Of a stretch of 64,000 bases of DNA, positions 1-64,000 are shown in pieces (within the stretch, counting starts at the first letter, position 1; every line of letters starts with the position of its first letter). The translations under genes and the position numbers were made by a program. Origin of the DNA: Aquibium oceanicum (lineage in GTDB: Bacteria; Pseudomonadota; Alphaproteobacteria; Rhizobiales; Rhizobiaceae); contig NZ_CP018171.1 in the NCBI RefSeq assembly GCF_001889605.1, positions 4,176,501 through 4,240,500 on the forward strand, in the 5' to 3' direction. Under the pieces are notes generated by a model, which was given only the letters and a program-made list of their open reading frames with translations, did no database searches and had not been told where the DNA came from.

Positions 1-90
1 GCGAAGCTTGCGCCGACACTTTGCCCAAGATTGAATTCCGAAGCCCCTCGATATACTCTTTCACGACGAATTCTCGCGAAGGAGGCACTG

Positions 91-630
91 ATGACCTTGA
101 CGACGGTGATTTCACAGCCGAGGCCCGTGGGCAGCGCGACGTCTCAAGCCAGGAGAGAAATGGCGGACCCGAACGCTTTCTCCGACGCCATGGGTGCGCA
201 GTCGAATCAGGCGGCGAACGACGACGGCGGGTCCGAAGGTACCTCGCCGACCGTCACCGCGACCTGGTCCGTCCCCACTGCCGGACTTGGTCCCGAGGAT
301 GTCGGCGGTCTGCCGGTCGAACCCGAGGATCAGTTGAGCGGTCTGCCCTTCGAGGAAAGCGACGAACTCAGCGGCCTGCCCGTGGAGCCGAAGGATGAGA
401 TCAGCGGATTACCCTTCGAACCGGAGGATGGACTCAGCGGATTGCCGGTAGAGGCGGAAGCGCCTGTCGCAGAAGGTCCGGTCGTGAGGGACAGATGGGT
501 CAGCGAGGCGACCGCTGCATCCTCCGGTCAGGGCGTGTTCACGGGCGACATGGCATTCGAGACGATGTCGAGCCTGTTGGGCCGCTACGCGGCATCTCCG
601 GCGGTACCCTATCAGGCAGCCACCAAGTAG
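91..630 (+). CDS. Hypothetical protein with five 11-residue repeats
   Basis: I do not recognise this 179-residue protein. The start at 91 is chosen because AAGGAGG lies 5 bases before it; an upstream TTG at 31 has no such site. Residues 72-126 are five consecutive 11-residue units of the form SGLP(V/F)ExxDxL, acidic and proline-containing, with no gaps. The flanks are low-complexity and rich in Ser, Ala and Gly. There is no signal peptide, membrane segment or cysteine. It is convergent with gspJ, 15 bases away, at the edge of the type II secretion cluster, so a link to secretion is possible but only by position. The repeats could form an extended acidic surface or a binding array. Confidence 0.7.
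   Translation: MTLTTVISQPRPVGSATSQARREMADPNAFSDAMGAQSNQAANDDGGSEGTSPTVTATWSVPTAGLGPEDVGGLPVEPEDQLSGLPFEESDELSGLPVEPKDEISGLPFEPEDGLSGLPVEAEAPVAEGPVVRDRWVSEATAASSGQGVFTGDMAFETMSSLLGRYAASPAVPYQAATK
304..468 (+). repeat. Five tandem 33-bp coding repeats
   Basis: Five in-frame units of 33 bases each encode GGLPVEPEDQL, SGLPFEESDEL, SGLPVEPKDEI, SGLPFEPEDGL and SGLPVEAEAPV. V and F alternate at position 5 of the unit (V,F,V,F,V). This suggests that a 22-residue double unit was duplicated. Confidence 0.85.
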
Positions 631-645
631 CCGCGTCTCAAAGGG

Positions 646-1299
646 TCAGCGCGGTTCTGCGAAGCGTTCCATGCACGCCTGGAACGCTTCAGTCGTTCCG
701 CAATTGGCCGGCATGTCGACCCTGAGGCGTGCGACGGCGAATTCCTTCCACGGTCGCGGCTCCGTACCCGAAATCTCGACATTGATGAGTCCCGGCAGGG
801 TCGAGCGGTTGTGCCATTCCCCATAGGTCTCGCCGTTCGCGGCGGTATAGGTGAAGGCAAGCTTGATCGGGCCGCGGATCAGCGGCAGGTCCTCGCCGCC
901 GGAGCGCTGGTCGCCATGGTCGCGCCGCGACCGCACGATCGCCTGATCTCCGCCGACGTTTGTGCGCAGATAGGTGACGCGGTCGATGCCTGCCCGCGCG
1001 TTGAAGCCCAGCGCCGGACGCAGGAAGGTGATCGTGTTCGCTCCGCCTTCGAAGAGCACCGCGGTACTCTTGTCGTCCTTGGCGAAGGGTTGCGCGGCTT
1101 CGAGATCCTCGACCAGCCGATCGAGGATGATGGCGGCCATGTCCGTACGGCTTCCCGACGCGATGAGATCCTGCCAGCGCTGCAGCCAGCTTCCCGTGTA
1201 GAGGGAAATGCCGCCGAACAGGATGCTTGCCAGCAGCAGCGCCACGATGGCCTCCAGCAGCGAGAACCCGCTGCGCGAGCGGCGCAGGCGCCTCCTCAT
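646..1299 (-). CDS. gspJ: Type II secretion minor pseudopilin GspJ
   Basis: This 217-residue protein is a minor pseudopilin of the type II secretion pilus tip, which is built in the inner membrane after cleavage by the prepilin peptidase. The N-terminus has basic residues, then the prepilin motif G|FSLLE with Glu at +5 and a hydrophobic helix (AIVALLLASILFGG). I start it at 1299, where ATGA overlaps the gspI stop by 4 bases; a longer frame to 1392 would add a leader unlike the family. It is the last gene of gspF-G-H-I-J. GspJ normally complexes with GspI and GspK. Confidence 0.85.
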   Translation of the reverse strand: MRRRLRRSRSGFSLLEAIVALLLASILFGGISLYTGSWLQRWQDLIASGSRTDMAAIILDRLVEDLEAAQPFAKDDKSTAVLFEGGANTITFLRPALGFNARAGIDRVTYLRTNVGGDQAIVRSRRDHGDQRSGGEDLPLIRGPIKLAFTYTAANGETYGEWHNRSTLPGLINVEISGTEPRPWKEFAVARLRVDMPANCGTTEAFQACMERFAEPR

Positions 1300-1673
1300 G
1301 GCCGCCCGATCCGCACCGTCTCGAACAGTGGCTCGGAACCCAGGCCCAAGCCGCTGTTCGCGGTGAGAACCGAAACCAGGTACAGTCGCCATCCCGCGAC
1401 ATCAAGATCGTCTTCGCGGCCCCAGTCGTACGGTTCGACGCGAACCAGGAAGTCGCCGACCGTGCGTTCCCCTTCGCGCAGCGGTTCCAGCCCCATAGCC
1501 ACTGTGGCGGCGTCCTGCTGCTCCTGGCGCCGTTCTGCCGAGCGTTCCAACCCCCCGAACGATCCGGCGACGCCCCCGATGATCGCTGTAACCGGTCCCA
1601 TCATCAGCAGCGCTATGACGAAGGCGGCCAGCACCTCGATCAGCATGAAGCCGCGCTTCGGACGGAGCGTCAT
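1296..1673 (-). CDS. gspI: Type II secretion minor pseudopilin GspI
   Basis: This 125-residue protein has a short basic leader followed by G|FMLIE and a long hydrophobic helix, the class III prepilin signal with Glu at +5. In the known systems GspI nucleates the tip complex with GspJ and GspK. The start at 1673 gives a 4-base ATGA overlap with the gspH stop, and its own stop overlaps the gspJ start in the same way, so the three genes are probably translationally coupled. The body after the helix is short and variable, as usual for the family. Confidence 0.82.
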   Translation of the reverse strand: MTLRPKRGFMLIEVLAAFVIALLMMGPVTAIIGGVAGSFGGLERSAERRQEQQDAATVAMGLEPLREGERTVGDFLVRVEPYDWGREDDLDVAGWRLYLVSVLTANSGLGLGSEPLFETVRIGRP

Positions 1674-2125
1674 ATGGAGGCCATCTCCACGCGTCCGGTC
1701 AGCCAGTCGACGCGCAGTTCCATGGATCGTCCGCCACCTGTAAGCGTCAGCACACCGCCACACGAGCGGCCGTCTGAGAGGTAGCGCAACGCCCGCTGCC
1801 CCGCGATGAGGGGGCAAAGGTTCGAGGTGACCCATCGCAGGCCGATGCCGTTGCGGATGGTGAGCGGCTCGCCTCCGGCGACGCTGATGCGTCCGCGCTG
1901 CGCGTCCACCTCGATGTCCACCGCGCCCTGCTGCCGGACGGCCAGCGAACGGCCTTCCCGGAACGACGCGGCCACCTTTACGGCCTCCGCCTCCAGATCG
2001 GCGGCCGATACGCCCGCCCGCGGTCGCGGCATCAGGACCAGCGCGGCAAGCGACATGACGGCGATCGCCAGCACGATGTCGAGCAGCACGATGCCGCGTC
2101 TGGACGCTTTGCGGCGGGCGCGCAT
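1670..2125 (-). CDS. gspH: Type II secretion minor pseudopilin GspH
   Basis: This 151-residue protein begins with a basic stretch followed by GIVLLDIVLAIAVMSLAALV. It looks like a pseudopilin helix but has Asp where the family has Glu at +5, and Ile rather than Phe at +1. The C-terminal part (residues 60-150) fits the GspH beta-sandwich. The identity rests on position between gspG and gspI, the prepilin-like N-terminus and length. The start is 1 base after the gspG stop codon, and the stop overlaps gspI. Confidence 0.75.
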   Translation of the reverse strand: MRARRKASRRGIVLLDIVLAIAVMSLAALVLMPRPRAGVSAADLEAEAVKVAASFREGRSLAVRQQGAVDIEVDAQRGRISVAGGEPLTIRNGIGLRWVTSNLCPLIAGQRALRYLSDGRSCGGVLTLTGGGRSMELRVDWLTGRVEMASI

Positions 2126-2126
2126 C

Positions 2127-2570
2127 CTATCGCGGCGGGAGCGCGCTGGCTCCGTTTCCGTCCGGACCCGCCGTCGCGATGCGGAAGGTATGGCCGTCGC
2201 TGGAGTAGATGTAGTCCCGGCCCCAGGGATCAGTCGGAAGGTTGTCGCCGCGTATGTACGGCCCGTTCCACGTCTGCAGGCTGGATGGCTGCTTGACCAG
2301 GGCGCTCAGACCTTCCGACTGGCTGGGATACCGGCCGACGTCGATGAAGAAGATGTCGAGCGCGCTGGAGAACGCCTCGATCTGCAGCTTGGCCGCGCGT
2401 TCGCGCGAATCGGAGAGCTGCGCCAGAACGCGCGGCCCGACCAGTGCCGAAATGAGCCCGATGATGGCCAAGACGACCAGCATCTCGATGAGCGTGAAAC
2501 CCGCCTGCCGCCTGCGCCGGCGCGAAGGGCGGGTCCGGAACGGGTGATTCCTCATCAATCGTTCAAACAT
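2127..2570 (-). CDS. gspG: Type II secretion major pseudopilin GspG
   Basis: This 147-residue protein is the major pseudopilin that forms the secretion pseudopilus. After a 23-residue basic leader comes the canonical GFTLIEMLVVLAIIGLISAL motif. It is followed by the family signatures GRYPSQSEGLSAL and DPWGRDYIY near the C-terminus, and the C-terminal Asp-rich calcium-site region is recognisable. Start 2570 is preceded by GGAG about 9 bases upstream; an alternative ATG at 2555 lacks a ribosome site. It lies 14 bases after gspF. Confidence 0.93.
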   Translation of the reverse strand: MFERLMRNHPFRTRPSRRRRRQAGFTLIEMLVVLAIIGLISALVGPRVLAQLSDSRERAAKLQIEAFSSALDIFFIDVGRYPSQSEGLSALVKQPSSLQTWNGPYIRGDNLPTDPWGRDYIYSSDGHTFRIATAGPDGNGASALPPR

Positions 2571-2584
2571 GGGTTCAAGCTCCG

Positions 2585-3787
2585 CTAACGAACCAGATCG
2601 TTGAAAGACATTAGCGTCGACATGATCGATACTATCATGCCGCCGATCAAGACACTTATCGTGGCCACGGCCGCAGGTCCCACGAACCCGACCGTGCGCG
2701 CCAGTGAGCGCTCCAGTCGCGCCTCGTAGAAGTCGGCGACCTTGTAGGCGAGAGACGCCATCTCGCCGCTCTGTTCCCCGATGCGCAGCATACGCATGGC
2801 GAGCGGCGGCAGGTCGAGGATCTCGATCGCCTGGCTGAGCCGCTGGCCCTGGCGTACTGCGTCCGAGGCTCTCTGCGCCCTCTCCCGCGCGACCTCCCCG
2901 TGATCCACCGTCTCGCTGATCAGCTTGATGGCGGTCGGGGCGGCAACGCCGGTCTCGCTCATCATGCCGAGCATGCGGGTGAAGCGCGCGGTCCGGTAGC
3001 TGTGGGCGATGTCGGACAGGATCGGAAGCTTCCCGCCGATGCTCCAAAGAACCGTCCGCAGCGTACCGCGCCGAGCCGCGATGAACAGTCCGAGGAGCAC
3101 GGCCGCCAGGAGCGCGAGCAGCCACTCGCCCTGCTCGCGCAGGAAGCGGGACACAACGAGCATGGTGTTTAGGAGCGCATCCGGTTCCCGCGTCTGGGCA
3201 AGCATCGGCTCGAATTGCGGCAGGACGCCGATCATGAAGAAGACCAGCACCGCGATCGTGCCCAGCATCAGCACCGCCGGATAGCGCAACGCCTCCGAAA
3301 CGCGCGCGGCGAGCGCTTCGAAGCGCTGGCGTTCGTCGGCCGTCCGCGCGAGCAGGCTCGGCAGCATGCCGGTCGATTCGGCGACCTTGATCATCGCGAT
3401 CTGGAAGGGCGGAAAGAGTTGCGGCCAGTCTTCCAGCGCCTGTGAGAACGAGCGCCCGCCCGAAAGGGCGGTGTGGAGCCCGGCGACGACCGGTTTCAGA
3501 CGGCCATTGTCGAATTCCTTGCCCATGATGGCGAGCGCTTCGTCGATCCGGATCCCGGCGTTGAGCATGATCGACAGGTCCGACAGGAAACGCGTCACCT
3601 GCTGAGTGGGTATCTTCCCGCCTGACGATGACGACGCGGTCGCGCCGACACGCTGCTCCTGGACGCTGACGGGGATCAGCCCGCGCCGGTCGAGGAGGCG
3701 CGCGGCATCGTCTGCGTCGCCGGCCTCGATACGGCCCTGCTCCAGACTGCCCTGCGCATTGAGAGCCTTGTAGGCGAAAGCGGTCAT
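2585..3787 (-). CDS. gspF: Type II secretion inner-membrane platform protein GspF
   Basis: This 400-residue polytopic protein forms the secretion platform that couples the GspE ATPase to pseudopilus assembly. It opens with MTAFAYKALNAQG, a typical GspF beginning. It carries two repeated T2SSF domains (from about residues 70 and 275, each starting with an (R/T)F-(L/M)..(L/M)..AG-type helix bundle) and three long hydrophobic segments. I start it at 3787; a frame to 3859 would add 24 residues not seen in the family. It heads the gspFGHIJ block and has its own upstream region shared with the divergent I9-like gene. Confidence 0.93.
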   Translation of the reverse strand: MTAFAYKALNAQGSLEQGRIEAGDADDAARLLDRRGLIPVSVQEQRVGATASSSSGGKIPTQQVTRFLSDLSIMLNAGIRIDEALAIMGKEFDNGRLKPVVAGLHTALSGGRSFSQALEDWPQLFPPFQIAMIKVAESTGMLPSLLARTADERQRFEALAARVSEALRYPAVLMLGTIAVLVFFMIGVLPQFEPMLAQTREPDALLNTMLVVSRFLREQGEWLLALLAAVLLGLFIAARRGTLRTVLWSIGGKLPILSDIAHSYRTARFTRMLGMMSETGVAAPTAIKLISETVDHGEVARERAQRASDAVRQGQRLSQAIEILDLPPLAMRMLRIGEQSGEMASLAYKVADFYEARLERSLARTVGFVGPAAVATISVLIGGMIVSIMSTLMSFNDLVR

Positions 3788-4094
3788 GGCGAACCGGCTG
3801 TACTTTACCCTGCTCCGACTCGCGCCGATCGATCGATCCTCGGTCGCGCTATTTCCCACCCTGCTCGCGGCTCGTCTGGCGCGACGAGTTCTCCAAAGCC
3901 GGCGGCTGGATTAGTATACCAAGCCGCTATCTTCCGCAACGGAGGCCAAAGACCCACATCGGGACACCCGCCGTGCTAGCCCAGGCCGCCGGTCATGTCT
4001 TTGCGTTCATTGTGGGTTCAGCCGCCCCATGAAAGGATGCTCGCAACGTCAGGGCCCTTGATGGCACTGCACGAAACACAGAAGGAGCGAGCAA
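3788..4094. other. Divergent intergenic region, gspF / I9-like gene
   Basis: These 307 bases separate two divergently transcribed genes and must hold the promoters for both gspFGHIJ and the I9-like gene. I see no convincing -35/-10 pair, operator repeat or RNA gene. The only clear element is AAGGAG 8 bases before the ATG at 4095. Confidence 0.5.
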
Positions 4095-4583
4095 ATGGCG
4101 CATCTGCACTTCGGTCACGACCCGCACAAGCCGGCATCGGCATCTGCGAACGGAGCTTCCCGCTCCCTCGGGCGGTCCCCACTCGCCGTGCGGCTCGCGG
4201 CGCCCTTCATGGCATTGGGTGTCTTCCTCGCGGTCGTTCCGGCGTCTACGATGGAAGCTGCCGCGTTCGATTTCAGCCGGGGCCACTCCGGCCCTTCGCC
4301 GTTCGTGCGCGCACCGGGCAAGCAGGGACCCGGCTTCAAGCTTCGGCATCAGATACAGGCGAGCCCCATGGAGCGCGTGATCGTCCAGTTCGATCCTTCG
4401 AAGGATCGTGGATCCGAGATCCGCCGCATCCTCGACGCGCTCGACGGACTGCCCCACAAAGTGGCCTCCACGTTCGAGGTCACGCCGGCCATCGTGCTGG
4501 AGGTGAACGCAAAGGGCATGGAACGCCTGCGCGCCCTGCCCGGCGTGATGGTTCAAATGGATTCGCTCGCCAAGCCTAACTGA
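4095..4583 (+). CDS. Secreted stand-alone inhibitor I9-like protein
   Basis: This 162-residue protein has an N-terminal polar stretch, then a hydrophobic segment (residues 33-50) that looks like a signal or anchor. The C-terminal domain (93-158) runs ERVIVQFDP...EIRRILDAL...FEVTPAIVLEVNAKGMERLRALPGV. That is the pattern of subtilisin propeptides and I9 inhibitors: beta strand, helix, central hydrophobic strand, helix, 'L.alpGV'. No protease domain follows it here. A good AAGGAG supports the start. It lies on the opposite strand between gspF and the gspC-like gene. It may be a chaperone or inhibitor of a secreted subtilase, or an orphan I9 fold with another role. Assignment is by pattern only. 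Confidence 0.6.
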   Translation: MAHLHFGHDPHKPASASANGASRSLGRSPLAVRLAAPFMALGVFLAVVPASTMEAAAFDFSRGHSGPSPFVRAPGKQGPGFKLRHQIQASPMERVIVQFDPSKDRGSEIRRILDALDGLPHKVASTFEVTPAIVLEVNAKGMERLRALPGVMVQMDSLAKPN

Positions 4584-4606
4584 TTTCGGGCGCGGAGCCG
4601 GTCGGG

Positions 4607-5074
4607 CTACTGGAGCGATCGGAAGCGGATCAGCGCCTGGCCGCCCTCGCCGTCGAGAACGACTTCCGATCCCCTGACGTCGGCGAGCGTCCAGCCGTCC
4701 CTGCTCTCGCCCTGGCGCAGGCTGAATGCGCCCTCCGCTCCCTCCGCCCGGAACGTCGCGATGACGAGCCGGGTGGATCGCACGACCCCGACCAGTTCCC
4801 ATTCCGGCGGCGTGAACTCGACTTCGGGTTCGGCGGCGATTTCGATCTCGGCGGGCGGTTCCACCACGACCGGCGCCGGAATCTCCACGGGCTCGAATTT
4901 CTTTGGCGCGCGCCGGTCCGGGGCGAACAGCGGAAGCTCGCGAAGAGAGAGATAGTCCGCCGGCGTGCGTTCGCTCACCGCGAGCGGCGTCGGCAACTGC
5001 GCTACCGCCGATCCGCCGAGCGCGGCCGCGCCGAGGATACCCCAGAGGAGCAACCGGGACTGGAAACGGTCCAT
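4607..5074 (-). CDS. GspC-like type II secretion protein
   Basis: This 155-residue protein has one N-terminal membrane segment (residues 8-25) and an acidic proline-rich linker (about 55-90). A small beta domain follows (PPEWELVGVVRSTRLVIATF..., 90-153) resembling the periplasmic HR domain of GspC or PilP, which contacts the secretin. There is no PDZ domain, so it is shorter than classical GspC (around 270-300 residues). The start overlaps the gspM stop by one base (TGATG). It ends the gspD-O-K-L-M-C run. Position and fold suggest it links the inner-membrane platform to GspD. Confidence 0.68.
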   Translation of the reverse strand: MDRFQSRLLLWGILGAAALGGSAVAQLPTPLAVSERTPADYLSLRELPLFAPDRRAPKKFEPVEIPAPVVVEPPAEIEIAAEPEVEFTPPEWELVGVVRSTRLVIATFRAEGAEGAFSLRQGESRDGWTLADVRGSEVVLDGEGGQALIRFRSLQ

Positions 5075-5679
5075 CAGCTTTCCTCCCCGATTCGGAAGGC
5101 CGACAGCGTCATGCGCAGGGACAGCGGGCGATCGCCCGTTGACGCCCCGCTGCTGACGTCGCCGATGCTGCGCTGCGGACGCAGCACGATGGAGTCGATG
5201 ACAATCACCGGAAGCGAAACCTCGATCGCGTGCAGGAATTCCGGCAGCGACTGTTCCATCACCTCCACGTCTGCATTGAGGCGCACCCGCACCAGCGGCT
5301 TGCCGGTCTCGTCCGTGACGTCCCCGACCGCCTCGACCTGAGGCGCGTCGACGGCTCGCACTACCGCGCCCGTGCCGGCGGCGAGGTCGGACACCTCGCG
5401 CTGGAACTGCGCCGAGGCGAGCCCCTGCGTTCGCCCGCCCATGAGAAGCTGGATGCCGTCCAGGCTGTTCCCGTCCGCCGCATCGCCGGTACCGGCCATC
5501 GACGCGGCACGCTCCTCCATCTGGGCGAGCCGCCGTTCTAGAACCGCGAGCGCCTCCTGTTCGGCCTGCCACGACATCCAGGCATCGCCCGCGAGGATGC
5601 CCGCCCCCGCCACGAGAGCGATGACGACGAACAGCGAGGACAGTCGCCCGTCGAACCAGGATCTGCGAGCGGCGCTCAA
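5074..5679 (-). CDS. gspM: Type II secretion protein GspM (subtype b)
   Basis: This 201-residue bitopic protein has a short cytoplasmic N-terminus and one membrane helix (residues 15-33). A coiled-coil (EQEALAVLERRLAQMEERAA) and a periplasmic ferredoxin-like domain follow. In the family GspM partners GspL under the pseudopilus. The match is to the 'GspMb' type found in alphaproteobacteria rather than to enteric GspM. Its start overlaps the gspL stop by 4 bases, which supports the L-M pairing. Confidence 0.78.
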   Translation of the reverse strand: MSAARRSWFDGRLSSLFVVIALVAGAGILAGDAWMSWQAEQEALAVLERRLAQMEERAASMAGTGDAADGNSLDGIQLLMGGRTQGLASAQFQREVSDLAAGTGAVVRAVDAPQVEAVGDVTDETGKPLVRVRLNADVEVMEQSLPEFLHAIEVSLPVIVIDSIVLRPQRSIGDVSSGASTGDRPLSLRMTLSAFRIGEES

Positions 5680-6737
5680 TCCAGCCCCCCGCCGGTGCGG
5701 ATGAGTGGTAGCGTCTCGAGCACGAAATCCGACGTCGTCCCATCCTCCGAGCGGGTCGCGGGGCCGACGAGCCGGCTCTGCACGAACCGCCCGGACGATT
5801 CCAAAGCGGTGAGCACGTCGGGCACGTTGCTGGTCTTGCCGGACAGGCGCACGGTCCCGTCGACGAAGGTGATCTCCGTCGCATAGGCATGGATCGGCAG
5901 CGCCGCCGCCAGGTCGTCGAGCGCGCCGACGACGCTCACTGCCTGGTTCTTGATGTCGAGAGCGGCCTGTTCCGGCGCAGTGGCGACTTCTTCGGGATTG
6001 CTGGCCTTGACGATGGCGTCGCGGGCTTTCTCCATGCGCGCCTCCAGATTTGCCCGGCGCTCGGCGTTCTCACCGGCGGTCAGGTTGCGCCACAGCAAGG
6101 AACCACCCGCCACGACCGCCGCCAGGACGAGGATCGCGGCCAGCGACCGCCTGACCACGCGCCGCGCGTTCCCGACGCCGGCGCGCCCAGTGAGCTGGAT
6201 GGCGCCTCCCGATCCCGCCGCGGGCGCTTCGACGGTGATGCCCCGCGGCTGTGCGCGTTCGATCTGTTCCAGCACCGGTGCCAGACGCGACCGCCCAACG
6301 ATGGCGATCGAGGCGACCAGCCGCTTCGCCACGCGATCGATTTCGGCGATCCGGTGTCCTGAATAGGCTTCGGCCGGCGGCAGCGGAGACAGCGAACTCA
6401 TCCGCGAGGCGACGATCCCGTCCATGTGATCCGCGGCTTCGAGCGGCAGTTCGATCCTGCGCCGGATCAGCCATTGTTCCGGAACGCCAAGCACGACGTT
6501 GCGGCCCTTGACGGCGTTGGCGAGGGTGTCGGCACCGCCGGCTTCGCCGAGCTGCACGGCAACGGCCGCGCTGCGCGCGGTGGCTCCGTGCACCGTCAGG
6601 GTCTTGCCGTCGGGTGCGATCTCGACGCGCGTACGTTTGCCGCGCATCCCCGATCCCATTGAATCGCTGATCAGCGAGGCGGGACCATCCAGCCAGTCGT
6701 CGAACGCCCTGACAACGCCACCCAACGTCATCTGCAT
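5676..6737 (-). CDS. gspL: Type II secretion protein GspL / PilN-domain
   Basis: This 353-residue protein has a cytoplasmic N-terminal half (1-190) with a degenerate actin-like/PilM-type region (LGVPEQWLIRRRIELPLEAA). One membrane helix (199-216) and a coiled segment follow, then a PilN/GspL C-terminal ferredoxin-like domain (260-345, VDGTVRLSGKTSNVPDVLTAL). GspL anchors the GspE ATPase to the membrane and pairs with GspM. Order K-L-M and the overlap with gspM support the call. The sequence is divergent from enteric GspL. Confidence 0.78.
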   Translation of the reverse strand: MQMTLGGVVRAFDDWLDGPASLISDSMGSGMRGKRTRVEIAPDGKTLTVHGATARSAAVAVQLGEAGGADTLANAVKGRNVVLGVPEQWLIRRRIELPLEAADHMDGIVASRMSSLSPLPPAEAYSGHRIAEIDRVAKRLVASIAIVGRSRLAPVLEQIERAQPRGITVEAPAAGSGGAIQLTGRAGVGNARRVVRRSLAAILVLAAVVAGGSLLWRNLTAGENAERRANLEARMEKARDAIVKASNPEEVATAPEQAALDIKNQAVSVVGALDDLAAALPIHAYATEITFVDGTVRLSGKTSNVPDVLTALESSGRFVQSRLVGPATRSEDGTTSDFVLETLPLIRTGGGLD

Positions 6738-6775
6738 GTCAGCCTCGGTGCCTCCCGGTCATCAAGATGGCTGCT

Positions 6776-7705
6776 TCATTTAGCGTCATCCGCCAGCCGG
6801 CGCCAGTCGAGGACCCGGTAGGGTAACTCGTCCTCCGTCGCCACCATGATCGTCGCCTCGTATGCTTCGCGATGCCCCGAAGGCAGCTCGACCGAGAGAT
6901 CCACCCGCCAGCTCGGCGCCAGGTCCGCGGTGTTGTACTCGATGTCGGAGAGGAATTGCCGGAGTTCGGTCCCGTCGATGCGACCTTCGCGATACCGCGC
7001 GATCGCCTGCACGACCGATCGCGGCAGGCCGGGTATCTTTTCCAGCAGTGCGGGGTCGGCATTCTCGATGCGCATTCCTTCCAGCCCCGAGGAAACGGTC
7101 ACGAAGCGGTCCATGCCCACCGCCACATCTTCGGGCATGTCGCGCACGAGAGCGATTTCATGCACCGAGCGGAACGGATGCGCTTCCTTCGGCTGTCGCG
7201 GCGCGGTTGGGCTCGGGTTCTCGCCTTCTTTCGGGTCCGTGTCGTCCGGGCGGCGCTCCAGTATCTCGTCCGAGAGCTTGTCCGAAAGTCCGTTGCTCGC
7301 GCCCGCCGCCCGCAACACGCCGGTGATGAGCGGCTTCTGCGCGGTGTTCAGGTCCACCCGCATGGCTTCGTTCTTGAGGATCAGGGACACCGACCCCGAA
7401 CGCGTCTCCAGGGATCCTGTGAGCGTGTCGGGCATGGTCGTGTTTTCGTCCGACGCCCCTGCCCGGACCAGCCCGGCCGCCAGGGCAAGCCCCGCATCAG
7501 CCAGCATGCGCGCGGCCGCCTTGTCTTCGGTGACGCGCACGTTGATGACGACGCTGCTCATGTGAAGCCGCAGCACCACCGCGAGGAACGCGACGAAGAC
7601 CATCACCCACAGCACGCCGACGAGGATCGCGCCCCGCCGCGACGCAGAACGCGAGCGTGGCAACCAAGCCCTGTGCCGTTCCTCCGTGCGCAGCTGCCTA
7701 TCCAT
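6776..7705 (-). CDS. gspK: Type II secretion minor pseudopilin GspK
   Basis: This 309-residue protein is the large minor pseudopilin that caps the pseudopilus tip. After a 24-residue basic leader it has RRGAILVGVLWVMVFVAFLA, the GspK form of the prepilin signal, in which Glu+5 is normally missing. The long body contains the GspK helical insertion with VDLNTA (about residue 123) and the IPGLP helix-hairpin-helix-like segment (224-240). The start overlaps the 3' end of gspO by 8 bases. Confidence 0.87.
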   Translation of the reverse strand: MDRQLRTEERHRAWLPRSRSASRRGAILVGVLWVMVFVAFLAVVLRLHMSSVVINVRVTEDKAAARMLADAGLALAAGLVRAGASDENTTMPDTLTGSLETRSGSVSLILKNEAMRVDLNTAQKPLITGVLRAAGASNGLSDKLSDEILERRPDDTDPKEGENPSPTAPRQPKEAHPFRSVHEIALVRDMPEDVAVGMDRFVTVSSGLEGMRIENADPALLEKIPGLPRSVVQAIARYREGRIDGTELRQFLSDIEYNTADLAPSWRVDLSVELPSGHREAYEATIMVATEDELPYRVLDWRRLADDAK

Positions 7706-8258
7706 GGACGGGAAACCACGCCCAGACGAGCACGGCGGAGGGTGCCAAGAAAGTGCCGAAGGGAACCCGAGACACCGCGCGCAACGGCCGGCGTTTCCGC
7801 CATGACCGGATGATCACGAAGAGCACGGCTGCCGTCGAGGCAAGCAGGAGTTGCAGGCCGGTACCCCACACGCCCACCAGCATCGCCGAGGCCCCGAGAA
7901 GCTTGACGTCGCCGAACCCGATGCCGGAGCGGCCGCGAAGCTGGACATATGCGAACGATATCGCCGCCATCGCCATTCCAACCGCCAGGCCTTCCGCAAA
8001 GCTGCCGCCGACCGCCCATGGGTCGGCGGTGGCTTCAAGGCGGAGCAGGAGTGCGACGACAGCGATCATGATCGTGTATCGATCCGGAATGATCATCCTT
8101 GTCAGATCTTCGACCGCAATCGCGGCGGCGACAAGGCAGAGGACGAGCCCGGCGATCAGGACCCACCAGGATTGCGCGGCCAGCCGCGGCAGGACGGCGA
8201 TCGCGAGCAACCCGGCACCGATCAGCGCGCCGCGGCGGCGCGCGGCACTCGGGGTCAT
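7698..8258 (-). CDS. gspO: Type IV prepilin peptidase GspO (A24 family)
   Basis: This 186-residue polytopic aspartic protease is expected to cleave the leaders of the Gsp pseudopilins. The two catalytic aspartates are visible: Asp51 in AVEDLTRMIIPD and Asp117 in GFGDVKLLG. Membrane helices fill most of the chain. It is much shorter than bifunctional PilD/GspO (about 290) because the N-terminal cytosolic methyltransferase domain with its CxxC pairs is missing. The family is therefore peptidase-only, like many A24 enzymes of alphaproteobacteria. It overlaps the gspD stop by 4 bases. Confidence 0.88.
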   Translation of the reverse strand: MTPSAARRRGALIGAGLLAIAVLPRLAAQSWWVLIAGLVLCLVAAAIAVEDLTRMIIPDRYTIMIAVVALLLRLEATADPWAVGGSFAEGLAVGMAMAAISFAYVQLRGRSGIGFGDVKLLGASAMLVGVWGTGLQLLLASTAAVLFVIIRSWRKRRPLRAVSRVPFGTFLAPSAVLVWAWFPVHG

Positions 8259-10477
8259 TCGATTACGGTCTTGACCGGACGGGGGAGCGGAACGTTGCGG
8301 CTCGGCTCCTGCATGATCCGCAACTGCGAACGCATCTGCTCCGCTACCATCTGCGCGTCGAGGCTGTCCTTGATGACCTGCGGGCGGATGAGGATGATCA
8401 GTTCGGTGCGGGTCGCGTTGTTCTGGTTGGAACGGAACGCCTCGCCGATGACCGGCAGGTCCCCGAGGACCGGAACGCCGTCGCGCCCGCGCTGCTGCTG
8501 TTCCGATATGAGTCCGCCAAGAAGCACGGTCTGGCCGCTGGTCACCGAGACGGACGACTGAATCTTGCGCTGCGAAATCGTCGGCGTCAAAGATTGCGAC
8601 GAACCCCGCGCGACCGACGATATCTCCTGCTCGATCGACAGGTTGATCGTGCCGTTCGCCGTGATGCGCGGCAGGACCTTGAGGATCACGCCCGTTTCGC
8701 GGAACTCAACGTTGTTGACGATCGGCGCCTCGGGGTCGGTCACCGACTGCGCGGTGCGCGTCACGATTGGAATCTCGTCGCCGACCTGGAGAACCGCCGG
8801 CTTGTTGTCGAGAACGACCACGTTGGGCGACGAAAGGACCTTGACCTCTGTCACTCCCCTTAGGGCGTCGATGACCACACGAGGATCGGACTCCGGCCCA
8901 AGCAAAAGGTTGAAGCCCGGAAGAACCCTCGAGATCGCCGCGTCGGCGACGTCCTTGAACAGCCCGACAGACCCGTCGTTGCCCTGCAGGAAGAACTGGA
9001 CGCCGTATCTCAGGTCGTTGCTCAGGGTGACCTCGGCGATCGTGGCCTCGATCGCCACCTGCGCCGCCGGGCGGTCCAGTGCCAGGATCGCCTCCTCGAT
9101 GAGGCGCTGCTGGTCCGGCCTCGCCAGGATCAGCAGCGAGTTGTTCTCGGGATTGGCCGTGACGCGTATCCCGCCGGAGTAGCCGCCGCCCTGGTCGCCG
9201 CCGCCCGATTCGATGCCCGTCGACGTATCGTTCTCCAGCGGAAGCGCGTCGGCCATCCGGTCGGAAGGTGTCGCCGGAGCGGCCGGATCGCCGGAACCGC
9301 TTCTGCCCGAGCGATCGACAGTCTGCGAATCCGGCGGAAACTGCGCCGCAGGATCCTCCGTTACGGCGGAGGCGCCGTTGAAGATCTGGTTGACCATCGA
9401 AGCCAGCCGCGTCGCTTCGAGATGCTGGACGCGATAGACCTGGAGGTACGAAGCCGAGGCTTCGAGCTTGTCGAGCCTCTCGATCCACGCTGCCGCGCGC
9501 TGCAGCATCTTCCGTGATCGAGCAACGACCAGAAGCGAGTTGTTCCGCTCGATCGGCTGGATACGGATGGTGTTGCTGCCGCGCCCGCCCTCACCGAGGT
9601 CGAGCACCTTGGTGAGTTCGGGGAGCATGCTCTTCGCCGTTCCGTTCTGGATCGGAAAGATGCCGACAGATTCGTTCGCCAGCCAGTCCTGGTCGAACGA
9701 CATGGCGGCGTCGATGCCGGCGCGCCGTTCGGCCGCGGTTCCCTGGAACAGGAGCGCATTGCCGTTGGGGTCGACCCGCACCATGCCCTGGCGGGAAACG
9801 AAGTTCTCGAGCAGCGGCAATATCGTGCTCGCCGAGACATGGCGCAGGGGATAGGCGGTGACGCCGTATCCGGGCTGCACAGTCACGCCCGGGTCGAGTT
9901 CCGCGATGCCGATGGCGTCGGATGCCGGCAGCAGCCGCAGCCTGTCTCCCTCCCGCACCATCGCCACACCATTGCTGCGCAAGGCGGATTCGAAGGCGGT
10001 TAGGATCTCGCGGGCCGGCAGCGGGCGCGACGTCACGATGGATACGTTCCCGGTCACCCGCTCGTCGAGCGAATAGGTGATCCCGAGCATGTCTCCGAGA
10101 ACCGTGCGCGCGGCCACCGCGATGTCGGCGTTCTCGAGACTGATATTGAACTCTTCATCGCCGAGCCGCTCGACCGACCTGCGTTCGGAGCTGGTCAGCC
10201 TCCCGTCGGTGCCGTAGTAGATGGCTCCCTGGCGGTTGTCGTTCCTGGCCCGCCTGAAGCCCGAAAGGAAACCTCCGCCTTTCGGGGCCCTCGCTCCGAG
10301 ATTTGCGTGCGTGACGGTGCTCAGGGGATCGGGACGGCCAGAGACGTCGTCGGCGGCATCCTGAAGAAACGGACCGGTCGTGCACCCGGATGTGGAGAAC
10401 GCAAGGAGGACAGCCAACCCCCAGCCCAGGAAACGCGCTGTGGCCGGATTCCGCCGTCCGGACCTGGAAAAACTCAC
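8255..10477 (-). CDS. gspD: Type II secretion outer-membrane secretin GspD (lipoprotein)
   Basis: This secretin forms the outer-membrane channel. From the GTG at 10477 it is 740 residues with a lipoprotein signal ending STSGC (Cys32). It then has the N0 domain (about 111-190), further N domains (about 195-500) interrupted by a Gly/Ser/Asp-rich loop, and the C-terminal secretin domain (about 520-710). The domain contains ATRTELIILIRPQVI and VTSGQTVLLGGLI. A GTG at 10573 is also open and has AAGG 4 bases upstream, giving 772 residues, but it would place the lipobox Cys at 64, too deep for a signal peptide. It heads the gspD-O-K-L-M-C block. No gspS pilotin gene is seen; the lipid anchor may replace it. 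Confidence 0.93.
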   Translation of the reverse strand: MSFSRSGRRNPATARFLGWGLAVLLAFSTSGCTTGPFLQDAADDVSGRPDPLSTVTHANLGARAPKGGGFLSGFRRARNDNRQGAIYYGTDGRLTSSERRSVERLGDEEFNISLENADIAVAARTVLGDMLGITYSLDERVTGNVSIVTSRPLPAREILTAFESALRSNGVAMVREGDRLRLLPASDAIGIAELDPGVTVQPGYGVTAYPLRHVSASTILPLLENFVSRQGMVRVDPNGNALLFQGTAAERRAGIDAAMSFDQDWLANESVGIFPIQNGTAKSMLPELTKVLDLGEGGRGSNTIRIQPIERNNSLLVVARSRKMLQRAAAWIERLDKLEASASYLQVYRVQHLEATRLASMVNQIFNGASAVTEDPAAQFPPDSQTVDRSGRSGSGDPAAPATPSDRMADALPLENDTSTGIESGGGDQGGGYSGGIRVTANPENNSLLILARPDQQRLIEEAILALDRPAAQVAIEATIAEVTLSNDLRYGVQFFLQGNDGSVGLFKDVADAAISRVLPGFNLLLGPESDPRVVIDALRGVTEVKVLSSPNVVVLDNKPAVLQVGDEIPIVTRTAQSVTDPEAPIVNNVEFRETGVILKVLPRITANGTINLSIEQEISSVARGSSQSLTPTISQRKIQSSVSVTSGQTVLLGGLISEQQQRGRDGVPVLGDLPVIGEAFRSNQNNATRTELIILIRPQVIKDSLDAQMVAEQMRSQLRIMQEPSRNVPLPRPVKTVIE

Positions 10478-10672
10478 CGACCTACCCCCAACATTCAAGC
10501 GACGGCGCTGGGACGAACCGTACCCACCCGGCTCCGCCTTGACAACTGGCAAGGCCTGTTTTCTCTTCGTCACTTGGCCTTAAGCTGAACAGAGTTGCTA
10601 AACCGCCACCGCAACCGGAAGTAAAGACATGTTCAAAGTCATCATACGGTCGGCGGCTGGACCAAGCTGCAC
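10478..10672. promoter_or_regulatory. Divergent gspD-gspE promoter region
   Basis: These 195 bases lie between divergent gspD and gspE and must contain both promoters. A TTGACA occurs at 10539-10544 on the plus strand but has no good -10 at 17 bases, so I do not call a promoter. If gspD starts at 10573 the region shrinks to 99 bases. Confidence 0.4.
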
Positions 10673-12364
10673 ATGAACATTCACCATCCTGTGACCGGGG
10701 GCGAAGGCCTGCTGGAAGCACTGGCCGGAACGGGAATGATCGGCCGCGCAGAGTTGCATAATCTGTTCGGCGAACTCGTCGAGCCGGGCACCGCTGACAT
10801 CTACAGGCTCGTGGAAGGCCAGCTCGTCGATCCGGACGCGCTCGCGGCTTTTCTTGCGACATATTACGAGCTCCCCCTGGCAGAACGCGAGGAACTCGCA
10901 CAGATCGAGCCGATTGCCCAGCATCTTTCGCACAGGTTCCTGATCGACAACTGGCTTCTTCCGCACAGAACTTCCGACGGACGCCTGCGGATCGGGGTCT
11001 TCTTCCCGGGCGACAGCGAACCGATCGACGCGTTGCTGGCAGCGTTCGGAGAACCCGCCGAACTGTGGGTGATGTCGGCGCCCGACCTCGAATCCGGCCT
11101 GCTCCGGCTCACCGGCAGCGAGAGCGGCGCGTCCGCCTCGACCGACGTGACGCCCTCCGACGACGCGATTGCCGGCCTTCGCGACCTGGCGAGCGGCGCG
11201 CCCGTGGTCGTGGCGGTAGACGACATGTTCAGGCGCGCCCTCGACCTGCGCGCCACCGACATCCACCTCGAGCCGATGCGCGGCCGACTGATCCTGCGCT
11301 TCCGCATCGACGGCGTCCTGCGCATCATGCCCTCGCCTCCCCCGGAGATGGCGGAGGCGATGGTGTCCCGCATAAAAGTGCTCGCCGGGATGGACATTGC
11401 CGAGCGGCGCAAGCCGCAGGACGGAGGCATGCGCATCAGGGTGGGCGAACGCGACATCGAGTTCCGCGTGGCGACGCTAGCCTCGATTCACGGCGAGACG
11501 GTCGCGCTCCGCATCCTGCAGCGCGAGAGCGCACTGCTCGATCTCGGCAGCGTCGGCCTCGGCACCCGCGACCGCCGCGCGCTCGAACGGCTGCTCGATC
11601 ACACGCACGGCATGATCGCGGTCGCCGGTCCTACCGGCAGCGGCAAGACGACCACGCTCGCCGCGGCCCTGTCGAAGCTCAACGATCCCGGCCGCAAGAT
11701 CGTCACCATCGAGGACCCGGTCGAGTACCAGATCCCCGGCGTTGTCCAGGCACAGATCCAGCCCGCCATCGGCGTCACCTTCGAAGCCGCGATCCGCTCC
11801 TTCGTGCGCCAGGATCCCGACGTCATCCTTGTCGGCGAAATCCGCGACCGCGACACCGCGCGGGTCGCCGTGCAGGCGGCTTTGACCGGCCACCTCGTGC
11901 TGACGACCGTGCACGCCAACACCGCGACCGCCGCCTTCACGCGACTGCGCGATCTCGGCGTCGAAACCTATCTCCTCGTCGGCGCCATGCGTGGCGTGCT
12001 TTCCCAGCGACTGGTGCGCAAGCTCTGCGACCACTGCAAGCAGGAAGCAATCATGTCGGAAGAGGAGATCGTCGCCGAACCCCGCTACGCGGCCGTCGGC
12101 TTCAAGCCCGGCGACCGCGTCCACAATGCGGTCGGCTGCTCGCGCTGCGCCGGCGCCGGCTACAGGGGGCGCATCGCCGTCTTCGAGGTGCTGACGCTCT
12201 CCGATGAGATCAGCCGTCTCGCCTCCAATGGCGCCGACAACCTGGAAATCGAGGCCGCGGCAATCGCCGCCGGCATGACCACCATGTCACAGGACGCCGC
12301 CGCCAAGGCGCAGACCGGTCTGACCTCGCCCGCCGAAGTCATCCGCGTGACCGGCTTCCGCTGA
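10673..12364 (+). CDS. gspE: Type II secretion ATPase GspE
   Basis: This 563-residue cytoplasmic hexameric ATPase powers pseudopilus assembly. It has an N-terminal T2SSE-N domain (1-150) that binds GspL. The catalytic domain has Walker A GPTGSGKTTT at 319-328, an Asp box (IEDPVEYQIPG), Walker B DPDVILVGEIRD and the His box (TGHLVLTTVHANT). The C-terminal zinc site has two CxxC pairs (LCDHC and CSRCAGAGYRGR). It is divergent from gspD across a short regulatory region. No strong ribosome site is seen before 10673; this is the most upstream start in frame. Confidence 0.93.
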   Translation: MNIHHPVTGGEGLLEALAGTGMIGRAELHNLFGELVEPGTADIYRLVEGQLVDPDALAAFLATYYELPLAEREELAQIEPIAQHLSHRFLIDNWLLPHRTSDGRLRIGVFFPGDSEPIDALLAAFGEPAELWVMSAPDLESGLLRLTGSESGASASTDVTPSDDAIAGLRDLASGAPVVVAVDDMFRRALDLRATDIHLEPMRGRLILRFRIDGVLRIMPSPPPEMAEAMVSRIKVLAGMDIAERRKPQDGGMRIRVGERDIEFRVATLASIHGETVALRILQRESALLDLGSVGLGTRDRRALERLLDHTHGMIAVAGPTGSGKTTTLAAALSKLNDPGRKIVTIEDPVEYQIPGVVQAQIQPAIGVTFEAAIRSFVRQDPDVILVGEIRDRDTARVAVQAALTGHLVLTTVHANTATAAFTRLRDLGVETYLLVGAMRGVLSQRLVRKLCDHCKQEAIMSEEEIVAEPRYAAVGFKPGDRVHNAVGCSRCAGAGYRGRIAVFEVLTLSDEISRLASNGADNLEIEAAAIAAGMTTMSQDAAAKAQTGLTSPAEVIRVTGFR

Positions 12365-12375
12365 CGACTTTTTCC

Positions 12376-12401
12376 CCCGGCGAGTCCTGAGCGTCGCCGG
12401 G
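12376..12401. other. Stem-loop after gspE
   Basis: The arms CCCGGCGA and TCGCCGGG pair perfectly over 8 bases around a 10-base loop, 11 bases after the gspE stop. There is no T-run after the plus-strand arm, so it is at best a weak terminator or an mRNA 3'-end stabiliser. Confidence 0.35.
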
Positions 12402-12529
12402 CGAAACCCCTCCCGTCCTCTCGCAGATCGCCGCGCGCTCCAAGCGCGTGATCTCCACTCCTTCCGCCGGCATTGAGAATTCGGCCCGGTCTGATAAGAA
12501 CCCCTGCTCCCGGGAGGAAGAAAAGAAGT

Positions 12530-13828
12530 ATGTCCGAACTACCTGTCCTGATCGCCGGCGGCGGCATCGGCGGTCTCGCCATGGCGCTGACGCTGCACCA
12601 GATCGGCGTGCCGTGCGTCGTGTTCGAATCCGTCCGCGAACTTCGCCCGCTCGGCGTCGGCATCAACCTCCAGCCGAATGCTGTGCGCGAATTCCAGGAT
12701 CTCGGCATCGGCGAGGGCGACCTCGACCGGATCGGCCTGCCGGCGCGCGAATGGGCACTCGTCGGCCTGAACGGCAACGACATCTATTCCGAACCGCGCG
12801 GGCTGCTCGCAGGCTACGGCTGGCCGCAATACGCCGTGCATCGCGGCCTTCTTCAGATGATGCTCTACGACAAGGTGATCGAGCGCCTCGGGCCCGGCGC
12901 GGTGCGGCTCGGGAGCCGCGTGACCGGCTACCGCAACGAGCCCGACGGGACGGTGACGGCCCTGATCGAGACGTCCGGCGGTGGCGTCGAAGAGCAGAAG
13001 TGCGCTCTGGTTGTCGGCGCCGACGGCCTGCATTCGGCGGTGCGGGCACAGATGCATCCCGGCCAGCCCCCGATACGCTGGGGCGGCGCGGTGATGTGGC
13101 GCGGCACCAGCCCAGGCGTACCCATCCGCTCCGGCGCTTCCTTCGTCGGCCTCGGCACCCACCGCCACCGGCTGGTCTTCTACCCGATCTCCCCGCCCGA
13201 CGCGCGGACCGGCCTCGCCACCATCAACTGGATCGCCGAGGTGACGGTCGACAATTCCGACGGATGGAAAGAGACCGGCTGGTTCAAGCCCGTCGAGATC
13301 GACGATTTCGTCCACCATTTCGAGGGCTGGACCTACGACTGGCTGGACGTGCCGGCGCTGCTGCGCGGCGCCGAGATGGCATACGAGAACCCGATGATCG
13401 ACCGCGACCCGATCCCCACATGGCAGGACGGCCGCGTCATCCTGATCGGCGACGCCGCCCATCCGATGTATCCAACCGGCTCCAACGGCGCGAGCCAGGC
13501 CATCATGGATGCGCGGCTCCTGGGCGCTTCCTTCGTGGAGCACGGTCTCACGCCGCAGGCACTGCGCGCCTATGACGAGCGCCATTGCGGCCCGGTCTCG
13601 CAGATCGTGCTGCGCAACCGCGGCGCAGGCCCCTTCGGCCTCCTCAACATGGTGGACGAGCGCTGCGGCGGCAAATTCGAGAGTATCGACGACGTCATCC
13701 CGGCCGAGGAACGCGCCGCCTTCATGGCCGGCTACAAATCCGCCGCCGGCTTCGCGATCGAAAAACTCAACGCCGCCCCCCCGACCATTCCTCCCGGCGC
13801 GCGCGTCGAGGCAAAGGTCGACGCATAG
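12530..13828 (+). CDS. FAD-dependent monooxygenase / flavin-dependent oxidoreductase
   Basis: This 432-residue group A flavoprotein monooxygenase resembles UbiH, salicylate or hydroxynicotinate hydroxylases. It shows the FAD Rossmann motif VLIAGGGIGGLAMAL (residues 6-20), the middle VVGADGLHSAVR (DG motif) and the C-terminal GDAAHPMYPTGSNGASQAI (GD motif), which together bind FAD and NAD(P)H. Substrates in the family are usually aromatic or heteroaromatic acids. GGGAGG lies about 12 bases before ATG 12530. It is convergent with the catabolic array that ends at 13945 and could supply a hydroxylated ring to it, but that is inferred from proximity only. Confidence 0.82.
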   Translation: MSELPVLIAGGGIGGLAMALTLHQIGVPCVVFESVRELRPLGVGINLQPNAVREFQDLGIGEGDLDRIGLPAREWALVGLNGNDIYSEPRGLLAGYGWPQYAVHRGLLQMMLYDKVIERLGPGAVRLGSRVTGYRNEPDGTVTALIETSGGGVEEQKCALVVGADGLHSAVRAQMHPGQPPIRWGGAVMWRGTSPGVPIRSGASFVGLGTHRHRLVFYPISPPDARTGLATINWIAEVTVDNSDGWKETGWFKPVEIDDFVHHFEGWTYDWLDVPALLRGAEMAYENPMIDRDPIPTWQDGRVILIGDAAHPMYPTGSNGASQAIMDARLLGASFVEHGLTPQALRAYDERHCGPVSQIVLRNRGAGPFGLLNMVDERCGGKFESIDDVIPAEERAAFMAGYKSAAGFAIEKLNAAPPTIPPGARVEAKVDA

Positions 13829-13944
13829 GGCGGATTTGGGGACGACTCTTGGTCTGCCGGATGTGGCAGCGAGCGCTTGCACCCATGTGCGAACAGGAAA
13901 TGCTGCTCTCACCAAATGTGGGAGACACGCCCCCCGGTCGCTGA

Positions 13945-14814
13945 TTATCCGGTTACGTCCCCTGTCCGGCCATTGCGGTATCTGAGCATTAGTATCGCCG
14001 CATCCTTTGCCATCATCCCGACTTCAATGCCGATTGAGCTCGCCTTTGAATTGACGGCTGAAAGGATGCCGTCCCGGTAGGTGCTCATCCCGTCGCCGAT
14101 CATGGCGCTGTCGGTGGAGACTGCCGCTCCGGGTATGTCCTTCGCATCGAGAACCGCGAGGCCGGAGATGCCGGAGCCCTCCTTGCAGCCACCGGCATCG
14201 CTGCACATCACGCCGGCGAGATCGAAGCGCGAGGAGTACGCCGCCGAGGTCCGGCCGAAATGCGAGCCGGCGCACACCACGTCACCCGCGTTGGCGGTGG
14301 TAATGAACGTCACCGATCCCATGGCCATGACGCGGCCGATGTCGCCCTGCCAGGCCACTTCGACGGGCCGATGAACGTCGCCGATGTCGCGCCTGCGCTC
14401 CAGCATGCGGCGCGCCGCTTCGCGGATCGTCATGCCTTTCTCGATGCCGAGCTTTGCCGCGCTGTCGTTCAGATAGCCGACGACACCATTGTCGTACATG
14501 TCCCGTCCGTCCGCGATGCGGCAGGACATCGTGGCGGCCGCCGCACCGGGTATCTCCAGCGCCTCCAGCGCATAAAGCCCGTTCACGCCGGCCGCGTCCT
14601 TGCCGGGTCCCGCCGCGTGGCAGATGACGCCTTTCGGATTCACGCGCAGCGGCCAGCGGATCGAAAGCATCCCGCAGAACGAAGCGCCGATCAGGACGTC
14701 GCCAGAATTGTTGCGCGCATCGGCGAAGGTGATGGAATCCATGACGATGATGCGCCCATCCGGCGTCTGTTCCACGATCTCCTGCGTGGAGGGTACTTCG
14801 GGTACTTCTGTCAT
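13945..14814 (-). CDS. Uncharacterised two-fold repeat protein, paralogue A
   Basis: I do not recognise this 289-residue family. It consists of two homologous halves, residues 20-139 and 160-278. Each half has G-R-(I/V)...(D/G)S(I/V)TF, a G-D-V strand, (A/G)GP/DAGG..K, a GL..L(E/D)...IPGAA turn and MY.nG/TY.dG, and ends with LGIE.GM...(E/D)AA..ML. There is no signal peptide or membrane segment, so it is probably a cytosolic enzyme. It is the last gene of the array, 19 bases after dctM, and AAGGA about 7 bases upstream supports the start. Paralogue B lies 7 kb away in the same array. The repeat suggests a pseudo-symmetric enzyme with an active site at the half interface; the reaction is unknown. 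Confidence 0.75.
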   Translation of the reverse strand: MTEVPEVPSTQEIVEQTPDGRIIVMDSITFADARNNSGDVLIGASFCGMLSIRWPLRVNPKGVICHAAGPGKDAAGVNGLYALEALEIPGAAAATMSCRIADGRDMYDNGVVGYLNDSAAKLGIEKGMTIREAARRMLERRRDIGDVHRPVEVAWQGDIGRVMAMGSVTFITTANAGDVVCAGSHFGRTSAAYSSRFDLAGVMCSDAGGCKEGSGISGLAVLDAKDIPGAAVSTDSAMIGDGMSTYRDGILSAVNSKASSIGIEVGMMAKDAAILMLRYRNGRTGDVTG

Positions 14815-14833
14815 GGAGTGGTCCTTGGAGTTG

Positions 14834-16159
14834 TCAGCGCACGCTGGCCGGGAGCCAGGTGACCAGCACGGGAAAGGCGAAAAGAATCGCGAAGATGATC
14901 AGGTCGAGCACGATGAAGGTGGTGATGCTGCGAAAGACCTTCTCCAGTTCCGCGCCCTTCGCCATGTTCGCAACGATGAAGACGTTCACCCCTACCGGCG
15001 GCGTGATCAACCCCAGTTCGATCATCTTGACCGTCAGCACCGCGTACCACAGCCCGTCATAGCCGAGCCCCGTCACCACCACCGGATAGTAGAGCGGCAC
15101 GGTGATGAGGAGGATCGACACGCCGTCCAGGAACATCCCGAGCGGAATGAGCGACAGGAGCAGCAGCAGCACGAGAAGCCGCGGCGGCAGGTCGATGCCG
15201 AGGATCCACTCGGCGAAGGCGTTCGGTACGCCGGCCGAGACGATGAAGTACGAAAAGATGCTGGCCCCGACGATGATGGCGAAGACCATACTCGTGATCG
15301 AGGCGCTGTCCCGCAGCGAGGCGAACAATCGCGACACCACGCCGGTGCCGCTCCACATCGCCGAGACGAGCATGATGAGGAACGCCGCGAAGGCGCCGAT
15401 CGCCGCGGCTTCCGTAGCCGTGATGAGGCCCGAGTAGATGCCTCCCACGATGATCACGAAGAGCAGCAGGAGCTTGAACACGCCGCCGTGCCGACTGCCA
15501 TGCCCGGTGTCGGTCTCTTCGACGGGAACGGCCGTCTTGCGGTCGAAGCCGATGCCGAGGCGCGCGCAGACGAGGATGCCGACGCCCATCACGATCGCCG
15601 AGAGGATGCCCGGCACGATGCCGGCGATCAGCAGCCGGCCGATGGACTCGTTGGTGATCACGCCGAAGAGCACTAGCGCGATGCTCGGCGGAATCAGCAC
15701 GCCCAGCGTACCGGCGGACGCGACGATGGCGGCGGCGAAGGCGGGGTTGAAGCCGTAACGGATCATCTCGCCGATGGTCAGGCGGCCGACAGTAGCTGCG
15801 GTCGCGACGCTCGATCCGCAGACGGCCGCGAAGCCGGCGCAGGTGACCACGGTCGCCACCGCCACACCGCCGCGAACCCCGCGCATCAGGCGGTTGGTGA
15901 GACGGAACAGATCGTCGGCGATGTTTCCGTGCATGGCGAAAATGCCCATCAGGATGAACATCGGCACGACGATCAGGGTGAAGGAGGACGAGGATTGGAA
16001 GGGAACGCTTCCGAGCGTCGCGCCGGCCACCGAGGTCCCGCGCAGCAGGATGAGACCGAAGGCACCGCTGGCCGCCAGCGAAAACGCCACCGGCACCTCG
16101 ATGAGGAGGAGCACGATCAGCGCGACGAAGACCAGCAGGACTATGAGGGATACATCCAT
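14834..16159 (-). CDS. dctM: TRAP transporter large permease (DctM), system 1
   Basis: This 441-residue protein is the DctM subunit of a tripartite ATP-independent periplasmic transporter, which carries organic acids with sodium or proton coupling. It has about 12 hydrophobic helices from the first residues (MDVSLIVLLVFVALIVLL). Characteristic family segments include IPPSIALVLFGV, ATEAAAIGAF and LITPPVGVNVFIVANMAKGA. It follows dctQ by 11 bases and precedes the two-fold repeat gene. Substrate cannot be read from this subunit. Confidence 0.93.
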   Translation of the reverse strand: MDVSLIVLLVFVALIVLLLIEVPVAFSLAASGAFGLILLRGTSVAGATLGSVPFQSSSSFTLIVVPMFILMGIFAMHGNIADDLFRLTNRLMRGVRGGVAVATVVTCAGFAAVCGSSVATAATVGRLTIGEMIRYGFNPAFAAAIVASAGTLGVLIPPSIALVLFGVITNESIGRLLIAGIVPGILSAIVMGVGILVCARLGIGFDRKTAVPVEETDTGHGSRHGGVFKLLLLFVIIVGGIYSGLITATEAAAIGAFAAFLIMLVSAMWSGTGVVSRLFASLRDSASITSMVFAIIVGASIFSYFIVSAGVPNAFAEWILGIDLPPRLLVLLLLLSLIPLGMFLDGVSILLITVPLYYPVVVTGLGYDGLWYAVLTVKMIELGLITPPVGVNVFIVANMAKGAELEKVFRSITTFIVLDLIIFAILFAFPVLVTWLPASVR

Positions 16160-16170
16160 GGTCTGCCCGC

Positions 16171-16698
16171 TCAGAAAGCCTGGTTTTCAGCCGGCACGGC
16201 GGGACCGTCCTCGCCGGTGCGTACCTGCCGGAACTGGTCGGCGGCACTGGGCAGAGCCTGCAGGATCAGTGCCGCCAGACCGAGCGGGATCGCGAACCGC
16301 GCGGGCCAGACCGGGACCTGCAGCAGCCCGAAACGGACCTCGCCGGTGAGGAAGGAACGCCACGCAGTCTGGCCCGTGCGCCAGGTCATCCAGGCGACGA
16401 TGCCGATCATGATGGCGATACCGATCAGGCGCAGGACCGCCGCCGCGCGGACGGGAAGGGCGGAGGTGAAGATCTTCACCGAGACATGCTCCCCCCGCCG
16501 CAGCGCATAGGCCATCCCCAGGAACACGATCGCCACCATCAGCTGCTCGACAATCTCCTGCACGCCCGCGACCGAGCGTCCGGTGAACCAGCGCATCCCC
16601 GAATCCAGGCACGTCAGCACCATCATGGACATGACGCAGGCGGACGCCAGCACGGCGAACGCGGCGGAGATCATTTCGATCGGTTTCCTCATCGGCAT
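16171..16698 (-). CDS. dctQ: TRAP transporter small permease (DctQ), system 1
   Basis: This 175-residue protein has four hydrophobic helices. It carries the DctQ family pattern (SGMRWFTGRSVAGVQEIVEQLM, AYALRRGEHVSVKIF) before the third helix. It supports DctM in the inner membrane. An alternative ATG two codons in (16692) is possible; neither has a strong ribosome site. It lies downstream of dctP across a GC-rich stem-loop. Confidence 0.9.
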   Translation of the reverse strand: MPMRKPIEMISAAFAVLASACVMSMMVLTCLDSGMRWFTGRSVAGVQEIVEQLMVAIVFLGMAYALRRGEHVSVKIFTSALPVRAAAVLRLIGIAIMIGIVAWMTWRTGQTAWRSFLTGEVRFGLLQVPVWPARFAIPLGLAALILQALPSAADQFRQVRTGEDGPAVPAENQAF

Positions 16699-16709
16699 CC
16701 AGTGAGAAA

Positions 16710-16728
16710 CGGGGCCGCGGCGGCCCCG
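16710..16728 (-). promoter_or_regulatory. dctP-dctQ intercistronic stem-loop, system 1
   Basis: In the minus-strand mRNA an 8-base stem (CGGGGCCG with CGGCCCCG) closes a 3-base loop and is followed by TTTCTC. It sits between the dctP stop and the dctQ start. It probably limits read-through or protects the dctP message, giving more binding protein than permease. Confidence 0.55.
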
Positions 16729-16752
16729 CCTCCCGTTCCTGCTTTGCTACAT

Positions 16753-17832
16753 CTAGTTCGCGTCGGCGCAGCGTTTCACGCCCGAGACGTAGGTCGCCTC
16801 GGCTTCGTGCTTGGCCAGCGTGGCCTTGTAGTCTTCGAGGAATTCGGCCGCGGGCGCGCCGCGCGCGGACGCCTCCTCGATCCACTTCTTCTCGATGCTG
16901 TCGCCGACCGCCTCACGAATGGTTTCGGTTTCTTCCGGCGAGAGCACGGAGACGGACCCGCCCGACTCCTTGATCGTCCGGCACACCTCGTCCTCGGTCT
17001 GCGTCAGGATCTCGATCACCTTGGAGGTGTATTCCGCGTTCACTTCGTTGATGATCGATTTCAGGTCGTCCGGCATCCCGTCCCAGAGCGACTTGGTGAT
17101 TGGCGTCGCCGCGAAGACGTAGTTGCCGGTCCCGGTGGCGAACGTGTACGGCGCCACCTCGTGCAGTTTCAGGGCCGGAACGACCTCGAAGGCGAAGCCG
17201 GAATAGCCGTCCAGCGTGCCGCGCAGCAGCGCCTCGTAGATCTCGGGCGCGGCGATCGCCACCGGGTTGGCGCCGATCGCCTGGAGAACCTGGTTGACGT
17301 AGCCGAGGCCGCGGATCGACTTGCCCTTCATGCCTTCCAGCGTGGTATCGTTCTCGCGCATGCCGACGATGTTCTCCGACAGCGGATTGAAGAACATCAC
17401 GTGGACGCCCTTGCTCTCCCACTCGTCGCGGAATGCCTCGTTGCGCTCGTAGAGTTCGGTGAACGTCAGCATCTGGGCTTCGGCGTTCGACGTCATGAAC
17501 GGCACGCCGACGACGCTCGAGAGCGGCAGTTCGGCGGGGTGGTAGGCGTTGGCGACGTAGCCGAGGCTGGCGCGGCCGTCGGCGACCCCCTGCAGGATGT
17601 CGGTCGCCGGCAGCAGGGAGCCTTGGTAGAAGAACTCGACGTGGACACGGCCGTCTGTGCGCTTTTCGACCTCCTGCGCCCACCATTCCTGTGCACGGCT
17701 CTGCGCCGCACCCTTGCCGATGTAGCTCGCGAACTGGAGATCGTATTCCGCCGCCAGAGCTGGAGCGGCAAACGTCATCGTCGCCGCGGTTCCGGCAAGC
17801 AGGCCGGCGAACAACATCTTCATTTTGGTCAT
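16753..17832 (-). CDS. dctP: TRAP substrate-binding protein (DctP), system 1
   Basis: This 359-residue periplasmic solute receptor has a Sec signal peptide (MTKMKMLFAGLLAGTAATMT, cleavage near AAPALAA|EYD). The DctP fold shows VEFFYQGSL, the SIRGLGYVN ligand-binding Arg strand and LDGYSGFAFEVV. Ligands of the family are carboxylates held by that conserved Arg. ATG 17832 is preferred over the adjacent ATG 17835 because GGGAGG is 5 bases from it and only 2 from the other. It lies 38 bases after the lyase gene and is followed by dctQM. Confidence 0.9.
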   Translation of the reverse strand: MTKMKMLFAGLLAGTAATMTFAAPALAAEYDLQFASYIGKGAAQSRAQEWWAQEVEKRTDGRVHVEFFYQGSLLPATDILQGVADGRASLGYVANAYHPAELPLSSVVGVPFMTSNAEAQMLTFTELYERNEAFRDEWESKGVHVMFFNPLSENIVGMRENDTTLEGMKGKSIRGLGYVNQVLQAIGANPVAIAAPEIYEALLRGTLDGYSGFAFEVVPALKLHEVAPYTFATGTGNYVFAATPITKSLWDGMPDDLKSIINEVNAEYTSKVIEILTQTEDEVCRTIKESGGSVSVLSPEETETIREAVGDSIEKKWIEEASARGAPAAEFLEDYKATLAKHEAEATYVSGVKRCADAN

Positions 17833-17870
17833 CATATCCTCCCTTTCTTCGTTGACGGCGCTGCGTAGCA

Positions 17871-18650
17871 TCACGCGCCCTGTGGATCGGAATAGTCCGA
17901 ATTCTCCTCGACGAGGTTCCAGATCGCCTGTGCGGACGGTCGGTTCAGTTCCTCGAAGACATGGCCGATCAGGCCGATGGTGCGGGCGACCAGCCCGATG
18001 CCGCGCACCGCGCGCCAGTCGATGCCGATGTCGGACGCGATGGCCCCCACCGCGGCGACCGCGTTGAAGGTCAGGTGCTTGCCGCGCCGGTCGCAAGCGG
18101 CCTTGTGGATGGCGAGCATCAGGTCGGTATGAGCGCGCGGCGCGCCGAGTTCGCGCTGCATGGCGAGCAGCTTCTCCGAACGCGGGTCGACGGGATGGTG
18201 CGGATGCCCCAGCCCCGGGATACGCCTGCCCTGTTGCTGGTACTTGTCGACGATCTTTTCGGCCTTTTCGGCGGGGCTGCCTTCGAACTCCGCGGCTTCG
18301 ACCTGAAGGATACGGGCGACGTTGCTGGTCGGCCCGACGAAGACGTCCCCGGCGCCCAGAAGCCCGCTCGCGACCGCGCCCTGAAAGGATTCCGGCGCGC
18401 CGAAGATCGTCAGCCGGGCGGCGATGACGCTGGGCATCATGCCGTGCTCGGCGATGGCGACGATCATGGCGTTGAGCAGCTTGTTCTCGGCCTCTTCCGG
18501 GAGACGACCGGTGACTTCGAGGAAGAACAGCGACGCGGCGTCGATATTGCCCATCAGGTCGTCGACCAGGTTTCGACCCCGGACGGTGATCGTGTCGACC
18601 GTCAGAGTGCCCATGCTGGTTTCGATGCGGGGCTGCGGCCTGGGGCTCAT
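17871..18650 (-). CDS. Citrate-synthase-fold protein, citryl-CoA lyase-like
   Basis: This 259-residue protein covers only the core of the citrate synthase fold, about 60% of the usual length. Two catalytic-type histidines are seen: EHGMMPSVIAAR near residue 68, and PGLGHPHHPVDPRSEKL, matching the 'GHP...DPR' of citrate synthases. Where synthases have the catalytic Asp in NVD, this protein reads FNAVAAVGAI, so that Asp is absent. Short relatives are annotated as citryl-CoA lyases. It overlaps the CoA-transferase gene by 4 bases, so it probably cleaves a CoA-thioester made by that enzyme, releasing acetyl-CoA and a keto acid. The exact substrate is unknown. Confidence 0.72.
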   Translation of the reverse strand: MSPRPQPRIETSMGTLTVDTITVRGRNLVDDLMGNIDAASLFFLEVTGRLPEEAENKLLNAMIVAIAEHGMMPSVIAARLTIFGAPESFQGAVASGLLGAGDVFVGPTSNVARILQVEAAEFEGSPAEKAEKIVDKYQQQGRRIPGLGHPHHPVDPRSEKLLAMQRELGAPRAHTDLMLAIHKAACDRRGKHLTFNAVAAVGAIASDIGIDWRAVRGIGLVARTIGLIGHVFEELNRPSAQAIWNLVEENSDYSDPQGA

Positions 18651-20461
18651 CGGGTGGCTCCTTCCGCGCGCTCGGCGCTGTAGTCGAGAAAATCGTTGCG
18701 GATGTCGAAGAGACGAAGCTTCAGAAGGTCCTCCCTCCGCGGCGGCTCGGCCGCCGTCAGGCGGTCGCTGACCACCAGATCCCAGCCGCATTCCGAACGG
18801 ATGTGTTCGATCGTCTCGTCCTTCGTCTGGCCAGCGACGGGGATGTAGCGGGTGAGCGCGAAGCGACCCGCTTCCTTCTCGTAAACGCCGAGGTCGGTGA
18901 CGAGCGTGGAGACGTTCTTTCCGGGACTGGTGACATAAGGGAGCTTGTCGACCAGCCGGTGGCGCGACTGCTGCGTGACCGCGATCGTGTCGGCCGCGCC
19001 GGAGGTGATGTCGTTGGCGCCGCCCGAACCGAGGAGGAAGCGCCCGTCGCCCGTCTGGGTCGAGTTGATGTTGCCGGCATTGTCGATCTGCCCGGCGCCG
19101 ATGATGGCGATGCAGTTGTTGTGGCGGCCGGCGATATAGAGCCCGAGCACGGCCTCCACACCGGTCATGCTCTTGCACGTGGGCAGGTTTCGGTTCGAGA
19201 AGATGAAGGGCTCGCCGGCCTTCGGCATATACCCGTAGAGACCGATCTCGGCCACGAGTTCGGCCGGTATGCCGTCTTCGTGCTGGAGCTTGGTGACCGC
19301 TAGCCAGGCGGCGAGATTGGCGAGCCCGACGCCCGCCTCCACGATCGTGCGTCCTTCGTCGCGAACCTTCGCCTCGACAGCGCGCGCCGCCTCCACGACC
19401 ATCAGTTCGCGGCTGTCATGGCCCTCGATTTCGGTCAGGCGCTTCAGGGTCGCGGGCGAGACGTCGTCCATCCAGGCATCTGCTGACGCCCTGCCCCGCA
19501 GAGCGTCGAGACGGTCTACGCCGAGCTTGGCGACGTAGTCCTCGTGGCTGTCGACGCCGAGTATCCACTCCCTCACCCACTGGTCGAAGAGCTCGGGTTT
19601 CTTTGAGGCCGCGCGGATTTCGGCGAACGCCTGGAAATCCTCGACATAGGCCGGCACGCCCAGCCCAGCGGGCGAGTAGATCGCAAAGGGGTGACAGCCG
19701 AACGGCGCCTCGGAGACGCTGAGCACGCGGTAGGCAGGGATCTTCACCAGGTGCGCGTGGCGCCGCACGACATCCGTCGACACGATCCGCTCCACGGTCG
19801 CCACCACGCCCTTGCTTGCCGCGAATGCGGAGATGTCGCCCTCGCCGAAAGGCGGCGACAGGATGATGTTGCCATCGGTATCGGCTGCCAGCCCGTGGAC
19901 GAAGGTGACGTCGGGGATGAGTGGCTTGACGACGCCGATCTTCTGGCCCGTGCCGAAAGGATCGTCGATCTCGGCATAGCAGTCGTTTTCGGCCAGAGAG
20001 CTTCCGCCCCACGAGCGGGTGGGGGCGAAGGGAAAGCCATAGGCGCCGGCGGCGAGCCGTTGCGACAGGACCAGCAGTGAGTGGTTCTCGACCTCGACGT
20101 CGCCGCTGTCGATCGCCTTCTGGAACAGGCGGTTCGGACCCGGCGTGGGATAGTTCTCGCCGACGAAGGACACGATCAGGCGCTTGGCGATCCGCTCCGT
20201 GACCAGCGAGGCCTGGTTGGCGACGAGGCCGGCGCTGACGATCGTAAAGCCGGGATCGCGCCCCGCGAAGACGCGGACCAACGCGTTGCTGGCCGCCATC
20301 GGCCGGCCTTCCGAATAGGCGAAATGCAGCATCATGCCGGGCTCGACATGCGCTCGGATGGCGTCGTCGAGCGGCATGACCTTGGAGCGGCCGAAATGGC
20401 CGTCCGCCGGCTCGGCGAACATCGCCCTCAGCGCCTCGCGATCCATGGGGCGGGCGCTCAT
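18647..20461 (-). CDS. Fused-subunit CoA-transferase (family I, glutaconate-type)
   Basis: This 604-residue protein fuses the alpha- and beta-like halves of a family I CoA-transferase. The N-terminal half (20-320) has the alpha fold with FTIVSAGLVANQASLV. The C-terminal half (about 335-604) has AEIGLYGYMP, where the Glu is the expected CoA-accepting residue, and GAGQIDNAGNINST followed by GSGGANDI, a beta-subunit glycine loop. It moves CoA from a donor such as acetyl- or succinyl-CoA to a carboxylic acid. It is coupled by 4-base overlaps to the amidohydrolase upstream and the lyase downstream, so the three are probably one pathway block. Confidence 0.85.
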   Translation of the reverse strand: MSARPMDREALRAMFAEPADGHFGRSKVMPLDDAIRAHVEPGMMLHFAYSEGRPMAASNALVRVFAGRDPGFTIVSAGLVANQASLVTERIAKRLIVSFVGENYPTPGPNRLFQKAIDSGDVEVENHSLLVLSQRLAAGAYGFPFAPTRSWGGSSLAENDCYAEIDDPFGTGQKIGVVKPLIPDVTFVHGLAADTDGNIILSPPFGEGDISAFAASKGVVATVERIVSTDVVRRHAHLVKIPAYRVLSVSEAPFGCHPFAIYSPAGLGVPAYVEDFQAFAEIRAASKKPELFDQWVREWILGVDSHEDYVAKLGVDRLDALRGRASADAWMDDVSPATLKRLTEIEGHDSRELMVVEAARAVEAKVRDEGRTIVEAGVGLANLAAWLAVTKLQHEDGIPAELVAEIGLYGYMPKAGEPFIFSNRNLPTCKSMTGVEAVLGLYIAGRHNNCIAIIGAGQIDNAGNINSTQTGDGRFLLGSGGANDITSGAADTIAVTQQSRHRLVDKLPYVTSPGKNVSTLVTDLGVYEKEAGRFALTRYIPVAGQTKDETIEHIRSECGWDLVVSDRLTAAEPPRREDLLKLRLFDIRNDFLDYSAERAEGATR

Positions 20462-21330
20462 TTCGCGGCCCCCGGCTTGAGGGACTTGAAGACCTTCTCC
20501 GCCGCGCCGCGCATCAGCAGCGCGCGGCTTTCCGGCTTCAGGTCGATCGCGGCGACCTGCTCCATGCTGTCCTTGTGACGCACGACGGGGAAATCGGTAC
20601 CCCACAGGACCTTTCCCTTGCCCCGGCTGTCGAGGAAGCGGACGAGCTTCGGATCCCAGTATTTGGGCGCGTGTGCGCCGCAGCCTATGTAAAGATTGGG
20701 GTGCTTCCAGGCCATCGCGATCAGTTCCTCCACCCAGGGCCAGCCGGTGTGCGAGGCGACGATGCGCAGGTCCTCGAAGTAGAGCGCTACATCGTCGAGG
20801 TGGATCGGCCGAGTCATCTCCGAGGGCATTTTCTCGGCCGAGTGGCCGCTCTGTACGATGACGGGAATGTCGAGTTCCACGCACTTGGCGTAGATCGGAT
20901 AAAGCTCGCGATGGTTCAGCGGGATGCCCCACCCGTTGCAGTGGATGTGGGCGCCTTCGAAGCCCCATTCGCGCACGGCGATCTCGAGTTGCCGCACGGC
21001 CCCCATCCCGAGCGAAATGTCGATGCCGAAGAGCCCCCCGACTCGACCCGGGCAGGCCGCCATCAACGCGCGGACGTCGTCCGCCTCGACCGACAGGATC
21101 GGCGCGCGACGCTTGTAGCTCTGCATCTTGAAGCTCGGAACGTAGACCTTCTCGATCCGGCACTCGTCGAGCAGCCGGACGAATGCGTCGGGTTCGTAAC
21201 CCTTGATGCGTTCGTCCATGCTCCACCACTTGACGACGGGGGCGAGTTCCTCGTTCTCCGTGTACATCTTGCGCAGCCCGTCGGGCGTGAAGATGTTGGT
21301 CCAGTAGTCGATGGCCATTGGCTGGGTCAT
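20458..21330 (-). CDS. Amidohydrolase-2 family protein lacking HxH
   Basis: This 290-residue protein is a metal-dependent hydrolase or decarboxylase-type TIM barrel (amidohydrolase 2, the family of ACMSD and gamma-resorcylate decarboxylase). Later motifs are clear: GGLFGID, FEGAHIHCNGWGIPLN, PVIVQSGHS, RIVASHTGWPWVEE and VLWGTDFPV. The usual N-terminal IDxHxH strand reads AIDYWTNIFTP, so two metal-ligand histidines are missing. It may bind metal differently or be non-hydrolytic. ATG 21330 is chosen; ATG 21318 is also open. It overlaps the CoA-transferase start by 4 bases. Confidence 0.8.
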   Translation of the reverse strand: MTQPMAIDYWTNIFTPDGLRKMYTENEELAPVVKWWSMDERIKGYEPDAFVRLLDECRIEKVYVPSFKMQSYKRRAPILSVEADDVRALMAACPGRVGGLFGIDISLGMGAVRQLEIAVREWGFEGAHIHCNGWGIPLNHRELYPIYAKCVELDIPVIVQSGHSAEKMPSEMTRPIHLDDVALYFEDLRIVASHTGWPWVEELIAMAWKHPNLYIGCGAHAPKYWDPKLVRFLDSRGKGKVLWGTDFPVVRHKDSMEQVAAIDLKPESRALLMRGAAEKVFKSLKPGAAK

Positions 21331-21379
21331 GCGATGCGGTCTCGGCGTCCTGTCTTCGTTCGGTTCGGCACGACGCCGG

Positions 21380-21709
21380 TCACTTCTTCTCGTCCACGGT
21401 GAGCTGGTCCCCGAGCGCTTCGATGCCGTCGATGAAGGCGGTGAAGCCGGCGGTGAGCGATGCGAGCGCGAGCGCCTCCACGACCTCCTTGTCGGTGGCG
21501 CCGTGGTACATCGCCTCGCTGCCATGCGTACGGGTGGAGGAGCCGTAGCGAATGGCCGCCGAGCAGGCCATCAGGATCAACTCCTTGTACTTGCGCGGGA
21601 TTTCCGACTCCGTCCCGAGCGCATAGCCGGTGTAGCCGCTGATTCGCGTTTCGAGTTCGGGGTCGATCGTCTTGATGACCTCGCGCCAGTTGTGCTTGCG
21701 TTCGTACAT
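21380..21709 (-). CDS. Carboxymuconolactone decarboxylase-like protein 1
   Basis: This 109-residue single-domain protein of the AhpD/CMD fold has the pattern KYKELILMACSAAIRYGSSTRTHGSEAMYHGATDKEVVEAL. The CxxC redox pair of AhpD peroxidases is absent, so a decarboxylase or lactone-acting role, or a ring-cleavage partner role, is more likely than peroxidase activity. It lies between the two-fold repeat paralogue B (11 bases upstream) and the amidohydrolase. Confidence 0.8.
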   Translation of the reverse strand: MYERKHNWREVIKTIDPELETRISGYTGYALGTESEIPRKYKELILMACSAAIRYGSSTRTHGSEAMYHGATDKEVVEALALASLTAGFTAFIDGIEALGDQLTVDEKK

Positions 21710-21721
21710 TCGAAAACCTCC

Positions 21722-22570
21722 CTAACCGTTCTTGCCCGACGCGTGCCGAAGCATCAGCCGCGCGGCCTCCGTCGCCGGCTGGTCCTTTTCGATGCCGATC
21801 GAGGCCGCCGTTTCGTTGAGAGCCGAGATTCGGCCCTGGAAATAGGTGCTGCGGGCGTCGCCGACGCGCGCCGTGGCGCAGCCGACCGCCGCCGCGGGCA
21901 TGCCGATCCCGTCTAGTCGCGCCAGTCCGGCGATCCCGGACTGGTCCTTCGACGGTCCAGCATCGTTGGTGATGACGCCGGCCAGCCGGTAGTCCATGTC
22001 CTCGACATAATCGGCCATGGCGCGGGCGGCGTGGGAGCCCATGCACAGGACCCCGCCGGCTATGCGGGAATCCGCGTACTTCACGGTATCGAGAGCATAG
22101 ACGCTTCCCAATTCGTCCGCGTGCACCCTGATCTGCCGTCGAGCAGGCGCCCGGAAGGCGGGGTTGCGGTCGAGCAGCATCTGCGCAGCCTCGCGCACCG
22201 GCATGCCTTCGGAAATCCCCATCAACATGGCGGCCTGGTTGGCGCGCGAGACCGTGCCGTTCTCGTACATGTCTCTGCCATCGGAAATGCGGGCGGAGTT
22301 GCCGTCCACCGTGGCGCCGGGAATAAGGTAGGCATCGAGAAGTTTGAGGCCGCTCATGCCGCCTTCCCCTAGGCCGACGCCGGCGTCGTGCACGAAGACG
22401 CCGCGCGGTCGGCACCAGACCATCAGCTGGGTGGCGCATGGGGCGCCGTGCGAGCCACAGATCAGGACGTCGCTGACGTCATTGCGTTCGTCCACGTGGC
22501 CGACCGAATCCATCGCGACGATCCTGCCGCGCGGACCCTCGACCATTACGTGCTGGGGCCAGTCCGTCAT
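21722..22570 (-). CDS. Uncharacterised two-fold repeat protein, paralogue B
   Basis: This 282-residue protein is a paralogue of the protein at 13945-14814 and shares its two-half architecture (about residues 15-133 and 155-274). Its half-repeats keep GSH (40 and 179 areas), HDAG/NDAG, GL..LD...IPGA or MPAAAV, SARISDGRDMYENG and the GI...EAA..ML end most clearly. Glu, Asp and His in these motifs could form a metal or acid-binding site. Start 22570 overlaps the ligase stop by 4 bases. Two diverged members in one array suggest two related steps or a heteromer. The function is unknown. Confidence 0.75.
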   Translation of the reverse strand: MTDWPQHVMVEGPRGRIVAMDSVGHVDERNDVSDVLICGSHGAPCATQLMVWCRPRGVFVHDAGVGLGEGGMSGLKLLDAYLIPGATVDGNSARISDGRDMYENGTVSRANQAAMLMGISEGMPVREAAQMLLDRNPAFRAPARRQIRVHADELGSVYALDTVKYADSRIAGGVLCMGSHAARAMADYVEDMDYRLAGVITNDAGPSKDQSGIAGLARLDGIGMPAAAVGCATARVGDARSTYFQGRISALNETAASIGIEKDQPATEAARLMLRHASGKNG

Positions 22571-24279
22571 TGCTGCGTCTCCGGTTGCAGGACGAGCCCG
22601 GCGCCGGCGTCGGCCTCCACGAGGGCGGCGGTGCGGGCGGTCAGGTCCTTCTTCTTCAGTTTTCCGGCCGGCGTCATCGGCAGGTCGCCAGGCTTGTAGA
22701 AGAACACCCGGCGCGGCGCCTTCTGCGAGGTCATGGTCCGCCGGCAGAACTCCACGATCTCGCCCGGATCGATCCTGGTGCCCTCCGCGCGGGCGATCCA
22801 GGCCGCCGGAACGTTGCCGAGGCGCCGGTCGGCCACCGGGACGATGAAGGCCTCCTTCACGCCCGGCAGCTGCTCGAGCTTGTTCTCGATCTCGGCGGGA
22901 TAGATGTTGAAGCCGCCGACGGTGAACATGTCGTCCACCCGGCCGGTGATGTAGAGGAACCCCTCCTTGTCGAAGAAGCCGACGTCGCCGGTGCGGAACC
23001 AGCCGTCCTCGGTGATGGCCGCCGCCGTCTTGTCGGGCATCCCGTAGTAGCCGCGACCGACGCAGGAGCCGGGATAGAGATCGCCCAGGATGATCTCGCC
23101 CTGCGCGCCCGCGGGCATGTCCTCGAACGTGTCGGAGTTCACCACCCGCACCACGGCACTCTTCAGCGGCTTCCCCACGGATTTCAGGCGCTTGTCGCGC
23201 GGATGGTGGCGGGTGGAGACTGTCGAGAGGCCCCCGCACTCGCTCAGGCCCCAGGCTTGCATGATGTTTTCGGCGCCGAGGACCTCGAGGATCTCGCGCA
23301 TGGTGGTATCGGTCAGCGGTGCGCCGGCGACGTGGCCGCCACGCACGGAGGAGAGGTCGCGCTGCGTGACGTCCGGGTGGTCGAGCATCATGCGGAACAT
23401 GCTCGGCGTGCCGGGGATGTAGGTGACCTTCTGCTCCTCGATCAGCCGCAACGACTGCGCCGCGTCGAACTGCTCGGTGATCACCACCTTGGCGCCGTTG
23501 CGGATACCGAGTGCTGCGCCATAGAGGCCGCCGAAATTGGTGAACAGCGGCACGTGGCAGAGGATGACGTCGTCGGGGCCGAGTTCAGCCATCTGCGACC
23601 ACTGGCCGATGGTGGTGAGGTTCGTGACGTGCATCGACATGCCGCCCTTGGGAAAGCCGGTGGTTCCCGAGGTGTACATGATGTTCATCACGTCGAAGGG
23701 CGAGACGGAGTTCTGCCGCTTGAGAAGCTCGTAGTCCGAGACCTCGCTGTCGCCACGGGCGGAGACATCGTCGAAGCTGTGGCGGCCCGGCAGGTCCTCG
23801 CCCTCACCGGACAGGATCACCCGCTTCAACGCAGGAAATTTGGCGCTGGCGAAGGCGCCGCGGTCGGCGGTTCGCAATTCGGGGATGGTCTCCTCCGCGA
23901 TTGCCAGCGCGTCGATCTTGCCGAGGAACCTGTCGGCCATGATCAGCGTCGAAACGTGCGCCTGGTCGAGCGCGTATTCCAGTTCCGACTTGCGGTAGTA
24001 GCTGTAGAGCGGCAGGAGCGTCGCACCGACCTTGTAGATGGCGAACTGGCAGACGACCCAGTCGATGCTGTTGGTCATCCAGATCGCAGCCACGTCGTCC
24101 TTGCGCACGCCCAGCGCCATCAGCCCCTTGGCGAAGCGGTCCACCGCGGCGCCGAACTCGGCATAGGTCATCGTCCGGTCTTCGAAGACGAACAGCGTCT
24201 TCTCGCCGTGGCGCTCGACCTGGCGATCGAGCACATCGGCCCAGGTCGTGAGGGCATCGACGTACCATTGATCTCTCAT
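22567..24279 (-). CDS. AMP-dependent acyl-CoA synthetase / CoA ligase
   Basis: This 570-residue ANL-superfamily enzyme activates a carboxylic acid to its CoA thioester through an acyl-adenylate. The P-loop YTSGTTGFPKG is at 202-212. Motifs QAWGLSECGG, DGWFRTGDVGFFD and GRVDDMFTVGGFNIYPAEIE follow, and the C-terminal catalytic Lys is in PAGKLKKKDL. It resembles the CaiC/fatty-acid and aromatic-acid ligases rather than acetyl-CoA synthetase. Start 24279 has GGGAG 7 bases upstream; a longer frame exists but lacks support. It lies between TRAP system 2 and paralogue B, fitting activation of the imported acid. Confidence 0.88.
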   Translation of the reverse strand: MRDQWYVDALTTWADVLDRQVERHGEKTLFVFEDRTMTYAEFGAAVDRFAKGLMALGVRKDDVAAIWMTNSIDWVVCQFAIYKVGATLLPLYSYYRKSELEYALDQAHVSTLIMADRFLGKIDALAIAEETIPELRTADRGAFASAKFPALKRVILSGEGEDLPGRHSFDDVSARGDSEVSDYELLKRQNSVSPFDVMNIMYTSGTTGFPKGGMSMHVTNLTTIGQWSQMAELGPDDVILCHVPLFTNFGGLYGAALGIRNGAKVVITEQFDAAQSLRLIEEQKVTYIPGTPSMFRMMLDHPDVTQRDLSSVRGGHVAGAPLTDTTMREILEVLGAENIMQAWGLSECGGLSTVSTRHHPRDKRLKSVGKPLKSAVVRVVNSDTFEDMPAGAQGEIILGDLYPGSCVGRGYYGMPDKTAAAITEDGWFRTGDVGFFDKEGFLYITGRVDDMFTVGGFNIYPAEIENKLEQLPGVKEAFIVPVADRRLGNVPAAWIARAEGTRIDPGEIVEFCRRTMTSQKAPRRVFFYKPGDLPMTPAGKLKKKDLTARTAALVEADAGAGLVLQPETQQ

Positions 24280-24299
24280 TGGTCGGTCTCCCAGTCTGG

Positions 24300-25586
24300 T
24301 CATTTCGGCATGGTGGACGGCAACCAAAGCGTGATCGCCGGAAAGAGATAGAGGAGCACGAGGGCAAACATCGACACTGCCACGAAGGGCAGGATCTCGC
24401 GGAGAATCTCTTCGACCCGGACGTCCAGCACGCGCGCGGCCACGAAGAGGTTCACCCCGACCGGCGGCGTGAACTGCCCGATCGCCACTGCGACCGCGAC
24501 GAAGACGCCGAACCATGTCAGGTCGATCCCCTGCGCGCGCACCGCCGGGATCAGGAGCGGCACGAGGATCAGGTAGATCGAGGCGCCGTCGATGAAGAGC
24601 CCGGCGATGAGGAGCACGATCGCGGCGAGCAGGAAGACCTGCCATTCGGCACTCACCGACGAGGAGAAATCCGCCACCCAGCGCACCACGGTTCCATCGA
24701 TCGTGATGACCCAGGAGAAGAGCGAGGCGCAGGCGACAATGAAAAGCACCACGGCAGTGTCGATCATCGTCACGCGGGCGATCTCGGGCAGGTGCCGGAA
24801 ACCGATCTCGCGGTAGATGAAGATGCCGACCAGCAGACCGTAGACGACAGCGACACCCGCCGCCTCGGTCGGCGTGAATATGCCCAGATAGATCCCGCCG
24901 ATGATGACCAGCGGCGCCAGGAGGCCGAATACGCTCTGCGCGAACGCGCCCTTCACGGCCGAGAACGAGAAGCGGTCGCGCGGCGGATCATAAGAGCGGC
25001 GCACGCAGATGACCCAGGCGCAGATCGCGATCAGCACGCCCATAAGCATACCCGGCAGGATGCCGGCCACGAACATGCGGCCGATCGAGACGCCTGGAAC
25101 GGCGACCCCATAGAGGATGAAGGCGATGCTCGGCGGTACCACCAGGCCAAGCGCTCCGCCGGCCGAGATGACGGACGCAGCAAAACCCCTCGAGTAGCCA
25201 CGCTCCCGCATGATCGGCCCAAGCGTCGCGCCGAGCGCGGCGGTGTCCGCCGGTCCGCTCCCCGACAGCCCGCCGAGAAGCACCGAGACGCCGCTGGTCA
25301 CGATCGCGGTCTTGCCGCGTACCCGGCCGACCAGCGAATCGACCAGACCGAAAAGGCGCCGCATGATGCCGGACCGGTCGAAGACGTTGCCGGCGAGGAT
25401 GAAGAAGGGAATGGCGAGCAGTTCGATCTTCTGCAGCGACGAGAACAGGATCGAGGCGACGAAGCCCAGGTTTCCCTGGATCAGGAAGCCGACCACCAGC
25501 GCCGAGGCGCCGAGCGCGATGGCGACGGGAACGTTGATGGCGATGAAGGCAGCCAGCAGGACGATGAGCAAGACCGTGTCGTTCAT
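24300..25586 (-). CDS. dctM: TRAP transporter large permease (DctM), system 2
   Basis: This 428-residue protein has about 12 hydrophobic helices with DctM segments PPSIAFILYGVAVPG, FTPTEAAGVAVVYG and GQFTPPVGVNLFVAARV. The start overlaps dctQ by 4 bases. It is 20 bases ahead of the acyl-CoA ligase, so uptake and activation are probably co-expressed. Confidence 0.93.
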   Translation of the reverse strand: MNDTVLLIVLLAAFIAINVPVAIALGASALVVGFLIQGNLGFVASILFSSLQKIELLAIPFFILAGNVFDRSGIMRRLFGLVDSLVGRVRGKTAIVTSGVSVLLGGLSGSGPADTAALGATLGPIMRERGYSRGFAASVISAGGALGLVVPPSIAFILYGVAVPGVSIGRMFVAGILPGMLMGVLIAICAWVICVRRSYDPPRDRFSFSAVKGAFAQSVFGLLAPLVIIGGIYLGIFTPTEAAGVAVVYGLLVGIFIYREIGFRHLPEIARVTMIDTAVVLFIVACASLFSWVITIDGTVVRWVADFSSSVSAEWQVFLLAAIVLLIAGLFIDGASIYLILVPLLIPAVRAQGIDLTWFGVFVAVAVAIGQFTPPVGVNLFVAARVLDVRVEEILREILPFVAVSMFALVLLYLFPAITLWLPSTMPK

Positions 25587-26062
25587 TGCCGCCCGCCTGC
25601 GAAATGGCCGCGCAGGACGCGCCAGAGCATGAGCGCGGCTCCCGCCGGCATGAAGACGGAGAACAGCCACAGCGGCATGTCGAGCAGCCCCGAGGTCAAT
25701 CCCAACCGCAGCTGGCCCGCAACGAGAAGGCAGCCGCTGTAGACGACACCGAGTAGGAAGCCCGCGATGACGATGAGCCGCAACAGCTCGCAGGCGCTGC
25801 GCAGGCTGGACGGCAGCAGCGGTACGAAGACCGACACGCCGAGATGCGCCTTGGCGCGTTCGGCGGTCGCGATGCCGAGCCAGTAGAAGGCGACGCTTCC
25901 CAGGATCATGAGTTCGAAGAGTTCGCCGATGGCGTGATTGAAGACATAGCGTGCGGCGATGCTGATCGTGTTGAGGGCGAGCAGGACCAGCAGCGCGGCT
26001 TCGAGCACCCTGTGCTCGAAGACCACTGCGATCGGGACGCGCGGCTGTTGTTGCTCTGCCAT
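25583..26062 (-). CDS. dctQ: TRAP transporter small permease (DctQ), system 2
   Basis: This 159-residue protein has four hydrophobic helices, with the DctQ pattern ISIAARYVFNHAIGELFELM and ATAERAKAHLGVSVF. It partners the following dctM, with which it overlaps by 4 bases. It is separated from dctP by a GC-rich stem-loop. Confidence 0.9.
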   Translation of the reverse strand: MAEQQQPRVPIAVVFEHRVLEAALLVLLALNTISIAARYVFNHAIGELFELMILGSVAFYWLGIATAERAKAHLGVSVFVPLLPSSLRSACELLRLIVIAGFLLGVVYSGCLLVAGQLRLGLTSGLLDMPLWLFSVFMPAGAALMLWRVLRGHFAGGRQ

Positions 26063-26082
26063 GACGATCTCGCGGGAGGTAT

Positions 26083-26102
26083 GGCGCGGCCGGAGCCGCG
26101 CC
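26083..26102 (-). promoter_or_regulatory. dctP-dctQ intercistronic stem-loop, system 2
   Basis: The arms GGCGCGGC and GCCGCGCC form an 8-base perfect stem around a 4-base loop, in the gap between dctP and dctQ. It is placed like the stem-loop in system 1. No T-run follows, so it is more likely an mRNA-end stabiliser than a terminator. Confidence 0.5.
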
Positions 26103-26111
26103 GGTTCCGCC

Positions 26112-27128
26112 CTAGTTTCCCATCGCCGATTTCAGGAGATCCGCGCCGATGACCGGCTCCCACTCCGCATAGATCGGCGCCATCTTCTCGCGGAAGGCGG
26201 CGATCTGTTCGGGTGTCAGCGTGACGACCTCCAGCGACGTCCCGATTTCCTCGAGAAGCTTCGTGTCGGCCGCCGACTGCTCAGCGCGATGCCAGGAGGC
26301 GGCATCCTTCGCCGCGATCGTGAAGATCTCCTGCTCCTGAGGGCTCAGGTCGTCCCACAGCGCCTGGTTCGTCAGGATGCCGATCGCGTCCGCCGAATAG
26401 TTCCAGATCGTCATGTAGTCCTGGACCTCGTGGAAATTGGACACGTAGATCAGGCTGATCGGATTCTCCTGGCCGTCGACGACACCCTGCTGGAGAGCGC
26501 CGTAGAGCTCGCCGAAACTCGTCGGCACGGGATTGACCCCCATGGCCTTGAAGACGTCCTGGTAGAGCTTGAGACCGGGGACACGTAGCGTCAGCCCATC
26601 GAGGTCCTCAGGCTTGGTGACGGGGCGCTCGTTGTTAGTGAGCTGGCGGAAGCCGCTGGTCGAGAACCCGCCGAGCGGCTTCACACCCTTTTCCGACAAT
26701 CCGTCCCAAACCTCTTGTCCAGGACCGTCGATGAGCGCGAACAGCTCCTCTCCGGAGGGTGCGATCCACGGCATCGAGAAGAGGCTGAAGCGCGGATCCA
26801 CGATGCTCAGGATGATGCTGGAGTGGAAGGTGAAGTCGACGGTGCCGTTCTGCAGCAGCTCGAATTCGGCGACCTGGTTGCCGTTCGAAAGCTGGCCGTC
26901 GGGATAGACGGTGATCTCGATCTTGCCGCCGCTCGCCTCCTCGACATTGTCCGCGAAGCGCTGGGCGGCCTGGGTCCACGGAGAGTTAACCCCCACGGAC
27001 ATCGCGAAACGCAAGCTGCGTTCCTCGATCCCGTCCTGCGTCATCGCCGAACCCACGCCGAGCGCGAGAACGCCGGCCGCGACAAGGATCTTCATTGCGG
27101 CTGCCGCCGCGTGCAATCGTCCAGTCAT
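26112..27128 (-). CDS. dctP: TRAP substrate-binding protein (DctP), system 2
   Basis: This 338-residue periplasmic receptor has a signal peptide (residues 1-29) and DctP motifs: ITVYPDGQLSNGNQ, the carboxylate-binding strand LDGLTLRVPGLKLYQDVFK, and GALQQGVVDGQENPI. GGAGG lies 8 bases before ATG 27128; a longer frame to 27311 is not supported. It is the first transporter gene after tetR, separated from it by a strong stem-loop. Confidence 0.9.
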   Translation of the reverse strand: MTGRLHAAAAAMKILVAAGVLALGVGSAMTQDGIEERSLRFAMSVGVNSPWTQAAQRFADNVEEASGGKIEITVYPDGQLSNGNQVAEFELLQNGTVDFTFHSSIILSIVDPRFSLFSMPWIAPSGEELFALIDGPGQEVWDGLSEKGVKPLGGFSTSGFRQLTNNERPVTKPEDLDGLTLRVPGLKLYQDVFKAMGVNPVPTSFGELYGALQQGVVDGQENPISLIYVSNFHEVQDYMTIWNYSADAIGILTNQALWDDLSPQEQEIFTIAAKDAASWHRAEQSAADTKLLEEIGTSLEVVTLTPEQIAAFREKMAPIYAEWEPVIGADLLKSAMGN

Positions 27129-27174
27129 CTGTGTTTCCTCCGCTTTCGTGTTTGTCGTTTTCGTCGTGAGCAAA

Positions 27175-27204
27175 CGCCGGTCCCGAGCTCCACAGGGACC
27201 GGCG
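27175..27204 (-). terminator. Stem-loop between tetR and dctP, possible attenuator
   Basis: The arms CGCCGGTCCC and GGGACCGGCG pair perfectly over 10 bases around a 10-base loop. In the minus-strand transcript the stem is followed by TTTGCTC, a weak T-run. It sits 5 bases after the tetR stop and 46 bases before dctP, so it may partly terminate tetR transcripts. Confidence 0.5.
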
Positions 27205-27208
27205 CCGC

Positions 27209-27844
27209 TCATCTCCCGGTCTCTGGACCGGGAATTCCCAGTCCGGCCAGGATGAAGTCGAAAATCGCCTGCTCCGCCTCCTGCCGATCGCTGTGAAGCG
27301 ACAGGTCCCACCAGCGCAGGGCGACGATGGCCGGGACGAACGAGAGAAGGTTGGCCGATATGCGCGTGTTGGCGAACCTCAACCGGCCGCCATCGGCCAC
27401 ATAGTCGTCGAGCAATTGCTGGAACTGCCGTATGAAGCGGGCCACCGCCTTCAGGACGAGCTTGCGGTCGGGTTTCTGGAGCGCGTGGACCTCGTTGTAG
27501 AGGAGCACCAGCTCGTCGCGGTGTTCGAACATCACCGCCATGATGCCTCTCAGCGCATTGATCAGGCGGTCGTATGGGTCCGCGTGGTCGCGCATGACGC
27601 GGTCGACGCTCGCCGAATAAAGCCCCACCAGATGCTCGCAGACCAGATAGAGGATGTCGTCCTTGGAGCGCACGTAGTTGTAGATGTTGCTCTGGGTAAC
27701 GCCCGCTTCCTCGGCCATGCAGCGCGTTGTCGCGCCATGGAAGCCCTTACGCCGGAACACCGCTATCGCTGCGCGGATAATGCGCTCGCGGGTCTCGCTG
27801 ACCCGCGTCGTATCCTGAACCTGCGCGTTGATCGCCCTCTGCAC
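27209..27844 (-). CDS. TetR-family transcriptional regulator
   Basis: This 211-residue repressor has an N-terminal TetR DNA-binding domain (residues 18-64: RERIIRAAIAVFRRKGFHGA, then the helix-turn-helix MAEEAGVTQSNIYNYVRSKD). A helical ligand-binding domain with a TetR_C-type region rich in Trp and Leu follows. It starts with GTG after GGAGAA. Three identical-type palindromes lie just upstream, so it is probably autoregulated. It probably also controls the TRAP-ligase genes downstream. The ligand may be the pathway acid or its CoA ester. Confidence 0.88.
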   Translation of the reverse strand: MQRAINAQVQDTTRVSETRERIIRAAIAVFRRKGFHGATTRCMAEEAGVTQSNIYNYVRSKDDILYLVCEHLVGLYSASVDRVMRDHADPYDRLINALRGIMAVMFEHRDELVLLYNEVHALQKPDRKLVLKAVARFIRQFQQLLDDYVADGGRLRFANTRISANLLSFVPAIVALRWWDLSLHSDRQEAEQAIFDFILAGLGIPGPETGR

Positions 27845-27859
27845 CTAAGCTTCTCCACC

Positions 27860-27922
27860 CTGATCCAGTGATCAGTATGTGCTGATCCAATGATCAGAAA
27901 CGCTATCTGATCAAGTGATCAG
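27860..27922. promoter_or_regulatory. Three tandem operator palindromes upstream of tetR
   Basis: Three copies of CTGATC-N4-GATCAG occur at 27860-27875, 27882-27897 and 27907-27922, with spacers CAGT, CAAT and AAGT. The 12 palindromic positions are identical in all three. Start-to-start distances are 22 and 25 bases, about two helical turns, so bound dimers would lie on nearly the same face. The nearest is 15 bases before the tetR GTG. They are very probably the binding sites of the adjacent TetR protein. Confidence 0.85.
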
Positions 27923-27993
27923 AGTCAAAGCGATGGCGCCTTCCCTGCGTTCGTCGTTGCTGAATGGAGGATGCGGCCCGCGCGAACGGGCAG

Positions 27994-28410
27994 CTAGAGA
28001 AGCCCGCGATGCCCCTCGTAATCCGGGCTTTCGTCGAGGCCGCGCGCCTTGATTACTGCGTTGGCCGAAGCCAGCGCCGTCGCCACGGCCGGAAACCCGA
28101 CATAGGGCAAGGTCTGGACGATGACTTCCTCGATCTCGGCGAGTGTCAGGCCGTTGTTGAGCGCGATGTTCATGTGAATGCCGAACTCGTTCGGCTGCTT
28201 CAGTGCGATCATCACCGCCATCGAGACGAGGCTGCGCTGCTTCCGATCGAGGCCCTCGCGCGTCCAGATCTCGCCGAAGGCCTGGTCGATCGCATAGCCC
28301 GCGACATCGGCGCCGAACGTCTTCGATTCGGCCGAGGCGATGAGCCGCTCGGCCATCTCGTCTCCCATCATCTGTCTGATGACGGCGGTTCCGTCTTTCC
28401 TGCGTTGCAT
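27994..28410 (-). CDS. Carboxymuconolactone decarboxylase-like protein 2
   Basis: This 138-residue protein resembles gamma-carboxymuconolactone decarboxylase (PcaC). It has WTREGLDRKQRSLVSMAVMI, then the PcaC-type segment PNEFGIHMNIALNNGLTLAE and YVGFPAVATALA. PcaC decarboxylates a muconolactone in the protocatechuate branch of aromatic degradation. No other pca genes are in the window, so the real substrate may differ. It lies between LysR and tetR in the same orientation and is the second CMD-fold protein of the array. Confidence 0.85.
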   Translation of the reverse strand: MQRRKDGTAVIRQMMGDEMAERLIASAESKTFGADVAGYAIDQAFGEIWTREGLDRKQRSLVSMAVMIALKQPNEFGIHMNIALNNGLTLAEIEEVIVQTLPYVGFPAVATALASANAVIKARGLDESPDYEGHRGLL

Positions 28411-28518
28411 GTCGTCCTCACCTGTCGGGTTGCTGAGAAGGACAGCCTAGCCCATCCCGCGGATGGCGACGTTCGGATTCGCGGAAGCTTGCCTGCGGCG
28501 CGCCTGAACGAACCGCGG

Positions 28519-29436
28519 TCAGGCATTGCCGGGCGAAGACTGCGCGATCAGGTGGTCGACGAGCTCGCGGGCGAAGGACGGCAGGTCGTCGAGCGACTGT
28601 ACGCAGATTTTCAACTCACGCACCGCCCAGGGATTGGAAAGCGCCACCACGGCGATGTCGTGGCTTTCCTTCAGCCGGTGCGCGACGGAGCCGGGCAGGA
28701 TCCCGACGCCGACACCGGCCTCGACCATCCGGCACAACGACCCGAACCCGGCCACTTTGATGCGGATGTCCTGCTCCATTCCCATCTCCGCGGCGATGTT
28801 CTCCATGAAGCCGTGGATCGCACTTCCCCTTTGCAGCGAAACGAAGCTGAGTGCCGATGCCTCGGCGAAATCGATCTCCCCCTGCGCCGCGAGCGGATGC
28901 CCGCTGGGGACGGCGAGGACGAGGCTGTCCTTCTGGTAGGGGAGAACCTGGAGTTCGTCCGTCCGGATGTTTCCGGCCAGGATGCCGATGTCGGCCGACC
29001 CGTCCGCGACCGCGCGCGCGATCTCGGGACTGAGCCGCTCCTCCAGTTCCACGTCGACGTAAGGATGGGATATCAGGTAGGAGCCGAGTGCTCTGGGGAG
29101 GATCTCCGTGATCGCGGTGGTGTTCGCAAAGACCCGGATCCGCCCTTTGAGACCACGGGAAAAGGACTGCAGATCGCCGTGCAGCCGTTCCAGGTCTCGA
29201 AACACCCGTCGAGCATGCGTCAGCAGCGAGTCCCCCGCCGGCGTGAGAGTGACGCCCTTGCTGCGGCGCATGAACAGCGGAGTGCCCAGAGCCTCTTCCA
29301 GATTCTTGATCCGCATGGAAGCCGCGCCGACCGACAGATGCGCCCGCTCGGCTCCCCGCGTCAGATTCCCTGCCTCTGCGATGCTGATGAAGAGGCGAAG
29401 GTCCACGAGATCGTAGCGAATGCTGGTCGTCGACAT
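28519..29436 (-). CDS. LysR-family transcriptional regulator
   Basis: This 305-residue regulator has an N-terminal winged helix (residues 9-67: LRLFISIAEAGNLTRGAERA, then the recognition helix LSVGAASMRIKNLEEALGTP). A periplasmic-binding-protein-like effector domain spans 95-300. It is the most upstream gene of the array and is transcribed toward it, unlike many LysR genes that are divergent from their targets. It may respond to the aromatic or organic-acid inducer. Confidence 0.9.
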   Translation of the reverse strand: MSTTSIRYDLVDLRLFISIAEAGNLTRGAERAHLSVGAASMRIKNLEEALGTPLFMRRSKGVTLTPAGDSLLTHARRVFRDLERLHGDLQSFSRGLKGRIRVFANTTAITEILPRALGSYLISHPYVDVELEERLSPEIARAVADGSADIGILAGNIRTDELQVLPYQKDSLVLAVPSGHPLAAQGEIDFAEASALSFVSLQRGSAIHGFMENIAAEMGMEQDIRIKVAGFGSLCRMVEAGVGVGILPGSVAHRLKESHDIAVVALSNPWAVRELKICVQSLDDLPSFARELVDHLIAQSSPGNA

Positions 29437-30117
29437 GCTCCTGCCGTTGCGGCCTTCATATTCGCTGGATACATGATTTCCAACACCACCTGGATCGGCG
29501 ACACCGCCAACCGGATGCCGGTGTTCCGACCCGCAGGCAGCGGAGTCGAGCGCCTACTATCACGATGAAGCTGAACAAGCCGCGACACAAGCGAGCGAAA
29601 AAATTCTCGCCCTGACTGGACTCGCCCGCGTTCTATCAAAGTCTATATGATGAGACCGTGACTCATCCGGCACTGCGCCTCTTGATCCTTACTGGTGCTC
29701 GCTCCGTGCCGCCGCGCTTTTTCCACGAGGATCAGCTCGACGGCGAATTTTGGACCGCCCCGGCGAGTCGATGAAAGGTCGAAGGGACGCCGCGCCCGAC
29801 TTCCGCGTCCCAATGAGCAGTGAAGCGTTGCAGTCATGCTCTAGCTCGTCGTCATGCCTGGTGATCGCCGCCTGGGAGCTGACCTTTCCGAGTACTCCGG
29901 ATCGTCGTGTTCGCGCCATCACATCACCATTTGCTTCACAGAGTATCGATCGTCAGTGTCCCGTGTCAGAGCGCGCCTCGTATGGTTGCAGAGGCAACTG
30001 GATCCGAGAAATCTCGTACCGGTATCTCACGGAGCGATATGCGTGCCAGCAGGATCGAATTCGTATCACACCCGGATTTCGCCCATCCAGTTCCGCGCAT
30101 CGCGCACAACCCGCGGG
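29437..30117. other. Gene-free spacer between the two catabolic loci
   Basis: These 681 bases contain only short overlapping frames on both strands without ribosome sites or family resemblance. Base composition is less GC-rich than its neighbours, especially 29850-30100. It separates the LysR upstream region from the 3' end of dctM of system 3. It must hold the lysR promoter near 29450-29600. I see no RNA gene, insertion element or clear terminator. Confidence 0.5.
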
Positions 30118-31425
30118 CTAGTCGAACAGCATGCTCGGCAGCCATGTCGCGATCGGCGGGAACAGCATGACGATGAGCAGGAGCAACACCTTCAGCGCCA
30201 CGAAGGGAGCGACTGATCGATAGATGTCGGCCATGGACACGTCCGGTGGCGCCACCGCCTTCAGGTAGAACAGCGCAAAGCCGTAGGGCGGCGTTTGTAC
30301 CGCGATGCTCATGTTGATGATCATGAGGATACCGAACCAGATCGGATCGTAGCCGAGCGCAACCGCGATCGGGGTGTAGAGCGGCGCACACACGATGACG
30401 ATGATCATCTCGTCGATGATCATGCCCAGCAGGATCATCGAAAGCTGCATCATCAGGATGATGGCGATAGGCGGCAGACCGGAATCGGCAGAGAAGCGGT
30501 TGAGCAGGCGCCCCGCGCCCATCAGGAGGTGGAAGTTGGAGAAGACGGCGGCACCGAGCACGATCCATGCCACGACCGATGCGAGCTGGCCCGCTTCGAT
30601 GCTGGCACTGCGCAGGACACCGAGATTGAATCGTCCATAGAGGACCGCGACGAGCGTCGCGCCGACCGCACCCAATGCACCGGCCTCGGTCGGCGTTGCG
30701 AGGCCGCCGAGGATGGTGCCGAGCACGGCGAGGATCAGCAGAAAGGCCACGCCGCCGTCGCGCGCCGCAAGGGCCTTGTCGCGTCGCGTCGGCCGGAATT
30801 CGATGGCCGGGCCGGCTCCGGGCTTCAGCCAGCACAGCGTAACCACGTAGATGGCGAAGAACAGCACGAGCAGCAGGGCCGGCAGCAGGGCCGCGGCAAA
30901 CAGCTTGCCGATCGAGGTGCTCGTAGCCGCACCGAAGATGATCATCGGCACGCTCGGGGGTATCAGGATGCCGAGGCTTCCCGCGGCCATGACCACACCG
31001 AGCGCCAGCCGCCGGTCGTAGCCGCGCGCCAGCATCGGCGGCAGGGCGACCGAGCCGGCGGTCATGATGCCGGCACCGATGATGCCGACCATGGCTCCGA
31101 TCAGGCTGCAGACGCCAATGACGCCCAGCGCGAGCCCGCCGCGCAAACGGCCTGCGAGCACGTAGGCGGCCTGGAACATTGCCTCCCCCAAGCCCGAGCG
31201 GACCAGCATCTGCCCCATGAAGAGGAACAGCGGAATCGCCAGCAGGATGAAACTCGTTACCGAGTTGAGTGCCGTGGTCGGGATCACCTTGTAGGCCTGG
31301 GGGCCCCAGGAAAAGGTGGCGATCGCCATCGAGACCGCTCCGAGGCCGAAGCTTACCGGGATCCCCAGCGCGAAGACCAGGAGAACGGCACCGAAGAGCA
31401 CGAGGGTGAGGAGTTCGACGCTCAT
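30118..31425 (-). CDS. dctM: TRAP transporter large permease (DctM), system 3
   Basis: This 435-residue protein has about 12 hydrophobic helices. DctM signatures are IPPSVPMIIFGAATS, ATPTEAGALGAVGAT and AVQTPPYGFALFYLKAVAP. The 'TPPYGFALFYLK' ending is the variant seen in TRAP systems of the FcbT/TAXI-like and mannitol-type branch, unlike the 'PPVGVN' of systems 1 and 2. The start overlaps dctQ by 4 bases. It is the last gene of locus 3. Confidence 0.93.
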   Translation of the reverse strand: MSVELLTLVLFGAVLLVFALGIPVSFGLGAVSMAIATFSWGPQAYKVIPTTALNSVTSFILLAIPLFLFMGQMLVRSGLGEAMFQAAYVLAGRLRGGLALGVIGVCSLIGAMVGIIGAGIMTAGSVALPPMLARGYDRRLALGVVMAAGSLGILIPPSVPMIIFGAATSTSIGKLFAAALLPALLLVLFFAIYVVTLCWLKPGAGPAIEFRPTRRDKALAARDGGVAFLLILAVLGTILGGLATPTEAGALGAVGATLVAVLYGRFNLGVLRSASIEAGQLASVVAWIVLGAAVFSNFHLLMGAGRLLNRFSADSGLPPIAIILMMQLSMILLGMIIDEMIIVIVCAPLYTPIAVALGYDPIWFGILMIINMSIAVQTPPYGFALFYLKAVAPPDVSMADIYRSVAPFVALKVLLLLIVMLFPPIATWLPSMLFD

Positions 31426-31934
31426 CGGGAAGCGCCACCATGCATCAGAACGTCCAGCGCCTTGATGACTTGGGACACGAGTTGCAGGAGCAGGAAGGCA
31501 GCCCCGAGAGGCGCGGCAGCCAGAAACAAAACGAGCGGGGGCGCCCATTCGGTGGGGCGGCGGCTCCCGGTTTGCCAAGCGTCGAGTGCAGCGTTGCCCA
31601 CCTGCCAGACCACCAGGCAGAGGAAGAACGCGACGAGCGGCGCTCCGATCAGTTCGAGGATTGCCTGGCCGCGCGGGGACAGTCGATCCCTGAACAGGTC
31701 CACCCGGATGTGAGCCCCGCGCTTCATGGCGAATGCGCCGCCAAGAAGTCCGAGCCAGGCGTACAGCATGAGAGCGCTGTCATACGCCCAGATCGTGGGC
31801 GCGGCGAAGAGGTAGCGTGCCACAACCTCTAATGCGATCACCAGCACCATCGCAGGCATCAGCCAGCTGAGCGCGCGGCCGGTCCGCTCGCTCAGCTGAT
31901 CGATGACCGCCGCGATGTTGCGCAGGCGCTCCAT
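31422..31934 (-). CDS. dctQ: TRAP transporter small permease (DctQ), system 3
   Basis: This 170-residue protein has four hydrophobic helices, with VVARYLFAAPTIWAYDSALM and AFAMKRGAHIRVDLF, the DctQ family pattern. It is only 6 bases after dctP, with no stem-loop between them, in contrast to systems 1 and 2. Confidence 0.9.
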   Translation of the reverse strand: MERLRNIAAVIDQLSERTGRALSWLMPAMVLVIALEVVARYLFAAPTIWAYDSALMLYAWLGLLGGAFAMKRGAHIRVDLFRDRLSPRGQAILELIGAPLVAFFLCLVVWQVGNAALDAWQTGSRRPTEWAPPLVLFLAAAPLGAAFLLLQLVSQVIKALDVLMHGGASR

Positions 31935-31940
31935 GGATCG

Positions 31941-32966
31941 TCAGGCACCGATCTTGGCCAGGAAGCTTCCCTGCGCCTCGACGAGCCGCTTCGACGCGGG
32001 ATCTGCAGCGGCATATTCCTGCCAAACCTTCTCGGCGGCCTCCCGCCATTTCTGACGGTCCTCCTCCGACGGCGCCGCCGTGAATTCGGCCCCACCCGCC
32101 TTCATCTCCTCGACCGCCTCGCCTACCGTCATGATGGAAAGGCCGACATGTTCCCAGCAATGGTCGACCTGCGCCGTCAGCAGAGCTGCCTGGAGGTCGG
32201 CCGGCAGCGTATCCCAAGCCGCCTTGTTGACGATGATGGGGCTGGTCTGGGCGCCCGAGAGAGGCAGCGGGTAGAGGTACTTTGCCTGCTCGTACCATTT
32301 GCCGTCACGGTAATCGACGAGGTTGGAACTGGCGCAGCCGTCGATCACGCCGGTGGCGAGGCTGGTGTATACCTCCGCGAAGGCCATGGTGACCGGCGCC
32401 ACGCCCAGCTCACGCATGTGACTGCCATAGGCACCGGGTGCCCGCAGCTTCATCCCGGCGAGATCGGCGAGAGAATTGATCGGCTTCTTGGTCAGCAGGT
32501 ACACCCCCGGCTGCATGATGTCGCCGATGTGGACCATGCCCTGGCTGCCATAGGTTTCTTTGAGGATTTCGCCCCAACCTCCCTTGGAGATCATCGTGTA
32601 GATCTGGTCGAAGCGCTCGGGGCCGCCTGGCAGGCCGAGTTCCACCACGCCGGCCGGCAGTTCGCCGGCATGAAGCGCCATATAGGGCGAGCCCATCTCG
32701 ACCAGTCCGCTCTTGACCGCCGAAAAGACTTCGGTGGCGCCGACCCCTTCGCCGTCATAGACGTTTTCAATCACCAGGCGGCCGCCGGTCATAGCCTCGA
32801 CCTTCTTGGTGAAGGCCTCGTACGCGATCCCGAAGGACACGCCGCGCGGATAGAGGTTTGCCATCCGCCAGCGGAACGTTTCCTGCGCGACGGCCGGCGC
32901 TGCCAGTGCGACGGTGCCCGCGCCGGCGGCCGCGGCAGCCAGGAATTCACGACGTTTCATGATCAT
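31941..32966 (-). CDS. dctP: TRAP substrate-binding protein (DctP), Tat-type signal
   Basis: This 341-residue receptor has a twin-arginine signal (KRREFLAAA, hydrophobic stretch, cleavage near APAVA|QE). It is therefore probably exported folded, perhaps as a dimer or with a bound ion, as in some DctP7-type TRAP receptors. DctP motifs include LAGMKLRAPGAYGSHM and TSLATGVIDGCASSN. GGAG is 9 bases from ATG 32966. It follows the BKACE gene by 22 bases, tying uptake to beta-keto acid cleavage. Confidence 0.88.
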   Translation of the reverse strand: MIMKRREFLAAAAAGAGTVALAAPAVAQETFRWRMANLYPRGVSFGIAYEAFTKKVEAMTGGRLVIENVYDGEGVGATEVFSAVKSGLVEMGSPYMALHAGELPAGVVELGLPGGPERFDQIYTMISKGGWGEILKETYGSQGMVHIGDIMQPGVYLLTKKPINSLADLAGMKLRAPGAYGSHMRELGVAPVTMAFAEVYTSLATGVIDGCASSNLVDYRDGKWYEQAKYLYPLPLSGAQTSPIIVNKAAWDTLPADLQAALLTAQVDHCWEHVGLSIMTVGEAVEEMKAGGAEFTAAPSEEDRQKWREAAEKVWQEYAAADPASKRLVEAQGSFLAKIGA

Positions 32967-32988
32967 TTCCCATTCTCCTTTGTTGAAG

Positions 32989-33918
32989 TCAGAATCCGAC
33001 CTTGTCGCCGCCTTTCAGGCCCAGAACTTCTCGCGCCTCTGCGGGCGTCGCGATTTCCATTCCGAGTTCCTCGATGATCCGCCGTATCTTCGTCACCTGT
33101 TCGGCGTTCGACTTGGCGAGCTTGCCGCGGCCGATGTAGAGTGAGTCCTCGAGACCCACCCGCACATTTCCGCCCATCAGCGCGGTCATCGTCAGGAATC
33201 CCATCTGGGCCTTTCCGATGCCGAAGGAGGACAGACGGTAGTCCGACCCGAAAAGCCGGTCCGCCGTCTGCTTGAAGAACATCAGGTTGTCGAGTTCCGC
33301 ACCCATCCCGCCCGCGATGCCGAATACGCCCTGGATGAAGAAGGGAGGCTCGACCAGGCCGCGGTCGACAAACTGCTTCAGGTTGTAGAGGTGGCCCAGA
33401 TCGTAGCATTCGAACTCGAACCGGGTGCCGTAAGCCTGGCCGACCTCCACCATGATGCGCTCGATCATGTCGAAGCTGTTGGGATAGATCGTACTCCAGG
33501 AGTTCTCGACGTAGGACTTCTCCCAGTCGAACTTCCATTCGGTGAACTTGCGCGCCAGCTGTGCGACGGAGAAGTTCATGGAGCCCATGTTGAGGCTGGT
33601 GACCTCCGGCTTCGCGCGATGGGCCGGCGCGAGGCGCTCGTCGAGCGTCATGCCGAGCCCGCCGCCGGTCGTCAGGTTCAGCACGGCATCGGTCGATTGC
33701 TTGATGCGCGGCAGGAACTGCATGAACAGGTCCGGATCCTGCCGCGGCCGCCCTGTTTCAGGGTCGCGCGCGTGCAGGTGGATGATCGCGGCGCCCGCCT
33801 CCGCCGCCTCGATCGCCGAAGTTGCGATCTCCTGCGGCGTGATAGGAAGGTGCGGGGACATGGTCGGTGTGTGAATTCCGCCCGTGATTGCACAGGTGAT
33901 GATGACTTTTCCCGACAT
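32989..33918 (-). CDS. Beta-keto acid cleavage enzyme (BKACE, DUF849)
   Basis: This 309-residue TIM-barrel zinc enzyme condenses a beta-keto acid with acetyl-CoA to give acetoacetate and a new acyl-CoA. It has IITCAITGGIHTPTMSP at the N-terminus, zinc ligands His47 and His49 in AAIIHLHARDP, the NLTTGGG loop and GNVRVGLEDSLYI near the end. The TMSPHLPIT sequence places it in the BKACE branch without the N-terminal Glu ligand of Kce. The neighbouring 3-hydroxyacyl dehydrogenase would produce its beta-keto substrate, as in carnitine degradation. Confidence 0.9.
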   Translation of the reverse strand: MSGKVIITCAITGGIHTPTMSPHLPITPQEIATSAIEAAEAGAAIIHLHARDPETGRPRQDPDLFMQFLPRIKQSTDAVLNLTTGGGLGMTLDERLAPAHRAKPEVTSLNMGSMNFSVAQLARKFTEWKFDWEKSYVENSWSTIYPNSFDMIERIMVEVGQAYGTRFEFECYDLGHLYNLKQFVDRGLVEPPFFIQGVFGIAGGMGAELDNLMFFKQTADRLFGSDYRLSSFGIGKAQMGFLTMTALMGGNVRVGLEDSLYIGRGKLAKSNAEQVTKIRRIIEELGMEIATPAEAREVLGLKGGDKVGF

Positions 33919-33943
33919 GGGTTGGATACCCCTCCGCTGATGA

Positions 33944-34864
33944 CTAGAGTTTGTCTTTCAATGACATCAGGCGCATGAGCGCCCTGTCGCGCCAGCGCAT
34001 CCGCTCGCCCACCTCCGCGCGGGGAGTTTCCTGCCGCCGGCTGTCTTCGATGGTCCGCAAGGCGTCGTCCGGCCATGCTTCCCCCACATGCAGGTCGCGT
34101 CCCATCGACTGGTAGAGGTGACCGTAGCGGGTGGCGTAGTCGAGGAAGCCGTTCGGAGCGTTCAGGTCCATGGTCTCGAAGGGTCCCATGAGGGCCCAGC
34201 GCAATCCGAGGCTGTGTTTCATCACCGCGTCGAGATCCGCTGGATCGATGACGCCTCTGGCGACGAGCGCCACGGCTTCGTTCACCACCGCCGTCTGCAG
34301 GCGATTCATGACGAAGCCTTCGATCTCCTTGCGCACGACCACCGGCACCTGGCCGATCGATGCCAGCAGGCCGCACACCTCCGCTACGAACGCCTCGTCG
34401 TGCCAGAGTGATGGCGCCACCTCTACGACCGGCATGAGGTGGGGCGGATTTGCCGGATGGGCGACGATGCAACGGTCGCGGCCTGGGATTTCAGAAAGGA
34501 ACCGGCTCCCGACGATCGAACTGGAGGAGCTCCCGATCGGCACGCCTGCGGGCGCATAGCGATCGAGAAGCTCGAACACGCCACGTTTTATCTCTGCGTC
34601 TTCCGGAACGCTTTCCTGAACGTAGTCCGTATCCTGCAAGGCATCGGGAAGCGTATCGGACACTCGGATGCGCGCGGCCGCCGCGGACGGATCGGCGACC
34701 AGTCCGACCGACGCCATGTCGTCGAGCGCCATCTTGACCGAGGACAGGGCCAAGGCCGCAGCGCCCGGCGCATGATCCCAGAGGCTGACGCTCCAGCCTG
34801 CCCTGGCAAAAGCCGTTGCCCAACCGCGACCGATCAGACCGGTCCCGATGATCCCTGCACGCAT
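33944..34864 (-). CDS. 3-hydroxyacyl-CoA dehydrogenase-family protein
   Basis: This 306-residue NAD-dependent dehydrogenase is of the 3-hydroxybutyryl-CoA, carnitine or L-gulonate 3-dehydrogenase type. The Rossmann motif is GIIGTGLIGRGWA (4-16), followed by YVQESVPEDAEIKRGVF and the catalytic His in CIVAHPANPPHLMPVVEV. The helical C-domain has GFVMNRLQTAV. ATG 34864 is chosen because AGAAGGA is 9 bases upstream; an ATG at 34873 abuts that site. It probably oxidises a free beta-hydroxy acid for BKACE. Two putative GntR sites lie upstream, one next to the ribosome site. Confidence 0.85.
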   Translation of the reverse strand: MRAGIIGTGLIGRGWATAFARAGWSVSLWDHAPGAAALALSSVKMALDDMASVGLVADPSAAAARIRVSDTLPDALQDTDYVQESVPEDAEIKRGVFELLDRYAPAGVPIGSSSSSIVGSRFLSEIPGRDRCIVAHPANPPHLMPVVEVAPSLWHDEAFVAEVCGLLASIGQVPVVVRKEIEGFVMNRLQTAVVNEAVALVARGVIDPADLDAVMKHSLGLRWALMGPFETMDLNAPNGFLDYATRYGHLYQSMGRDLHVGEAWPDDALRTIEDSRRQETPRAEVGERMRWRDRALMRLMSLKDKL

Positions 34865-34877
34865 GATCCGCATTCCT

Positions 34878-34930
34878 TCTGATATCGCAGTTAAGCGCGA
34901 TATCGGCGCGCCGTCAATCTGATATAGCAG
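34878..34930. promoter_or_regulatory. Two putative GntR operators before the dehydrogenase gene
   Basis: TCTGATATCGCAG at 34878-34890 and TCTGATATAGCAG at 34918-34930 are direct copies 40 bases apart, each a CTG-N6-CAG palindrome. A CGATATCG palindrome lies between them (34898-34905). The second copy covers the last codons of livM, and the first touches the ribosome site of the dehydrogenase. The same motif occurs beside the GntR gene at 45537-45591. Confidence 0.65.
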
Positions 34931-35963
34931 TATCTGCCTGTGCTTCTCGCCGCCGTGTCCCGCGCCGCAGAAGGTTCGCAAACGTCAATTCGCGATTTCC
35001 TGTGATGCCGCTCGGTCTGAGGATGAGAACGACGAGCATGAGGATCGCCAGACCAACCTCGCGCAGCCCCGGCATGGCGGGAATCGTCAACCCGGCGATC
35101 GCGAACCCGCCGGCTAGGTTGCGAAGCACCTCACCCACGAAGGCGATCGCGATCGCGCCGACCACCGCCCCTGAAAGGCTGTGCTGGCCACCGATGACGA
35201 GCATCGCCAGGGTGAGGAATGTCAGTTCGAGATAGAACTGGCTGACGGAGAGAATGCCGATCGCGTGGCCTTGCAGGACCCCGCTAGCCCCCACGAGCGC
35301 CGCCGACAGGACGAAGGCGGCAAGCCGCAGCCGGCGAACCGCGATTCCCGATGCGAGCGCGGCCACCTCGTCCTCGCGCGAAGCCCGAAGCATCAGGCCG
35401 GCCCGCGAACCGGCGAAGACGCTCGCCACCAGCAGAGAGGCGAGGACGACGGCGGTGGCGACCGGCAGATTGACCGAGAGCGGCAGGCCGATCAGCGAGG
35501 CGGTTCCCTTGGTCAGGCCGGTCGCGTGGGACATGGTGGTGTTGACGATGGCGAGGAACGCCAGCGTCGCGATGCTGGCGCCGATGCCCGCCAGCCGAAC
35601 CACCGCGACACCGAAGATGGCGGCGACGATGGCGGCAAGCAGCATCCCTAGGGCCATGCCGCCCCAGAGCCCCAGGTCGGTCGACAGCACGAAGGCCGGC
35701 AGGTCGGGCAGGAACACCTTCTTGGTTATCACGGGGATGGTGAACCATGCCGACGTATAGGCCGCGATCCCGGCGAAGGCCGCATGCCCGAACGAAAGGA
35801 TGCCGGTGTTCGAGACGAAGATGGAGAGGCCGATCACGAACGCCAGTTTGACCATCATGTCGACCGCGAAGCGCGCCGTCGCCGCGGACCCGAGATAGCC
35901 GGGAAGCGTCGCCAGCAAAATCAGCCCGGCGAGGAGAACGTATGTCTGGACCCGCGCACCCAT
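34914..35963 (-). CDS. livM: Branched-chain amino acid-type ABC permease LivM
   Basis: This 349-residue protein has about 10 hydrophobic helices, the LivM segment GILSFGHAAFAGIAAYTSAW and the conserved cytoplasmic region (GAVVGAIAIAFVGEVL). It forms the membrane channel with LivH. The start overlaps the livH stop by one base. Substrates of Liv-type systems range well beyond Leu/Ile/Val to amides, urea and aromatic acids, so the symbol gives the subunit type only. Confidence 0.88.
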   Translation of the reverse strand: MGARVQTYVLLAGLILLATLPGYLGSAATARFAVDMMVKLAFVIGLSIFVSNTGILSFGHAAFAGIAAYTSAWFTIPVITKKVFLPDLPAFVLSTDLGLWGGMALGMLLAAIVAAIFGVAVVRLAGIGASIATLAFLAIVNTTMSHATGLTKGTASLIGLPLSVNLPVATAVVLASLLVASVFAGSRAGLMLRASREDEVAALASGIAVRRLRLAAFVLSAALVGASGVLQGHAIGILSVSQFYLELTFLTLAMLVIGGQHSLSGAVVGAIAIAFVGEVLRNLAGGFAIAGLTIPAMPGLREVGLAILMLVVLILRPSGITGNRELTFANLLRRGTRRREAQADTAISD

Positions 35964-36847
35964 CAGACGCGCTCCCGGGCGGAGGCTGGGCGGAACAGCC
36001 CCTGCGGCCGCAGGACAAGGACCATGATGACCGCCATGTAGACGAAGGCTTCGCGGAACGGACGCAGGTCGGCCGGCAGCAGCACCTGCAGGAAGACCGT
36101 GACCATGCCGACCGCCAGGCCTCCGAGGACCGCGCCCGGCAGGCTGCCCATGCCCCCGACGACGGTCGCAACGAAGCCGATCAGCGCCAGGTGGAGCCCG
36201 AGGCGTGGTTCGACGACCCCCGTCTGGGCGACGTAGAGCACCGCCGCCGACGAGGCCAGGATGCCGCTCAGTCCGAACGCCACCGCGATGACCCGGTTGG
36301 CGCGGATGCCCAACAGCCGCGCCATCTGGAAGTCCACTGCCGCCGCCCGCATCTCGATGCCGATCCGGGTCTTACGCAGGAAGGCACCCGTGCCCAGTAG
36401 CAGCAGGATCGTCACGGCGATCGTGACGACCTGGATCATGGGCACGCGCACGTCGCCGATCAGCAGCGGCTGCGAAAGCGAAGGCAGGATGTTTAGCCCC
36501 ATCGGGCGGGCTCCGAAGATCAGCACCAGGGTGTTCTGCAGCAGGTAGCTGAGCGCGAAGCTGGTGATCAGAAGGGTCGAGGGATTGGCCCCCCGCACCG
36601 GACGGAACGCCAGCCGCTCCGAAAGCAGCGCCAGCACCAGCGCGCCACCCGCCGCGAAGAAAAGCGCGACGGGAAAGCCCAGCCCGATCGCCAGCACGAG
36701 GATGTAGACCGTCACGGTGATGAACTCGGCATGGGCGAAGTTGATCAGCCGCATGATGCCGAAAATCAGGCCGATCCCGAGCGCCGTGAGCGCATAGATC
36801 GAGCCGATGCTCAGGGCGTCGATCAGGGCCTGGACGATCCAGCTCAT
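35963..36847 (-). CDS. livH: Branched-chain amino acid-type ABC permease LivH
   Basis: This 294-residue protein has about 8 hydrophobic helices. It begins MSWIVQALIDALSIGSIYAL and contains GIMRLINFAHAEFITV, the classical LivH loop, and GGMGSLPGAVLGGLAVG near the end. It overlaps livF by one base and livM by one base, so the four ABC genes are coupled. Confidence 0.9.
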   Translation of the reverse strand: MSWIVQALIDALSIGSIYALTALGIGLIFGIMRLINFAHAEFITVTVYILVLAIGLGFPVALFFAAGGALVLALLSERLAFRPVRGANPSTLLITSFALSYLLQNTLVLIFGARPMGLNILPSLSQPLLIGDVRVPMIQVVTIAVTILLLLGTGAFLRKTRIGIEMRAAAVDFQMARLLGIRANRVIAVAFGLSGILASSAAVLYVAQTGVVEPRLGLHLALIGFVATVVGGMGSLPGAVLGGLAVGMVTVFLQVLLPADLRPFREAFVYMAVIMVLVLRPQGLFRPASARERV

Positions 36848-37572
36848 CAGGCATGCTCCCCGCCGGAGAGGTAGGCGTTCTCCAGCCGGGCATCCCCGAG
36901 CAGGTCGGCTGCCAGACCTTCCAGGCGTACCTCACCGCCAGAGAGCACCATGACGCGATCGGCCACGGCGCCGATCCGCATCGGATTCTGCTCGACCAGG
37001 AGGATGCTGAGACCGCTGGCGCGCAATTCCCGAAGGACGTCGTACACGCGGTCGACCAGAAGAGGTGCAAGACCGAGTGACGGCTCGTCGAGGATCAGGA
37101 GACGGGGGCGCGAGAGCAACGCCCGCGCGATTGCAAGCTGCTGCTGCTCGCCGCCGGAGAGCCGGGTTGCCATGCCGTTGCGGCGCTCGGCGAGAATCGG
37201 GAACATGGCGTGGATTTCGGCCAGCGCCCTGTTTCGTGCAGCACGGTCGCCGAGCCGCCGCGACATTCCCATGAGCAGATTCTCGTGGACGGTCAGTCCG
37301 TCGAAGATGCGCCGTCCCTCCGGCACGAGGGCAATGCCCATCAGCGCGACGTCCTCGGTGCGCAGCCCGCCGATCGGCTTCCCGTCGAGCCGCAGTGTAC
37401 CTGCGGCGGCCGGCAGAGCACCGGCGATGGCGAGCGTGAGCGTGGTCTTGCCGGCGCCGTTCGGCCCCACGACCGCAAGCGTCTCCCCTTCTTCGAGTGA
37501 AAGCGACACGTCCCGCAGCGCCGGGACGGGGCCGTAGCTCACCCAAAGGCGGTCCAGTTCAAGCAGTGCCAT
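36847..37572 (-). CDS. livF: ABC transporter ATPase LivF
   Basis: This 241-residue ATPase has Walker A GPNGAGKTTL (about residues 36-45), signature LSGGEQQQLAIARAL and Walker B LLILDEPSLGLAP. EGRRIFDGLTVHENL is typical of LivF. The start overlaps the livG 3' end by 14 bases. It pairs with LivG as the ATP-hydrolysing heterodimer. Confidence 0.9.
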   Translation of the reverse strand: MALLELDRLWVSYGPVPALRDVSLSLEEGETLAVVGPNGAGKTTLTLAIAGALPAAAGTLRLDGKPIGGLRTEDVALMGIALVPEGRRIFDGLTVHENLLMGMSRRLGDRAARNRALAEIHAMFPILAERRNGMATRLSGGEQQQLAIARALLSRPRLLILDEPSLGLAPLLVDRVYDVLRELRASGLSILLVEQNPMRIGAVADRVMVLSGGEVRLEGLAADLLGDARLENAYLSGGEHA

Positions 37573-38284
37573 GTGGCACCCCGCCGAGATAAGCCGCCCT
37601 GACCTTCGGATCGGCGCGCACGGTAGCGGACGGCCCGGTGGCGATGACGCGGCCGACGTCGAGGACGACCAGCCGCGGACAGACGGACATGACGAGATCC
37701 ATGTTGTGCTCGACCAGCAGCAGCCCGATGCCCCTGCGCTCGACGAGTTCCTTGAGCGCGACGCCCAGTTGTTCGGCCTCCTGCGGCGACATTCCCGCGG
37801 CGGGCTCGTCGAGCAGCAGAAAGCCAGGCTCCAGGGCAAGCGCGCGGGCGATCGCCAGCTTCCTCTGATCCGAATAGCTCAGCGTCGCGGCTTTCCGGTC
37901 GAAGTCGCCCGAAAGCCCGACTGCTGCGAGGAGTTCCTTCGTGGCAAACCCCGGACTCCCCATCACCGCAGCCACCGCGGCCACGTTCTCGGCTATGGTG
38001 AGTTCCCCAAACAGCCGCACGCCCTGGAACGTTCGAACCACGCCTGCCCGCGCGACCATGTGAGGGGAGAGTTTCAGCAACGCCCGGTCGCCCAGCCAGA
38101 CGCCCCCGGTCGTCGGCCGCTGAAAGCCCGACATGACGTTGATGAGCGTGCTTTTGCCCGCACCGTTGGCGCCGATCAGGCCGACGATTTCGCCGGGCCT
38201 GATCTCGAGGGAGACGTCGTGGAGTGCCACGACGCCGCCGAACCGGACACCGATGTCTTCGGCACGAAGCGCGTTCACGTTCAC
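37559..38284 (-). CDS. livG: ABC transporter ATPase LivG, variant signature
   Basis: This 241-residue ATPase has Walker A GANGAGKSTL and the LivG-type VVRTFQGVRLFGELT. Walker B LLLDEPAAGMSPQE is followed by the switch His in LLVEHNMDLVM. The signature motif reads LSYSDQRKLAIARAL, with Ser-Asp where most LivG proteins have Gly-Glu or Gly-Gln. Start choice is uncertain: GTG 38284 fits the family N-terminus, GTG 38278 is close by, and ATG 38347 would overlap the binding-protein gene by 32 bases. Confidence 0.85.
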   Translation of the reverse strand: MNVNALRAEDIGVRFGGVVALHDVSLEIRPGEIVGLIGANGAGKSTLINVMSGFQRPTTGGVWLGDRALLKLSPHMVARAGVVRTFQGVRLFGELTIAENVAAVAAVMGSPGFATKELLAAVGLSGDFDRKAATLSYSDQRKLAIARALALEPGFLLLDEPAAGMSPQEAEQLGVALKELVERRGIGLLLVEHNMDLVMSVCPRLVVLDVGRVIATGPSATVRADPKVRAAYLGGVPHGTA

Positions 38285-38315
38285 CGCCCGGTTGTCTTTT
38301 ATTACCCCCCAGGCC

Positions 38316-39491
38316 TCAGAAGGTGATCTCGGGGGTTTTCTCGGCATCGAACACGCCGGTCGCCGAGGCCTTGCCTCCTTCGATCTCGATGATCGTCATG
38401 GGTCGGGCGTTGCTGATGTGAAGGTCGCTGGTGAAGGAGGTCTTGCCGACCAGCAGATCCTCTTCCGAGAAGCTATCCAGCTGTGCGCGCACGGCTTCGG
38501 TTTCGAATGTGCCGGCACGTTCGACTGCCAACGCCCACGCTTCGATCACACTGTAGCCGGTGAGCGCGTGACCGGTTACCGGCGCTTCGCCGTATGCCTT
38601 TGTGAAGGCCTCGACGAACTCGTTGACGCGCGGCTCGGGGTCGTCGCCGTGGATGCTGCCGTAGGTGAGGTTGTAGAAGGTGCTCAGGTCCGGAACCGCT
38701 TCCAGCCAGTAGGTGCCGTCCATGGATTCACCGGTGATCATCGGCAGGTCGATGCCGGCGGCGCGGATCTGGCGGATGTAGGAGCCGCCGTTGATCGCTC
38801 CGCAGAACATGATCACGTCCGACTTCGCCTCGGCATCCTTCATGCGGCTGACCTGCGCGGCGATGACGGTGTCGTTTCCGGCATTGTACTCGTCATAACC
38901 GGCAACGCCTTCGCCTCCGGCGAGTTCGCGCCAGCGCTTCTCGAAGTTGGAGCACAGCGACTTGTTGTACTCGACCTGGAGGTCGTTGAGGATGTAGACG
39001 TTCCGCTTGCCCAGGGTCTTCCAGGCGAACTCCGCCAGGATGGCGCCCTGGTGGTTCGTGGCGGTCGCCATCGTGTAGGCGTTCGGGCCAATGCCCTGCA
39101 CGCCGAACTTGGCGTCGGCGGCGCAGGACGAGAAGGCGATCTTGTCCTGCGACTGGGCGACGAGAGCGGCGGGTGCGCCGAAATCGAAGTCGCAGGTGAC
39201 CATGACGAGTTCGGCGTTCTTGGACAGAACGTCCGTGGCCGCCGTGGCACCCTGTGCGGGATCGGACGCGGTATCGGCCGAAACCTCTACGATCTTGCGC
39301 CCGAGCAGCCCGCCCTTGGCATTGATCTCCTCGATCGCGAGCTTCGCGGCCTTGTAGGGTCCGTCGTCATAGGGCGCGACGAAGCCCGACAGCGCAATGG
39401 CGAAGCCGACCGTCACGTCCTCCTGCGCGGTCGCCGCGAATGGCGTTGCCGCGATCAGGGTCGTAAGAAAGATGCGTGTTCCCATTTTCAT
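38316..39491 (-). CDS. ABC substrate-binding protein, Leu/Ile/Val-binding family
   Basis: This 391-residue periplasmic receptor of the type I fold has a signal peptide (MKMGTRIFLTTLIAATPFAA, cleavage ATA|QED). VTVGFAIALSGFVAPYDDGP matches the Leu/Ile/Val-BP family start, followed by INAKGGLLGRKIVEVSADTA. AGGAGG 8 bases before ATG 39491 decides the start; an ATG at 39530 overlapping hyuB lacks this. Position between the hydantoinase subunits and livGFHM suggests the ligand is the cyclic or amide substrate of the hydantoinase, but this is inferred. Confidence 0.87.
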   Translation of the reverse strand: MKMGTRIFLTTLIAATPFAATAQEDVTVGFAIALSGFVAPYDDGPYKAAKLAIEEINAKGGLLGRKIVEVSADTASDPAQGATAATDVLSKNAELVMVTCDFDFGAPAALVAQSQDKIAFSSCAADAKFGVQGIGPNAYTMATATNHQGAILAEFAWKTLGKRNVYILNDLQVEYNKSLCSNFEKRWRELAGGEGVAGYDEYNAGNDTVIAAQVSRMKDAEAKSDVIMFCGAINGGSYIRQIRAAGIDLPMITGESMDGTYWLEAVPDLSTFYNLTYGSIHGDDPEPRVNEFVEAFTKAYGEAPVTGHALTGYSVIEAWALAVERAGTFETEAVRAQLDSFSEEDLLVGKTSFTSDLHISNARPMTIIEIEGGKASATGVFDAEKTPEITF

Positions 39492-39526
39492 TTTTTGGTC
39501 CTCCTTGACCAGTTCGTTGATCTCTT

Positions 39527-41272
39527 TCATGCGGCCGCGCGAAGTCGCGCGGTTTCTTCAGGATCGATCGAACCGTCTTTGCCCAGCACCACGCCATAGA
39601 CGGCCCGGGCCCTTTCGGCGGTGATCCGCCCAAGACCCACATCGCGGGCGACCTTCTCCGCCGGCCGCGATTTCGGGTTTCCGTAGCCCCCACCTCCGGC
39701 CGAGATGGACAGGACGAGTTGGCGGTCGGCGACGTCGACCTGGGCGCATGACGGCAAGGGTTCGCGGCTGCCGTTCTCTTCGATCAGATACTGGTTGGCC
39801 GGGCCGCCTTCCCCACCGCCACGCGTTCCCAGCGCGGCGTTGACGACGCCGTCGCTGACGTAGCCGACGGAGATGTCGCAACCGACCGGCCCGAACTCGA
39901 CCGCGATAGACGGTGCCCCGACATGCTCGCCGGCGCCCTCCGTATCCGGCAGCAGCCGGCGCGACGCGACGTAGAGCGGCTGGCGCAACTCGTCGAGTTC
40001 GACAGAATCGAGGTTGCACATGCCGGCGTTGCCGACGTGGCCGATCGTGAGCCATGCGTCGGCGCTCGGGCTGCCAGCGCCGCCGGTCATGCCCAGGAAC
40101 ACCTGATTGATGAAGGGTTTGCCGTCGCGCGGGTGGATGCCCGAGATCACCGCGACCGAGGGCGGGATGACGGCGCCGCACTCGGCCATTCCCCTGCCCT
40201 CCGCGATCTCCGCGATGGCGCACTGAACCGGGTTCGCGACACGGTCCGCCACGTTGGTGGTGGCCACGGAGCAGGAGGTCGGATGACGGGGCACGCCGAC
40301 CACGCAGTTGTCCTTGAGGCGCAGATCGATGCGGCGAAAGCTGCCGGCGTTCTTTGGCACGGTGTGATCGATGGAGTTGAAGATGCCGACCATGGCGGCG
40401 GTACGCGTGCACGCCTCCGATAGGTTGAGGCCGCAAGGCAGGCAATCCATGTTCTCGGTGAGATCGACGGAGATCCGCGCCGCTTCGGCGTCGATGCCGA
40501 CATGCACCGTGACCGGTATGCCGTCCTCCGGCGTGCCCGGGAACGGATCGTGCCGGCTGAGACGCGTCGCGCGACCACTCGGCAGGGCGCGCACCGCTTC
40601 GATCATACGCTTCTCGGAATAGTCGAGCCATTCGCGGCTGAAAGCCTCGAGCGCGTCCCAGCCGACTTCGGCCGCCATCGTCCTAATTTCCTGCTCGCCG
40701 ATGCGCGCAGCCCCCAGCGCCGCCAGAAAATCGCCCCACCATTGGTCCGGGACGCGGATCCGCATACGGCACATGCGCACGAAGTCTTGGTTGGTCTGAT
40801 AGTTCTCCTGTACCCGCACCGACGGGAAGATCAGCGCGCCTTCCTCGTACACGTCGCGCGCCGCGCCGTGATAGGTCGTGGGGATCGAGTTGCCGATGTC
40901 GGCCTGATGGGCCTTTGCCAGCACCGTGAACCTATGACGCCCCTCGTCATCGACGATCGGTACCAGGATGGTGTGATCGGCCGCGTGGCTGCAGCCATGA
41001 TAGGGCGAATTGTTGATGAAGGCGTCCCCGGCTTTGAGGTCGGGACAATATTCCTTCATGTATCTGGCCATGATGTCTGGGCCGGACAGCACGTGGATGG
41101 GCAGGCCCTCATTGGCGACCAGAAGCTCCGCGTCGGCGGTTACGATGCAGCAGGAAAAGTCGCGCGCGATGTTGAGCACACCGGAGCGTCCGGTCCTGAG
41201 CAGCGTGTTCGCCATCTTGCGGGCCACGCCTTCGAAGCGGTTGTTCAAGAGTGCGAGTGTAACGAGATCCAT
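39527..41272 (-). CDS. hyuB: Hydantoinase/oxoprolinase subunit B (HyuB)
   Basis: This 581-residue HyuB family protein pairs with HyuA for ATP-dependent opening of cyclic amides such as hydantoins, 5-oxoproline, creatinine derivatives or caprolactam. Family features are LVTLALLNNRFEGVARKMA, PYHGCSHAADHTIL, and the C-terminal TRGGGEGGPANQYLI and SISAGGGGYGNPKSR. GAGGAG is 6 bases before ATG 41272; ATG 41278 abuts it. It is 10 bases after hyuA. The substrate cannot be deduced from sequence. Confidence 0.88.
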   Translation of the reverse strand: MDLVTLALLNNRFEGVARKMANTLLRTGRSGVLNIARDFSCCIVTADAELLVANEGLPIHVLSGPDIMARYMKEYCPDLKAGDAFINNSPYHGCSHAADHTILVPIVDDEGRHRFTVLAKAHQADIGNSIPTTYHGAARDVYEEGALIFPSVRVQENYQTNQDFVRMCRMRIRVPDQWWGDFLAALGAARIGEQEIRTMAAEVGWDALEAFSREWLDYSEKRMIEAVRALPSGRATRLSRHDPFPGTPEDGIPVTVHVGIDAEAARISVDLTENMDCLPCGLNLSEACTRTAAMVGIFNSIDHTVPKNAGSFRRIDLRLKDNCVVGVPRHPTSCSVATTNVADRVANPVQCAIAEIAEGRGMAECGAVIPPSVAVISGIHPRDGKPFINQVFLGMTGGAGSPSADAWLTIGHVGNAGMCNLDSVELDELRQPLYVASRRLLPDTEGAGEHVGAPSIAVEFGPVGCDISVGYVSDGVVNAALGTRGGGEGGPANQYLIEENGSREPLPSCAQVDVADRQLVLSISAGGGGYGNPKSRPAEKVARDVGLGRITAERARAVYGVVLGKDGSIDPEETARLRAAA

Positions 41273-41282
41273 GGCCATCTCC

Positions 41283-43352
41283 TCACTGCTGGCCGACGTC
41301 GACGACGAGACTGCCGGACGGCCGCCTCTCGGCGCTCGCGCCGGGATCGACGATGACCGTGGTATAGTCGTTCTCCACGATGGCCGGACCGTCGATCCTT
41401 TCTCCTGCCTTCAATGTCTCGAAGCGATAGACGTCGGTCTCAGCCCATCCGATGCCCGCGAACCAGGCATTGCGGACCCACTTTTCCTTGATGCCGGCCG
41501 GCGAGGCGAGACGCAGGTCCTTCCTTTCAGAAAGCCGGCACGTCACGGATGCCGACCACCCGACAATCTCTATGAAGGAGCCTTCGTCGCGGAACGAGAA
41601 CAACGTCTCGTGCGTGCGGTGAAAATCCTCGACGAACTCCGACAGCGCGCCAGCATCCGATACCGAACCTTCGCGAAGCGGAACCTCGATCTCCCACACC
41701 TCGGTCGCGTAGCGCGCGTCGGCCTTGAAGGTGATCGTGGTCTCCAGCGCGCCGGCCCCCGGCCCGGCGGCGAAGTCCCTCGCCTTCCGCGCCAGCGCGG
41801 ACAGTGTGGCGTTGACCGCGTCGTGGTCGAAACTGTCGGTATGGGCGACCTGGGCGGCATGGTACTCAGCCTTCAGTTCCGACATCAACGCGCCCGCCGC
41901 CGAAAGGGCCGGGCCGGTTTCCGGGATGATCAGCGTCCGGCAACCGAGGCGCCGAGCGATGCGCACAGAATTGAGGCCAGCCGCGCCGCCACCGCCGATG
42001 AGCACCGCTTCGCGCGGGTCGATCCCCTGCTTGACGGTGATGTCCAGGATGGCCTGCACCATGTTCTCGGTCGCGATGGTCAGGATCGCGTCCGCCGCCT
42101 CGGCGACCGGGAGCTTGCCTGGTCCGGCGACGTCGCGCTCGACCGCCGCGCGCGCCGCTTCCGGGTCGAGCGTCATCGCGCCGCCGAGGAAGTATGCCGG
42201 ATCGATGTGACCGAGAGCGACGGCCGCGTCGGTCACCGTGGCATGCGTGCCGCCGCGGCCGTACGCGGCGGGCCCGGGGACGGCGCCGGCGCTCGCCGGG
42301 CCGACCCGCAGCAGGCCGCCACTGTCGATCGAGGCTATCGATCCGCCGCCGGCACCCACGCTCTTGACGTCCACCCAGGGGAACCCGAGCATGATGCCGC
42401 GATATTGCGGTCCGATCCAAGTTTCGCGCGTGGTCGGGATGTTGCCCTTGCGCACGATCGACACGTCGTAGGTTGTGCCGCCGGTATCCGCGATGATCGC
42501 GTCCTCGGCCGCACTGTCGATGGCGGCGTAATAGCGGCCCGCGATCGGCGCCATGGATGGGCCGGAGTTCACGATATGGATCGGCGCCTCCGCCGCGTCC
42601 GCGGCATCGATGACGCCCGCCTGCGAGGTGACGATCAGGACGCGACCGCGGAAGCCCGCCTCGCGCAGCCGCCGCTCCAGGTCGCTCATGTAGCGTGCGA
42701 TCATCGGCTTGAGCGACGCGTCGACCGCGGCGGACGACGCACGGCGGAATTCGCGGATGGCCGGGTTGAGCTTGTGTGACAACGTGAAGGGGACGCCCGG
42801 AAGATGCTCGGCGAGGAGTTCGCCGATCCGCAATTCATGCGCGGGGTTGACGATCGACCACAGGAGGCAGACGGCGACCGCCTCGACCGCATTTTCCTTC
42901 AGCCGTTCGATGTGCTCGAGCACAGCCTCTTCGTCCAACGTCAGGCGGACGGACCCGTCGGCCATCACCCGTTCGGGTACCTCGAAGGTCAGGCTCCGCG
43001 GTATATAGGGTTCCGGAAACTCGTGCGTGAAATTGAACGTCTCGGCGCGACCGCCCTCCCGCAGCACCAGGATGTCGCCATGTCCGGAAGTGGTGAGCAG
43101 GGCGGTGCGGGCGGTCCGTCCTGTGATTATCGCATTGATGGCATGGGTCGTACCGTGCAGCAGCGTATTGCCGCCCGCAAGAAATTCGGCGAGCGATCGG
43201 CCGTCCGCGTCGGCTGCAACGGAAAGAGCGTCGAGCATGCCGGCCACCGGATCGTGCGGGGTCGTCGCGGCCTTGTAGAGCCGGCAGAGGCCGCTGTCGT
43301 CCTCGACGACCAGGTCCGTGAACGTCCCCCCCGTATCAACCGCAAAACGCAT
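41283..43352 (-). CDS. hyuA: Hydantoinase/oxoprolinase subunit A (HyuA)
   Basis: This 689-residue ATP-binding subunit has an N-terminal actin-like domain starting MRFAVDTGGTFTDLVVEDD. The central hydantoinase A domain has IADTGGTTYDVSIVRKG and SVGAGGGSIASID. The C-terminal part has IGGGGAAGLNSVRIARRLGC. It phosphorylates the cyclic amide so that HyuB can open the ring. It follows the aminotransferase by 24 bases, which suggests the opened product carries an amino group that is then transaminated. Confidence 0.9.
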   Translation of the reverse strand: MRFAVDTGGTFTDLVVEDDSGLCRLYKAATTPHDPVAGMLDALSVAADADGRSLAEFLAGGNTLLHGTTHAINAIITGRTARTALLTTSGHGDILVLREGGRAETFNFTHEFPEPYIPRSLTFEVPERVMADGSVRLTLDEEAVLEHIERLKENAVEAVAVCLLWSIVNPAHELRIGELLAEHLPGVPFTLSHKLNPAIREFRRASSAAVDASLKPMIARYMSDLERRLREAGFRGRVLIVTSQAGVIDAADAAEAPIHIVNSGPSMAPIAGRYYAAIDSAAEDAIIADTGGTTYDVSIVRKGNIPTTRETWIGPQYRGIMLGFPWVDVKSVGAGGGSIASIDSGGLLRVGPASAGAVPGPAAYGRGGTHATVTDAAVALGHIDPAYFLGGAMTLDPEAARAAVERDVAGPGKLPVAEAADAILTIATENMVQAILDITVKQGIDPREAVLIGGGGAAGLNSVRIARRLGCRTLIIPETGPALSAAGALMSELKAEYHAAQVAHTDSFDHDAVNATLSALARKARDFAAGPGAGALETTITFKADARYATEVWEIEVPLREGSVSDAGALSEFVEDFHRTHETLFSFRDEGSFIEIVGWSASVTCRLSERKDLRLASPAGIKEKWVRNAWFAGIGWAETDVYRFETLKAGERIDGPAIVENDYTTVIVDPGASAERRPSGSLVVDVGQQ

Positions 43353-43376
43353 GTCGCCCCCGTAGCCGTTGCCTCG

Positions 43377-44690
43377 TCAGTCTTTTCCCAGAAATGCCGC
43401 CCAGCGCGGCGCGCGCCGCGCCACCGCGGCGACCAGTGCATCGCATTCCGCGTCCCCGATCGGCAGGCTGAGCGCCAGCAATCCTCGCCGCGCGGTATAG
43501 AAACCGTCTTCCAGCAGGTCGAAGAAGATGAGGTCGCGCATCCGCTGGTCGGCTCCGGCGAGGTCCGCCGGCCGCTTCGGTTCGGTTCTCATCGGGTGGA
43601 TGTTCATCAGCGAGCCGATTCCGGTGACGATTATTCCGGCACCCGCCCCGGCCAGGACCGCGTTGATCCGCCGCCGCAGCGAATCGCCGCGCGCGTTGAG
43701 GTCATGCACGGCTGCCGGAGTCAGTCGCTTGGTCAGTCCGGCGAGACCCGCCGCCATTGTTAGAACATTGTTGTTGAAGGTGCCGGCATGCGGAAGCGAG
43801 CCGGTCTTCGAGGGATCGAAGTTCGACATCACCTCGGCACGGCCGCCGAAGGCGCCGAAGGACATGCCGCCGCCGATGTACTTGCCGAGCGTGGTGAGGT
43901 CGGGCCGTATCCCGAGTTCGGACTGCAACCCGCCAGGGCTGAGCCGGGACGTCATCACCTCGTCGAACACGAGCAGCGCGCCCGCGGCCTCGGTCTCCTC
44001 ACGCAGCATCTGCAAAAAGGCGGGGTCGCCTGGAATACAGCCACCGCTGCCCATCATCGGCTCGACGATGACGCAGGCGAGGTCGGAACCGGTTTCGCGT
44101 ATCGCCTGACGCGTCGCCTCGATCTCGTTGAAACGGGAGAAGACATACTCGTGCGGCACGTTCACGGGTACCTCGGAGGCGGGAAACGTCAGGGTACCGC
44201 CGTGATACGCGCCCTCGAACACCATCACCTTGCCGCGCCCGGTCGCGTGCTTGGCAAGTGCCAGCGCCAACATGTTCGCCTCGGTGCCCGAATTCGTGAA
44301 GCGCAGCAGTTCCATCGACGGAAAGCGGTCCTTGATAGCCTCCGCGAAGGCCGCTTCCTGCGGCCCGTGGCTTCCGAGGTTCACGCCGTTTGCGACTGCC
44401 TTGGCGATGGCCTCCGCGATCAATGGATCGGAATGGCCATAGAGACCCGCGGTGAACTCGCCGAGGAAGTCGACATAGGTATGGCCATCCGCGTCCTCGA
44501 GGCGGCAGCCGGAGCCCGAGACCATGGTGAGGGGGAACGGGGTGTAGTAGAGCACGGTGCGCGTGTTGCCGCCCGGCATCACCTGGCTCGCCCGTTCGTG
44601 CAGGGCCTGGCTCTCGGGATTGGCGGCGCTATAGGCCTCGACCGCATCCGCGAGCACGGCTGGCAATGCGTTGTGCCCCTGCATCGTCAT
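43377..44690 (-). CDS. Class III aminotransferase, beta-amino-acid type
   Basis: This 437-residue PLP enzyme is related to glutamate-1-semialdehyde aminomutase. The opening block PGGNTRTVLYYTPFPLT, EFTAGLYGHS and LRFTNSGTEAN is what I recall from bacterial beta-phenylalanine and other beta-amino-acid transaminases. The PLP Asp is in LLVFDEVMTSRLSP and the Schiff-base Lys in LTTLGKYIGGGMSFGAFGG. The expected product is a beta-keto acid, which is the substrate class of BKACE in this locus. The start is uncertain (ATG 44690 chosen; GTG 44720 open). Substrate assignment is by resemblance. Confidence 0.82.
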   Translation of the reverse strand: MTMQGHNALPAVLADAVEAYSAANPESQALHERASQVMPGGNTRTVLYYTPFPLTMVSGSGCRLEDADGHTYVDFLGEFTAGLYGHSDPLIAEAIAKAVANGVNLGSHGPQEAAFAEAIKDRFPSMELLRFTNSGTEANMLALALAKHATGRGKVMVFEGAYHGGTLTFPASEVPVNVPHEYVFSRFNEIEATRQAIRETGSDLACVIVEPMMGSGGCIPGDPAFLQMLREETEAAGALLVFDEVMTSRLSPGGLQSELGIRPDLTTLGKYIGGGMSFGAFGGRAEVMSNFDPSKTGSLPHAGTFNNNVLTMAAGLAGLTKRLTPAAVHDLNARGDSLRRRINAVLAGAGAGIIVTGIGSLMNIHPMRTEPKRPADLAGADQRMRDLIFFDLLEDGFYTARRGLLALSLPIGDAECDALVAAVARRAPRWAAFLGKD

Positions 44691-44736
44691 TGCGCCGACC
44701 CCGGACCCGCGATCTTCCACCTGGGGTGATCCATCT

Positions 44737-45507
44737 TCATTCTTCCCACTCGACGTTTCCGTCGACGCCGATCATCTGCCCAGATATGCGGGCGCCCGCC
44801 GGCGAGGCGAGAAACGCGATCATAGCGGCGATGTCTTCCGGTTCCACCATGGTGCGCAGCGAGACATATCGCAGAAGCTGCCGCTCGTACTCGTTCCGGT
44901 CGACCCCGAGTGCGGACGCCTTGGCATCGATAACGCGATTGATGCGGTCGCCACGAATGGCTCCGGGAAGGATGGCATTGACCCTGATGCCGTGCGGTCC
45001 CAGTTCACGCGCGAGGTTCTTCGTCAGGCTGAGCACAGCACCCTTGGTCACCACGTATGGCAGTCGCAGGGGAAGACCGACTTTGGCACTGCCGGAGGAG
45101 ATGTTGAGGATGAGGCCGCTGCGTTGCGACTTCATGCCCGGTATCACGGCGCGGGCGAACAGGAAGTGACTCGTCAGGTTGACCCGGATGGACTCGTTCC
45201 AGTCCTGAAGCGTGATGTCCTCGGCATTCGCGGTCGGCCCGGCGATGCCTACATTGTTGACGAGAAGGTCGATACGCCCGCCGGCGCGGCGAACGATGTC
45301 CTCTATCGCGGCTTCATCTCCCACGTCGGCGGGAATGGTGTGGATGGCAGGATTGCGTGATGCCAGAACGTCCAGACCCTGCGCATTCACATCGCAGGCG
45401 AAGACCTGCGCCCCTGCCCCGGCCAAGGTAGCCGCGATAACCGCACCGGCACCGCCGCCGGCTGCCGTTACAATCACGATCTGGCCCTGGAGGAGCAATT
45501 CAGGCAC
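44737..45507 (-). CDS. Short-chain dehydrogenase/reductase (SDR)
   Basis: This 256-residue classical SDR has the cofactor loop TAAGGGAG (glycine-rich, about residue 15), NNVGIAG, catalytic Ser in ISSGSAKVG and YVVTK with the catalytic Tyr and Lys. SGQMIGVDGN closes the chain. It probably uses NAD(P) to oxidise a hydroxyl. GTG 45507 is chosen because the longer frame to 45570 would put a probable regulator site inside the coding region. It is the first gene of the locus 3 operon, divergent from GntR. Confidence 0.82.
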   Translation of the reverse strand: MPELLLQGQIVIVTAAGGGAGAVIAATLAGAGAQVFACDVNAQGLDVLASRNPAIHTIPADVGDEAAIEDIVRRAGGRIDLLVNNVGIAGPTANAEDITLQDWNESIRVNLTSHFLFARAVIPGMKSQRSGLILNISSGSAKVGLPLRLPYVVTKGAVLSLTKNLARELGPHGIRVNAILPGAIRGDRINRVIDAKASALGVDRNEYERQLLRYVSLRTMVEPEDIAAMIAFLASPAGARISGQMIGVDGNVEWEE

Positions 45508-45536
45508 TTGTTCAGCGCTTTCCCGTCCCGCCTCTA

Positions 45537-45591
45537 TCTGATATAGCAAAAACAGCAGAAAAGCAGCCATGTGTCAATTTGCTATCGCAGA
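45537..45591. promoter_or_regulatory. Inverted pair of GntR-type operators, SDR/GntR intergenic
   Basis: TCTGATATAGCAA at 45537-45549 and TTGCTATCGCAGA at 45579-45591 are inverted copies matching at 11 of 13 positions, 42 bases apart. They lie between the divergent SDR and GntR genes. The same sequence recurs before the hydroxyacyl dehydrogenase at 34878-34930, which links the locus to one regulator. Confidence 0.7.
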
Positions 45592-45724
45592 AAAGTCGCT
45601 ATTGTCCTGTGGTGGGAGGCAGGAACGCGATGCTTCCGATCCCAGGCCGCGCTTGCGGCTGCACGGTATCGAAAACGCATAGTGGCGCTGCATAGCCGTG
45701 GTATCGAGGGTCAGTGGAGGTGCG

Positions 45725-46429
45725 ATGTCGGAAGTGAACAGGCGGCCGGGTCCCGGTCGGCAACAGTCGCAGGCGCCCGAACTCGACGCGATCGATGCGA
45801 CGCTTGCCGAAACGGTCGAGAGGCAAGTCTACCGTAGCATCCGCCAGGCCATGATGAGCGGCCGCGTCGCGCCTGGTACATCCCTTACCAGCCGCTCGCT
45901 CGCCCAGGTACTCAGAGTCAGCGCGCAACCGGTGCGCGACGCATTGAAGCGTCTCGAAGCGGACGGCGTGCTGGAGGGGCGTCCGCAGAGCGGCTTCTTA
46001 CTTCGGCACGTTTCGCAACAGGAATATCGTCATATCATCGAAATCCGGCAGCGCCTGGAAGGGCTTGCCGCGCGGGTCGCGTTGGGCAGCATGGATACCG
46101 ATACCCTCGGAAAGCTCGAGCGGATCAACGAACGAATGTCACGCCTCGAAACCGCAAAGGAAGCGCTTGCCGAGAACTACCGCTTCCACTTCACCATCTA
46201 TCGCATGGCCGACAGGCCTGCGCTCCTGACCCTCATCGAAAATCTCTGGGTCCGCATGGGACCCGCTCTCCATCATCATCCCTACAAGATCAGCAGCGAA
46301 GAGACGATGGAGCGACACAACCAGATCATCCATGCTCTCAAGAAACGCGATGCGAACGCCGTCGAGATAGCGATAGCGGAGGACCTGGGCGCCGCTGCCA
46401 ATCTCGTCGTACCGCGATTGCCGCAGTAG
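45725..46429 (+). CDS. GntR-family regulator, FCD (FadR) subfamily
   Basis: This 234-residue regulator has an N-terminal GntR winged helix (residues 27-92: RQVYRSIRQAMMSGRVAPGT, SLAQVLRVSAQPVRDALKRLEADGVLE). The helical FCD effector domain (95-230) contains FHFTIYRM and HNQIIHALKKRDA, with Asp/His positions that bind a metal in this subfamily. Ligands are usually small carboxylates. GGAGG 5 bases before ATG 45725 sets the start. It probably controls the operons of locus 3 through the shared CTG-N6-CAG motif. Confidence 0.9.
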   Translation: MSEVNRRPGPGRQQSQAPELDAIDATLAETVERQVYRSIRQAMMSGRVAPGTSLTSRSLAQVLRVSAQPVRDALKRLEADGVLEGRPQSGFLLRHVSQQEYRHIIEIRQRLEGLAARVALGSMDTDTLGKLERINERMSRLETAKEALAENYRFHFTIYRMADRPALLTLIENLWVRMGPALHHHPYKISSEETMERHNQIIHALKKRDANAVEIAIAEDLGAAANLVVPRLPQ

Positions 46430-46495
46430 GTAGAGCGCGTCCCGCGATCGATGAATCGTATGGGATGTGAGGCCGGCTTTCGTGAGTGGTTCAAC

Positions 46496-46517
46496 ATCCA
46501 CCTCGATCGAGGTGGAT
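46496..46517. repeat. 22-bp perfect palindrome
   Basis: ATCCACCTCGA is followed directly by its reverse complement TCGAGGTGGAT, with no loop. It lies between the 3' end of gntR and the 3' end of the minus-strand tRNA-Thr, so it is downstream of both. It could be a bidirectional end signal or a protein-binding site. Confidence 0.6.
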
Positions 46518-46617
46518 CGCGGGGAGAGCACTGAGCGGGACGTAGAGCACGACGACGGTCCTCGGATACTGGGGACCGCCGGTCATCTGCGCAATTTGAT
46601 GTCGTCAAACTGGGAAG

Positions 46618-46693
46618 TGGTGCCGCTTGCGTGACTCGAACACGCGACCCCATCATTACGAATGATGTGCTCTACCAACTGAGCTAAAGCGGC
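46618..46693 (-). tRNA. tRNA-Thr (anticodon CGT)
   Basis: The minus strand folds as a 76-base cloverleaf including an encoded CCA. The acceptor is GCCGCTT/AAGCGGC, the D-arm contains AGCTCAGTTGGTAGAGC, and the anticodon stem is CATCA/TGATG with loop TTCGTAA. The T-arm is GCGTG/CACGC with TTCGAGT. Anticodon CGT reads ACG, threonine. No neighbouring tRNA or rRNA is seen. Confidence 0.95.
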
Positions 46694-47060
46694 CCGGCCC
46701 GGGGCGGTTTGCGCCTCGGGCGAAGGTGAGCGCGTGATACCGGCATCGGGCGCCGAATTCAAGCGGCAAGCCGCGACAAATCACCGTCGGCCTGCGACGC
46801 GCCGATCGACCGGGAACGGAGCCGTCGCCGGGAGCCCGCGAGGTGCCCCGCCGCAGCGGCTTGCCGGCCTCGCGATCGCAGGCCGCAACACCCAACCTAC
46901 CGCCGCCGGGCGGCCCTACCGGAAAGCCGTTATGTTCCGGTGCGGCAGAAAATCCTCCCTGTGCCAATGGACTCTTCCTTCCGCTGGAGTAATCTCCCCG
47001 GCGAACCTGGGGCGCATGGGCATGCGCCACCCACCCAGAAGGCAGGTCAGGAGGAAACTG
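46694..47060. other. Upstream region of coxS
   Basis: These 367 bases between the tRNA 5' end and coxS contain no gene I can support. An open frame runs in from 46734 in the coxS frame but lacks a ribosome site and family similarity before 47061. The cox promoter should lie here; I cannot place it. AGGAGG at 47048-47053 is the coxS ribosome site. Confidence 0.45.
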
Positions 47061-47549
47061 ATGTCCGAAATCGAAATGGTCGTGAATGGCCGCACCGTCA
47101 CCGGGAACGTCGAGGACAGGACGCTTCTCGTGCATTTCCTGCGCGAAAACCTCGGCCTGACCGGCACGCATGTGGGCTGCGACACCTCGCAGTGCGGCGC
47201 CTGCGTGGTGCATCTCGACGGCAAGGCGGTGAAGAGCTGCTCCATGCTCGCGGCCCAGGCGTCCGGCTCGACGGTCGTCACGATCGAGGGGCTGGCCGAC
47301 GGCGCCGATCTCCATCCCGTCCAGGCGGCGTTCCGCGAGCATCACGGGCTGCAGTGCGGCTTCTGTACCCCGGGCATGATCATGGCGGCCACCGACATGA
47401 TCGCCCGCCATCCCGAAGGCCTGGACGAGAAGACCGTGCGCTCGGAGCTCGAGGGCAACATCTGCCGCTGCACCGGCTATCACAATATCGTCAAGGCGAT
47501 CCTGGCGGCGTCGGAGACCATGTCGAAGGGCGCCGCCCGCGCGGCCTGA
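47061..47549 (+). CDS. coxS: Molybdenum hydroxylase [2Fe-2S] subunit, CoxS-type
   Basis: This 162-residue iron-sulfur subunit belongs to a CO dehydrogenase/xanthine oxidase family enzyme. The plant-type ferredoxin cluster ligands are Cys40, 45, 48 and 60 ([16 protein letters not shown]...C). The second cluster has Cys99, 102, 135 and 137 ([15 protein letters not shown]). It passes electrons from the molybdenum site to the FAD subunit. It heads the S-L-M order typical of form II enzymes. AGGAGG just upstream supports the start. Confidence 0.92.
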
Positions 47550-47690
47550 AACCGCGACGGGGAGGAGGAGCGGCCGGGATGTTGAAGGCGCACCCCGAGG
47601 AACGGCGCAGGGTCGCGACGCGGGTCTGAACCCGCCCGACCGCCGCCGCAGGCCGCAACGGACACGAGAATTCCGGAGGAGGAGTTTCTA

Positions 47691-50042
47691 ATGGGCATCG
47701 AAGGCATCGGCGCGAGGGTCGCGCGCAAGGAAGACAAGCGGTTCATCACCGGCGCGGGGCGCTACGTCGACGACATGGTCGTGCCTGGCATGAAGCACGC
47801 CGCGTTCGTCAGGAGCCCTCACGCGCATGCCGAGATCGAGAGCATCGACGTCGCGGCCGCTAAGAAGATGCCCGGCGTCATCGGCGTCCTCACCGGCAAG
47901 GAGATCAAGGCCGACGGCATCGGCAACCTGATCTGCGGCTGGATGATCCATTCCAAGGACGGCACGCCGATGAAGATGGGCGCCTGGTCGCCGATGGCGA
48001 CCGACCGCGTGCGCTTCGTCGGCGAGGCGGTGGCCATCGTCGTGGCCGAGACCAAGGGCCAGGCGCGCGACGCGGCCGAGGCGGTCGTGGTCAACTACAA
48101 GGAACTGCCGGCCGTCATCGATGCGGTGGCGGCGCTTGAGGAAGGCGCTCCCCAGCTTCACCCCGAGGCGGAAGGCAACCTGATCTACGACTGGGAGATC
48201 GGCGACGCCGCCGCCGCCGACAAGGCGATCGCATCGGCCGCGCACGTGACGAAACTGAAGCTCGTCAACAACCGCCTCGTGCCGAACGCCATGGAGCCGC
48301 GTGCCGCGCTCGGCCACTACGACAAGGCCGAGGACCACTACACCTGCTGGACCACCTCGCAGAACCCGCACGTCGCCCGCGTGGTGATGAGCGCTTTCTA
48401 CAACGTCGCGCCGGAGAACAAGCTGCGCGTCATCGCGCCCGACGTCGGCGGCGGCTTCGGTTCCAAGATCTTCATCTATCCGGAAGAGATCGTCTGCTTG
48501 TGGGCTTCCAAGAAGACCGGCGTGCCGGTCAAATGGGTCGCCGACCGCACGGAGAGCTTCCTGACCGATGCCCACGGTCGCGACCACGTCACCGAGGTAC
48601 AGATGGCCTTCGATGCCGACAATCGCATGACGGGGCTGAAGGTCGACACCATCGCCAATCTCGGCGGCTACATGTCGCTGTTTTCGTCATCGGTGCCCAC
48701 CTACCTCTACGCGACGCTGCTGTCGGGCCAGTACGCGATCCCGGCGATCCACTGCAACGTGCGCACCGCCTACACCAACACCGCGCCGGTCGATGCATAT
48801 CGCGGCGCGGGCCGGCCGGAAGCGACGTACGTCATGGAACGCGTGGTGGAGACCGCGGCGCGCGAACTGGGCGTCAGCCCCGCCGAACTGCGCCGCAAGA
48901 ACTTCATCACCGAGTTCCCCTACCAGACGCCCGTCATCATGGCCTACGACGCGGGCGACTACGCCGCCTCGCTCGATGCCGCGATGAAGGCGGCCGACTA
49001 CGCCGGCTTCGAGGCGCGCCGCGCCGAGGCCAAGTCCCGCGGCAAACTGCGCGGCATCGGCATGAGTTGCTACATCGAGGCCTGCGGCATCGCGCCCAGC
49101 CAGGCGGTGGGTTCGCTCGGCGCCGGCGTGGGCCTGTGGGAATCGGCCGAGGTGCGGGTCAACATGGCCGGCACCATCGAAGTGCTGACCGGCTCTCACA
49201 GCCACGGCCAGGGCCACGAGACGACCTTCGCCCAGCTCGTCAACCAGCGCTTCGGCGTGCCGATCGAGCAGGTCTCGATCGTCCACGGAGACACCGACAA
49301 GGTGCAGATGGGCATGGGCACCTACGGCTCGCGCTCGGGCGCCGTCGGCATGTCGGCCATCGTCAAGGCGCTCGACAAGGTCGAGGCCAAGGCGAAGAAG
49401 ATCGCCGCCCACCTGCTGGAAGCCGACGAGGCCGACATCGTGATCGAGAACGGCGAATTGAAGGTCGCGGGTACCGACAAGACCCTTCCGTGGTTCCAGA
49501 TGGCGCTCGCCGCCTACGCCGCTCACAATCTGCCGGCGGGCATGGAGCCGGGACTGAAGGAGGGCGCCTTCTACGATCCGTCGAACTTCACCTTCCCGGC
49601 CGGCTGCTACATCTGCGAGGTCGAGGTCGATCCCGACACAGGCACGACCGAGATCGTCCAGTTCGTGGCCGCCGACGATTTCGGCAACATCATCAACCCG
49701 ATGATCGTCGAGGGCCAGGTGCATGGCGGCATCGCCCAGGGCGTCGGCCAGGCGCTGCTGGAAGGATGCCGGTACGACCAGTCGGGCCAGCTGATCACCG
49801 CGAGCTACATGGACTACACCATGCCGCGCGCCGGCGACCTGCCGTCGTTCACCGTGTCGACTTCGAACACCCCCTGCCCCGGCAATCCGCTCGGGATCAA
49901 GGGCTGCGGCGAGGCTGGCGCGATCGGCTCCCCGCCGGCCGTCATCAACGCGGTCACCGATGCGATCGGCAACAATGATCTGACCATGCCCGCGACGCCG
50001 CTGACGGTCTGGGCGGCGTTGAAGGCGGCCACGCGGCACTGA
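47691..50042 (+). CDS. coxL: Molybdenum hydroxylase large subunit, form II CoxL-type
   Basis: This 783-residue subunit binds the molybdopterin cytosine dinucleotide cofactor. The active-site loop reads AYRGAGR at 369-375, the form II signature; true high-affinity CO dehydrogenases (form I) carry AYxCSFR with the copper-binding Cys. The catalytic Glu is Glu741 in [28 protein letters not shown] is a cofactor-binding segment. The family oxidises aldehydes, heterocycles or other substrates, and CO oxidation by form II is doubtful. GGAGGAGGAG lies before the ATG. Confidence 0.9.
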
Positions 50043-50066
50043 GCGAAGCGATCGGAGACGAAGAAG

Positions 50067-50870
50067 ATGTATTCCACAAATTACCATCGTGCGTCCTCGC
50101 TGGAGGATGCGGTCAAGCTCCTGGGCGAGGCCGAGGACGGCAAGGTCGTTTCCGGCGGCATGACGCTGATCCCGGCCATGAAGACGAGGCTCGCGGCACC
50201 CAGCGACCTGATCGACCTGCGCCATATCGCGGACCTGAAGGGCATCAAGGTCTCGAGCCGCGACGTCACCATCGGCGCCGGCACCACCCATGCCGAGGTC
50301 GCCGACAGCAAGGAACTGGCGGCCGTGTGCCACTCCTTCTGCCACATGGCGAGCCAGATCGGCGATCCGCACGTGAGGCATCTCGGCACGCTCGGCGGCT
50401 CGATCGCGAACAACGATCCGGCCGCCGACTATCCGGCCGCGCTCCTGGCGCTCGGCGCCACCGTGGTGACGAACACCCGCGAGATCGCGGCGGAGGAATT
50501 CTTCACCGGCCTGTTCGAGACCGCGCTGGAGGACGGCGAGATCGTCACCGCGGTCAAGTTCACCGCGCCCACCAAATGCGGCTACCAGAAGTTCCGCAAT
50601 CCTGCGTCGCGCTACGCGATGACCGGCGTCTTCGTCGCCCAGGGCGACGGTGGCGTTAAGGTGGGCGTCACCGGAGCGGGCGACGACGGCGTCTTCCGCT
50701 CCTCCGAGATCGAGGCGGCACTCTCGTCGAACTTCGACGCCTCGGCCTTGGATGGACTTACCGTCCCCTCGGGCAACCTGATGTCGGACATCCACGCCTC
50801 GGCCGAATACCGGGCAAACCTGATCGTCGTCATGGCCAAGCGCGCCGTGAAAATGGCCAACGGCGCCTAG
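50067..50870 (+). CDS. coxM: Molybdenum hydroxylase FAD subunit, CoxM-type
   Basis: This 267-residue subunit has the two FAD pyrophosphate-binding motifs of the family: [14 protein letters not shown] (near residue 32) and [19 protein letters not shown] (near 110). The C-terminal CO-dehydrogenase flavoprotein domain follows from 165 on. It transfers electrons from the [2Fe-2S] subunit to a quinone or other acceptor. It is 24 bases after coxL and is followed by a terminator. No coxG, D, E or F accessory genes lie nearby. Confidence 0.91.
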
Positions 50871-50899
50871 GCGCAGGCAAGAATCACTTCGAAGTCGAG

Positions 50900-50920
50900 A
50901 AGGCCCCCATGCGGGGCCTT
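50900..50920 (+). terminator. Rho-independent terminator of coxSLM
   Basis: An 8-base perfect stem (AAGGCCCC with GGGGCCTT), a CATGC loop and a following T-rich TATCGTTTTC lie 30 bases after the coxM stop. It ends the cox operon. Confidence 0.85.
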
Positions 50921-50955
50921 TATCGTTTTCCCCACCCGCGCCGTATGAATTCAGG

Positions 50956-50973
50956 GCAAATCGTTAGATTTGC
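50956..50973. promoter_or_regulatory. Inverted repeat upstream of the signalling operon
   Basis: GCAAATC and GATTTGC are perfect inverted arms around GTTA, in an AT-rich patch about 210 bases before the first gene of the operon. It has the size of a regulator site, but its distance makes the role uncertain. Confidence 0.4.
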
Positions 50974-51185
50974 AACTATCGTCTTCATCGAGATTCAAGG
51001 GCCGACTGCTAACGCTGGGGCAACGGTGGGGATCGAGGGCCTGATGGCCACGAAGGCATGATGCCGCTTCCCGCCGGCCGGCGCCGCCGGCATGCAAACC
51101 TCCCGTGATTTTAGCCGTTCCGCGGAACGATAGGCCTCGCCCGTCGCGATGAGCGGCATTGCCGAACCCGAAAGGTCTCCCTCGT

Positions 51186-51689
51186 ATGAGAGCCCTCCTG
51201 ATTTCCTGTGCGCTCGCAATGCTCGGCGCCACGTCCACGCTCGCAGCCGAACTCGGCCAGCCGAAGGGCACCGTCATCCTTTCCGTCACCGGCGCCATCG
51301 AGCGCACCAACAGCGGCGAGGCCGCCGAGTTCGACCTCGCGATGCTGGAAGAGATCGCCGGCCGCAGCGCCTCCATGCGCACGCCCTGGACGGATAGCGT
51401 CACCGAATTCGAGGGCCCCTATCTCGACGCGCTGCTGGAGGCGGTCGGGGCGCACGGCCACAAACTGGTGGTTAAGGCGCTGAACGACTACTCCGCCGAA
51501 CTGCCCCTCGAGGACGCGCGCGATTTCGAGACGATCCTGGCGCTTCGCATGAACGGCGAGACCATGTCCGTCCGCGAGAAGGGTCCGCTGTTCCTCATCT
51601 ACCCGTTCGACAAGAACCCCGAACTCTACAACGAAAAGTATTTCTCCCGATCGGTGTGGCAGATCCGCGAGATCGAGGTCGTCGATTGA
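51186..51689 (+). CDS. Periplasmic SUOX-fold (oxidoreductase molybdopterin-like) protein
   Basis: This 167-residue protein has a signal peptide (MRALLISCALAMLGATSTLA, cleavage near LAA|EL). The single domain resembles the molybdopterin-binding oxidoreductase fold (WTDSVTEFEGPYLDALLEAVG..., LKALNDY-type, GPLFLIYPFD, YFSRSVWQIREIEV). There is no cysteine after the signal peptide, so the cofactor-ligating Cys of sulfite oxidases is absent and it is probably not an enzyme. Its stop overlaps the kinase start. Such proteins next to sensor kinases probably act as periplasmic ligand sensors for them. Confidence 0.75.
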   Translation: MRALLISCALAMLGATSTLAAELGQPKGTVILSVTGAIERTNSGEAAEFDLAMLEEIAGRSASMRTPWTDSVTEFEGPYLDALLEAVGAHGHKLVVKALNDYSAELPLEDARDFETILALRMNGETMSVREKGPLFLIYPFDKNPELYNEKYFSRSVWQIREIEVVD

Positions 51690-53911
51690 ACACGCAGCTC
51701 ACAGCCAGCCAGGATGCCGTCCGCAAGGCGCGCGTAGCGACGAGATATCTGATCGCGCTCTCGCTCGGCCTCATGGTGGCGCTCGGCGGCATGTTCGCAC
51801 ATTTGTCGAACCGGCAGAACACCTTGCGCGACAGCATTCGCGAGGACGCGCTGTGGGCCGTCTACCAGCTCGACCGGGAAGCGCGGACCCTGTCGGAATC
51901 CCTCCACAAGCTTTCCGGGGCCCAAGACGACGACGCCCGGCAGACGCTGGCGCTGCGCTACGACATCCTCTATTCGCGCCTGTCCATCCTCGACAACAGC
52001 CAGTACGCCGCCTTCTTCGAGGACAATGACAGCATCGTCCGCAACCGGGCGCTCATCCGCGAGATGGTCCTGTGGATGGAGCCGCCCTTCAACGCGCTCG
52101 GCGCCGGGCAGGCGCACTCACCGTCCCTGCTGGCCCCGGTGGTCGAGACCCTGCCGCACCTTTTGCAGGTGACCAACGATCTGCTGACCTACACCAACTC
52201 GTCGGTCTCCTCCGACCGGGCGGAAGCGCGCGAAGAGGTCATGCGCCTACAGCGGATGTCGGCAATGATCGTGGTGGCCCTCACCCTTTCGATCGGACTT
52301 CTGGTGCTCAACCTCCGGCAGCAGGTCGCACACGTCAAGAAGGCCAGCGTGGAGCTGGAGAACATCGCCGCGAAGCTGTCCGATGCCTACAGCGCCGCGG
52401 AAGCCGGCAATCGTGCGAAGTCGCAGTTCATGGCGACGATCGGCCACGAGATCCGCACGCCGCTCAACGCCATCCTCGGCATGGCCGAACTGCTCGGCCA
52501 TGCGCGTCTCGAGGAGGAGGACAAGGCAAACGTGCGCGTCATCACCAGTTCGGGAACCGCGCTGCTGGAGATCATCAACGAAATCCTCGATTTCGCCAAG
52601 CTGGAGCATGGCGACACGCCGCCCGAAAGCGTCCCCTTCGACGCGAGGGAACTCGTAAAGGACGCCATGCGGGTCATGGACGGCCGCGCACGCGAACAGG
52701 GAAACGAACTTTCGTGCGCCTGCGCGACACTCGGCGGCGACGGATGGTACCTCGGCGATCCCGCCAGGCTGCGGCGGGTCGTGCTGAACCTGCTCAGCAA
52801 CGCGGTGAAGTTCACCGATCAGGGCAAGGTCGTAGCGCGAGTCGAGGAAAAACGTGACGGCGCGGGCGGATTGCGCCTGCGCTTCAGCGTTTCGGACACC
52901 GGCATCGGCATCCCCGAGGACGCCCGCCACCGGCTCTTCAATGCCTTCAGCCAGGTCGACGGCACGATCAGCCGCCGATACGGGGGGACGGGCCTCGGGC
53001 TCGCCATCTGCAAGCGCATCGTGGAGGAGATGTCCGGAGAAATCGGCGTCGACAGCACGCCTGGGAGGGGAAGCACCTTCTGGTTCGAGGTTCCGGCGGT
53101 GGCGACCGTCGCATCGCCCGCGGCGCCGGTCGCGACATCGGAACGATCCGACCCGCTGCCGATCCTGCGTATCCTCCTGGTCGAGGACAACCTCGTGAAC
53201 CGGCAGGTGGCGGTGAAATTCCTGGAGATGCTGAACCAGTCGGTCGAGATCGCCGTCGACGGCGAGCAGGCCGTCCGCATGTGTTCGCGGGACAGGTTCG
53301 ATCTTATCCTGATGGACATGCAGATGCCCCTCATGGACGGCATCGCGGCGACCCGTGCGATCCGCGCGGCGGGCGACTGGCGCGCGCTCGTCCCCATCAT
53401 TGCGATGACGGCCAGCGCTTCCGAGACGGATCGCTCTCTGTGCCGCGACGCCGGGATGAGCGGTTTCGAAGCCAAGCCGATTTCCTCGGCGAAGCTCGCA
53501 GCCCTCATCCGCGCCTACGGGGCGTCAGGTTCGTCCGCGCTGCCGGCGCATGGAACCGCCGGCGCGGGCGCGCCGCCGAATGCAGCGTCTACGCCCGATC
53601 GCGACCAAGCGCGGGTCGACGAACTTGTCGAGGCGGTCGGCCGCGAGGCCTTCGACGCCTTGGTCGAAGTCTTCTTCGCCGATACCTCCGCTCTCCTTGC
53701 TGATCTCGCCCGCGCGATGAAGACGCACGATCTCGAGCTCTTCGACCGGTCACTTCACTCCCTCAAGGGCTCGGCGTCCAATCTCGGCTTCGTCAAATGC
53801 GCCGACCTCGCCGAAGAACTGCGGTCGGCACGGCTGAGCGAGGTCGCCGTCTCTCGGATGGCGGCGGAGATCGCCCGGCTGAGCGAGGAACGTTCCGCAT
53901 GTGCCGCATGA
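51686..53911 (+). CDS. Hybrid sensor histidine kinase, HK-REC-Hpt
   Basis: This membrane-bound hybrid kinase has 741 residues from TTG 51686. TM1 is at about 19-38, a periplasmic domain of about 150 residues follows, and TM2 is near 193-211. Next come a HisKA with phospho-accepting His254 in GHEIRTPLNAILGM, the HATPase with N and G boxes (LNLLSNAVKF, GGTGLGLAI), REC with Asp544 in LMDMQMPLMDG, and Hpt with His691 in LHSLKGSASNLGF. TTG 51686 has GAGG 8 bases upstream and overlaps the upstream stop; a GTG at 51656 is also open. It probably receives a signal from the SUOX-like protein and passes phosphate to the downstream REC-HD-GYP protein. Confidence 0.9.
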   Translation: MNTQLTASQDAVRKARVATRYLIALSLGLMVALGGMFAHLSNRQNTLRDSIREDALWAVYQLDREARTLSESLHKLSGAQDDDARQTLALRYDILYSRLSILDNSQYAAFFEDNDSIVRNRALIREMVLWMEPPFNALGAGQAHSPSLLAPVVETLPHLLQVTNDLLTYTNSSVSSDRAEAREEVMRLQRMSAMIVVALTLSIGLLVLNLRQQVAHVKKASVELENIAAKLSDAYSAAEAGNRAKSQFMATIGHEIRTPLNAILGMAELLGHARLEEEDKANVRVITSSGTALLEIINEILDFAKLEHGDTPPESVPFDARELVKDAMRVMDGRAREQGNELSCACATLGGDGWYLGDPARLRRVVLNLLSNAVKFTDQGKVVARVEEKRDGAGGLRLRFSVSDTGIGIPEDARHRLFNAFSQVDGTISRRYGGTGLGLAICKRIVEEMSGEIGVDSTPGRGSTFWFEVPAVATVASPAAPVATSERSDPLPILRILLVEDNLVNRQVAVKFLEMLNQSVEIAVDGEQAVRMCSRDRFDLILMDMQMPLMDGIAATRAIRAAGDWRALVPIIAMTASASETDRSLCRDAGMSGFEAKPISSAKLAALIRAYGASGSSALPAHGTAGAGAPPNAASTPDRDQARVDELVEAVGREAFDALVEVFFADTSALLADLARAMKTHDLELFDRSLHSLKGSASNLGFVKCADLAEELRSARLSEVAVSRMAAEIARLSEERSACAA

Positions 53912-53927
53912 TCAGGAAGGTAGTGTA

Positions 53928-54995
53928 ATGGGTGAACTCAAGGTCCTCATTGTCGAGGACAGCCATGCCAATCTGATGCTCATGGAGATGCTGGTGCGGC
54001 AGACACCGGGCTGCACGGCGATCACCTATGCCGATCCGCTGAAAGTGATTGCGGAAATGGACCGGCTCGAGTTCGACATCGCGCTGGTCGATTTCCGGCT
54101 GCCGGGCATGGACGGCATCGAGCTGCTGACCGCCTTGCGAAACGTGCCGCGGTTCGAGGAAAAGCCGATCGTCATGGTGACAGCCGACCGGGAGGCGCAT
54201 ATCAGGCTGCGCGCCATCAAGGCCGGCGCGGTGGAGTTCCTGCACAAGCCGATCGAGCCGATCGAGTTCAAGGCGCGCCTCGGCAACCTCGTGCGCCTCT
54301 GCGAGGTCCAGCGCAAGCTGGCCGACCAGGCGGCGTGGCTGCGCACCGAGGTCGACAAGGCGACGAAGGAGCTTCGCGAGCGGGAGGAGGAGATCATCAG
54401 CCGCCTCACCCTGGCCGCCGGCTACAAGGACCGCGAGACGGCCGCCCATACGAAGCGCATGGCGATCTATTCGGCCATGATCGCCAGGGAACTCGGCTTG
54501 AAGGAAGAACTCTGCCGCGACATCCAGCTCGCCGCGCCGATGCACGACATCGGCAAGGTCGGCATCCGCGACGATGTCCTCCTCAAGGATTCCGGCCTGG
54601 ATGAAGGTGAGCGCACCCACATCAACGAGCATGCCGAGATCGGCGCCTCCATCCTGCACGGCTCCAAATGCGGATTGCTCAAGCTGGCCGCCGAAATCGC
54701 GCTTGCGCATCACGAGCGCTGGGACGGCGCCGGTTATCCGCTGCAACTCGCGGGAAAGTCGATTCCGCTCGTCGCCCGCATCGCGTCGGTGGCCGACGTA
54801 TTCGACGCGCTGACCTCGGACCGGCCCTACAAGGCCGCCTGGAGCGTCGACCGCGCCTTCGCTTTCCTGCGTCAGGAGGCGGGCGCCCAGTTCGATCCCG
54901 ATTGCGTGGCGGCATTCGAGCGCTGCCGCAAGCAGGTGCTGGAGGTCATGCAGCAGAACCCCGACGACGAACTGCCGAATTCCGCCGTCGCGTGA
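53928..54995 (+). CDS. Response regulator with HD-GYP domain (RpfG-like)
   Basis: This 355-residue protein has REC (1-125, phosphorylatable Asp55 in LVDFRLPGMDG, Lys in HKPIEP) followed by a coiled linker. The HD-GYP phosphodiesterase domain has His206-Asp207 in MHDIGKVGI, HHERWDGAGYP at 261-271 and the later DVFDALTSDRPYK. All metal-binding motifs are intact, so it should hydrolyse cyclic di-GMP when phosphorylated. It lies 17 bases after the hybrid kinase. AGGAAGG before ATG 53928 favours this start over 53901. Confidence 0.92.
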   Translation: MGELKVLIVEDSHANLMLMEMLVRQTPGCTAITYADPLKVIAEMDRLEFDIALVDFRLPGMDGIELLTALRNVPRFEEKPIVMVTADREAHIRLRAIKAGAVEFLHKPIEPIEFKARLGNLVRLCEVQRKLADQAAWLRTEVDKATKELREREEEIISRLTLAAGYKDRETAAHTKRMAIYSAMIARELGLKEELCRDIQLAAPMHDIGKVGIRDDVLLKDSGLDEGERTHINEHAEIGASILHGSKCGLLKLAAEIALAHHERWDGAGYPLQLAGKSIPLVARIASVADVFDALTSDRPYKAAWSVDRAFAFLRQEAGAQFDPDCVAAFERCRKQVLEVMQQNPDDELPNSAVA

Positions 54996-55014
54996 CCGCA
55001 GTCTTCTGACCGGA

Positions 55015-56013
55015 TCAGGCCTGAAGCGCGTCCACGAGGCGGGCGGCGCCGTCGCGGAACGGATCGACGGTCGCAAGCCCCATGCGCGCCTCGATCTTCT
55101 CCAGGCACTGGCGCGCCTCTTCGTCCCCGAGCGCGGCGGTGTTCACCGCGATGCCGGCGACTGTCACATCCGGATTGACGATCCGCGCCGTCGCGAGCGC
55201 GAGATCGCGCAGCGCCTCCAGCGAAGGCAACTGGTAGTGTGGCAGGCCGCGCATGTGGGTGCGGGTGGGCTCGTGGCAGAGAACCAGCGCATCCGGCCGC
55301 CCGCCATGCACCAGCGCCATCGTCACCCCGGAATACGACGGATGGAATAGGCTCCCCTGCCCCTCGATCAGGTCCCAGTGGTCCGCATCGTTGTCCGGCG
55401 TCAGCCATTCGACGCTGCCTGCCATGAAGTCGGCCACCACTGCGTCGAGCGGGACGCCCGAGCCGGTGATGAGGATGCCGGTCTGGCCGGTGGCGCGGAA
55501 GGTCGCCTTCATGCCGCGTCCGCGCATCTCGCGCTCCATGGCAAGCGCGGTGTACATCTTGCCCACCGAACAGTCCGTGCCGACGGCCAGGCATCGCTTG
55601 CCGGTGCGCGGCTTCCCGTCGGCGATCGGATAGCTCACGGTCGGAAGACGCACGTCGAAGAGCTGCGTCCCGGCCCGCTCGGCCGCGGCCACGAGTTCGG
55701 GGATGTCGGAAAGCCGGTTGTGCAGCCCCGATGCGATGTCCATGCCTGCTTCGGCCGCTTCGACCAGCGTCCTCACCCAGTCCTTCGAAATCACCCCGCC
55801 CCGGTTCGCGGCGCCCACGACCAGCGTCGCCGCACCAGCGTCCCGCGCTTCGGCGATCGTCATGTCCGGCAGCTTCATGTCCGCCTTGCAGGCCTCCAGC
55901 CTCAGCTGGCCGAGCGCGAATTCCGGCCGCCAGTCGCGAATGCCCTGCGCCACCTTGGCCGCGAGCTGGTCAGGAGCGTCTCCGAGGAAGAGCAGGTATG
56001 GGGTCTTGAGCAT
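55015..56013 (-). CDS. DUF1611 protein, DgcN-like
   Basis: This 332-residue DUF1611 protein has an N-terminal domain (1-135) and a C-terminal P-loop domain. The modified P-loop is CLAVGTDCSVGKMYTALAM, followed by RATGQTGILITGSGVPLDAVVADF and the H-E-P-T-R loop. Characterised relatives include DgcN, an N-acetyltransferase of D-glutamate catabolism. In those clusters it is next to the racemase-like dgcA, but here no dgcA is seen. It is convergent with the HD-GYP gene (19 bases) and downstream of an EamA transporter. The specific function is uncertain. Confidence 0.78.
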   Translation of the reverse strand: MLKTPYLLFLGDAPDQLAAKVAQGIRDWRPEFALGQLRLEACKADMKLPDMTIAEARDAGAATLVVGAANRGGVISKDWVRTLVEAAEAGMDIASGLHNRLSDIPELVAAAERAGTQLFDVRLPTVSYPIADGKPRTGKRCLAVGTDCSVGKMYTALAMEREMRGRGMKATFRATGQTGILITGSGVPLDAVVADFMAGSVEWLTPDNDADHWDLIEGQGSLFHPSYSGVTMALVHGGRPDALVLCHEPTRTHMRGLPHYQLPSLEALRDLALATARIVNPDVTVAGIAVNTAALGDEEARQCLEKIEARMGLATVDPFRDGAARLVDALQA

Positions 56014-56112
56014 GTCGAAATCCGCGCGCTGTTTCGCACCGATAGGAGCGGTGTCGGTCCGCCGGTGTCAAGGCCGTGCGGAAGGCTCAACGCGAAACCA
56101 CGGCGTATGCCT

Positions 56113-57000
56113 TCATTCGCGCGATCGTTCCCGCCAGGCGATGACGAGGGAGCCGCCAATGATCATCATCGCCCCGATGACGGTGTTGATGCCGGGCCGC
56201 TCGCCGAAGACCGCGTAGTCGTAGAGGCCGGCGAAGACCAGCGCCGAGTAGAACAGCGGTATCACGAAACTGGCGTCGCCCCGCTTCAGCGCCTGCAGGA
56301 GCAGCGCCTGTGCCGCGACCATGGCGAAACCGATTCCCGCCAGCAGCATCCACTGCATGGGCGTCGGCCAGATCCACACGAAACTTGCGGCGCCGATTGC
56401 CAGGACGCCTCCGATCATGTTGCCGATGGCAAGAATCCTGAGCGGCGTCTCGATGTTGGTCAGCCGCTTGACGAGCACGACTTCCAGCCCGACGAGCAGG
56501 GCCGCGAGCAACGCGATCATCGCGGCCGGCTGGAAAGCGTCCGTGCCCGGCCGGACGAGGACCACCGCTCCGACGAAGGCTACGAAGGCCGCGCCCCAGC
56601 GCCATTTCCCCACCGTCTCGCCGAGGATCGGGATCGCCAGAACCATGGCGACGATCGGATTGAGAAAGCCGATGGCGGTGGCGTCGGCAAGCCGCATGAA
56701 AGCGGCCGCGGCGAAGAGACAGGTGACGCCCGACCAGCCCGCCGCCACGCGCAGCACGTGATTGCCCCACGCAGCGCCCCGCAGCGGCGGCCGGTACCAA
56801 GCGATTACCGGCGCCAACGCCACCAGCGCGAAGATGTACCGGCCGGCCGTCACCTGCAGCGGGTGGATCGGCGGACCTTCGACGGCGCGGCCGAGCATCT
56901 TGGCAAAGAGCATCGTGGCCGCGACCAGCGCACAGGCGAGGATCATCATCGCCACCGGCAACAGGACCTCGCGGGACCGCTTGCCGGCTTCTTCGGTCAC
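56113..57000 (-). CDS. EamA-family (DMT) membrane transporter
   Basis: This 295-residue protein has ten hydrophobic helices arranged as two EamA repeats (about 10-148 and 158-288). Each repeat ends with a typical GE-type motif (IPILGETVGKWRW and YAVFGERPGINTVIGAMMII). Members export amino acids or small metabolites. It starts with GTG overlapping the nitronate monooxygenase stop by 4 bases, so the two are co-transcribed. Confidence 0.9.
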   Translation of the reverse strand: MTEEAGKRSREVLLPVAMMILACALVAATMLFAKMLGRAVEGPPIHPLQVTAGRYIFALVALAPVIAWYRPPLRGAAWGNHVLRVAAGWSGVTCLFAAAAFMRLADATAIGFLNPIVAMVLAIPILGETVGKWRWGAAFVAFVGAVVLVRPGTDAFQPAAMIALLAALLVGLEVVLVKRLTNIETPLRILAIGNMIGGVLAIGAASFVWIWPTPMQWMLLAGIGFAMVAAQALLLQALKRGDASFVIPLFYSALVFAGLYDYAVFGERPGINTVIGAMMIIGGSLVIAWRERSRE

Positions 57001-57950
57001 GCGGCGAGCTTCCGCCTGGCAGCCTCGTATTCGCCCACCAGCCTGTCGACCAGTTCGGCGGCCGTCGTCACGGCCTCGACCGCGCCGATCCCCTGCCCGC
57101 AGCCCCAGATGTGTTTCCAGGCCTTGGTCTTGTCGCTGCCGAAGTTCATCTTCGAAGGATCGGAAGCCGGCAGATCGTCGGGGTCGAGCCCCTGAGCGCG
57201 GATCGACCCCTTGAGGTAGTTGCCGTGCACGCCTGTGAAGAGGTTCGAATAGACGATGTCGGCCGCCTTCGAGTCGACGATCATTTGCTTATAGGCGTCC
57301 TCGGCGCGCGCCTCCCGCGTGGCGATGAAGGGCGAGCCGATATAGGCCATATCGGCGCCCATGGCTTGCGCCGCGAGGATCGCGCCGCCATTGGCGATGG
57401 CGCCCGAAAGCAGAAGCGGCCCGTCGAACCACTGCCGGATTTCCTGGACCAGCGCGAAAGGCGACAGCGTGCCGGCATGGCCGCCCGCGCCCGCCGCCAC
57501 CGCGATCAGCCCGTCCGCGCCCTTCTCGATCGCCTTGCGCGCATGGCGGTCGTGGATGATGTCATGCAGCACGATACCGCCATAGGAGTGGACCGCCTGG
57601 TTCACTTCCTCGACCGCGCCGAGCGACGTGATGACGACGGGCACCTTGTACTTCACGCACATCTGGAGATCGTGCTGAAGGCGGGTGTTGGACTTGTGGA
57701 CGATCTGGTTCACCGCGAAGGGTGCCGCCGGCTGAGCCGGGTTCGCCCGGTCATGCGCGGCGAGTTCCTCGGTGATCTGCGCCAGCCATTCGTCGAGTTG
57801 CGCCTCGGGCCGAGCGTTGAGCGCGGGGAACGAACCGACGATGCCTGCCTTGCACTGCGCGAGCACGAGCGGCGGATGCGAAATGATGAAGAGCGGCGAG
57901 CCGACCACCGGGATGCGCAGGTTCTTCTTCAGGATTTCAGGCAAGGCCAT
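56997..57950 (-). CDS. Nitronate monooxygenase family protein
   Basis: This 317-residue FMN-dependent TIM barrel (2-nitropropane dioxygenase family) has IPVVGSPLFIISHPPLVLAQ at the start, AAGAGGHAGTLSPFALVQEI in the flavin-binding region and SGAIANGGAILAAQAMGADM. Family members oxidise nitronates such as propionate-3-nitronate; some act as enoyl reductases. GGGAG is 9 bases before ATG 57950. It is the first gene of a two-gene unit with the EamA transporter. Confidence 0.87.
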   Translation of the reverse strand: MALPEILKKNLRIPVVGSPLFIISHPPLVLAQCKAGIVGSFPALNARPEAQLDEWLAQITEELAAHDRANPAQPAAPFAVNQIVHKSNTRLQHDLQMCVKYKVPVVITSLGAVEEVNQAVHSYGGIVLHDIIHDRHARKAIEKGADGLIAVAAGAGGHAGTLSPFALVQEIRQWFDGPLLLSGAIANGGAILAAQAMGADMAYIGSPFIATREARAEDAYKQMIVDSKAADIVYSNLFTGVHGNYLKGSIRAQGLDPDDLPASDPSKMNFGSDKTKAWKHIWGCGQGIGAVEAVTTAAELVDRLVGEYEAARRKLAA

Positions 57951-58155
57951 GCACGCTCTCTCCCGGCGGATTGTTGACGTTTCCGTAAAGGTCGCTTCTA
58001 GCAGAATGCGGCTTTGCGGCAACCGCGTCGCGACGTTCCATACACCCCCGCGCAACCGGGCCGCGGCCCGCGCGTTGCGCCGAGAACACAGCGCCGCTGT
58101 TGATTGCGCCGACCCGTCCGGCTAACCATGTCGGCGGGGATGCGAGGAACCTGAA

Positions 58156-59472
58156 TTGAATCCGATCGAAAAGACGATCAGGAGCGCGCTCGAAAAGGGC
58201 GATGCGGGCGATCGCAGCTTCCGCGAGAAAGTCTATCGTTCCGTGCACGCCGCGCTGGAACGAAGCATCGCCAACAATCCGCAGCTCGACGACGAGACCA
58301 TAGGGCAGCGGCGCCAGATGCTGAAGGCGAGCATCAGCACGGTCGAATCCGAGTTCGTCGTTGCGACCCTTCCCATCGACGATGCCGAAACGCCCTCGCG
58401 CGCAGAGCCCGAACCGGCGGAAGAACCCGCCGAGCCCGAGGCGCCCGCGGACACCGACGATGGATCGGCGGACGAGACGAATCTTCCCGGGGAGCCGCCC
58501 GTCGAGCAGGAACCCGTCGCCGTTGACACCGTCGAGCCGCCGGATGACCGGCCATATCGCCGGGCGCCACAGGTCGCTGCCGAGGATACCGGTCAGGATG
58601 AGCCCGCCGATATCGCGATGCCCGTCATCGAGCCCCGCGTAGATGGTGAGGACCGGCAACTGCATTCGCGTGGCACCCGCGGCGGCCCGTTGCGCAGGGC
58701 ACGGACCGAACGCAGCGAACCCGGTTTCGAAGACGACGTCCTCGCCGCGGTGCCTTCCGCCTCCGTCGATCCCTATTCGCCGGACCTGCAGGGCGAGTAT
58801 CGCGCGGCGCCGAAACGGCGGCGCGGACGCGCCTATGCCATCGCCTTCCTGGTTCTGACGCTCCTGGCGGCGGTCGCCATGGGTGCTTGGTGGACCATCG
58901 ACCAGGGCCTCTTCATGTCGGCCGAGGAGCGCGACACCAGCGTGCCGAATCCCCCGCTCGCTCTCCAAGAAGAGGAATTCGCGCCGGAAGGCAACGATCC
59001 TTCGCCACCGCTCGCGAGCGTCTCCGACGACGAGGCCGACTGGATCACGATCTTCGATCCGACGGATCCGACGCGCGTCTCGACCCCGCCCGGCGCCGAG
59101 GCCGCGGTGGTGGATTCGGACGGCGGACAGGTGCTGCGCATCCGCACCGCCTCTCCCGACGAGCCGGTGATATTCGACGTCGGCCAGGGCATTCTCGATC
59201 GCATTGCCGGGCGGCGCACCGTGTTCAACGTCGTCGCCGCCGCGGAAGAGGGAGAACCGACACAGATCTCCGTCACCTGCGACTTCGGTGCCCTGGGCGA
59301 TTGCGGCCGCAACCGTTACGACGTGACCGTGGAGCAGACCGATCTCCTCTTCGACCTCGACGTTCCGGCCGGAGAACCTGTCGCCGGAGGCACGATCTCG
59401 ATCGTCTCCGACGTGGAGAACCAGGGCCGCGCGGTGGATATTCGCGACATCCGCGTCTCAGTCCAGGATTAG
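58156..59472 (+). CDS. Hypothetical single-pass membrane protein
   Basis: I do not recognise this 438-residue protein. A cytoplasmic N-terminal part (1-75: IEKTIRSALEKGDAGDRSFR...) is predicted helical. A long acidic Pro/Glu-rich low-complexity region follows (75-220). After it come a basic stretch, one membrane helix (about 227-248) and a C-terminal domain of about 190 residues. That domain has two cysteines (CDFGALGDC) and beta-rich sequence like a periplasmic carbohydrate- or ligand-binding sandwich. Start is TTG, with GAGGAA 6 bases upstream. It is convergent with the DNA ligase gene, 9 bases away. A cell-envelope role is plausible from topology. Confidence 0.75.
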   Translation: MNPIEKTIRSALEKGDAGDRSFREKVYRSVHAALERSIANNPQLDDETIGQRRQMLKASISTVESEFVVATLPIDDAETPSRAEPEPAEEPAEPEAPADTDDGSADETNLPGEPPVEQEPVAVDTVEPPDDRPYRRAPQVAAEDTGQDEPADIAMPVIEPRVDGEDRQLHSRGTRGGPLRRARTERSEPGFEDDVLAAVPSASVDPYSPDLQGEYRAAPKRRRGRAYAIAFLVLTLLAAVAMGAWWTIDQGLFMSAEERDTSVPNPPLALQEEEFAPEGNDPSPPLASVSDDEADWITIFDPTDPTRVSTPPGAEAAVVDSDGGQVLRIRTASPDEPVIFDVGQGILDRIAGRRTVFNVVAAAEEGEPTQISVTCDFGALGDCGRNRYDVTVEQTDLLFDLDVPAGEPVAGGTISIVSDVENQGRAVDIRDIRVSVQD

Positions 59473-59481
59473 CCCTCCCGG

Positions 59482-61083
59482 TCAGTCGAGCATCGCCTGC
59501 AGGGTCTCCAGCCGGTCCGCCTCCGCCGCCGGCTTGTCCCAGCGCAGCCGCGAGATGCGCGGAAAACGCATCGCCACGCCCGATTTGTGCCGCTGCGAGC
59601 GGTTCAGCCCTTCGAAGGCGATCTCCAGCACGAGCCCGTGCGTGGTGTCCGCCCTCACCGACCGCACCGGTCCGAAGCGCTCCACCGTATTGTCGCGCAC
59701 GAACTTGTCGATCTGCCGAAGTTCCTCGTCGGTAAATCCGAAATAGGCTTTTCCGACCGGCACCAGTTCCGGCTTCTCCTCGGGCCCGGTCCATACGCCG
59801 AACGTATAGTCGGAATAGAAACTCGACCGCTTGCCGTGGCCGCGCTGGGCATACATCAGAACGGCGTCGACGGTGTGCGGATCGCGCTTCCACTTGAACC
59901 ACGGCCCCTTCGGTCGGCCCGGCACATAGGCCGAATCCCAGCGCTTCAGCATCACCCCCTCGATTATGGGATGCGGCGGGTTGCAGCGCTTCTCCTCCAG
60001 TTCTTGCCAGCCTTCGAACGCCACGAAGGGCGACAGGTCGAACCTTTCACTGGGCAGGCCCGCGGCGAAGGCCTCCAGCCGCTGCCGCCGCTCGCGGAAC
60101 GGCAACGGCCGCAGGTCTTCGCCTCCGACCTGGAGCAGGTCGTAGCACCGGACGAAAACCGGAAACTTCTCCCGCATCTTCGCCGACACCGTCTTGCGGT
60201 TCAACCTCTGCTGGAGATCGGAGAAGGTGCCCGTGTGCTGCCCGGCGACCCCGACCAGCAGTTCGCCATCTATGGCAGCGTCGAATTCGATCGCCTCCAT
60301 GAGGTCGGGAAACGCGCCCGAGATGTCGTCGCCCGTGCGCGAATAAAGCCGCACCACGCCGCCCTCGGCTACAGTCTGTACCCGGATGCCGTCCCACTTC
60401 CATTCGGCAGCGTAGTCGGCAGGTTCGAGCTTTTCGAGATCGCCTTCGGCGACCGCGTTGGAAAGCATGACAGGCCGGAACAGCGCGTAGGCCGCTGCCA
60501 CCGGCTTTTCGACGCGTCCTTCCAGCCAGGCGAACAATTCTTCGTAAGGGGCATCGAGCCCGTGCCAGAGTTCCTCGATCTCGGAAACGTCCACCTGCCC
60601 GACATCGGCAAGCGCCTGTTTGGCCATGCGCGCGGAGACGCCGATCCGCATGCCGCCGGTCACCAGCTTGATAAGCGCGAAGCGGGAGGACGCTTCCAGC
60701 CGGTCGAGCAGTCCGGCGAATACGGCAGGCCCCTGAACCCGCCCTGCATTGAGCAGGGCCTCGACCGCATCCGACAGCGACAGTTCGGAATTGCGTCGCT
60801 CGACGTCGGGCGCGGCGGGCCACACGAGCGATACCGTCTCCGCGAGGTCGCCGACATAGTCGTAGGAATAGGCAAACAGCACCGCGTCCATCCGCTCCAT
60901 CACCAGCGCGCGCAGCATGGCCGGCTTGACGCCCGGAATGTCCAGGTCCCCCGTGATCGCAGCAAGCGCGATGCCGCGATCCGGGTCGGGCGTGGAGCGG
61001 AAGTAATCGGAAAGCAGCTTCAGCTTCGCATTGCGCGACGGCGTCAGGACGAGACGATCTAGGAGTTCGGCGAAGCGGCGCAC
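59482..61083 (-). CDS. ATP-dependent DNA ligase, damage-response type
   Basis: This 533-residue enzyme belongs to the bacterial 'ligase-associated' DNA repair group, linked in related species to cisplatin and cross-link tolerance. It has an N-terminal DNA-binding domain (1-200). The nucleotidyltransferase domain has adenylated Lys229 in EWKWDGIRVQ, then AIDGELLVG and EGVMLKRWDSAYVPG. The OB-fold C-domain has LVLEIAFEGLNRSQRHKSG. GTG 61083 is preceded by GGGAGG at 5 bases and matches the family N-terminus (RFAELLDRL..PSRNAKL). It is 2 bases after the DUF1232 gene. Confidence 0.9.
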   Translation of the reverse strand: MRRFAELLDRLVLTPSRNAKLKLLSDYFRSTPDPDRGIALAAITGDLDIPGVKPAMLRALVMERMDAVLFAYSYDYVGDLAETVSLVWPAAPDVERRNSELSLSDAVEALLNAGRVQGPAVFAGLLDRLEASSRFALIKLVTGGMRIGVSARMAKQALADVGQVDVSEIEELWHGLDAPYEELFAWLEGRVEKPVAAAYALFRPVMLSNAVAEGDLEKLEPADYAAEWKWDGIRVQTVAEGGVVRLYSRTGDDISGAFPDLMEAIEFDAAIDGELLVGVAGQHTGTFSDLQQRLNRKTVSAKMREKFPVFVRCYDLLQVGGEDLRPLPFRERRQRLEAFAAGLPSERFDLSPFVAFEGWQELEEKRCNPPHPIIEGVMLKRWDSAYVPGRPKGPWFKWKRDPHTVDAVLMYAQRGHGKRSSFYSDYTFGVWTGPEEKPELVPVGKAYFGFTDEELRQIDKFVRDNTVERFGPVRSVRADTTHGLVLEIAFEGLNRSQRHKSGVAMRFPRISRLRWDKPAAEADRLETLQAMLD

Positions 61084-61085
61084 GT

Positions 61086-61481
61086 CTACCTCCCGGCCCC
61101 CTGATCGGGCCAAAACAACCATGCCAGCAGCACGGCGACGGCGATCCAGACAACGATAACGATCGCCGCGCCGGCCGCGCTACGCGGCCGCTGCAATTGC
61201 TGAACGGCGTCGCGCCGGAATTCCGCCATAAGCGCATCCGGGATCAGCCTGACAGCCAGGGCGATGCCGAGCGGAAGCAGGATCAGGTCGTCGAGGTAGC
61301 CGATGATAGGGATGAAATCTGGGACGAGATCGATCGGGCTCAGCGCATAGGCCGCCGCCGTAGCCGCGACCAGCTTGGCGGCGACAGGCGTGCGGCTGTC
61401 GCGCGCGGCAAACCAGAGCGCAACCACGTCCCGCTCGATCTCGCGCGCCCGGTCTTTCAGGCGCGAAAAAGCCCCCGTCAT
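61086..61481 (-). CDS. DUF1232 (YkvA-like) membrane protein
   Basis: This 131-residue protein has the DUF1232 core AAAYALSPIDLVPDFIPIIGYLDDLILLPLGIALA (residues 42-78), of unknown function, and a C-terminal membrane helix (about 105-125). It lies between the exonuclease (1-base overlap) and ligase (2-base gap) genes, so it is co-translated with a DNA-repair pair. The family has no known repair role. Confidence 0.87.
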   Translation of the reverse strand: MTGAFSRLKDRAREIERDVVALWFAARDSRTPVAAKLVAATAAAYALSPIDLVPDFIPIIGYLDDLILLPLGIALAVRLIPDALMAEFRRDAVQQLQRPRSAAGAAIVIVVWIAVAVLLAWLFWPDQGAGR

Positions 61482-62518
61482 CAATCCTCCTCGTCCTCGT
61501 AGCCGACGAGATGCAGCGGGCGGGCGGCGATGCCGTTGATCTGGCACCAGCGCACGATCGCCTCCTCGCGCCCGTGCGTGACCCAGACCTCCCCTGCTCC
61601 GGTCTCGGTAATGGTGGCGACCAGTTCGTCCCAGTCGGCGTGGTCGGAAAGGATCAGCGGCAGTTCCACCCCGCGCTGCTTCGCCCGTTGGCGGATGCGC
61701 ATCCAGCCCGACGCAAAGGCAGACACCGGATCGGCGAAACGGCGCGCCCAGCGGTCGGAAAACGCCGATGGCGGCCCGACCACGATCCGGCCGGCGAAGT
61801 CCGTCTTGCCGCCCTTGTCGACGGTCGCCGGCTCCAGCGCTCCGAGCTCGACCCCCTGCGTGGCATAATAGTCGCAGAGCCGTTGCAGCGCCCCGTGGAC
61901 GAAGATCGGCTCCGAGTATCCCGCGTCGCGCAAAAGGCGGATGACGCGCTGCGCCTTGCCCAGCGAATAGGCTCCGACCAGGTGCGTGCGCTCCGGGAAC
62001 TGTGCCACCGATTTCAGCAACGTCGCGATCTCCTCGCGATCGTCGGGATGGCGGAAGACCGGGAGGCCGAAGGTCGCCTCGGTGATGAAGACGTCGCACG
62101 ACACCGGCTCGAAGCCGCGGCAGGTCGGGTCGGCCCGTCGCTTGTAGTCGCCCGACGCGACGATGCACTGCCCGCTATGCGCCACCCGTATCTGCGCCGA
62201 ACCCAGCACATGCCCTGCCGGGTAGAACGTGACGGATACGCCGTTGATGGAGATCTCCTCGCCGAGGGCGGCCGCCTGCGTGGAACCGGCAAAATCCTCT
62301 CCGCAGCGGATCGCCATGATGTCCAGCGTCTCGCGCGTCGCCAGCACCGCGCCATGGCCCGGCCGCGCGTGATCGGAATGCCCGTGCGTGATCAGCGCCT
62401 TGTCGACCGGCTTCACCGGATCGATGAAGAAGTCGCCGGGCGGACAGTAGAGGCCTTCGGGTCTGGGCTGCAGCAGGTCTGACGGACGCATCCAGCCAAG
62501 ATAGTGTTTTCGCGGCAC
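61481..62518 (-). CDS. Ligase-associated DNA damage response exonuclease (MBL/beta-CASP)
   Basis: This 345-residue metallo-beta-lactamase-fold nuclease is related to SNM1 and CPSF. The N-terminal RPEGLYCPPGDFFIDP is followed by the metal motif HGHSDHARPGH, VASGDYKRRADPT and the late VTHGREEAIVRW. It works with the ATP-dependent ligase of the same operon in DNA repair. GTG 62518 gives the longest form; ATG 62491 (MRPSDLL) is an equally plausible start, and neither has a good ribosome site. The helicase (Lhr-like) and endonuclease PdeM partners are not in the window. Confidence 0.88.
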   Translation of the reverse strand: MPRKHYLGWMRPSDLLQPRPEGLYCPPGDFFIDPVKPVDKALITHGHSDHARPGHGAVLATRETLDIMAIRCGEDFAGSTQAAALGEEISINGVSVTFYPAGHVLGSAQIRVAHSGQCIVASGDYKRRADPTCRGFEPVSCDVFITEATFGLPVFRHPDDREEIATLLKSVAQFPERTHLVGAYSLGKAQRVIRLLRDAGYSEPIFVHGALQRLCDYYATQGVELGALEPATVDKGGKTDFAGRIVVGPPSAFSDRWARRFADPVSAFASGWMRIRQRAKQRGVELPLILSDHADWDELVATITETGAGEVWVTHGREEAIVRWCQINGIAARPLHLVGYEDEED

Positions 62519-62638
62519 GGGAGAAGATGCCTTGCGGGAGGGAGCGTACGGCTGCTGCCAATCCAGCCCCTTAAGCGGTCATGCTCGGGACGAGCCCTAG
62601 CATGACGGCATCGGCAACGGCAGAACCGATGCGGCCGA

Positions 62639-63589
62639 TTACCCCGCCCAGGGCAGCCGGTCGAGATCGACGTTGCCGCCCGTGAGGATGATCCCCACCC
62701 TCTGGCCCGCGAACAGTTCCCGGTTCTTCAGCACCGCCGCTACCGCCACCGCACTCGACGGCTCGATGACGATCTTCATGCGCTCCCAGACGAGGCGCAT
62801 GGCATCGACGATTTCCTTTTCCGACACCGTCAGCACCTCGCTGACGTGGTTCGCCACGAAATGGAAGGTGAGCGGCTTCAGCGAGGCCTTCAGCCCGTCG
62901 GCGATCGTCTGCGGCGCATCGTCCTCGACGATATGGCCAGCGCGCTTCGAGCGACAGGCATCGTCGGCCTGCTCGGGCTCCGCCGCATAGACCTTCGTCG
63001 CGGGGGAGAAGCCCGAAGCCGCGAGGCACGTCCCGCTGATCAGCCCGCCGCCGCCGACCGGAGCGACGATCGCATCGAGGTGTCCGGCGTCCTGCAGCAG
63101 TTCCAGCCCGCAGGTGCCCTGCCCCGCGATCACGTGGGCATCGTCGAACGGATGGATAAAGTTCGCGCCGGTCCGCTCCAGGACCGCGGCGACCGCCTCT
63201 TCGCGGGACCTGGTCCCCGGCGGACAGGTCACCACTTCGCCGCCATAGCCGCGCACGCCGTCAAACTTCGGCTTCGCCGCAGTCTTGGGCATGACGATCG
63301 TCGAATGGATGCCGCGCCGCCCAGCGGCATAGGCGATGGCCTGTCCGTGATTGCCGGAGGAATGCGTGGCGACGCCGCGCTTCGCCTCCTCGTCCGTCAG
63401 GCTGAAGACCGCGTTGCAGGCGCCGCGCGCCTTGAAGGCGCCGACCTTCTGGAAATTCTCGCACTTGAAGAACAGGCTGGCACCGGCGAGATCGCCGAGC
63501 TGGCCGTTGGTCAGGACCGGTGTGCGGTGAACGTGTGGTCCGATGCGATCCTGAGCGGCAAGAACGTCGTCGAATGTCGGGATGTCCAT
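62639..63589 (-). CDS. Threonine/serine dehydratase (PLP)
   Basis: This 316-residue fold-type II PLP enzyme has Lys53 in NFQKVGAFKARGA as the cofactor lysine. The Asn loop is THSSGNHGQAIAYAA, the phosphate-binding glycine loop PVGGGGLISGT and the end TGGNVDLDRLPW. It lacks the C-terminal ACT domain of biosynthetic IlvA, so it is a catabolic threonine/serine dehydratase or racemase-like member. It is 7 bases after the ABC ATPase gene, which may link it to uptake of amino-acid or peptide substrates. Confidence 0.88.
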   Translation of the reverse strand: MDIPTFDDVLAAQDRIGPHVHRTPVLTNGQLGDLAGASLFFKCENFQKVGAFKARGACNAVFSLTDEEAKRGVATHSSGNHGQAIAYAAGRRGIHSTIVMPKTAAKPKFDGVRGYGGEVVTCPPGTRSREEAVAAVLERTGANFIHPFDDAHVIAGQGTCGLELLQDAGHLDAIVAPVGGGGLISGTCLAASGFSPATKVYAAEPEQADDACRSKRAGHIVEDDAPQTIADGLKASLKPLTFHFVANHVSEVLTVSEKEIVDAMRLVWERMKIVIEPSSAVAVAAVLKNRELFAGQRVGIILTGGNVDLDRLPWAG

Positions 63590-63596
63590 GGGACGC

Positions 63597-64000
63597 TCAG
63601 GCCGCCTTCTTCGCCAGCCGCTGCCGGATGCTCTCGACATCGGCGCGCGGCGTCGCCGCGAACAGCGTCCTGGTGTATTCGTGCTTCGGGTCGGCGAACA
63701 CCGCGTCGCGCGAGCCGTACTCCACCGCCTCGCCGAAATACATGACCATCACCTCGTCGGCGATGTACTTCACCACCGACAGATCGTGGCTGATGAAGAC
63801 GTAGGTGAGCTCGAACTCGTCCTGCAGGTCGGCGAGCAGGTTCAAGACCTGCGCCTGCACCGAAAGGTCGAGCGCCGAGACCGGCTCGTCGAGCACCAGC
63901 AGGCGCGGATTGAGCATCAGCGCGCGCGCGATGGCGATGCGCTGCCTCTGGCCGCCGGAGAACATGTGCGGATAGCGGTTGAAGTGCTCCGGCGCGAGGC
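63597..64000 (-). CDS. Dipeptide/oligopeptide-type ABC ATPase, partial (5' end outside)
   Basis: Only the C-terminal 133 residues are present; the reading frame stays open through the window edge ([14 protein letters not shown]...). The signature is [15 protein letters not shown], Walker [21 protein letters not shown] and the switch His in [15 protein letters not shown]. The end [22 protein letters not shown] is typical of DppF/OppF-type subunits, which power uptake of peptides or other solutes. The Walker A motif lies outside the window. Confidence 0.88.

Follow-up and report, generated by a model that had tools for sequence, protein, structure and literature searches.

To which protein family do the products of two similar genes in a single catabolic array of Aquibium oceanicum belong, and which function could they have? 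The stretch of DNA analysed (the window) comprises 64,000 nucleotides. The reading frames of proteins A and B given in a preliminary description exist with the same ends and lengths, though on the minus strand (Table 1), and the plus strand at their coordinates was interrupted by stops in a reading-frame check. The two proteins were 42% identical over nearly their whole length (E 7e-64), in agreement with the paralogy proposed for them. Both genes lie in a 13-kb array which also holds genes for CoA enzymes and two TRAP importers, and which is conserved in locus L001 from a member of the Rhodobacteraceae. As had been described, each copy is found downstream of TRAP genes amid genes for CoA enzymes: the A gene follows the stop codon of dctM after a gap of 19 bases, and the start codon of the B gene overlaps the stop codon of the CoA-ligase gene, which itself lies after the second TRAP operon.

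Table 1. Features of the catabolic array and approximate halves of proteins A and B. The ends of the DctP gene at 16753..17835 and of the citryl-CoA-lyase-like, CoA-transferase, amidohydrolase-2 and acyl-CoA ligase genes were taken from the comparison with L001.
Feature	Coordinates	Strand	Remarks
Protein A	13945..14814	-	289 aa; family member with two domains; last gene of array
A, C-half	13966..14343	-	residues about 158-283; boundaries approximate
A, N-half	14395..14760	-	residues about 19-140; boundaries approximate
TRAP large permease DctM	14834..16159	-	TIGR00786, PF06808; directly upstream of A
TRAP small permease DctQ	16171..16698	-	assigned from size and position; L001 has a 54% identical gene at same place
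TRAP substrate-binding protein DctP	16753..17835	-	PF03480
Citryl-CoA-lyase-like protein	17871..18650	-	NF004868, 292 bits (cut-off 193)
CoA-transferase	18647..20461	-	one 604-aa chain; PF01144, weak pcaJ_scoB
Amidohydrolase-2 family protein	20458..21330	-	PF04909
Carboxymuconolactone-decarboxylase-family protein	21380..21709	-	PF02627; directly downstream of B
Protein B	21722..22570	-	282 aa, paralogue of A
B, C-half	21737..22111	-	residues about 154-278; boundaries approximate; half used for structure model
B, N-half	22163..22534	-	residues about 13-136; boundaries approximate
Acyl-CoA ligase (AMP-binding)	22567..24279	-	PF00501
Second TRAP operon	24300..27128	-	DctP, DctQ, DctM
Second-operon DctM	24300..25586	-	from similarity to DctM genes of L001
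Second-operon DctQ	25583..26062	-	from position only
Second-operon DctP	26112..27128	-	PF03480

Each protein had also been described as made of two homologous halves. In BLASTP comparisons the halves of A were 39% identical over 137 residues (E 2.5e-28) and those of B 35% identical over 121 residues (E 1.4e-18), and with the remaining four pairs (E 1e-21 to 1e-34) all six comparisons between halves were significant. Local HHalign comparison of the N-half with the C-half gave a probability of 100 (E 1.8e-45), which bore out the duplication, using a family alignment of 42 rows in which several N-terminal ends were guessed and the row for L001 B' extends upstream of its start. These rows were drawn from 48 proteins, leaving out L011 and L018 as duplicates of A and B, two proteins with uncertain starts (L013 and L040) and two short ones (L017 and L045). 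Two fused domains were present in 49 of the 53 family members seen and a single domain in the other four, and the existence of single-domain relatives points to the pseudo-two-fold design already suspected. Judged from these comparisons, A and B are almost certainly members of one internally duplicated family. In a tree of 102 halves, two of them on very long branches, the N and C halves of the A/B clade clustered together (support 97/93). Separate duplications in this clade and in the main clade were considered and dropped, because a single clade uniting all N halves was retained in the AU test (p 0.566), the tree constrained in this way scoring slightly better.

The GSHGG, NDAG and SARIGD motifs were common to the 49 full-length and the four single-domain relatives, and the half-repeat motifs noted from the two proteins correspond to near-invariant polar residues over the full-length members. 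In the numbering of A, the residues conserved in the N-half were S45 (49 of 49 sequences), H46 (43), D67 (42), R99 (45) and N116 (48), and those in the C-half were S184 (47), H185 (48), D206 (49), R238 (43) and N255 (48). Protein A itself deviates at three of these positions. Its N-half retains Ser45 with the GSH histidine replaced by F46 and the NDAG aspartate by A67, and its C-half retains S184, H185 and D206 with the SARIGD arginine replaced by M238. A, with neither the GSH histidine nor the NDAG aspartate in its N-half, probably has another reaction or another substrate than B.

No credible match of A or B to a characterised family was obtained in Pfam, NCBIfam or PDB sequences. The Y-family DNA polymerases (IMS, PF00817) were rejected at 20.9 and 22.1 bits, below the cut-off of 23.2 and with only 28-29 residues matched, as was acetophenone carboxylase (14.6 bits vs. 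a cut-off of 1250); the RecA matches in the PDB profile search came from multi-copy fusions, in which 6-bit stretches were added up. Asp/Glu racemases and diaminopimelate epimerase are built of two homologous halves with acid/base residues in each. The A/B family has the same general two-half design but no sequence match to them: the Pfam scan listed neither type up to an E of 10, with filters that discard most weak matches. A two-base, pseudo-symmetric mechanism of racemisation or epimerisation, in which each half gives one acid/base residue (His or Asp) to a site between the halves, would account for the homologous halves, for the His and Asp conserved in each of them in most members and for single-domain members, which would pair as dimers. 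It is nevertheless quite improbable, as the N-half of A has lost both residues and the C-half has not, the Pfam scan gave no racemase-family match, and a racemase-family gene of another kind is already present in clusters L076 and L079.

The statement that no characterised family is known with this pattern stands; the probable nearest relative is DUF1805 (PF08827, COG3377; structure 1qw2, TA1206). Whole-protein Pfam scores for this domain were 34.9 bits for A and 30.0 bits for B (cut-off 29.5), the best stretches being confined to model positions 28-64 and 33-63 (out of 64), a place matched nearly as well by IMS; as single stretches in the genome the score was 22.3, below the cut-off. Profile comparison with DUF1805 gave a probability of 69.5 over 36 columns, with a score of 33, the highest score among 100 column shuffles being 17.6. 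The 42-row family profile found the family in six of 398 genomes, and in just one of these six, the genome of the window, did the DUF1805 model give a hit.

The predicted model of the C-half of B showed a pLDDT of 85.9 and a pTM of 0.84, with low confidence in two motif loops. The best solved match for both models was 1qw2, with Z values of 8.5 (93 residues aligned, target of 102, rmsd 2.8, next 4.8) and 8.2 (87 residues, rmsd 3.2, next 6.4), the predictions being built on alignments of only 4 and 8 rows, the Z values lying barely over the level of common arrangements and the Foldseek E being 0.27. The match of the whole-A model to 1qw2 covers residues from both halves, and no other close structural relative was found with the structural aligner, which re-ranked Foldseek's list only. 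With about 100 residues, DUF1805 amounts to one short domain, whereas A and B are two-domain fusions with single-domain relatives. In a low-confidence global alignment GSHGG stood opposite GSKG of DUF1805 and the NDAG segment had no counterpart, and the two genuine DUF1805 members seen lack SARIGD. A DUF1805-like alpha/beta fold is predicted, and likely, for each domain of about 125 residues, and from the weak Pfam hits and this fold a deep kinship of the two families is likely. The structure 1qw2 was released in 2004, and the passages on DUF1805 in PMC9425974 list just a structure and a linked gene; a full-text literature search for DUF1805 gave no explanation of the domain in the matching passages of PMC9425974 and PMC10050317.

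In the half model, strands 29-32, 53-57 and 81-84 each precede a motif (GSHGG, NDAG and SARIGD, respectively). This location of the motifs after three successive predicted strands is consistent with a polar pocket, probably one per half.

The distribution of the family was patchy, with members in two bacterial phyla and among the haloarchaea; no relative turned up in three scans of viral contigs. Its product is called 'hypothetical protein' in all 12 annotated plasmid records (of 13 records). In a class sample of 289 genomes, the family was found in 23 of the 25 genomes with an acetolactate-synthase-like orthologue and in 8 of the 264 without it (Fisher p 4e-25, uncorrected for query choice and kinship, the query having been picked as a family neighbour in some of the same genomes). 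The searches for the family and for the acetolactate synthase were here taken as one sample, with at most 8 and 4 candidates, respectively, scored per genome, so that misses are possible. In 18 of the 23 genomes the two genes were no more than 10 kb apart. Genomes G113 (87% complete) and G147 have the acetolactate-synthase-like gene and no family member, even by profile, and the window's own genome is without such an orthologue.

Near the family gene at 50 loci, genes for E1-alpha were found 22 times, for E1-beta 22 times and for acetolactate-synthase-like proteins 21 times, and none of these three thiamine-diphosphate-type genes at 24 loci; these are raw counts without a random-window control, which exclude the window and the later loci L099-L103, from loci that are non-independent (three from one genus, and two each from G127, G255 and G341). 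At some loci the surroundings hint at no pathway, as at L007, where the family gene lies beside plasmid replication genes. The catabolic setting with TRAP and CoA-enzyme genes noted in the preliminary description is one among several, and the strongest statistical link is that to thiamine-diphosphate-type enzymes. In the five haloarchaeal plasmid records (5/5) the family gene is followed by RuBisCO-like and four-carbon-acid-sugar-kinase genes. Such genes also adjoin it at L098, where they scored 453 with OiaX and 536 with OiaK (cut-off 700), and the partner enzymes at family loci scored under curated cut-offs. OiaK and OiaX belong to the 3-oxo-isoapionate pathway, and the related kinase and RuBisCO-like genes are neighbours, not relatives, of the family. 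The literature on BbmA (among the matches listed) and on TRAP/acetolactate-synthase clusters contained nothing on the A/B family; its genomic context, from the link to thiamine-diphosphate-type enzymes and the haloarchaeal RuBisCO-like settings to the array of the window, is new here. A heteromer had been raised as an idea together with the duplication; an obligate A-B heteromer is unsupported because an A-type without a B-type occurs in G255 and a B-type without an A-type in G127 and G341, three draft assemblies in which the types were assigned by genome search and tree.

The tight co-occurrence with thiamine-diphosphate enzymes would also suit a non-catalytic partner, i.e., a protein with a role in binding, sensing or assembly alongside the adjoining thiamine-diphosphate and other oxo-acid enzymes, and DUF1805 is without known activity in the passages of PMC9425974 concerned with it. 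The chances of such a role appear small, given that the polar residues are strongly conserved and placed at strand ends, and that the family also occurs where those enzymes are missing, among genes for CoA enzymes or RuBisCO-like proteins. As relatives in other bacteria and in haloarchaea often lie next to genes for enzymes that form or cleave keto-acid bonds, we consider it fairly likely that the family is an enzyme of oxo-acid catabolism. The more specific reading, that its members are cofactor-free catabolic pseudo-dimer enzymes which contain a DUF1805-like domain twice and act on oxo acids, is put forward tentatively, at slightly less than even chances. Against it speak the 24 loci with none of the three thiamine-diphosphate-type genes, loci such as L007, the missing acetolactate-synthase-like orthologue in the window's own genome, partner enzymes with scores under the curated cut-offs, the two motif loops modelled with low confidence and the conserved residues that A lacks. 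The motif residues of each half would line one polar pocket. Judging from the neighbouring genes, its substrate may be an oxo-acid intermediate, most likely a 2-hydroxy-3-oxo or a 2-oxo acid, which would be converted through acid-base chemistry; isomerisation or tautomerisation is the preferred reaction, ahead of C-C cleavage. In the array of the window, an organic acid imported by TRAP would be activated with CoA and cleaved by the citryl-CoA-lyase-like enzyme, and A and B would act at two of the intervening steps.

As for the reaction itself, an isomerase or tautomerase is a possible but doubtful assignment. Alternatively, the protein could be a lyase (C-C or C-O) or a hydrolase that acts on an oxo acid or diketone and uses the motif Ser, His and Asp as catalytic residues. 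This is in keeping with the fact that these are the best conserved polar residues and with the aldolase- and lyase-type genes among the neighbours; it is unlikely because the clusters usually encode separate lyases (in the window, the citryl-CoA-lyase-like protein) and because the Pfam and PDB profile searches gave no similarity to any known lyase or hydrolase. The products of acetolactate synthase are acetohydroxy-acid-like (2-hydroxy-3-oxo) acids, 3-oxo-isoapionate has the same carbon pattern, and ketol-acid isomerisation is mainly known as a half-reaction of ketol-acid reductoisomerase. That the family represents a new cofactor-free enzyme class for such acids, maybe a stand-alone ketol-acid isomerase, is improbable; if true, a ketol-acid-type enzyme would be the first function linked to a DUF1805-like fold. 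Any function found for the A/B family would also provide an initial clue to that of DUF1805, whose fold is conserved, and the link of the family to specific enzyme sets makes its function directly testable.

Proteins A and B shared 42% identity in a pairwise comparison (E 7e-64), and within each of them the N-half aligned with the C-half, at 39% identity over 137 aa for A (E 2.5e-28) and 35% over 121 aa for B (E 1.4e-18). The two-fold duplication of these paralogues, noticed in the preliminary description, was thereby borne out, and the HHalign check proposed there, done as a local alignment between the N- and C-halves of a 42-row family alignment, gave a probability of 100 (E 1.8e-45). On sequence grounds, A and B are each a fused pair of homologous halves, with a similarity far above chance.

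Coordinates of A, B and surrounding features in the window
Feature	Position	Strand	Length
Gene run resembling a type II secretion system, GspC to GspE and prepilin peptidase (by eye)	4607-12364		
FAD-dependent monooxygenase, PRK07538 group	12473-13828	plus	
Protein A	13945-14814	minus	289 aa
CoA-transferase of the array, single chain	18647-20461	minus	604 aa
Protein B	21722-22570	minus	282 aa
Array containing B and A	27128 to 13945	minus	
Past the array: PcaC-like carboxymuconolactone-decarboxylase-family gene; LysR-type regulator and third TRAP operon (both by eye)	27994-32966		

The array has a single gene direction throughout, with short gaps or overlapping genes, in the order TRAP DctP, DctQ and DctM, acyl-CoA ligase, B (whose start codon overlaps the ligase stop), carboxymuconolactone-decarboxylase-family protein (CMD), amidohydrolase-2, CoA-transferase, citryl-CoA-lyase-like protein, a second TRAP DctP, DctQ and DctM, and A as the last gene; both DctQ genes were assigned from position, not from a family match. 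The same gene order was found in L001, a locus of a Rhodobacteraceae metagenome-assembled genome (HLUCCA12), which begins within the DctM gene and continues with ligase, B', CMD, amidohydrolase, CoA-transferase, citryl-CoA-lyase-like, TRAP and A' genes, with 54-84% identity to the window array, gene by gene. The array CoA-transferase, with PF01144 on its N-terminal part and a weak match to 3-oxoacid CoA-transferase subunit B on its C-terminal part, looks as if two subunits had been fused. The monooxygenase is convergent with A, on the opposite strand, and therefore lies outside the array.

With A as query, relatives were detected in 7 of 61 near genomes and in 31 of the 289 class genomes, and a profile search detected them in 6 of 398 genomes of the phylum, the window's genome being counted each time. 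Thirteen plasmid records also carried them (five alphaproteobacterial, three from Rhodococcus and five haloarchaeal), and in all 12 annotated ones the label was "hypothetical protein". The family alignment comprised 49 full-length and four single-domain proteins. In the latter, 128-146 aa long after trimming, GSHGG, FNDA and SARIG are all present, so the family unit is one domain, presumably dimeric, which makes A and B covalent pseudo-dimers. The suggestion that A and B form a heteromer was weakened, because A-type proteins occurred without B-type in one genome (G255) and B-type without A-type in two (G127 and G341), albeit in assemblies broken into 120-290 contigs.

The NCBIfam scan of A and B gave nothing credible, nor did sequence and profile searches of the PDB give a credible match. 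Pfam DUF1805 scored 34.9 bits for A and 30.0 bits for B (cut-off 29.5), the best stretches covering only model positions 28-64 and 33-63 of 64. The polymerase family IMS matched the same stretch at 20.9 and 22.1 bits, both under its cut-off, and at E 0.1 DUF1805 and IMS each matched 33 of 42 family members. As the matches are partial and IMS matches as many members, the DUF1805 link is unproven by sequence alone. Profile comparison with DUF1805 was significant across just 36 columns, and among the 398 phylum genomes the DUF1805 model flagged one of the six profile-positive ones, the window's own.

The solved structure 1qw2, placed under DUF1805 in PMC9425974, was the top solved match for the models of both whole A (4 alignment rows, pLDDT 77.5, pTM 0.63) and the C-half of B (8 rows, pLDDT 85.9, pTM 0.84). 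Whole A gave Z 8.5 over 93 residues (target 102, rmsd 2.8; runner-up Z 4.8), with residues drawn from both halves, and the C-half of B gave Z 8.2 over 87 residues (rmsd 3.2; runner-up Z 6.4). Foldseek of the half model ranked 1qw2 first but with a non-significant E of 0.27. A genuine DUF1805 protein (L087) matched the 1qw2 sequence at E 2.3e-11. The predicted fold of A and B is called DUF1805-like. The family is real and hitherto unnamed; no characterised family matches it, and it has a probable distant tie to an already known fold without an assigned function.

S45 and D206 (numbering of A) were kept in all 49 full-length members. Conservation on the C-half side was S184 47, H185 48, R238 43, S252 48 and N255 48 of 49, and on the N-half side H46 43, D67 42, R99 45 and N116 48. 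A itself is atypical at three of these sites (F46, A67, M238); A' shares its N-half changes and, unlike A, retains the Arg of SARIGD. The half model puts S34-H35, N57-D58 and R90-D93 at strands 29-32, 53-57 and 81-84 or immediately after them, a predicted placement as for pocket residues of alpha/beta enzymes; residues 61-64, right behind N57-D58, have low model confidence.

Neighbours were counted in 50 loci (6-21 kb each) with a family gene. E1-alpha and E1-beta were present in 22 each and an acetolactate-synthase-like gene in 21; 26 loci had at least one of these three genes and 24 lacked them all. DctM was present in 13 and DctP in 11. The three proteins match thiamine-diphosphate-enzyme models with scores under the curated cut-offs. 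In the class sample the family was present in 23 of 25 genomes with an acetolactate-synthase-like orthologue (E up to 1e-110) versus 8 of 264 without (Fisher p 3.6e-25, ignoring kinship and the choice of the gene as a frequent neighbour). These 23 genomes bear 15 family codes, and in 18 the two genes are at most 10 kb apart; this search found the orthologue absent from the window's own genome.

In all five haloarchaeal plasmid records a RuBisCO-like gene (annotated just in part in L008) and a four-carbon-acid-sugar kinase come directly after the family gene. Such a pair, with a PGDH_C protein, also adjoins it in the alphaproteobacterial locus L098. There the kinase scored 536 bits against OiaK and the RuBisCO-like protein 453 bits against OiaX, both under the cut-off of 700, so the pathway resembles that of 3-oxo-isoapionate, an intermediate of apiose breakdown according to PMC6302742, perhaps with a different substrate. 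Other settings were OB-fold, ligase and thiolase genes (Rhodococcus), HMG-CoA-lyase, RraA and ring-cleavage-type genes (Aminobacter) and an indolepyruvate-oxidoreductase-like gene (L064). Of the single-domain genes, one has a TctC receptor as its neighbour and another a CoA-transferase; in L007 the family gene adjoins plasmid replication genes, suggesting no pathway.

Most settings have oxo-acid chemistry in common, that of acetohydroxy acids, 2-oxo acids, 3-oxo acids and their CoA esters. An acid-base enzyme without a cofactor, acting on an oxo-acid intermediate, would explain why the gene stays with differing partner sets; isomerase is our first choice of activity, with a racemase, a lyase or a non-catalytic partner as rivals. 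The preliminary description, confirmed in its observation, had proposed a lyase, hydratase or isomerase for the imported acid, an interpretation supported in part only.

The acetolactate-synthase-like neighbours of the family, such as L067:228-1961 (minus strand), make up a separate clade of thiamine-diphosphate enzymes that has GMGGFQLLPFYDA close to the start; the closest solved sequence is BbmA (8x3x, 8xod), and scores were under the cut-offs of the NCBIfam models listed. In L076 and L079 two E1-alpha/E1-beta pairs flank this gene, one on each side, and the L079 cluster has one gene with an Asp/Glu-racemase-family match.
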